A model generated the notes under the pieces. The model ran no database searches. It was given only the letters and a program-made list of their open reading frames with translations, and was not told the DNA's origin. From positions 1 through 26,718 of the IMG/VR virus record IMGVR_UViG_3300047497_000210: DNA of 26,718 bases; one strand, given 5' to 3'. The DNA comes from a virus. The translations under genes and the position numbers were made by a program. This document shows positions 1 to 26,718 of this stretch, piece by piece; position 1 is the stretch's first letter, and each line of letters opens with the position of its first letter.

Positions 1-5
1 CCATG

Positions 6-24
6 ACCTGACCAGCCCTCAGGT
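6..24 (+). terminator. weak hairpin at the left edge, possible terminator of an upstream gene
   Basis: A six-base stem (ACCTGA at 6-11, TCAGGT at 19-24) encloses a seven-base loop and is followed by a T-rich but interrupted stretch. It could end transcription from a gene left of the window. The T-tract is poor and the stem is short, so chance is a serious alternative. Part of the right arm, AGGTGTTT (21-28), is also the reverse complement of AAACACCT (70-77) just before the first start codon, so another pairing is possible. Confidence 0.2.
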
Positions 25-78
25 GTTTCTCTGTTCTGCGACGGGACAAACCCGGACAACTCAGAACTTAAACACCTT

Positions 79-285
79 ATGAAAAAAACAGCACTCCTTG
101 GGCTTGCGCTCTGCGCGGGCATTCTGGCCGGTTGCGCTTCGCAATTCGGCGTTTCCATCAGCGGCAACGTCGGTGGCAAATCCGGCTCGGTCAGCGTCGA
201 TCATCAAACCAACGGGGTCACAGCCATCTCGGGCGGCTACGGTTCCAACTCCGTCAGCACGGTGGTTGACCTTCCCACGAAGTAA
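79..285 (+). CDS. small lipoprotein (68 aa)
   Basis: This is a short exported lipoprotein of unknown function. The N-terminus is a textbook lipoprotein signal: two lysines after the start, a hydrophobic core, and a lipobox L16-A17-G18-C19, so the mature protein would begin at a lipidated Cys19. The mature part of about 50 residues is rich in Gly, Ser, Val and Asn and has no domain I recognise. It is the first of two adjacent lipoprotein genes that head a lysis-like block. By position it could be an outer-membrane spanin (Rz1-like). However, Rz1 proteins are usually proline-rich, which this is not. The ATG at 79 is the only start that gives a complete signal peptide. No Shine-Dalgarno sequence precedes it. 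Confidence 0.75.
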   Translation: MKKTALLGLALCAGILAGCASQFGVSISGNVGGKSGSVSVDHQTNGVTAISGGYGSNSVSTVVDLPTK

Positions 286-309
286 GTCCGAGAGCCGGAC
301 TGGCCATCT

Positions 310-711
310 ATGAACCTTCCCTGTTTTCCGAAGCAATCGACGAGGCGACCGTTGATCCTCGCGGCCGTCGCCGTGGCATCCGCCACGCTGGTGGCCGGGT
401 GCGCGATCCCGCGACGTGAGGCGAAGAGCTCGCATGTCATCGAGCGTTTCGACAATCGCCCGGATGGCTTGATCTCGCGCGAGGAGTGGACGGACGTGGA
501 AGCGGGCGGGGGCTGGTTTTTTGGAACCGACCCGCAGGTGTCCACTATGGTGGCGATCCACACCAATCAATCCGCCCTCGGCGGCGGCTCGGTGTTTACG
601 GCCGGATCGTTGAGCTCATCCATCGACACCAACCTCGCCAACGACATCGGCGCCACGGGCACGGCGGTGGGAAATGTGGTGGGCGCGGCGGCCAAAGCCG
701 CAGTCAAGTAA
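310..711 (+). CDS. lipoprotein (133 aa)
   Basis: This is a second predicted lipoprotein. Residues 1-31 form a long signal: an arginine pair at 12-13, a hydrophobic Ala/Val/Leu core, and a lipobox V28-A29-G30-C31. The mature chain has a short charged section followed by a Gly/Ser/Ala-rich half ending in an Ala- and Val-rich tail. I recognise no enzymatic motif. It lies 24 bases after the first lipoprotein, and its stop codon overlaps the next start (TAATG), so it is probably co-translated with the coiled-coil gene that follows. Paired lipoprotein and membrane coiled-coil genes in a phage late region suggest a role in disrupting the outer membrane at lysis, but this is inferred from position only. 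A host-surface moron lipoprotein, for example for superinfection exclusion, is the main alternative. Confidence 0.7.
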   Translation: MNLPCFPKQSTRRPLILAAVAVASATLVAGCAIPRREAKSSHVIERFDNRPDGLISREEWTDVEAGGGWFFGTDPQVSTMVAIHTNQSALGGGSVFTAGSLSSSIDTNLANDIGATGTAVGNVVGAAAKAAVK

Positions 712-932
712 TGAGTGGCCATCCTCCGCAAACGCCTTTGCTTGACGCGTCGCTCAAGCAAAAGCTCGCGACCGTGGAAAAAGAGTTGGAGCTGAAGGAA
801 AAAGAACGCGTGTTGCTTGAGAACTCCTTGAGGGACCGCGAGCGCCAGTGGAATGAAGCGATGGCGCGTTGCAGCAAGCTTTCGGCCCTGATCGTGAGCA
901 TGGCGGCGGAAAGGTTTGGTCAACGCCTGTGA
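711..932 (+). CDS. small coiled-coil protein (73 aa)
   Basis: The protein is almost entirely charged helix from about residue 12 to 60, with regular Leu spacing and alternating Glu/Lys/Arg, so a coiled coil is likely. There is no signal peptide or membrane segment, so it should be cytoplasmic. The ATG at 711 shares one base with the stop of the upstream lipoprotein, and the TGA at 930-932 lies inside the GTGA that starts the lipase. This nested overlap is the main evidence that this frame is real. I do not recognise the family. It could be an assembly factor or a regulator of the lysis block. Confidence 0.6.
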   Translation: MSGHPPQTPLLDASLKQKLATVEKELELKEKERVLLENSLRDRERQWNEAMARCSKLSALIVSMAAERFGQRL

Positions 933-1702
933 CACCCTACCAGCCCATCCTAGCCCGCGATTTGTTGTCGGCTTCGGCGGCCGCCTACGCGCCCAGCGGC
1001 AACCTGGTCAAGCGCATCGAGGAGCGTTCGACCGAGACGATGGTGGATATCCGGTGCGGAGAAAAATGCGTCGTCGTCGCCTTTCGCGGAACGGCGGACG
1101 TGCGCAACTGGCTTACCGACCTGGATTGCCAGAAGGAGGAATACGTCCTCATCGGCCATTTGGGACAAACTTCTTCCCGCCTTTGCGGTTTTCACGTCCA
1201 CGCCGGTTTCCTGGAAGCGTGGCTCTCGGTCAAAGCCGATCTGCTCGATTGCCTGTTGGACCATCGCGGCAAGAAAATGTGGATCACCGGGCATTCGCTG
1301 GGAGGAGCGCTGGCGCAACTGGCGGCCCTTGATCTCTTCTTCAAACCGAACGCGCCCTCCATCGCGGGAGTCTATACCTTCGGGCAACCGCGCGTCGGGA
1401 ACGCGGCCTTCGCCGCGTTCTACAACGACATCCTGAAGGACCAGAGCTATCGAGTGGTCCACGCCAACGACATCGTCCCGCGCGTGCCCTGGTTGTTGAA
1501 CAGCTATTGCCACGCGGGCCATGAAGTGTTCTACCCGCCGCCGCGCGACGGCGAGACGCCCTTTATTATTGACCTTGGACGCCTGGCGCATTTGCTGGCG
1601 GACGCTCGGGGGATGTGGCGCACGGTGCGGCACGGTCAGGACGTGCTCATCTCCGATCACTTCGTGGCGAACTACGTCAAACTATTTTCCGCTGTCAAGT
1701 AA
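929..1702 (+). CDS. class 3 lipase-like alpha/beta hydrolase (257 aa)
   Basis: The protein has the hallmarks of lipase class 3 (fungal-lipase-like) esterases. An AFRGT segment at residues 51-55, followed by NW, fits the oxyanion-hole strand. GHSLGG at 121-126 is the nucleophile elbow with Ser123. Asp181 in the HANDIVPRVP stretch fits the catalytic acid, and His244 in DHFVANY fits the catalytic base. Expected activity is hydrolysis of acylglycerols or phospholipids. No signal peptide is visible, so release would need membrane permeabilisation. I chose the GTG at 929 because it overlaps the upstream stop as GTGA; an in-frame ATG at 869 would add 20 unlikely residues. It sits where Mu-like phages carry an endolysin, so a membrane-degrading lysis role is plausible but unproven. 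A metabolic moron is the alternative. Confidence 0.85.
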   Translation: MTPYQPILARDLLSASAAAYAPSGNLVKRIEERSTETMVDIRCGEKCVVVAFRGTADVRNWLTDLDCQKEEYVLIGHLGQTSSRLCGFHVHAGFLEAWLSVKADLLDCLLDHRGKKMWITGHSLGGALAQLAALDLFFKPNAPSIAGVYTFGQPRVGNAAFAAFYNDILKDQSYRVVHANDIVPRVPWLLNSYCHAGHEVFYPPPRDGETPFIIDLGRLAHLLADARGMWRTVRHGQDVLISDHFVANYVKLFSAVK

Positions 1703-2052
1703 TGGAATACTCTGCCGCCCCTAACGAGATCAAAGCGTGGCTGGAATGCCTGGCTTGGTTCAGCGCACTCGTGTTTCTGGGTGTTCATATTTACAAGGCG
1801 TTGAAGGGAAAGCCTGCGCCTGCGCCACAACCTCCGAACGAATCGCTCAAGCTTGAAGTCGAGCAGTTGAAAGATCGCATCACCAAGCTGGAGAAATCCA
1901 GTGTCGCTCTTTGGTGCAAGCTCGACACGGACAAGACGGAAATCCTCAAGGCGGGCGAAGACCGCGCGGTCAAACTCCACGACCGCATCAACGTCATTCT
2001 TTCGGCGGTCTCGGAGCTTCGCGGCGTTGTCAGCCAAATGAACCACGATTGA
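1702..2052 (+). CDS. membrane-anchored coiled-coil protein, holin- or i-spanin-like (116 aa)
   Basis: One hydrophobic segment (about residues 12-32) is followed by a lysine-bounded, Pro-rich linker (about 36-45) and then a charged heptad-like helix from about 48 to 112. This topology, an N-terminal anchor plus a long coiled coil, matches inner-membrane spanin subunits (Rz-like) and also some phage membrane proteins of the holin class. The ATG at 1702 overlaps the lipase stop by one base, so the two proteins are probably made together. With the two upstream lipoproteins it could make a trans-envelope complex. I see no sequence motif that decides between spanin, holin and simple scaffold. Confidence 0.7.
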   Translation: MEYSAAPNEIKAWLECLAWFSALVFLGVHIYKALKGKPAPAPQPPNESLKLEVEQLKDRITKLEKSSVALWCKLDTDKTEILKAGEDRAVKLHDRINVILSAVSELRGVVSQMNHD

Positions 2053-2053
2053 T

Positions 2054-2308
2054 ATGGACCCGAACCGCTTTGTTTCGATCCGCGCCAACATCGCCCAGGT
2101 GTTGAGCCAGTGCGAGCCGTATCTGGTTCCGCTCGGGCAACTCCGCGCCGAACTCAATCTGCAATTGCGGCCGCCCGCGATGTTGGCGGAGTTCGACTAC
2201 GTCATGGCCCGGATGGAGAACGCCCGGCAGGTGATCCTGTCGTCGGTCGCGAATGAAGGAATCAAAGCCAAACTGACCGACGAGGGGCGGGCGGAACTTG
2301 TCAAATAG
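2054..2308 (+). CDS. hypothetical protein (84 aa)
   Basis: This is a small soluble protein without signal peptide, membrane segment or recognisable motif. Predicted helices dominate, with two Pro-containing turns near the middle. It starts one base after the stop of the membrane coiled-coil gene and ends just before the small-terminase-like gene. The position resembles the short conserved genes that precede the packaging genes in Mu-like phages (the gp25/gp26 region), but I cannot show homology. The start is preceded by TTGAT, one base off the TTGAC seen before several other starts here. Confidence 0.6.
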   Translation: MDPNRFVSIRANIAQVLSQCEPYLVPLGQLRAELNLQLRPPAMLAEFDYVMARMENARQVILSSVANEGIKAKLTDEGRAELVK

Positions 2309-2312
2309 ATGT

Positions 2313-2861
2313 ATGCCCAAGCCCAAAGGAATTTGCGAGACGGAGTTGAGCGAAGAGCAGCAACTGAAGCTGATCGACTGGCTGATCAACGAGGCCATCG
2401 AGTATCGGCCGGCGGCGGCGCGGATCGAGGCGGAGTTTGGCGTCAAATGCTCCAAGGACGCTGTCAAAACTTTTTACGACAATGTCTGCTGGCCGCTTGT
2501 CTTGGAGCGGCGCTCTCGTGCGCGGGACCAGGCATCGCGCCTGGAGGCCACCTTGGAAGAGGACGAGCGGATCGAGACGGCGATGTTGTCGCAGCTCAAG
2601 CAACGGGCCTTCGAGATCATGCTGAAACCGAACCCCGACCCCAAGGAGGTCGTGGCGTTGCTTTCAATGGCCTTGAAGGCGCGGGACCAGAAACTCGACC
2701 AGGCCAAGCTCGCCCAGGAGAAAAGCAAATTCGATTTGATGTTGCGGAAATACGAAGACCAGTTGGCGAAGGTGCGCGAGATCGCGACGGCGGCGCAGGC
2801 CAAGGGCGGCCTGACGCCCGAGACGCTGGCCAAGATTGCGGAGGCGGCGAAGCTTTTATGA
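2313..2861 (+). CDS. terminase small subunit-like protein, Mu gp27-like arrangement (182 aa)
   Basis: The N-terminal 60 residues look like a helix-turn-helix module: a short helix ending in an acidic, Leu-rich segment, then a region in which SKDAVKTFYDNV would be the recognition-type helix. The rest is charged helix with strong coiled-coil character and a C-terminal helix. Small DNA-binding proteins of this layout, placed directly before a gp28-type large terminase, are the DUF3486/gp27 class in Mu-like phages. The expected role is recognising the viral genome and loading the packaging motor. I preferred the ATG at 2313; a TTG at 2298 would add five residues and overlap the previous gene. The stop overlaps the large terminase start (ATGA). 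Confidence 0.65.
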   Translation: MPKPKGICETELSEEQQLKLIDWLINEAIEYRPAAARIEAEFGVKCSKDAVKTFYDNVCWPLVLERRSRARDQASRLEATLEEDERIETAMLSQLKQRAFEIMLKPNPDPKEVVALLSMALKARDQKLDQAKLAQEKSKFDLMLRKYEDQLAKVREIATAAQAKGGLTPETLAKIAEAAKLL

Positions 2862-4297
2862 GCGAGATACTGCTCGATAAAAAAGATGACGGCGAGGGTA
2901 GCGCTGCGGCCGTTGCCGACGCACCCCGCCGTCATCCCGGTAACGCCAAGATTGTCCCGCCGGAGACGTTGCTGCTGCCGTTCCAAAAGAAATGGGTGGA
3001 AGACAAGGCGCGGCTCAAGATCGCGGAGAAGTCGCGCCAGATCGGTTGGACGTGGGCGACGGGTTTCAGCCTGGTCATGCGGCAGAGTTTGAAGGACGCA
3101 AAGCATGACGCGTGGATATCCTCGCGCGACGATCTGCAGGCGCGGCTCTTCCTGGAAGACTGCAAGAATTTCGCGACGCTGCTTTCGATTGGAGCGGATG
3201 ATCTGGGCGAGCGCGTGATCGACACGACCAAGAATTCCGCCTACGTGCTGCAGTTCGCCAACGGGAAGCGGATCAATTCGATGTCGAGCAACCCGGACGC
3301 GCAGGCGGGCAAGCGGGGTTCGCGCGTGCTCGATGAGTTCGCGTTGCATCCCGATCCGCGCAAGCTCTACAGCATCGCCTATCCCGGAATCACCTGGGGC
3401 GGTTCGCTGGAGATTTTTTCCACGCATCGCGGCTCAGCCAATTTCTTCAACGACCTCATCGTCGAGATCAAACACAAGGGGAACCCGAAAGGGTTCAGCT
3501 TGCACACCGTCACCCTCCAGACCGCGCTCGATCAAGGCTTCCTGGCCAAGCTTCAAGCGAAGCTGCCGCCTGACGACTCCCGCCAGGCGATGGATGAGGC
3601 CGATTATTTCAACTTCATCCGGGCCGGTTGCGCGGATGAGGAAAGTTTCCAGGAAGAGTTTTGCTGCAACCCCTCGGACGATAACGCCGCCTTTCTCAGC
3701 TACGAACTGATTCAGAGTTGCGAATATAAACCGGGCGAAGCCTGGGAGTCCGAGCGCCGGACGGGCGATTCTCCCAAGGGCGAGTTTTACGTCGGCGTCG
3801 ATGTGGGGCGGGACAAGGACCTGACGGTGATCTGGGTGGTGGAGAAACTGGGGGACATGCGCTTCACGCGCGATGTCATTACGCTTGACAGAAAGGCTTT
3901 CGATGAACAGGAAGATGTGCTCTACCGCATCCTCGAAAAGCCTGGCGTCCGCCGTTGCTGCATCGATCAGACTGGCCTCGGCCGTCAATTTGCGGAGCGG
4001 GCCATCAAACGGTTCGGCCAATACAATGTGGAAGGCATCCACTTCACCGGGCCGGTCAAAGAGGAGCTCGCCTATCCCGTCCGCGCCGCCTTCGAGGACA
4101 AGACCGTCCGCATCCCGAGCGACAAGGTGATCCGGGCCGATCTGCGTTCGATCCGCAAAGAAACCACCGCCAGCGGCAACATTCGTTTCACCGGCGAGCG
4201 GACCAAGAACGGGCATGCGGACCGGTTCTGGGCGCTGGCCCTGGCGTTACACGCGGCCAAGACGCAGGGCGGCGGCTACTGGGGGAAAGTGGTATGA
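2858..4297 (+). CDS. terL: phage terminase large subunit (479 aa)
   Basis: This is the packaging ATPase and nuclease. Residues 58-65, KSRQIGWT, form the deviant Walker A seen in many large terminases. VLDEFA at 157-162 is Walker B followed by the acidic catalytic residue, and STH at 188-190 fits the coupling motif. The C-terminal RNase-H-like nuclease shows Asp315 in GVDVGRDKDLT, Asp370 in CCIDQTG, and Asp455 in the GHADRFWA stretch, which together form the expected metal-binding set. Length is normal for a Mu gp28-like terminase. The ATG at 2858 overlaps the small-subunit stop (ATGA). A longer in-frame open stretch reaches back to 2309, but it is only the shadow of the upstream gene in another frame. 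Confidence 0.93.
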   Translation: MSEILLDKKDDGEGSAAAVADAPRRHPGNAKIVPPETLLLPFQKKWVEDKARLKIAEKSRQIGWTWATGFSLVMRQSLKDAKHDAWISSRDDLQARLFLEDCKNFATLLSIGADDLGERVIDTTKNSAYVLQFANGKRINSMSSNPDAQAGKRGSRVLDEFALHPDPRKLYSIAYPGITWGGSLEIFSTHRGSANFFNDLIVEIKHKGNPKGFSLHTVTLQTALDQGFLAKLQAKLPPDDSRQAMDEADYFNFIRAGCADEESFQEEFCCNPSDDNAAFLSYELIQSCEYKPGEAWESERRTGDSPKGEFYVGVDVGRDKDLTVIWVVEKLGDMRFTRDVITLDRKAFDEQEDVLYRILEKPGVRRCCIDQTGLGRQFAERAIKRFGQYNVEGIHFTGPVKEELAYPVRAAFEDKTVRIPSDKVIRADLRSIRKETTASGNIRFTGERTKNGHADRFWALALALHAAKTQGGGYWGKVV

Positions 4298-4695
4298 CGC
4301 CCGGTTATCTCGATTTCGACGGGGCTCGGAATGCGCTTCGGTTTCCTCCTGGCGCGGGCTGGGCTTCCGTCGATCCCTTTTCCCTTGGCGACCATCATGT
4401 CGGTATTGCGTCGGCGCTGAATCCGCTGGTCAGAATGTACGCCGGAGCCCGTAAGCGCATAAAAGCAGGGTTCAAGGCCGCCAGGGGACTTCGCTTTAAA
4501 ACGGCCCAGGACGATTTGGGCGCGGCCATGAGCCGGAAATCGGCTCTCGACGCCCCACAAGCCCGGCTTCAATGCAATGCAAGCGTATTAAACGCGAAGG
4601 CTGAAGGTCGAAAATGGCTATTTTTGACCAGCCTTGAACCCATCTTATGGCCCCACAACGGGTCTTGTGCCCAACCGATGGGGGTATGGCGGTGA
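4294..4695 (+). CDS. doubtful ORF between terminase and portal (133 aa)
   Basis: An open frame starts with an ATGA overlap on the terminase stop and runs to 4695, ten bases into the portal gene. The translation resembles no family I know. Its second half reads through a series of hairpins and contains codons unusual for this window, such as ATA, TTA and CTA. The first 50-60 codons look more protein-like than the rest. I think a short real gene truncated by an inserted element, or no gene at all, are both possible. If it is not coding, this is about 390 bases of non-coding DNA in an otherwise gapless cluster. Confidence 0.3.
   Translation: MTPGYLDFDGARNALRFPPGAGWASVDPFSLGDHHVGIASALNPLVRMYAGARKRIKAGFKAARGLRFKTAQDDLGAAMSRKSALDAPQARLQCNASVLNAKAEGRKWLFLTSLEPILWPHNGSCAQPMGVWR
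4500..4685 (+). other. structured AT-richer element before the portal gene (possible RNA or inserted repeat)
   Basis: Consecutive inverted repeats fill this stretch. The strongest is at 4597-4635: AAGGCT (4597-4602) pairs with AGCCTT (4630-4635). After a three-base GAA bulge, GGTCGAAAAT (4606-4615) pairs with ATTTTTGACC (4620-4629) around a GGCT loop, with one G-U pair, giving 16 base pairs. Next comes CCCATC (4639-4644) with GATGGG (4678-4683), enclosing CACAA (4654-4658) with TTGTG (4665-4669). Weaker hairpins lie at 4504-4521, 4530-4546 (GAGCCG/CGGCTC) and 4583-4595. Local base composition is more AT-rich than the flanking genes. Candidates are a structured RNA, a packaging-related site, or a mobile palindromic repeat. 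No T-tract follows, so a terminator is unlikely. Confidence 0.6.
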
Positions 4696-6899
4696 ATTTC
4701 GCGCAGGCCATCGAACTTGCTGCCGGGGTGAAACCGGAGTTCCGGGAGGACACCTTTCGCCGCCTTCTTCCCAAGGTCAAGTCCGGGGCGCCGTTCCCGT
4801 TCAACAAGCTGATTCCGTATGACGCGGTGGGCGGCGAACACCTGAACCATCCCTACAAACAGAGCGCCTGGGTGCAACGAGCGATTAAGAAGATCGCCGG
4901 GCCGATCTCGGCCGTTGATCTGAATTTCACGCTGGGCGAAGAAGCGTTCAATGATCCGATCCTGGATGCGTTCTGGGCCAACCCGGCCATTGACGGTTCG
5001 GGACGGATGACGCGGGCGGACTTCGTTGAAGCGAGCATCGGCTGGCTGAAGCTCGAAGGGGAGTTTTTCTGGATCATGGACGATACCTGGCTGGGACCGT
5101 TTCCCAACGCCTCGCGCGTCTCGCCGCTGATCATCGCCCGTCCCGATCACATGCGGCATATTGTCAACAATAGCCAGATCATCGGCTGGGATTACGTGGA
5201 TGCGGGCGGCAAACACATCGCGCTTCTGCCCGAGCAAGTGATCCACTGCAAAATGTGGAATCCCTACGACCCGTTTCGCGGCTGCTCGGAAATGCACGCG
5301 GCCAAGGATGCGGCGGAAGGCGATTTCATGGCGGGCAAGTTCAACAAGAACTTGATGGCGAACAACGGCGACCAGGGCGTTTTCATCGTGGCCAAGGGAG
5401 GGATGCCGGATGACACGCAACGGCAAATGATGATTGACATGATCCGCGAGAAGCGCGAACTCGCGCAACGCGGACAATTCCGGGCGGCGTTTCTCGTGGG
5501 CGACGTGGAAGTGCAGGACCCGAAGATCCACGTGCCGGACGCGGCATTCATCGCCGTGCGCCTGGAGAACCGGCACGAAATCTACATGGCCTTCGGAGTG
5601 CCGCCGAGCATGGCGGACGTGCAGGCGAGCTACAGCATCGGCTCGGCCAGCGACTGGTTCATGCTCATTACCGAGACGTGCATTCCCTCGGGCGGGAAGC
5701 TGTGCAACGCCATTGATCGTGCGGCGCGATTGCAAACCGGCAAGGACGTGCGGTCCGCGTTCAATTGGAACGAACACCCCGTGATGCAAGCGGTACGGCG
5801 CGAGCGCACGGACACGGCGCAAAAGTATTTCCAGATGGGCGTGCCGATGGACAAGGTGAACGAATACCTCGGCCTCGGTCTGCCCAAATACACCGGCTGG
5901 GAACGCGGCTATCTGCCTGCAACGCTGGTCCCGGTGCAGGAGGAATTGCCGCCTCCTCCTGAGGACGATCCGACCCTGGAAGAGCCGACCGGCGATGACG
6001 ACGTGGCGCTCATGCTCAAGGCGCTGGACCCGCTCGAAGGCATGAGGCGAGCCCTGGCTGCGCCCAAGCCGCTGGCGCTCCTGGCGCTGAACGGTTGTTG
6101 CTCTCGCGCGGTGAAAGACGGGTTGCTCGTGCGCGTGGCGACTCCCAAGGAAATGGCGCAATGGCGGGCGTTGCAATTGCAGCGGTCGGCGACGCGACGG
6201 GCCTACATCGCCAAGATCGGCAAGGTTCTTTTCGAGGCGCGGGCGGAAGTCCTGGCGAAACTGGAAGCCCGGCAAAAAAGTATCGAGACAAAATCCGTCG
6301 CGTCGGACTTGATGTTCGACCTGCACGATTTCACCTCGAAGCTTTTCGCCTCGATCCGGCCCGTGACCGAGAATGCGCTGCAGTCGGCCGGAAGCGAACT
6401 GTTCGAGGAAGTCGGGCTCAACCCGAGCGACTTCAGTTATTCGCCCGAGGCCGCGCTGCAATTCGTCAAGGAGCGCGAGTTGAAGCTGAAGAACGTTCCC
6501 CAGGAGATTTCGGACGGAGTGCGCGACACCATCGAGGACTCGCTGGAAAACGGCGACTCGATTGCCGACACGGCGGACGCGGTGCGGGCGAAGTTCAACG
6601 AGATATCCAAGGGCCGCGCGACCGCGATTGCCACCACGGAAACAGGCGTTGCATACGAGTCGGCGCGGGATAAGGCGATGAAAGCGGCTCGGATCGGCTG
6701 GAAGAAATGGTTGACCAGCGGCAACGCCAACGTCCGCCCCACCCATGCCGAGGCGGACGGCCAAATCGTCGCCGTGACTCAGCCCTTTGAAGTGGGCGGC
6801 GAAGAACTCCGCTTCCCCTGCGATCCGCTCGGTTCCCCTGGGGAAGTCATCAACTGCCACTGCGTCTCCGTCCCGAGCACGAAAGGTCCCACCGCATGA
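4686..6899 (+). CDS. portal protein fused to Mu-F-like minor head protein (737 aa)
   Basis: Residues 1 to about 410 look like an HK97/Mu-type portal: an N-terminal helical clip region, an aromatic-rich middle (GWLKLEGEFFW), and a stem/crown section ending in GLPKYTGWERGYLPA. A Pro- and acid-rich linker follows (about 415-445). Helices from about 470 to 600 lead to a C-terminal Mu gpF-like domain (about 600-735) marked by ATTETGVAYESARD, then PTHAEADGQ, a VGGE stretch and the terminal INCHC. In Mu these are separate genes (gp29 and gp30); here they are one polypeptide. The portal is the DNA gate and the motor docking ring; the F-like part would sit inside or at the vertex. I chose the ATG at 4686; an in-frame ATG at 4647 lies in the structured element. 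Confidence 0.88.
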   Translation: MAVNFAQAIELAAGVKPEFREDTFRRLLPKVKSGAPFPFNKLIPYDAVGGEHLNHPYKQSAWVQRAIKKIAGPISAVDLNFTLGEEAFNDPILDAFWANPAIDGSGRMTRADFVEASIGWLKLEGEFFWIMDDTWLGPFPNASRVSPLIIARPDHMRHIVNNSQIIGWDYVDAGGKHIALLPEQVIHCKMWNPYDPFRGCSEMHAAKDAAEGDFMAGKFNKNLMANNGDQGVFIVAKGGMPDDTQRQMMIDMIREKRELAQRGQFRAAFLVGDVEVQDPKIHVPDAAFIAVRLENRHEIYMAFGVPPSMADVQASYSIGSASDWFMLITETCIPSGGKLCNAIDRAARLQTGKDVRSAFNWNEHPVMQAVRRERTDTAQKYFQMGVPMDKVNEYLGLGLPKYTGWERGYLPATLVPVQEELPPPPEDDPTLEEPTGDDDVALMLKALDPLEGMRRALAAPKPLALLALNGCCSRAVKDGLLVRVATPKEMAQWRALQLQRSATRRAYIAKIGKVLFEARAEVLAKLEARQKSIETKSVASDLMFDLHDFTSKLFASIRPVTENALQSAGSELFEEVGLNPSDFSYSPEAALQFVKERELKLKNVPQEISDGVRDTIEDSLENGDSIADTADAVRAKFNEISKGRATAIATTETGVAYESARDKAMKAARIGWKKWLTSGNANVRPTHAEADGQIVAVTQPFEVGGEELRFPCDPLGSPGEVINCHCVSVPSTKGPTA

Positions 6900-7570
6900 A
6901 GAAACTCACCCGCACGATTACGCCGCAAGTCAAAGTCATCGATGCCGCTCGCGGCATTTGCAACTACGTCGCCTCGAACCAGACGATTGACTCCTACAAC
7001 GAAGTCATCATGGCGACGGGCTGGCGCTTCACTGATTTTGCCAAGAACTCCCCGTTTGTTGACAGTCACAATTATTCCACCATCAGCCAACTGGTGGGCA
7101 AGGTCATCGACTTCCGCGTCGAGGGATCAGACCTGATTGAAACGGTGCAATGGGCCATCGATGTCCCCGAGAACACGCTGGCGCAATTGGGCTGGAAGAT
7201 GACGGTGGCGGGCTACTTGAAAGCGGTGTCGGTCGGGTTCATGCCGACGCGGACCGTGAACCGTTGGGACGCCGATCCAAAGGGATACCAGGACGCGTGC
7301 AAGCAACTCGGCTTGACTGATCCCGCGACCGCGCCGCGCACGATTTACCTCGAACAGGAGCAGCTCGAACTGAGCGCGTGCATCATCGGTGCCAATCCCG
7401 ACGCCCTGGCTTGCGCGAGGTCTCTCGGCTTCAGCGAAGCCGAGATCAATAAACTTTCCTGCGAAGAACGAAGCGAACCCGCCCCCGCGACTGACGAATC
7501 TGCTCTCGTCGTTTGGGCCAGAGAGCAGACGCAACGGAGCTTCCTCGAAAAACTGAATCCAAAACAATAA
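6896..7570 (+). CDS. HK97-type prohead protease (peptidase S78-like, 224 aa)
   Basis: This is the maturation protease that trims capsid and scaffold inside the prohead. Visible family features are the N-terminal strand with a IDSYNEVI segment (start of the usual domain), His58 in FVDSHNY as the probable catalytic His, Ser112 in KAVSVGFMP as the probable nucleophile, and the conserved LSACIIGANPDA strand at about 159-170. The C-terminal 50 residues are acidic and helical and may be a tether. It overlaps the portal stop by ATGA at 6896 and directly precedes the major capsid gene, the standard HK97 order. Its pairing with a Mu-like portal and F protein marks a mosaic head module. Confidence 0.88.
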   Translation: MKKLTRTITPQVKVIDAARGICNYVASNQTIDSYNEVIMATGWRFTDFAKNSPFVDSHNYSTISQLVGKVIDFRVEGSDLIETVQWAIDVPENTLAQLGWKMTVAGYLKAVSVGFMPTRTVNRWDADPKGYQDACKQLGLTDPATAPRTIYLEQEQLELSACIIGANPDALACARSLGFSEAEINKLSCEERSEPAPATDESALVVWAREQTQRSFLEKLNPKQ

Positions 7571-7576
7571 TTGACA

Positions 7577-8998
7577 ATGAATCGTTATCGAAAAAATCAC
7601 CGCGCCGCGCTGGGAGCTTATTTCCTGGCCGGTCTGTTTCTCACCGCGTTTGTCGCGGTCCTCGCCATTGTGTTCCTTCATCCGCATGTCATTCCGCTCG
7701 TGGGAGGGGGCGGCATCGCCGTGCTCTTCCTTTCCGGGACCGTGCTAACCACGGAAGAGTTCCAAACGACCGTGCTGGGCGGCGTGAAGAAGCTGGGAGA
7801 GCGTCAAGAGGAGTTTCAGAAATCGACCGAGAAACTGCTTTCCGACACCGACCGGCTCGACAAGGAAACCAAAAAATCCTTCGAGGAATTGCGCAAGGTC
7901 GCCAACGACCAGGATGCCGCGCTGAAGGCGTTGCAGAAGATCCAACTGAAGCTGCACGAAGAATCGTTGGCGGCCGGTTTCGATCCCATCCAGCGGATCG
8001 TGCGCGATGAGCGCAAGCGCGGGATTATGAACGCGGTGGTCCGGGCGGCCATGTGCGACAACGACTCCGAATACAAACGCTTCGTCACGCCGATCCTGAA
8101 GGCCATTGGCGAAGATTCCGGCGAAGGCGCGACGTTGATCGTGCTGCAGCTCTACAAGGAAATCTACGACACGCTCGCCGAGTATGGCGACTGGTCCACG
8201 CTCGGCGTGCGCCGCCTGGGAACGAAGATCACCAACTTCCCGATCAAGAGCGCTCGGGCGGTGGCGAACTGGATCAGCACGGAAGCGGCCGCGATCGCCG
8301 ACGACACCAACGAGGCTGGCTCGACGATGACCCTCACGGTCCTCCCGAATGCGGTTCTGCTCAATGTCTCGCGCCAGTTGATCGAGGACTCCGAGTTCGA
8401 TGTCACCTCGATGGTCATGGACGACTTCCAGGAAGCGTTCAACCTGCGCCTGGACACGGCCGCGTTCATTGGCAGCGGGACCAACGCCAGTGTCGCGGTG
8501 GACGGCGGATTCACCGGGTTGTTTACCGGGACCGTGCAAGTGAGCGCGGCCCTGGGCAACGTCTCGGTCGAACAACTGGCCTATGACGATCTGCTCAAAT
8601 GTTTGACAGCCGTTGCGCCGATTGTCCTGAAGCGCAAACCGTGCTGGTGGGTGCATCCGCAGATGCTGGCCCGGCTGATGTCGATCAAGGACAATAACGG
8701 CCGCCCCATCTTCCTCGGCGCTCTTGAAGCCCCGAGCTACGGCGCCATCGGGACGATCCTCGGCTTCCCGGTGATCCCGGTCTTTGTCGCGCCGAACACG
8801 GACGCGCCCGGATCGCCGGTCATCGCCTTTGGCGACCGCAACACGCAAGTCGTTGGCATCCGTCAGGACTTTGTCTTTGAGGCCAGCGACCACTATCGCT
8901 GGAACACCTTGGAGCGTTCCTTCCGCGCCTACGGCCGGGCGGCGAGCGGGACGCGCATTCCCAACGGCGGATCGACCCTCAGCACCTCGGCGCGTTAA
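7577..8998 (+). CDS. HK97-fold major capsid protein with hydrophobic N-terminus (473 aa)
   Basis: From about residue 130 the protein reads as an HK97-fold capsid: the E-loop-like NFPIKSARAVANWI region, the spine helix segment around LIEDSEFDVTSMVMDDFQEAFNLRLD, an FTGLF element, and the P-domain/A-domain strands ending near the C-terminus. Residues about 56-128 form a charged coiled coil, the usual delta/scaffold region removed by the prohead protease. Unexpectedly, residues 11-34 and about 37-54 are strongly hydrophobic and look like two membrane segments. Translation from the ATG at 7577 includes them. A GTG at 7742 would give a conventional capsid start, but neither start has a Shine-Dalgarno sequence. 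The ATG is preceded by TTGACA. Confidence 0.88.
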   Translation: MNRYRKNHRAALGAYFLAGLFLTAFVAVLAIVFLHPHVIPLVGGGGIAVLFLSGTVLTTEEFQTTVLGGVKKLGERQEEFQKSTEKLLSDTDRLDKETKKSFEELRKVANDQDAALKALQKIQLKLHEESLAAGFDPIQRIVRDERKRGIMNAVVRAAMCDNDSEYKRFVTPILKAIGEDSGEGATLIVLQLYKEIYDTLAEYGDWSTLGVRRLGTKITNFPIKSARAVANWISTEAAAIADDTNEAGSTMTLTVLPNAVLLNVSRQLIEDSEFDVTSMVMDDFQEAFNLRLDTAAFIGSGTNASVAVDGGFTGLFTGTVQVSAALGNVSVEQLAYDDLLKCLTAVAPIVLKRKPCWWVHPQMLARLMSIKDNNGRPIFLGALEAPSYGAIGTILGFPVIPVFVAPNTDAPGSPVIAFGDRNTQVVGIRQDFVFEASDHYRWNTLERSFRAYGRAASGTRIPNGGSTLSTSAR

Positions 8999-9012
8999 TC
9001 GCAAACAAACAG

Positions 9013-9024
9013 AAACCTCAACCT
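9013..9024 (+). repeat. 12-base direct repeat, copy 1
   Basis: AAACCTCAACCT lies in the 38-base spacer between the major capsid gene and the next gene. An identical copy occurs at 13730-13741, just after the tail-tube-like gene. Both copies follow the genes expected to be most abundantly expressed and precede a start codon that lacks a Shine-Dalgarno sequence. The function is unknown; recombination scar, leader element or chance are all possible. Confidence 0.45.
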
Positions 9025-9036
9025 ATATTTGACACT

Positions 9037-9810
9037 ATGGCACTGAAATCCGACACCTTGCAGGGCGGCGCGAAGCGCGAGCCCATTCACTTCAAACGCG
9101 AAACGGGCAAGAAAATTGCCAAGGAGCGCACGAAGAAAAATCCGGCCGAGATCGAAGACGCGGAGGCGAACATCAAAGCCGTCGCCTCCAAGCATTGCCT
9201 GATCGACAAGCACACGCTGGCGCCGGGAGACACCGTTGACGTCACCGAGGATGAATTGAAAGCTCATCCCTGGCTGGCCAAGGTGGCGCTGCTGATTGCG
9301 TTGCTGACGCTCCTTTGCACGGGGGCGCAGGCGCAAACCTACAACGCCAATCAGCTCATCCCGGCGAACACCAACAATCCCTGGTATTCCCCGACCATTG
9401 GCGCCATCCCCGATTTTATCGCGGGCGGCACAGAGGTGACCAACGGATTCCCTGGCGGCGCGACAAACACGGCCGTCTTTGGAACGAACCTCGTCAGCCT
9501 GGTGAAATACGATCAGATCGTTTGCCAGATCACCTTCAACCAACTGGGCGGCGCGTCGGTGGGAACGGCGACAAACTACGTCTTCCTCTATCCGTCCGCA
9601 GACGGAGTGAACGTGGACACGAATCACCCGGTTGCCACGTTCTCGGTTCCGACCGTTGCGAGCACGAACGGCATCCTGGTGACGAACCTCAATAACACCG
9701 TCATCGGCAGCATTGGCTACGTGCAGGCGGGAGTAGGCAGCCCGACCGGCGGCAACACGACAACCAACCTCACCATCCAGTTCTTCGGAAAGCCGAAGCG
9801 GAACGGTTGA
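9037..9810 (+). CDS. composite protein with internal signal peptide, possible head decoration (257 aa)
   Basis: The protein has two unlike halves. Residues 1 to about 82 are Lys/Glu-rich and soluble, ending in a compact motif, LAPGDTVDVTEDELKAHPWL, of the kind found at the end of small phage head proteins. Residues 83-99 are a perfect Sec-type hydrophobic core with an AQA site before Gln100, followed by a Thr/Asn/Gly-rich beta-type domain. Read whole, it has an internal membrane segment or cleavage site. A GTG at 9283 (Val83) would start an independent secreted protein of 175 residues. Its place after the capsid gene suggests a decoration or head-fibre protein. I recognise no family. The ATG at 9037 follows TTGACACT. 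Confidence 0.7.
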   Translation: MALKSDTLQGGAKREPIHFKRETGKKIAKERTKKNPAEIEDAEANIKAVASKHCLIDKHTLAPGDTVDVTEDELKAHPWLAKVALLIALLTLLCTGAQAQTYNANQLIPANTNNPWYSPTIGAIPDFIAGGTEVTNGFPGGATNTAVFGTNLVSLVKYDQIVCQITFNQLGGASVGTATNYVFLYPSADGVNVDTNHPVATFSVPTVASTNGILVTNLNNTVIGSIGYVQAGVGSPTGGNTTTNLTIQFFGKPKRNG

Positions 9811-9820
9811 TGATTCACGG

Positions 9821-9846
9821 GGGCTGGGGCCGCAAGGCCCCGGCCC
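9821..9846 (+). terminator. 11-bp hairpin with GCAA tetraloop after the head genes
   Basis: GGGCTGGGGCC (9821-9831) pairs completely with GGCCCCGGCCC (9836-9846), with one T-G pair, around a GCAA tetraloop. The arms are almost all G/C, and TTTCTCC follows. The structure sits in the 49-base gap after the 9037 gene. It could be a weak intrinsic terminator or attenuator that lowers expression of downstream genes, or an RNA-stabilising 3' end. The short, interrupted T-tract means full termination is uncertain. Confidence 0.5.
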
Positions 9847-9859
9847 TTTCTCCAAACCC

Positions 9860-10039
9860 ATGAACGAGCACATCAACAATCGAATGGTAAAGCCCGAGGA
9901 CACGGTCACACGGGAACCCGAGGCACGCCCTCGCGCCTCGACCTCGGACATCTTGCAGCCGCCCACGCGCACGCGGCGCGGGATCTGTCAGCAATGCGGC
10001 AAACCCATCGCCGTTTGCGATTGTCAATCAGAACAATGA
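9860..10039 (+). CDS. small Cys-motif (zinc-ribbon-like) protein (59 aa)
   Basis: This short gene has a polar, Arg/Pro-rich first 40 residues and a C-terminal cluster, CQQCGKPIAVCDC, which gives CxxC and CxC pairs able to hold a metal ion. The stop overlaps the start of the connector gene as ATGA (10036-10039), supporting this frame and start. Half zinc-ribbon proteins of this size occur next to head genes in other phages, but I cannot name a family. Function is unknown; a nucleic-acid or protein contact role is a guess. Confidence 0.6.
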   Translation: MNEHINNRMVKPEDTVTREPEARPRASTSDILQPPTRTRRGICQQCGKPIAVCDCQSEQ

Positions 10040-10668
10040 ACGTCGGCCTTTCCAATCTCACTTCGCTGAAGGCGCAATTGCTGGCGCCATCGCTTCGCGC
10101 CGACACGGATTACGACGCGACCATTTCCGCCATCGGCCTCGGGGTGGCCAATCAGATTGACCGCTACTGCAACCGTAAGTTCGCCTACCAGGCGAGCGAG
10201 CAGGATCAGTTTCGCGCCGACCGACGGCACTGGTATTTGCGGCGTTATCCGGTGGTCTCAATCATTTCCTGCCAGCGCCAGGACACCCTAACGGACGGTT
10301 GGACGAACCTCGCCGTTTCCGATCTGATCCAGCAATGGAACCTGAACAGCGGCTACGTTTCCTTCATCGCGCTGCAGGGCTACGAATTTTCCCAACTGCT
10401 GATTACCTACCAAGGGGGATTTTTCTTCGAGACGCTTGAGCCGGGCGATCCCGGTTATCCGAGCCCGGTTCCCACAGGCGCAACGGCGTTGCCCAATGAC
10501 GTCCTCTTAGCGTGGTTTTTGCAATGCCAGAACATTTGGCGGCAGTGGGACAAGCTCGGCAACCAGATCGCCGACAACCCCGAAGGACAGACGAGCGCGC
10601 AAAACATCAAGCTGGCCGCAGCCGTCAAGGAAATGCTGGACCCGCACCGGAGGCTTTCCGCGACATGA
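10036..10668 (+). CDS. head-tail connector protein, gp6/gp15-like (210 aa)
   Basis: The N-terminal half resembles phage gp6-like connectors: an opening helix, a YDATISAIGLGVANQIDRYCNRKF helix pair in which a bundle is closed by an aromatic/Arg segment, then strands with an Arg-rich RRYPVVSI turn that in the family leads the beta section. The C-terminal helices contain the LPNDVLLAWFLQC stretch. Connectors dock under the portal and adapt the head to the tail. Its position between head genes and the gp10-like tail completion gene agrees. Length is somewhat above the usual 100-200 residues. It is coupled to both neighbours by ATGA overlaps. Confidence 0.75.
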   Translation: MNVGLSNLTSLKAQLLAPSLRADTDYDATISAIGLGVANQIDRYCNRKFAYQASEQDQFRADRRHWYLRRYPVVSIISCQRQDTLTDGWTNLAVSDLIQQWNLNSGYVSFIALQGYEFSQLLITYQGGFFFETLEPGDPGYPSPVPTGATALPNDVLLAWFLQCQNIWRQWDKLGNQIADNPEGQTSAQNIKLAAAVKEMLDPHRRLSAT

Positions 10669-11300
10669 ACGCGCTTCTTTCACCCAAAAGCCGCGAACTC
10701 CTGGCGCGATTGCGCGACAACGAGGGATTGCGCAAGCAGCTCTGCCAGACGTTGGACGATCAGAACGAAATCACCATCGGCGTGGTCAAAGAGAAATTCC
10801 TTTCCTCTCCAGGACCGAACACGCTCGGAGTCCGCACGGGTTTGCTTCGCCATAGCGTCAACAAGATTCCCGCGACCGTCAGCGGCAACGTGCTGCACTC
10901 GGCGGTCGTCTCCAATGTCCGCTACGCGGCGGTCCATGAATTTGGTTTCCACGGGACGGTGACCGTTCGCGCCCACTCGATGCGCGTGGCACTGAACGAC
11001 CGCTACGACGTGGACGGGACGCAAGTCAACTACATCACGGCTTTGCGGGCCGGTTTGCTCTCGCGCAACCAGGCGAGCAAGGCGGCGCAAGCGTCGGGCA
11101 AATACACCTTCACCGGCAAAGGCAAACGCGGCGCGAAACAAACGGCGGTGGGCGGCGTGGTCACTGTGGCGGAACACTCGATGACAATGAATATCAAGGC
11201 GCGGCGTCCATTCGGGCAGGGGATTCAGGAACGCCTGCCCGCGACCGCTCGGGCGCTGGGACGGACCATCGTGGCGTTTTGGAACGGAGGCGCGAAGTGA
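10665..11300 (+). CDS. tail completion protein, HK97 gp10/Mu gpG-like (211 aa)
   Basis: The segment VRTGLLRHSVNK followed by a strand and VRYAAVHEFGF is the signature of the HK97 gp10 / virion-morphogenesis family that closes the connector-tail joint. The chain begins with an acidic helix and ends with an RRPFGQGIQERLPATARAL helix, also usual for the family. An insertion of roughly 60 residues with basic, Gly-rich sequence (around KYTFTGKGKRG) lies between the core strands. The ATG at 10665 overlaps the connector stop (ATGA), and the stop overlaps the next gene's GTG start. Confidence 0.8.
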   Translation: MNALLSPKSRELLARLRDNEGLRKQLCQTLDDQNEITIGVVKEKFLSSPGPNTLGVRTGLLRHSVNKIPATVSGNVLHSAVVSNVRYAAVHEFGFHGTVTVRAHSMRVALNDRYDVDGTQVNYITALRAGLLSRNQASKAAQASGKYTFTGKGKRGAKQTAVGGVVTVAEHSMTMNIKARRPFGQGIQERLPATARALGRTIVAFWNGGAK

Positions 11301-12028
11301 GCCTAATCCTGCAGGCGCAAAATGATCTGGCAGCGGCGCTCTTAAGCGAAGCGGCCTTTGCGAAGATCGCGGTGGCGACCTATCGCAGCATGGTCACCAG
11401 CCAGGAGATTGCGAAGAAACTTCCCCATGTCGCCGGACGGCAGCCGGTGATACCAGGGCCGATCTATAAGGGGTGCGGCATCATCGTGAACATGCCGACG
11501 CGCCGGGGCATTCTGGCGAACGTCACCCCGCCGCAATCGTGGTGGATTTATAGTTTTGACGTCGTTGAGCAGCCGGAAATCAACTTCCTCATCCACGGCA
11601 CAAAAATGACGTGCGAGGAAGTTTCCGAGGCGGTCATCACGAAGTTTAACAACTTCCAGATCGAAGGCCTCGGGCTGCTGCAGGTTTCGGATGAATCCAT
11701 CGCGCCGGTTCCCGGTCTCGCGGAGATTTATCCTGGCTGCGCGGGTTATCGCGTGAGCGTGGAGACGCGGGCCAGCCAGAGCAACGAGGACAAATCGACG
11801 CTGCCGATTCCGTCGCACGATCACGGTCAATTGTTTTTCAATGAGGCCGATCCGGGGGCGGCGATCTACTACACGGTCGATGGCAGCTTTCCAGGTCCGG
11901 GCAACGCGGCCGCCCTTCTCTACGATCTCAACAACCCGCCGAACGTCGGCGCGGGAGTCACCGTCCGCTACGCCGCCTATACGCCTGGTTCGCTCGGGAG
12001 CGACGCCGGGCAGGCAATCACCAACTGA
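11297..12028 (+). CDS. tail-terminator-like protein with chitobiase-type C-terminal domain (243 aa)
   Basis: By position this is the tail terminator or minor tail protein that follows gp10 in siphophages. Residues 1 to about 165 form an alpha/beta domain without clear motifs. Residues about 175-240 contain a sandwich-like module with AIYYTVDGSFPGPGN, the hallmark of chitobiase/beta-hexosaminidase C-terminal (CHB_HEX_C) repeats common in surface and carbohydrate-active proteins. It may decorate the neck or bind glycans. The GTG at 11297 starts as GTGA over the upstream stop and has the best Shine-Dalgarno in the window (GGAGG six bases upstream). An in-frame ATG at 11279 would overlap more and is less likely. 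Confidence 0.7.
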   Translation: MSLILQAQNDLAAALLSEAAFAKIAVATYRSMVTSQEIAKKLPHVAGRQPVIPGPIYKGCGIIVNMPTRRGILANVTPPQSWWIYSFDVVEQPEINFLIHGTKMTCEEVSEAVITKFNNFQIEGLGLLQVSDESIAPVPGLAEIYPGCAGYRVSVETRASQSNEDKSTLPIPSHDHGQLFFNEADPGAAIYYTVDGSFPGPGNAAALLYDLNNPPNVGAGVTVRYAAYTPGSLGSDAGQAITN

Positions 12029-12030
12029 TT

Positions 12031-12807
12031 ATGAAACACGAAATCACCAAACCGATTCTGCGCTGGCCGGGCGGCAAAACCCGGATGCTGAAACGTCTCC
12101 TGCCCAAGATCACGCCGCACGTCTGCTACTGCGAGCCGTTCGCGGGCGGCTTGGCGGTCCTGTTCGCCAAGCCGCGCAGCACGGTGGAAGTGGTCAATGA
12201 CATCAATGGCGATCTGATTGCGCTCTACCTCAACGCGCAACGGCATCTGCCCGAGTTGTTGCGTCAAATAGAATCCTTTTTCAACTCGCGCCAGTTGTTG
12301 CGCCTGGCGAACGCGCAACGCGGTTTCACGGAGATCGAGCGCGGGGCGCGGTTCCTACTGCGCAACCGGCTGATCTTCGGCGGCTCGTTCAACGGCTTCC
12401 GCGTTTCCAAGACGCGGGGCGGTGGCGGCGGTTTCTCACGCGAGAAGGTCAAGGAGTTGCTCCGCGCGGCCCATGAACGTCTTGACAACGTCGCCATCGA
12501 GAACGTTCCGTACGATCGCTGCTTCAAACTCTACGATTCGGCCGAGACATTTTTCTTCATCGACCCGCCGTATCTCGACGCCAATCCCGGCGGCTACGCG
12601 GGCTGGGACCGCAAGCAGTTGAAGGAATTCCGCGAGCACCTGCGCGGGCTGAAAGGCAACTGGGTTGTCACCCTCGATGACAGCGCTTTCAACCGCGATC
12701 TGTTTTCCGATTGCCCGATGGAAGCGGTTGAGACGGCCAATAAATGCGTCAATCACAACGTTTCCGGCAATCCCAAGTTCGGCGAACTCATCATCAGCAA
12801 ACCCTAA
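12031..12807 (+). CDS. DNA adenine N6-methyltransferase, D12 (Dam-like) class (258 aa)
   Basis: This enzyme transfers a methyl group from S-adenosylmethionine to adenine in DNA. Residues 10-16 (LRWPGGK) are motif X, CEPFAGG at 34-40 is the SAM-binding motif I, NDIN at 56-59 is the next acidic strand, and FIDPPYL at 176-182 is the catalytic DPPY motif. The order is that of the alpha/D12 class. Length is close to Dam. The target site cannot be read from sequence. It lies as a moron between tail genes with only two spacer bases upstream, so it is made late with the virion proteins. It may mark phage DNA against host restriction before packaging. No partner nuclease is present. Confidence 0.92.
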   Translation: MKHEITKPILRWPGGKTRMLKRLLPKITPHVCYCEPFAGGLAVLFAKPRSTVEVVNDINGDLIALYLNAQRHLPELLRQIESFFNSRQLLRLANAQRGFTEIERGARFLLRNRLIFGGSFNGFRVSKTRGGGGGFSREKVKELLRAAHERLDNVAIENVPYDRCFKLYDSAETFFFIDPPYLDANPGGYAGWDRKQLKEFREHLRGLKGNWVVTLDDSAFNRDLFSDCPMEAVETANKCVNHNVSGNPKFGELIISKP

Positions 12808-12813
12808 AACACT

Positions 12814-13731
12814 ATGGGCATCACACGAAACACTCTCACACGCGGCCCGGCCTACGCGGGCTTCAACTCAACCACGTTCCATTTCAGCGACGACTCGAAG
12901 ATCGAGATCGTGCCGGTCTCGCAAATCGTCAAGGCCGCGCTTTACGGCACGATTGACGAAACGATCAGCGACCTGGCCATCCGCTGCACAGGCACGCCGC
13001 TGACGTGGACGTCGCTCTCGACGTTGTTTCCGTATCTGTCGCCCACGGTCGGCCAGCGTCTCTATGGGAGCTCCGATCTGCCGTTGACCTGGAACGCGAA
13101 CAATGGCGACGTGCTGACCATCGTCAACGCGGCGGTCACGAAAATGCCGGACCTGACGCTGGGCGGCGAAAAGGACATCCTCGGCCCAGTGGAGTTCACC
13201 GGCTTGATCGCCAATGGTGATGACCCGGAAAACGCCAGCAGCTACTACACGATTCTGACCGGGCAATCCTTCTCCGCGCCCGCGCTCGATACGACGAAGC
13301 TGACGCGGCAACGCTACACGGCGACGTGGGGAGCGTTCACGGGCTTCACCAGTTTTCAGGCGCAGGACACGTGGAACATCTCGCACGAGTTGGAATTGAG
13401 CCCGGTAAAAATCCAGGGGCGCACGGTGGATATGGTTGTGAACAGCTACCGTTGCATGGCCAAGACCATGCCGGCCGAACCGATGATGGCGAACATCGAT
13501 GCCGCGTTGCTCGTGCAAGGAACTGGGGCCAAGCAGGGACGGCGCCTCAGCGCCAACGCTTCCGATCTGGTCATCACGGGACAGAACCTGGTCTCGATCA
13601 CGCTGAAGAACGCCGCGCTGAAGACGGCGGGATTTGTCTTTGGCGGCAAACCGTTGCGCAACGGCGAACTCGGTTGGGTGTCCAACTGGGTCACTGGATC
13701 GCCGCCGACGTTCGGAGCCGTCATTTCCTAA
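12814..13731 (+). CDS. tail-tube-like protein (305 aa)
   Basis: The protein is beta-rich with no signal or membrane segment. It sits where the major tail protein lies in long-tailed phages, after connector, completion and terminator genes. A central LGGEKDILGPVEFTG region and a C-terminal AGFVFGGKPLRNGELGWVSNWVTG strand pair resemble tail-tube proteins, in which the last strands carry an LR-GE turn. This is a general resemblance rather than a firm family hit. It has its own spacer upstream (AACCCTAAAACACT before the ATG), consistent with separate, high expression. A neck or baseplate ring protein is the alternative. Confidence 0.55.
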   Translation: MGITRNTLTRGPAYAGFNSTTFHFSDDSKIEIVPVSQIVKAALYGTIDETISDLAIRCTGTPLTWTSLSTLFPYLSPTVGQRLYGSSDLPLTWNANNGDVLTIVNAAVTKMPDLTLGGEKDILGPVEFTGLIANGDDPENASSYYTILTGQSFSAPALDTTKLTRQRYTATWGAFTGFTSFQAQDTWNISHELELSPVKIQGRTVDMVVNSYRCMAKTMPAEPMMANIDAALLVQGTGAKQGRRLSANASDLVITGQNLVSITLKNAALKTAGFVFGGKPLRNGELGWVSNWVTGSPPTFGAVIS

Positions 13732-13741
13732 ACCTCAACCT
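13730..13741 (+). repeat. 12-base direct repeat, copy 2
   Basis: AAACCTCAACCT, identical to 9013-9024, overlaps the last two bases of the tail-tube-like stop codon and fills half the spacer before the next gene. It continues with TCAACAGAACACACCT before the ATG at 13757. The spacing from repeat to start differs between the two copies (12 and 15 bases). Confidence 0.45.
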
Positions 13742-13756
13742 CAACAGAACACACCT

Positions 13757-13948
13757 ATGCTTGACAAACTCATCAATGACCTGAACCAACTTGCGGCAGA
13801 CGCCAAGGAGGCGCGACGGAAGGCCATCGCCCTGAAACAAAATCCGGCGCGATTGACGATGGTCCTGGGCGGCATCCGCCAAGCAATCGACAACGCGGAA
13901 CTCCACCAGGACGAAAACCAAGCCCCGGCCCCGCCCGCACAGTCTTAA
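13757..13948 (+). CDS. small helical protein (63 aa)
   Basis: This is a short, charged, helical protein ending in a Pro/Ala/Gln tail. It lies between the tube-like gene and an unknown tail gene, in the place where siphophages encode a tail assembly chaperone, but it is too short and lacks an obvious slippery sequence or frameshift extension. Its stop (TAA 13946-13948) is followed six bases later by the next gene in the same frame, so read-through would join them. No family recognised. Confidence 0.55.
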   Translation: MLDKLINDLNQLAADAKEARRKAIALKQNPARLTMVLGGIRQAIDNAELHQDENQAPAPPAQS

Positions 13949-13954
13949 GCCCGT

Positions 13955-14395
13955 GTGCGCAAGGTCACCATCATTCCCACCGGCGCAGGCAACGGGCAGG
14001 AAGTCGTCATCTACGATGAAACGAAAAGTCCTTTGCCTGACGCTTGCGCTGATGGGTTTGTGCCGCAGACCACGCGCCTCATCCGTCCGGTCCCCGGCGT
14101 CCGCGCTGGTTATCAGCCGACCTTTGATCGGCAAAACTCCCTCGTCCGCTGGACCTTTACCGTTCTCCATACTTTCGACTCCTACGAGGACTGTCAGGAT
14201 TTTGTGGGGCAGCGGGCTGATGTCCTTCCCGGTTCGGGGGAGTTGCTCATCAATCTGGTCAGTTCCGAAGGCGCCACCATTCGCGCCTACAAAACCTGTT
14301 TCATCGAAAGCCACGGCCCCGTCTCCGATGTTGGCGTGTCTGTCCGCTACCGCTACCAGCTCGTCCTTAACTCCTCCTACTCGATAACCCCATGA
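13955..14395 (+). CDS. hypothetical tail-region protein (146 aa)
   Basis: The protein is mostly beta with evenly spread hydrophobic residues, no signal peptide and two central Cys residues. Its C-terminal strand (VSVRYRYQLVLN) resembles the closing strands of tail-tip adaptor proteins, but I cannot assign a family. The stop overlaps the first spike gene as ATGA (14392-14395), so it is probably made with the spike and could be an adaptor that seats it. The start is probably the GTG at 13955, because no ATG exists near the beginning; a GTG two bases earlier is out of frame. Confidence 0.6.
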   Translation: MRKVTIIPTGAGNGQEVVIYDETKSPLPDACADGFVPQTTRLIRPVPGVRAGYQPTFDRQNSLVRWTFTVLHTFDSYEDCQDFVGQRADVLPGSGELLINLVSSEGATIRAYKTCFIESHGPVSDVGVSVRYRYQLVLNSSYSITP

Positions 14396-17300
14396 AGTTT
14401 TTCCGCTCACTCCCGGTTCTGTTGTTGCTGGCCGCCACGTCGCTGCAGGCGCAGACCGCGCTCCGCATCGCCGCCGACGCGGCCGTTCGCAAGAGCGCGT
14501 TCATTCCCGACCTCAACAACAACAACGCTTCTCTCTCTTTCGTGCGCGGGGACGACGTCACCTTCGAGATCGGTCTTTTCCAGAACGGGCGGTTCTACAC
14601 CAACCTCTATCAACTGACCAATCTGACCCTGCAGGTTTTCACGGCGCAGAACACCACGAACGGACCGTTGATGGCGCAGAGCGTGACGAACTCGGTCGGG
14701 TCGCCGTGGTGGAACACCAATTGCACCCTGGGCGGCTGGACCTCGAACAGTTTGCCGGACACCAATTGGCAGGCGGAGTTTTACTTCCCTGGGATGCAAA
14801 CGAGCATTCCGCTCAATGGACAGGCCAGTCAAACCTACTGGCTTCGTCTGGTCGCCCTGACGACGAACAATCACACCGTCACCTTCATGGAGGGGCCGAT
14901 CACCGTTTACGACGGCCCGTATTTGCAGAGCTACATCGCGCCTGGCTTCCCGCTTTCGCTCGCCGTGGACCAGTTCGGCGACTTGATGACGGCGTTTACC
15001 AATTTCTTTAACGCCAACTCGAACCTGCTCAATCTGTCCGTCAACAACAACCACGGGACGGGCGGCGGCTCGGGTTCGCCGGGCACGAACCTGGTGGCGG
15101 CCGGCGGGAATTTGAATTTGAACGGGGCCCTGACCAACATCTCCTCCATCACCTTCGGCGGCGGCTCGGGCCATCCCTACTTTCATTCTGATCTGCTCAA
15201 TGCCGGTTGGGATTTTTCCGGGCTGGGCTGGTGGACCAATGTGCAAACGTTTTACTCCGTCGTGACCGAGGCCTATGGCGACAGCGCCACGGCCCCGGCC
15301 AATAACGGCACGGAAATCCGCCACACGCAAACTGCCAACGCCCAGGACACCGATCCTCTCGAGGCCTCGGAGGGAACGATTCTCGGCGGAAATAATTACT
15401 ACGATGGGAGCGGGACCGTGGGTTATGTCTGGCAACTCGGCTGGCTGGGACAGCGCGATGAAGTGCTCCCGCAGTTCGCCGTTTCCAACGCGACACAGAA
15501 CGTCATCCTCAATTACCGCACGCGGTTCGTGGTCAACTCGAACAGTTCCAGCATCCTCGTCACGCTTCCGCCGATGACCAACTGGATTCGCGGCATGGGC
15601 GTCGTCACGAATTGGAGCAACGGCGCGCATCCGCTCCAAGCCGATCTCCTGGCCTGGGGCGATCCGGGCAGTTCTTTCATCTTCCTCAACGGCGGCCCTG
15701 GCGGGATGACCTTTGTCAATCAGGAGCACAAACCATTCGACGACGGCACCACCAACAAAACCCTTCTGCCTTACGATTGGGCCATTGTCTGGGGGACGAG
15801 CAACGCCATGCACGCGGACATCGGCGGATCCAACTACTCTGCTTCGATCCCACCGGTCGGCAACGGCGCTGGGCTGACCAACCTCCAGGCGGCGAACATC
15901 GTCGGCCTGGCGAGCACGAACATCGCCAAGAATCCGCAAACGCTCTCGGCGGACACCATCCCGACCGCGCCGATGTTCCTTGTGGCGGGACCGGACGGCT
16001 CGAACCATTGGGTCGGCGGGACCGCTCCCTTTTCCAACAACGTCACTTTCAGCAACGTCGTTTCTCAGACCAACACCTCGGGGCAGGTGGTGGCGTCGCA
16101 GCCGCGCGGCTTCGTCGGCGATGGCTCGGCCCTGACCAATTCCACCGGCCTCCCGCCTGGTTGGACGAATATCTTCGCCTTCGGCGCCACCAATGACGGC
16201 GTGCAGATTCTCTACGCCACCACCACCGCCAGCAGCACGACTGTTACCGTCAATACCAATGTCGGCTCTTACTTCAAGCCGCTCGGCTGGGGCGGTTTCA
16301 CCTCGGCGGACGTGGGCAAGAATATCGAGATTCAATCGCACCCGGCCAGCAACCCGAACTCGACGGCCGGGACCATCGTCGCCGTGGTCAACGGCACCAA
16401 CATCACCGTCAGCGTGGCCCCGACCAACACCAGCGTCCTCTGCGATCTCCGCTACGGCACGGACAACACTGGCCCTTTCACCAACGCCATCAACTGGTCC
16501 TACACCAACGGCGGCCTGACCATTTACGTTCCGCCAGGCACGTATTTTATTGACGGCGCGTTCCAACAGTTGAGCAACCTCGCCGCTGGCTACCGCTCGC
16601 AAATCATCTTCCCGCAACCGGAGCGGCACACCACCTTTCCCACCATCACCTTCGTCGGTCCTTCGCGCCCGACGCCTTACAACATTCCCGTCCTCTCCAC
16701 CTACACGCCGCTGCCGCAGGACGGCGCGATCCTCATGTTTGGACGTCAGCCGCCCAGCGCCTCGACCTTCAACACCTCCATCGGCATCCCGAATATTTTG
16801 AGCGGCGGCACCTTCGCCGGGCTGGGCGTCGTCTTCAAGAACCTCCGTTTTCGAGGGCTTAACAATCCGCTCAACCCGCTCATCTCGATGGCGGGCATGG
16901 GCATGTTCCGCATGGTCGATTGCTCGGTCGATGACGGCTCGGACAACACCAACCAGGTTTGGCCTCCGACGCATTCGACCGGCGCGGGCGTCATCATGCC
17001 CAACGCCAACAATATCGCCGACTGTCAACTAGTGGGCAGTTGCGTTGTCGGCCATTACATCGGGGCGCAAGTCGGCGAGTGGGATTACGTCGATAACCTG
17101 ACCTGCAACCGCTGTTACCAGGGCGTCGTTTCGCTCGGCGCCCCGCACGGCCTCTGGATCGGCCATCTGCAGCTCCAGGGCGACAACACCGAGTTCGACA
17201 TCTCGACCGCGACGGCGGCCGTGCAGATCGGCGGGGTGATGTCCATCGACGGCGAGCATGAGACGGGCGCGAACACCACGTCCGAGGACATTTACGACCC

Positions 17301-17901
17301 CTCCAATTTCGGCAACGGCTGCGGCACGGTGAGCGAGACCAAGAGCGGCTCGGTGGATTGGATCCTCGGCAGCGGCATTGGCGGCGTCGGCAACGGCGTC
17401 TTCATGCACTGGCAATGCCCTTACTCCAACGGCTACGTCACCGTCCCGCCGCGCCTCTGGGGGACCAACGCGCAGACGATGGGCAGCGTGCAGGCAGGCC
17501 TCTTGCAATTGACCAACTTCAGCGGCGTCGTCAATAACAACACCAACCTCGGCAACGGCGCCTTCGGGCTGGTCCTTATCACCAACCAGGCCTCGGCCAC
17601 CTTCGGCAGCGCCGTCTCCGGTTGCGCGCAGTTCGCCGCCTCGCCCGCCCCGAGCCTGGCGCGATGGAATGTCAGCCTCACCTTTGGCACGACGCCGCTG
17701 TCCGGCGTCCTCTTCACCAACGCCATCACGCCCGCGCTGGCCTCGGTCCCGAGCGTCTCGATGACTGCGCTGGGCAACGGCCAATTGTTGACTAACGGCA
17801 TCTACATCAGCTCGATCACCACGACCAGCGTCGTGGTCAGCGTGCTTACCGCCCCGGCGTCGAGCGTCACCGGCACGCTCCAATTCCAACTCCAGGAATG
17901 A
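14392..17901 (+). CDS. large tail fibre/spike with Sec signal peptide and pectate-lyase-like domain (1169 aa)
   Basis: Residues 1-20 form a clear Sec signal (basic start, Leu/Ala core, LQA before Gln21). Residues about 48-75 (RGDDVTFEIGLFQNG) resemble the N-terminal baseplate-attachment domain of BppU-type fibres. The middle is Asn/Thr/Gly-rich with two GLTN-type fibre motifs (about 489-497 and 575-583). Near 589 a beta-helix start (FAFGATNDGVQ) appears. About 75 residues later, LRYGTDNTGPFTNAINWSY leads to VPPGTYFIDGA, the pectate-lyase-3 signature, followed by right-handed beta-helix repeats to about 1040 and a C-terminal sandwich. It probably binds or cleaves host surface glycans. A signal peptide is unusual for a tail protein. 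Coupled by ATGA to both neighbours. Confidence 0.85.
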   Translation: MKFFRSLPVLLLLAATSLQAQTALRIAADAAVRKSAFIPDLNNNNASLSFVRGDDVTFEIGLFQNGRFYTNLYQLTNLTLQVFTAQNTTNGPLMAQSVTNSVGSPWWNTNCTLGGWTSNSLPDTNWQAEFYFPGMQTSIPLNGQASQTYWLRLVALTTNNHTVTFMEGPITVYDGPYLQSYIAPGFPLSLAVDQFGDLMTAFTNFFNANSNLLNLSVNNNHGTGGGSGSPGTNLVAAGGNLNLNGALTNISSITFGGGSGHPYFHSDLLNAGWDFSGLGWWTNVQTFYSVVTEAYGDSATAPANNGTEIRHTQTANAQDTDPLEASEGTILGGNNYYDGSGTVGYVWQLGWLGQRDEVLPQFAVSNATQNVILNYRTRFVVNSNSSSILVTLPPMTNWIRGMGVVTNWSNGAHPLQADLLAWGDPGSSFIFLNGGPGGMTFVNQEHKPFDDGTTNKTLLPYDWAIVWGTSNAMHADIGGSNYSASIPPVGNGAGLTNLQAANIVGLASTNIAKNPQTLSADTIPTAPMFLVAGPDGSNHWVGGTAPFSNNVTFSNVVSQTNTSGQVVASQPRGFVGDGSALTNSTGLPPGWTNIFAFGATNDGVQILYATTTASSTTVTVNTNVGSYFKPLGWGGFTSADVGKNIEIQSHPASNPNSTAGTIVAVVNGTNITVSVAPTNTSVLCDLRYGTDNTGPFTNAINWSYTNGGLTIYVPPGTYFIDGAFQQLSNLAAGYRSQIIFPQPERHTTFPTITFVGPSRPTPYNIPVLSTYTPLPQDGAILMFGRQPPSASTFNTSIGIPNILSGGTFAGLGVVFKNLRFRGLNNPLNPLISMAGMGMFRMVDCSVDDGSDNTNQVWPPTHSTGAGVIMPNANNIADCQLVGSCVVGHYIGAQVGEWDYVDNLTCNRCYQGVVSLGAPHGLWIGHLQLQGDNTEFDISTATAAVQIGGVMSIDGEHETGANTTSEDIYDPSNFGNGCGTVSETKSGSVDWILGSGIGGVGNGVFMHWQCPYSNGYVTVPPRLWGTNAQTMGSVQAGLLQLTNFSGVVNNNTNLGNGAFGLVLITNQASATFGSAVSGCAQFAASPAPSLARWNVSLTFGTTPLSGVLFTNAITPALASVPSVSMTALGNGQLLTNGIYISSITTTSVVVSVLTAPASSVTGTLQFQLQE

Positions 17902-20900
17902 GAAAGTTTTTCACCGCGCTCGTCTGTTTCCTGTTCAGCGTTTTGCCGCTGTTCGCCACGGACTTTTATGTGGCCACCAATGGAAGCGACTCTGCGGCAG
18001 GCAGCATCTCGGCCCCGTTCCTCACCTTGACCAAGGCGCAGTCGGCCCAGAACGCGGCCGGGACGAACATCAGCCACATCTACCTTCGCGGCGGCGATTA
18101 TTATAACGTCACCATGTTCCTGCAGGGCGCGGCGGGCGGGGCTGGCCATGACGATAGCGGCGTTCAATGGATCGGTTATCCCGGCGATCCTCCGGTCACG
18201 CTCTGGGGCGGCCAGCCGCTCACTGGATGGCAGCAAATCAGCAACGGTTGGTGGATGGCCTATTTGCCGCCCTACCCATCGGGAGCCCTCAATGGCACTG
18301 TCAACACTCTGAACAATTGGGAGGTCCGCTCGCTCTATGTCGATGGCGTCATGGCCAAGCGGGCCCGCTACCCGGCGACCGGCTTCCTTAGTTACACCAA
18401 CGCATATACGCAGACCGACCTCACCTATATCAACTACAATCCGGGCGATCTTCCGACCTCGATGGTCACGGGCGCGGTCACGACCAACATGGAAGTGCAG
18501 GTCGATTGGTCCTTTGACTCGCAGTTTCTCCAGGTCTCGAACATCAACACCTCCACGCGGTTGATCCGGTTCGTCGGCCAGGTCTGGAGCCAGCGCGGCT
18601 TGCAATTCATTCCCGACATCCAGACCTACCACGTGGAAAACACCACGGAGGGGATGACGCAACAGGGTCAATTTTATTGGGACAAGACCGCGCAAGCTGT
18701 CATCTATAATCCCATCGGCGGGAAGAATCCCAACAATTCCAAGATCATCGCCGGGACGACTAGTCGGATGTGGTTTTTCTTTGGCTACGCCGGCAACCAG
18801 CCGCCCTACGGGACCGGGCCGCACGACATCACCTTCAGCAACCTGAACATGAAGGTCGCGGCCGCCGACGTCGAGCTGGAGGGGACGCTCGCTTATCTCC
18901 TCGATTATTCTTCGCTGATCCAGTTCTACCCCAATTGCGGACCGAACAACATCACCGTGCAGAATTGCACCCTCGGCTGGACGGCCGGCAACGCCATCGG
19001 AGGGGATTACGGCGGCCCCACCAACGTCATGGTGCGCGACAGCGAAATCGGTTTCTGCGGCGGTTACGGCGTTTCGCTCAAGGAGGACGCTTACGGAGCC
19101 GGCCTGACCACGATCAGCAACAATTATATCCACGACTGCGGCCAGATCACCCCGCAAGCCCCCGGCATCAACGTCAATACGAATGCCACCGTCGTCCGCA
19201 ATAACCTCTTCAATTTCCCCGAGGCGGCCGTTGCCGACTCCAGCGGCGCGGACAACTGCCGCTATGTCCTCAACAACTTCAGCAACTGCATGTCGCGCAA
19301 CGAAGACCTCGGCGCCTTCTACCAATATTTTGGCAATTCAGTCGGGCCGGCCCACACCGTGGGCAACCTCATCCAGAGCAATCTTTTTCAGATCGTGGGC
19401 ACGAACATCAACGCCACCGGTGGCGACCCGCGCAATTTCTTCCGCCCGGCCATTTACCTCGATGAACAGTCAAGCAACACCATCGTCGATCACAACATCA
19501 CCCTCGGCTGTCCGATGGCCGTCCTCTGCAACATCGCCCGCTCGAACGCCTTTCAGAATAACATTTTTGTCGGCGCGGGAACCAACACTGGGACCTACGT
19601 CGGGCTGCGCTTTTATTTGTCCTCGGATTCCTCGCTGCCAAACAAGGTCGTCGGCAACGTCTTTTATTCGCTGACCAATTTGCTCTGCGACAATTCCAAT
19701 TTCGTCTCGTCCTGGGGCGGCAACGTCGCTTACTCGGCCGATGGCGTGACCAACGGCATCCCCGCCGGCATGACCATTGCCAACCCGCTCTTGTGCAGCC
19801 TGACCTATGGCGATGAAGAGTTTCTCGGCGCGTCGCCCGCCATCGGCCTGGGCATCGCGCCCGTGACGCTGGTCCCGGTGCCCGGCGGCAACGGCGTCCA
19901 AGGCTTCATCCCGGCGCCCACCAATGGCGACCCGATCATGCCTTCGACGCTCTACGATCCGGGCTGGCCTTACACCGGGATACCCGGCGACATCCCTCCG
20001 CAGCCGACCGGGACCAATGTCCTCAACGTCAAGAATTCTCCCTACAACGCCTTTGGCGATGGCATCCACAACGACACGCTTGCCATTAGCAACGCCTGCA
20101 ATGACGCCTGCGCCCGCTCGACTAATAACAACCAATTCCAGGTCTTTCTCCCGCCCGGCAATTATCTGGTCACGCCCGCCAATCTCCTCGGCGAAGGGTC
20201 GGCCTGCTTCGCCATCCCGAACGGTTTTCCCACGCTCTACCCGCAGGTCGATATTTGCGGGGCCGCGCCCGGCCTCACCACCATCAGCATCAGCAATTCG
20301 TCCTCCGGAGGAACGACTGGTTTTCTTTTGCAACACGGCACTTCGACCGGCTCCTACTTCAACATCGTCGGGGGCGAGCTCGAGGGATCGACCAATCTGA
20401 TCCTTACCGGCAATCTCGATTTCCACGTCGGCAGCGTCATCAGCATCACCCAATCCAACGACCCCGCCTACGTCACCATCACCACTCTGAGCGCGACGAG
20501 CCCCTTCACCAACGGCAATCCCTGCACCTACTGCGGCGAGTCCGGGCAGAAGTGCGACCAGGAATTTGTCACCGTCACCGGTCTGACGGCCGCTGGCGGC
20601 GGTTTGACCAACGTCGGCATCTGGCCGCCGCTAAAATCCAATTTCGAGCCGCTCTTTACCCCGCAGGCCCAGCGTTACGACATGATGACCAATTGCGGCG
20701 TGCGCAATCTCACCATCACGCGCCTGGACCGCGTGGCCAGCGACGCGGGCTACAACATCAAATTTTACGGCGTGCAAGGCGGCTACGTCACCAATGTCGA
20801 GAGCGCATGGTCGCAGGGACCGCACATCGAGCTCAACGATTGTTACCACGCGCGGATCACCTACAACATTATCCACGACGGCGCCTCGGATCAGTCCGGC

Positions 20901-21788
20901 GAGAACTACGGCGTGCGGGCCTTCGAGCATTCTTCCGGTCATCTGATTGACAACAACATCATGGAGAATTTGCGCCATGACTTTGTCGGCGAGGGCGGCG
21001 GGTCGGATATCGTCGTCGCCTACAACCATGAGACCAACGTCATCGTCGGGGCCAACCCGACCACCTTTCTCTCGCGCGGCAATCTCGCCCACGGCTCTCA
21101 CGTCACCAAGGTCCTTTTCCAGGGGAACAACGCGCCCAACGACACGGCCGATCTTTATCACGGCTCCTCTTCCCAATTGGTTTCCTTCCGGGAAAATTTC
21201 AACACTATCAGTTGGGTGCCGCCCAACCAGGTGGACGCCGTGAGCTCCATCGGGGCTCCGTTCTACGGGGCTTACGTTACCAACCAGGGCGGATTTGTAG
21301 CGTTGATGTTCTCCGCCTTTTCCCACTCCAATGCGGCCATCGCTTGCGTCACCCAACCCACCATTCTTCTCGCCACCAATGCGACGGTCGGTCCGTTGCT
21401 CTTAACCAATTCGCCCTCGGGCGGCTGGATCAATCAAAACCAGCCCATGGTCCTGATGACCGGCTACAGCGACGACATTCCGCTCGAAGGCGCCTCGCAT
21501 GCTCCGGTCGATCCGGTCACGGCCCTGTCGTTTTATTATCACGGAAATTGGGACCCGATCAATGGAACGATCTGGCGGTCGGACAATTCGGATCACGCGC
21601 CCCCCAATTCGCTCTGGGAGAAAAGAACGCCCTGGATGTTTGTCCTCTATCAACTCGCGTGGCCTGCCACCGGCCCGGACCTGTCTCCCATGCACACACC
21701 TATCCCGGCCGAAGTCCGCTACAAGGGCTGGAAGCAATCTCACAACCCCAACTGGCAACCGCCCGGCTCCGCCTGGGGCGCGCGTTAA
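17898..21788 (+). CDS. very large spike with Sec signal peptide and two tandem beta-helix domains (1296 aa)
   Basis: Residues 1-20 are a Sec signal (FLFSVLPLFA, cleavage before Thr21). TDFYVATNGSDSAAGS at 21-36 is the typical start of secreted DUF1565-type beta-helix proteins, and helix rungs such as TTISNNYIHDCG (near 400) continue to about 620. A second unit begins near 705: AFGDGIHNDTLAISNAC then FLPPGNYLV, the pectate-lyase-3 signature, with rungs like ARITYNIIHDG near 980. So two complete helices are joined in one chain. Expected role is polysaccharide binding or depolymerisation. Active-site residues cannot be assigned by eye. The start overlaps the previous spike's stop (ATGA), suggesting equal synthesis and perhaps a heteromeric spike complex. 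Confidence 0.85.
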   Translation: MRKFFTALVCFLFSVLPLFATDFYVATNGSDSAAGSISAPFLTLTKAQSAQNAAGTNISHIYLRGGDYYNVTMFLQGAAGGAGHDDSGVQWIGYPGDPPVTLWGGQPLTGWQQISNGWWMAYLPPYPSGALNGTVNTLNNWEVRSLYVDGVMAKRARYPATGFLSYTNAYTQTDLTYINYNPGDLPTSMVTGAVTTNMEVQVDWSFDSQFLQVSNINTSTRLIRFVGQVWSQRGLQFIPDIQTYHVENTTEGMTQQGQFYWDKTAQAVIYNPIGGKNPNNSKIIAGTTSRMWFFFGYAGNQPPYGTGPHDITFSNLNMKVAAADVELEGTLAYLLDYSSLIQFYPNCGPNNITVQNCTLGWTAGNAIGGDYGGPTNVMVRDSEIGFCGGYGVSLKEDAYGAGLTTISNNYIHDCGQITPQAPGINVNTNATVVRNNLFNFPEAAVADSSGADNCRYVLNNFSNCMSRNEDLGAFYQYFGNSVGPAHTVGNLIQSNLFQIVGTNINATGGDPRNFFRPAIYLDEQSSNTIVDHNITLGCPMAVLCNIARSNAFQNNIFVGAGTNTGTYVGLRFYLSSDSSLPNKVVGNVFYSLTNLLCDNSNFVSSWGGNVAYSADGVTNGIPAGMTIANPLLCSLTYGDEEFLGASPAIGLGIAPVTLVPVPGGNGVQGFIPAPTNGDPIMPSTLYDPGWPYTGIPGDIPPQPTGTNVLNVKNSPYNAFGDGIHNDTLAISNACNDACARSTNNNQFQVFLPPGNYLVTPANLLGEGSACFAIPNGFPTLYPQVDICGAAPGLTTISISNSSSGGTTGFLLQHGTSTGSYFNIVGGELEGSTNLILTGNLDFHVGSVISITQSNDPAYVTITTLSATSPFTNGNPCTYCGESGQKCDQEFVTVTGLTAAGGGLTNVGIWPPLKSNFEPLFTPQAQRYDMMTNCGVRNLTITRLDRVASDAGYNIKFYGVQGGYVTNVESAWSQGPHIELNDCYHARITYNIIHDGASDQSGENYGVRAFEHSSGHLIDNNIMENLRHDFVGEGGGSDIVVAYNHETNVIVGANPTTFLSRGNLAHGSHVTKVLFQGNNAPNDTADLYHGSSSQLVSFRENFNTISWVPPNQVDAVSSIGAPFYGAYVTNQGGFVALMFSAFSHSNAAIACVTQPTILLATNATVGPLLLTNSPSGGWINQNQPMVLMTGYSDDIPLEGASHAPVDPVTALSFYYHGNWDPINGTIWRSDNSDHAPPNSLWEKRTPWMFVLYQLAWPATGPDLSPMHTPIPAEVRYKGWKQSHNPNWQPPGSAWGAR

Positions 21789-21789
21789 A

Positions 21790-23661
21790 ATGACCCTCAA
21801 CACCATCACTTGCAACGGCGTGGAAAAATCCCTGGCGGATTGGGGGATGTCGCGTTGCGTGCGCGAGGTCAACAATCAAGGCTCGGACCATGTGAGCTTC
21901 GATATGCTGGCGCAATCGGACGTGGCTGACCCATTTCCGTTCGGGACGCAAATCATCCTGCGCATCGGCAGAATTCCGAGCGCGAAAAATCCGGTGTCAC
22001 CGTGGAAACCGCCGACGTCCACGCTCACGCCTGGACTCGCCTACAGCGGCGGGACGATCTTCTACGTCGGCTGGCGGCTCGATTGCGACCGCTCCGCGAC
22101 GCCAGAAGTGGAGTCGCTCCGATACAAGTTCGGCGGACCGTTTGATTTCTTCCTCGACCGGCTGGTGTTCCAAAAACTCTTTTTGACATGGAACGGGACG
22201 CAGCAGATCGCCGACTGGCGGTCGCAGGTGGTCCTCGGCCAATCGTTGACGGATCTGACCGGGCCAAGCGACACGATACCGGGCAGCATCGCCACCACGC
22301 GCCTCTCGCTCAGTCAACAAATACGGGAGATTGTCAATTATGCGATCAATGAAACCACGGCGGAGTATGGGGCGGCGCAATTCCAATTTGACCCGCTCAC
22401 GATGGTCTCGGGGCTCTTCCCGCTTAGCGCCTCTCCGGGAACCTTTTGCAAAATCCCGGATTACGTGCCGGGGGGCGTCGGCAACGGTTTCGCGCTGGGA
22501 CAAACCACGCAGGCTCTGGAAGCTCCGATTGAGGCCGTGCAGGATATCACCTGCGGGGAAGCGCTGAGACGCCAACTGAGTTGGATCAGCGGGACGGGCT
22601 CGCCCATCGCGTGGTTTGACTATACGCAAACGCCGCCTGCGCTCAACATCGCCACGTTGGACAAGCTGACAGCCGTTGCGTTGCCTGCGTTCCCGGCGAA
22701 CGGCGAGACGCCGCAAATCACTCTGAAGCGGCGCGACGATCTGGTTCCGACTGCGGTCTGCCTGAAATTCCGCGTGCAAACAACGGGCGGCGGGGTGACG
22801 ACGACGCAAGTTTATGACGACATCGCCTGCGCGGCCGGTTGCACCAATGAATCGACTGGCGTGACTGATCCTTCGCTCCTGCCTTATCGCAACAAAGTCG
22901 GGGCGCGAGTGCAGACGATTGATTTTGAGGGACCGCAGACGACGTCGCAGAGCGCGGCCATCCAATGCGTGGCGCTGGACCTGGGCAACCCGACCGGAGA
23001 CGCGACCGCGCTGGCCTGCTGGACCGCGCTCTATCCCGATTTCAAGCCGTGCTCGAATCTCGCGCTCATCAGCGGGACGCTGGCGGTGACCGATCCGGTG
23101 AGCGGTTCGGCGGTTTCGCTTACCGGCTACAGTTACATTTTGCTGAGCGGCGGCGTGGCGGACTGGATGGAGACGGGCGGAAGCCCTGGCATCCTGGCCA
23201 AAGTGCGGATCGCGGCGGCGTTTTCTTGCACGAGCCCTGAGGGTTTGCCGGTCTTGCGCAAGCCCATCGTGGTGGACGCGATTGTCACGAATTTGCCGGG
23301 CGGAACCTATACCTCGGGCGAGGTGGAAAGCGTGGGCGAAGACATTCCCTGGGGACTCGCCTCCTACATCTACAACATCGAGAAAGTGGCGAAACAAGAG
23401 GGGACGTTCACCCTGCAGGAGAATGAAATCACCGACGCCTGCCCGATGGGGAATTGTCTCAACTTGACTGGCGGCGCCGCCGAATGGGCGACGATGAACG
23501 CACCGGTCCAAGGCGTCAGTTACGATCTCGATCACGGAACCACGCAACTCCAACTCGGCACCTCGCCGCATCTCGGGGCGGCGGACCTGGTCCAGTCCCT
23601 GCGCGTGAACCGGCCCCCGCGCATGCTGTTCTTGATCGGGTCGAACCTTCTCAATGATTGA
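21790..23661 (+). CDS. baseplate hub / tail-tip-like protein, Cys-rich (623 aa)
   Basis: The N-terminus runs as paired strands with FPFGTQIILRIGR and then FYVGWRLDCD, a layout like the first domain of phage hub proteins of the gp44/gp27 kind. LSQQIREIVNYAINE and ITCGEALRRQLSWISG followed by AWFDY and LNIAT fit the next hub domain. These are resemblances, not proof. Fourteen cysteines are scattered along the chain, more than usual for a virion protein. It lies after the spikes with one spacer base, and the downstream gene follows three bases after its stop. A distal tail or central tip protein is the likely role. Confidence 0.55.
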   Translation: MTLNTITCNGVEKSLADWGMSRCVREVNNQGSDHVSFDMLAQSDVADPFPFGTQIILRIGRIPSAKNPVSPWKPPTSTLTPGLAYSGGTIFYVGWRLDCDRSATPEVESLRYKFGGPFDFFLDRLVFQKLFLTWNGTQQIADWRSQVVLGQSLTDLTGPSDTIPGSIATTRLSLSQQIREIVNYAINETTAEYGAAQFQFDPLTMVSGLFPLSASPGTFCKIPDYVPGGVGNGFALGQTTQALEAPIEAVQDITCGEALRRQLSWISGTGSPIAWFDYTQTPPALNIATLDKLTAVALPAFPANGETPQITLKRRDDLVPTAVCLKFRVQTTGGGVTTTQVYDDIACAAGCTNESTGVTDPSLLPYRNKVGARVQTIDFEGPQTTSQSAAIQCVALDLGNPTGDATALACWTALYPDFKPCSNLALISGTLAVTDPVSGSAVSLTGYSYILLSGGVADWMETGGSPGILAKVRIAAAFSCTSPEGLPVLRKPIVVDAIVTNLPGGTYTSGEVESVGEDIPWGLASYIYNIEKVAKQEGTFTLQENEITDACPMGNCLNLTGGAAEWATMNAPVQGVSYDLDHGTTQLQLGTSPHLGAADLVQSLRVNRPPRMLFLIGSNLLND

Positions 23662-23664
23662 CGT

Positions 23665-24093
23665 ATGGATGAACCCCTTGAGGTCGGCGCGTCCGGGCGA
23701 AGCAGCCTGCGGACGTTCTACAATTTCGACAATTTTCCCATCGCCTACGCTGATCTGGTGGCGTTCGGCGCGGGCACCGGCTTCACGCACGGGCCGCCCG
23801 GCGTGACCATCGATTGCCGCACGAGCGGGCAGCCGCAATACTCAAACAACGCGTCCACGTCGCCAGACACGGCAGGCGGCGATGTGGATAATAATTCTCT
23901 GCCAGCGCCGAATGGTCCGGGAATTTTCATCGCCGTGAAAAACGATACAGCCATCACGAATTTTGTCCGCCTTTTCCCCTCGGAAATCAACGACCCCAAC
24001 GTCGGCGTTTCTCTCCGCAAAGTTGTCACCAACGAGGACTGCGACAATCCCGGTTGTTATCGTTGGTTCCTTTGTTCTCCGCTCTATACTTGA
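23665..24093 (+). CDS. hypothetical tail-tip protein (142 aa)
   Basis: The protein is beta-rich and Asn/Gly/Pro-rich in the middle, with four Cys, three of them at the C-terminus (CDNPGCYRWFLC). No signal peptide. It lies in a run of short Cys-rich genes after the hub-like gene and is likely a tail-tip or tail-associated accessory protein. The ATG at 23665 is preceded by TTGACGT, in which the TGA is the stop of the hub gene. Confidence 0.6.
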   Translation: MDEPLEVGASGRSSLRTFYNFDNFPIAYADLVAFGAGTGFTHGPPGVTIDCRTSGQPQYSNNASTSPDTAGGDVDNNSLPAPNGPGIFIAVKNDTAITNFVRLFPSEINDPNVGVSLRKVVTNEDCDNPGCYRWFLCSPLYT

Positions 24094-24097
24094 CATT

Positions 24098-24847
24098 ATG
24101 CCAAGCGGCGCTTTTCCACCATGCAACTGTCCGTTCCCATATCGCCGTATCTACGCTTGGGGCGGCAGCTACGCCGATGCTGCTGCTGGCCTCTTTCCCG
24201 ACGACAAATCGAGCTTCATCGCCTGCTACGAATCGGCCATCGCTCTTGTCAATAGCATCGACATCACCACGGTTCCGTATGGCCAAGTGCGATGGCTCGA
24301 TTACGGCGGTTACGCTGGTTACAAAAGCGATGCCACCTACATCGATCACGGAAACGTCGTCAACAACCCGACGAACATTCCGGGCGGCGGATCAGGCACG
24401 CCTCCCGCTGGCACAGCCGATTTTGGCGCCATCTCGCCCGGTGGCAGCGAACTGAGTTACATGGGACTGACCAATGCGGGCAACGGCGTCAATGCGGGCG
24501 GCTATCAAATCGCGGGATGGGGCGGGGGCGACGGCCAGCCTGCACATGGCGTCTTCGGAATCTCGCGCATCCAAGTCGATCTGAGCGCGTGCAAGTGTGA
24601 TTCGAAATGGTCGCTCGTTTATTGGGACACCAACAGCTATCCAGCGCCAGGTTTCTACACCATCGAATGCCAATGTGATGCCCTCACTTACCCGGATGGC
24701 GGGTGCCCGGCATGCGAGAACGGTTCCACCGCCAACGCCCTTTGCGTGGACATTCCCCCGACCGGTTGGTTTTACCAGGGCGATCCGGACCTACCCATTT
24801 CGTGCCAATACTTCGTGCCTGGCTTCAACTGCGCCGATCTCACATGA
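24098..24847 (+). CDS. Cys-rich hypothetical protein (249 aa)
   Basis: Twelve Cys residues occur, mostly as CxC or CxxC pairs: CNC at 9-11, then CKC, CQC and CPAC in the C-terminal third. The middle is a Gly/Asn-rich section around PGGGSGTPPAG and GGWGGGDG-type stretches that may be a fibre-like or loop region. The arrangement suggests metal binding or disulfide stabilisation. I recognise no family. The start at 24098 follows TTGACATT, whose TGA ends the previous gene; the stop overlaps the next gene as ATGA. Confidence 0.6.
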   Translation: MPSGAFPPCNCPFPYRRIYAWGGSYADAAAGLFPDDKSSFIACYESAIALVNSIDITTVPYGQVRWLDYGGYAGYKSDATYIDHGNVVNNPTNIPGGGSGTPPAGTADFGAISPGGSELSYMGLTNAGNGVNAGGYQIAGWGGGDGQPAHGVFGISRIQVDLSACKCDSKWSLVYWDTNSYPAPGFYTIECQCDALTYPDGGCPACENGSTANALCVDIPPTGWFYQGDPDLPISCQYFVPGFNCADLT

Positions 24848-25044
24848 CCAAGGACGAAATCAAGATCGCCCGTAAGAAGAATCGCCTCGCCATCGACGCG
24901 GGTTTGCGCGATCTCAAGCCGCCCGCTGGGATCGCGCCGAAGCCGCTCTACAAAACGCCGCCCGCCTACAAGATTCTCTCCCCGGAGGAACGCGCCGCCA
25001 TGGTGGCAGCGGAGAAGGCAAAACCGCAAAAGACCTGTTGTTGA
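24844..25044 (+). CDS. small basic protein ending in Cys-Cys (66 aa)
   Basis: This short, Lys/Pro/Ala-rich soluble protein ends in Lys-Thr-Cys-Cys. Its start overlaps the previous stop by ATGA, and its stop TGA is part of the TTGAC that precedes the next gene. No family recognised. It directly precedes the tape-measure-like gene, so an assembly-chaperone role is possible but only by position. Confidence 0.55.
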   Translation: MTKDEIKIARKKNRLAIDAGLRDLKPPAGIAPKPLYKTPPAYKILSPEERAAMVAAEKAKPQKTCC

Positions 25045-25047
25045 CCT

Positions 25048-26577
25048 ATGGCATTTGACGAAAAATTTGGGATCAATATCGACATCGGCCTCAGCTCCGA
25101 GTCTTTCCCGAATGCAAAAAAAGCGTCGGACGTTCTGGAGGACGTCGGCGAGAAGGGCAAGCACGCCGGGCAAAAAATCAAAGATGGCGCGGACCACGCG
25201 AATCTTTCGCATCGCCAATTGCACGAGGCAATTCGTTTGCTCGGGCCGGAATTTGAAGGCGTCGTCGGCGTGATGCAGGCGGGCGGGGCCGTCTGGCTCG
25301 GAGGCTTGGCCTTGATCGCGGCGATCATCGGCAAGATCAAGGAGCGGTCGGACGAACTGAAAGAGGCCTGGCTGCACAATCTGGAGGCCATTCAGGCCGC
25401 GCAGGAGCGTTTTGAAATTGGGCGCGAGGAGGCCAGCAATCGGGCGGCGACGCGGGCGACGGAGTATTTGATTCACCAGGCGCATTTGCTCGACGGAATT
25501 AATTTGCTTACGCAGGCCTACGAGCGGAACAAGGCGGCCATTTCCGCCGCCGCGACCGAGGAAGGGAAGTTGGTCGATGCCCAGGAAAAAGCCTATGAAA
25601 TCCAGATGCGCAGCAAGGGCGCGACGGATCAGGAAATCGAGGACCTGAAGACGAAGGCGGAGCGGCATAAACAGGATTTGGAGAACGCGGAGAAAACGCA
25701 GCAAATCACGGCGCAAATGGCCTCGGCCGGGCAACACGAAGCAGCGGCGGCCGCACAGGGTCCGGTGATTGCGGGATTGCAGGGCGCGATGGACCAGAAT
25801 GATCGCGCCTTGCAGGCGGCCAAAGACGCAGCCGCGACGGATAAGGACGTTCTGGAAAATGCCCGCAAGGCGAAGAACGCCGCCGAGCTCGAATTTCAGA
25901 CACGGAGAGGCGATGTTGACAACCTCACGCAGGGGACGATTGATCGCGTCAATAATTCGGATAGTTGGGGGTCATTGGACGAGCACACCCGGAGTTTGAT
26001 CACCAAGGGTCTTTATGATGCGATCAAGAGCAAGTCGGCGGCGGATTCGTCGTTTAATTCTGCGCAGTCGGCTTTTGACACGGCCTCCGCAACGGTGGCG
26101 GAGCGCGAGCGTCAATCATTGGTGCTCAAGGCTGACCTTGAGGCTTCATTGCATCGGCGTGATTCCGAGGCCGAAATTGCGCGTTCGTTGCGGGAGCAGG
26201 CGGATGAAGCGGAGCGGCTGTTGGGCATCCATTTGCAATATCAAGGAGAGCAAAATGCCGCGGCGGACGATGCGACGCGAACCGAGCAGAGGGCGGGGTT
26301 GCCAGCCGGGTCAGAGGCGGCGCGGATTGCCAACGAGGGGACTGCCGGGGTGCATGCGGATTTGGCGCGGGCGGTTGGGGAGGCTCGGTCCGTCCGGGGC
26401 GCGACCGGTGATCAGGCCATTCCCGTCTTGAAGGACGCCGTTTCGATCCTCGAAGCGTTGGCTCTAAATCAGCACGCTTCCGCCGCCGACTTGGACGATA
26501 TCAAGGCTGATCTGGCTTTTCTTCGCGGCAACATCGCCGTGTTGCAGGCTCGCCAGGGAAATTCGCGGATGCCTTGA
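25048..26577 (+). CDS. coiled-coil protein with one membrane segment, tape-measure-like (509 aa)
   Basis: Nearly the whole chain is charged Ala/Glu/Lys/Gln-rich helix with coiled-coil character, interrupted by a hydrophobic stretch at about 79-96 (GGAVWLGGLALIAAIIG). Long helical chains with one or more membrane segments are typical of phage tape measure proteins, which set tail length and help DNA cross the membrane; at about 1.5 angstrom per residue this would correspond to a tail near 75 nm. The protein is short for a tape measure, and it follows rather than precedes the hub-like gene, so an internal ejection protein is an alternative. No signal peptide. The ATG at 25048 follows TTGACCT. 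Confidence 0.55.
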   Translation: MAFDEKFGINIDIGLSSESFPNAKKASDVLEDVGEKGKHAGQKIKDGADHANLSHRQLHEAIRLLGPEFEGVVGVMQAGGAVWLGGLALIAAIIGKIKERSDELKEAWLHNLEAIQAAQERFEIGREEASNRAATRATEYLIHQAHLLDGINLLTQAYERNKAAISAAATEEGKLVDAQEKAYEIQMRSKGATDQEIEDLKTKAERHKQDLENAEKTQQITAQMASAGQHEAAAAAQGPVIAGLQGAMDQNDRALQAAKDAAATDKDVLENARKAKNAAELEFQTRRGDVDNLTQGTIDRVNNSDSWGSLDEHTRSLITKGLYDAIKSKSAADSSFNSAQSAFDTASATVAERERQSLVLKADLEASLHRRDSEAEIARSLREQADEAERLLGIHLQYQGEQNAAADDATRTEQRAGLPAGSEAARIANEGTAGVHADLARAVGEARSVRGATGDQAIPVLKDAVSILEALALNQHASAADLDDIKADLAFLRGNIAVLQARQGNSRMP

Positions 26578-26581
26578 AAGG

Positions 26582-26606
26582 CGGTTTCAAGCGCGTTGAA
26601 AAACCG
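26582..26606 (+). other. 9-bp hairpin after the tape-measure-like gene
   Basis: CGGTTTCAA (26582-26590) pairs with TTGAAA plus CCG (26596-26606) with a two-base AA bulge and a GCGCG loop, five bases after the stop codon. No T-tract follows directly; a T-rich stretch comes about 60 bases later (26670-26678). It may protect the 3' end of the message or act as a weak terminator. The remaining roughly 90 bases before the next start show two direct copies of TCGGCGCG and nothing else I can name. Confidence 0.35.
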
Positions 26607-26695
26607 TCCCGAACCTTTGCCAGATGGCGCGGTCGGCGCGTGGTTCTGTATCGGACCTCGGCGCGGCTGTTTTTCTTTCCTAACTCCCTCTGTTT

Positions 26696-26718
26696 ATGGC
26701 TATTTCCGTCTCTTTACC
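26696..26718 (+). CDS. start of a further gene, cut by the window edge
   Basis: An ATG at 26696 opens a frame, Met-Ala-Ile-Ser-Val-Ser-Leu, that is still open when the window ends. It follows a 118-base gap, long for this cluster. Only seven codons are visible, so neither function nor reality can be judged beyond position. Confidence 0.35.

Follow-up and report, generated by a model that had tools for sequence, protein, structure and literature searches.

Export signals at the start of two adjacent giant genes of a tail operon, the subject of this analysis, are unexpected, since tailed phages are generally assumed to assemble their particles entirely within the cytoplasm. The window (the whole stretch of 26,718 nucleotides, IMG/VR record IMGVR_UViG_3300047497_000210) comes from an uncultured phage whose hosts are probably Verrucomicrobiota bacteria, and encodes a terminase, a portal and an HK97-type capsid protein. 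By sequence identity, the nearest counterparts of its packaging gene are found in the B3-like transposable phages, the terminase being 57-60% identical to those of B3, StopSmel and Lsp-JY19, a degree of relatedness expected of a B3-like transposable phage. The 26.7 kb record does not include the early region, where MuA/MuB-type transposase genes would be sought. The two genes, called A and B below, are members of the late tail operon, in the following arrangement.

13955..14395, + strand: upstream tail gene, of a family present at the same place in relatives
14392..14395, + strand: ATGA overlap between the stop of the upstream tail gene and the start of A
14392..17901, + strand: gene A, spike protein of 1169 aa, made up of a signal, a BppU-like anchor, a fibre element and a beta-helix-like region
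14392..14451, + strand: predicted signal peptide of A, residues 1-20, MKFFRSLPVLLLLAATSLQA, followed by Q
17898..17901, + strand: ATGA overlap between the stop of A and the start of B
17898..21788, + strand: gene B, coding for 1296 aa, either a spike or a secreted protein of beta-helix type
17898..17957, + strand: predicted signal peptide of B, residues 1-20, MRKFFTALVCFLFSVLPLFA, followed by T

The original prediction of Sec-type signals on both proteins proved correct in coordinates, frames and residues. In A, MKFFRSLPVLLLLAATSLQA precedes QT; its basic residues are K2 and R5, its hydrophobic core spans residues 7-15, and LQA stands before Q21. In B, MRKFFTALVCFLFSVLPLFA precedes TD, with R2 and K3, a core at residues 4-19, and LFA before T21. 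Both thus have the anatomy of Sec/signal-peptidase-I substrates (basic n-region, uncharged core, small residues at -3/-1), with Ala at -1 of the predicted cleavage site and Leu at -3, which is tolerated, though Ala or Val is preferred. A home-made rule that combines n-region charge, uncharged core and -3/-1 site scored 12.4 for A and 13.7 for B, and fired at only 0.33% of internal positions (19/5690) and, when the window's proteins were shuffled at constant composition, in 1.1% of cases, a rate low enough that signal starts on two adjacent genes are not due to chance. Directly past the A signal (residues 19-34) no ATG, GTG or TTG codon occurs, so a signal-less isoform of A is not evident; a later start of A that omits the signal was rejected on this ground, and because the coupled start before the signal is common to relatives.

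It is probable, as far as sequence can tell, that the first 20 residues of A and B are functional Sec/signal-peptidase-I signals, that such signals are typical of the lineage, and that the spikes would be secreted to the periplasm: the signals exist, sit at coupled starts, and recur on differing fibres in the same slot of related phages. Pattern searches of viral contigs found no relatives of A and B; relatives were reached via the terminase and capsid proteins. In the fibre slot before the tape measure, a strict signal rule (0.4% on shuffles) fired on 24 of 39 fibre-like genes (about 33 by eye) versus 23 of 330 other downstream genes, and a second rule gave 20/39 versus 21/330 in the same comparison (Fisher p=1e-11); a relaxed rule fired on 2% of shuffles with no better recall. 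The fibres of this slot differ, and distinct types each bear a signal, among them fibres with typical phage tail-fibre repeats (e.g., in L104 and L348); in five near-complete genomes the signal is found on nearly all large fibre-like genes. The fibres of L285 and L309 have extra hydrophobic segments and a basic loop ahead of the last signal-like segment, and by the positive-inside rule would still end up outside. The tail-fibre genes of B3-like control phages have no signal, and the rule fires on 4 of the 107 structural genes of the controls; the excess of signals in the lineage over the control phages is not significant across all genes (p=0.07), and the claim is therefore confined to two slots, the fibre and a capsid-adjacent gene.

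Among prophages of PVC hosts, a signal-type gene lies less than 10 kb from the terminase in 6 of 18 loci, against none of 35 loci in proteobacteria whose terminase is of that family, several of the PVC hits being capsid, holin-like or lipoprotein genes. Host-linked data are thin, as the capsid family was matched in only 7 of the 388 Verrucomicrobiota genomes searched. Neither the N-domain of the relatives' fibres nor a capsid-adjacent protein of theirs has a match among 50,697 deposited phages. Counting against the export reading, the isolated verrucophage P8625 is reported to lack signal peptides (PMC4642752).

The second slot lies in the head gene region, with these features.

7571..8998, + strand: major capsid protein (phrog_10); two hydrophobic segments lie close to its N-terminus
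9037..9810, + strand: capsid-adjacent protein of 257 aa, encoded immediately downstream of the major capsid protein; it has an internal signal, and its C-terminal domain is conserved
9256..9333, + strand: internal signal of the capsid-adjacent protein, residues 74-99, LKAHPWLAKVALLIALLTLLCTGAQA, followed by Q

All 15 members of the capsid-adjacent family have a hydrophobic core and an AxA-like site, either N-terminal or internal, and in many relatives the capsid protein has an N-terminal hydrophobic hairpin. Fold matches of the 9037-9810 protein were discarded, its structure being too uncertain (pLDDT 61). A more ambitious scheme, in which virion construction is split across the inner membrane, with capsids starting on the membrane via the capsid-protein hairpin while fibres, spikes and the capsid-adjacent protein cross that membrane, are cleaved and join the particle outside the cytoplasm at lysis, is regarded as decidedly unlikely.

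Protein A is, by its position and by the fold of its anchor, a putative virion-type spike; the anchor occupies the first of the following segments.

14452..14880, + strand: A residues 21-163, virion-anchor domain of BppU-like fold; 13 relatives have its homologue as a stand-alone protein that lacks a signal
14998..15030, + strand: A residues 203-213, TNFFNANSNLL, found in relatives a short way past the signal of a separate fibre gene
16459..16578, + strand: A residues 690-729, which weakly resemble a pectate-lyase/epimerase beta-helix (PF12708, below cut-off)

Residues 21-163 gave a confident AlphaFold model (pLDDT 87). In the PDB it is matched best by baseplate and neck proteins of phages, and it matches the fold of BppU N-terminal domains with moderate TM-scores (about 0.4-0.5); no Pfam, PHROG or NCBIfam profile matches this segment, and on the model it is classed as BppU-like, not as a member of a Pfam family. 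Together with the weak PF12708 match (E 0.016, under the Pfam cut-off), the anchor domain makes the name tail spike well supported for A. Residues 690-976 match another phage (H1) by tblastn, the match being confined to the beta-helix part of A and the H1 protein having no signal. In the 13 relatives the anchor is a separate signal-less protein, usually with a signal-bearing fibre next, so that their order of anchor and signal-fibre contrasts with the signal-anchor-fibre of A, in which the signal is still foremost after the fusion. Four relatives (L233, L325, L305 and L260) have the same ATGA coupling from the anchor gene to the signal-bearing fibre, which supports the earlier argument that the coupled position within the tail operon speaks against ordinary host genes. 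The existence of homologues that start past the hydrophobic segment, which was to have counted against export, is narrowly the case for A, as the stand-alone anchors are signal-less; yet the signal is at the start of the next gene, the fibre, in about 10 of the 13 anchor-bearing relatives whose next gene was readable. The anchor domain can evidently function in the cytoplasm, given that its homologues have no signal, and this counts against export.

If A and B are exported as proposed, the spikes would cross the inner membrane late in infection, be cleaved and wait in the periplasm, the capsid and tail meanwhile forming in the cytoplasm; holin would then break the inner membrane and the periplasmic and cytoplasmic pools would mix, whereupon A could dock on the tail via its BppU-like anchor. 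Such docking is not required, since relatives have a Cys-rich, signal-less protein after the tail-tip gene that could be the real receptor-binding protein.

Protein B is of another kind, and is divided as follows.

17958..19877, + strand: B residues 21-660, like secreted host parallel beta-helix proteins (PDB 9rx2, Verrucomicrobiota genomes)
19965..21785, + strand: B residues 690-1296, second beta-helix-like part with no family match, recognised by sequence inspection only

No Pfam or NCBIfam match was found for B, for which the name tail spike is supported by position and beta-helix-like sequence only. Residues 4-558 align with a host-encoded protein, residues 20-439 with PDB 9rx2 (E 1.8e-6), a protein that may be GH141-like, and residues 10-68, part of the signal included, with a bacterial stretch of MT835907 (54% identity). 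In several of the best host matches the signal ends at the same place and the mature protein starts like the DFYVATNGSDS of B, so that the homology of residues 1-660 to a secreted host-type beta-helix protein includes the signal junction. A supposed phage match of B (H2) was rejected as a bacterial stretch with SusD-like genes. By these alignments B looks like a captured host enzyme, and would more likely work on polysaccharide of the host or the matrix, either free or bound to a surface, though it might alternatively be mounted on the virion. Of the two origins originally offered, the capture of host enzymes thus fits B and not A, with its phage BppU-like anchor; export gains from the recurrent fibre signals of relatives, and is favoured as a lineage trait because capture explains neither these nor the anchor of A.

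The rival that fares best, itself unlikely, is that the signals are real and the proteins are not virion components, being instead late surface or secreted proteins that change the infected cell by blocking receptors, by adhesion or as depolymerases. In its favour, exported proteins would be kept apart from assembly in the cytoplasm, B is like a host enzyme, the signal-less protein after the tail-tip gene is a candidate for receptor binding, and PblB, a tail adhesin of a pneumococcus phage, is reported to have a predicted signal (PMC4508584); against this stand the baseplate-type anchor of A, a position and coupling that fit fibre genes, and the classic tail-fibre repeats of some relatives. 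As to export, this rival coincides with the preferred reading; the two part over what becomes of A.

Less probable than either this or the split construction scheme is that the hydrophobic N-termini are cytoplasmic assembly tags or membrane anchors rather than Sec substrates, joining spike, capsid and decoration proteins in assembly and later removed. In its favour are the hairpin that the capsid protein bears in many relatives and the anchor domain that works without a signal. A scarcity of basic residues at the start of the mature protein is a tendency, and no fixed rule, among exported proteins; after the predicted cleavage sites of 64 proteins no such depletion was found but a slight enrichment (0.060 versus 0.040 elsewhere, p=0.005), a result that fits the tags and does not support translocation. 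The canonical basic n-region, the Ala at -1 and a best cleavage site of the form [AV]xA in 41 of the 64 proteins (the choice of best site being biased towards Ala) argue for signals instead, as does the same kind of signal on the host homologues of B, as on ordinary secreted proteins. Least probable of all is capture alone, with the signals as passengers that have no phage role: the host alignments and shared junction of B agree with it, but the mature N-terminus of A is a phage anchor and no host enzyme, signals recur on repeat-bearing phage fibres and throughout the capsid-adjacent family, and passenger signals would be expected to decay.

If Sec signals are routine on the fibres and the capsid-adjacent protein of a large uncultured lineage, then either particles are completed outside the cytoplasm or the products of the fibre genes lead a second life as secreted proteins; signals on fibres would also be a marker for the lineage, in which a probable capture of a secreted host enzyme (B) adjoins what is probably a true phage spike (A).

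Among known systems, residues 21-163 of A belong to the same fold class as the BppU-type baseplate proteins (TP901-1 ORF48, phage 80alpha baseplate), with about 10% sequence identity and a TM of about 0.4-0.5; no BppU-type baseplate protein is known to carry a signal peptide. Like the P22-like beta-helix tailspikes, which are not known to carry an export signal, A is a large late-operon protein with a probable beta-helix (residues 690-729, weak PF12708). B resembles secreted host parallel beta-helix proteins in its alignable residues 20-439 and in the place of its signal, and differs from them in its fused second part of about 600 aa and its location in a phage tail operon. The filamentous phage M13 makes its virion proteins pIII and pVIII with Sec signals, but in filamentous phages assembly takes place at the inner membrane and no lysis is involved, whereas the phage of the window has a terminase, a portal and an HK97-type capsid protein. 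The PblB tail adhesin of streptococcal phages has a predicted signal peptide, and its export has been proposed in an article that also cites release of S. mitis PblB through phage-induced permeabilisation (PMC4508584). PblB is a single case in a monoderm host, and in this it differs from A and B.

The original prediction placed Sec-type signals on two large neighbouring genes, one for a spike protein (A; 14392-17901, + strand, 1169 residues) and one for a spike or secreted beta-helix protein (B; 17898-21788, + strand, 1296 residues). This was borne out: the signal anatomy (residues 1-20) is complete at both N-termini, both starts are ATGA-coupled, and the home-made signal rule used here (n-region charge, uncharged core, -3/-1 site) accepts 0.33% of internal positions and about 1% of shuffles. 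The window (26,718 bases, a complete IMG/VR virus record) has the following gene order, several names being assigned by position:

+ strand, before the lipase_3 gene: lipoprotein gene
869-1702, + strand: class 3 lipase (lipase_3, PF01764, E 2e-36)
+ strand, between lipase_3 gene and terminase: small membrane protein gene (holin-like)
2858-4297, + strand: large terminase
4647-6899, + strand: portal fused to a MuF-like end (HK97-portal and SPP1 gp7 matches, both below cut-off)
+ strand, between portal and major capsid protein: protease gene
7571-8998, + strand: major capsid protein (phrog_10)
+ strand, 3' of the capsid gene and before A: head-tail genes, DNA adenine methylase-like gene, likely tail-tube gene
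+ strand, after the likely tail-tube gene, in this order: A, B, tail-tip-like gene, tape-measure-like gene
24098-24847, after the tail-tip gene: protein with a Cys-rich start (CNCPFPYRR)

The terminase shares 57-60% identity with its counterparts in B3-like transposable phages and up to 70% with copies in Verrucomicrobiota genomes, so that a host in this phylum is likely. The lipase, encoded between the lipoprotein and holin-like genes upstream of the terminase, is a possible lysis enzyme. The tape-measure-like gene (25048-26577) follows the tail-tip-like gene here and precedes it in relatives, a local change of gene order.

Capsid-based searches yielded 96 distinct loci. In the slot between tail genes and tape measure, 24 of 39 large T/N/S/G-rich fibre-like proteins have a strict signal, and about nine of the 15 rule-negative ones (e.g. 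L209, L213, L258, L287, L347, L349) have one visible by eye; the rule is positive for 23/330 remaining downstream genes of the same loci. The signal-bearing fibres belong to several unrelated families, some with typical tail-fibre repeats (L104, L348), that have only signal and position in common; in L110 a signal-bearing beta-helix spike follows the capsid gene. In another locus, L210, the fibre reading frame includes a signal-like stretch, SLRSYFYFLLSTFYFPLWLCAQ, some 4300-4440 bases past the capsid gene. This stretch lies ahead of the first standard start codon and is devoid of ATG, GTG or TTG; the frame has either an unusual start or a decayed one.

A second signal slot lies directly 3' of the capsid gene. 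In all 15 members of its family, including the product of 9037-9810 in the window, a hydrophobic core and an AxA-like site directly precede the conserved domain; some members have them at the very N-terminus, others behind an N-terminal domain that can reach about 145 residues. The window protein has the latter layout (residues 74-99, AQA|Q, within one reading frame), as do about eight relatives. The major capsid protein itself begins with two hydrophobic segments (7571-7733); in 47 of 96 relatives the N-terminus has a strongly hydrophobic stretch, in many cases a hairpin that persists in diverged sequences (L095, L112, L113), suggesting a membrane-anchored capsid precursor.

Signals are a feature of this lineage, in these two slots. 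Six annotated phages served as controls, KS9 being related through its capsid protein and the other five through their terminases; the rule was positive for 4 of their 107 structural proteins. One of the four resembles a mis-set start, one a decoration protein, and none is an annotated tail fibre; the excess of the lineage over these phages is significant only for the slots, not for all genes (p=0.07). Signal-type genes occur within 10 kb after the terminase in 6/18 PVC-host loci versus 0/35 proteobacterial loci (Fisher p=8e-4), several of the PVC matches being capsid, holin-like or lipoprotein genes. Signal peptides are reported to be absent from P8625, the one verrucophage that has been isolated (PMC4642752), so the feature is not universal among phages of Verrucomicrobiota. 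Isolated cases exist outside the lineage: in Sinorhizobium phage StopSmel, a 931-residue tail protein (28754-31549) and a protein encoded before the capsid gene (18791-19282) both have signal-like N-termini. One entry filed as a phage, MT835907.1, reads as a stretch of Bacteroidota genome (SusD-like and secreted proteins) and is probably mislabelled.

Residues 21-163 of A match a separately encoded, signal-less protein of relatives (about 200-300 residues; E 1e-27 to 1e-56, iterated profile search). The 16 best PDB matches of their AlphaFold model (pLDDT 87) are phage baseplate, neck and connector proteins, including TP901-1 BppU and the 80alpha baseplate, and viral-library matches include BppU-domain proteins; TM-scores are moderate (0.4-0.5), and the modelled domain is therefore termed BppU-like. 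The anchor gene is followed, sometimes with ATGA coupling, by a signal-bearing fibre in about 10 of the 13 relatives with a readable next gene, and five such fibres have a PTNFFAANSNLL-like element a short way past the signal. Because its counterpart in A, TNFFNANSNLL (203-213), lies shortly past the anchor domain, A looks like a fusion with the signal placed ahead of the whole protein.

Two origins had been proposed for the signals, capture with secreted host proteins and export of the spikes. Capture fits B: its alignment with a 697-residue host protein spans residues 4-558, and many other host proteins align over shorter parts; in several of the best host matches the signal ends directly before the same motif; and residues 20-439, and weakly 619-658, match the parallel beta-helix protein of PDB 9rx2. 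The first half of B thus most likely derives from a secreted host enzyme that was captured together with its signal; the final 600 residues have the look of another beta-helix, recognised by no library searched.

Export gains from the lineage pattern, and a signal without a role would have come first in the A fusion by coincidence. The predicted cleavage sites are followed by no depletion of basic residues, which counts against export, as does the apparent ability of the anchor domain to work without a signal in relatives. On balance we lean towards export, in which the spikes would reach the periplasm and lose their signals. Given its anchor domain, A could plausibly dock on virions once the inner membrane opens; B would more naturally act as a free or surface enzyme. 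An exported spike would not have to be part of the virion, since the protein encoded after the tail-tip gene, Cys-rich and signal-less in relatives at the same place (CGCRC, CGCG, CCCC), could be the receptor-binding protein.

A full-text literature search, covering few subscription papers, brought up no described phage lineage in which fibres systematically carry signals, and phage-encoded DGR targets lacked signal peptides in a published survey (PMC6199706). The closest parallel is PblB of pneumococcus, a tail protein for which a signal is predicted (PMC4508584).
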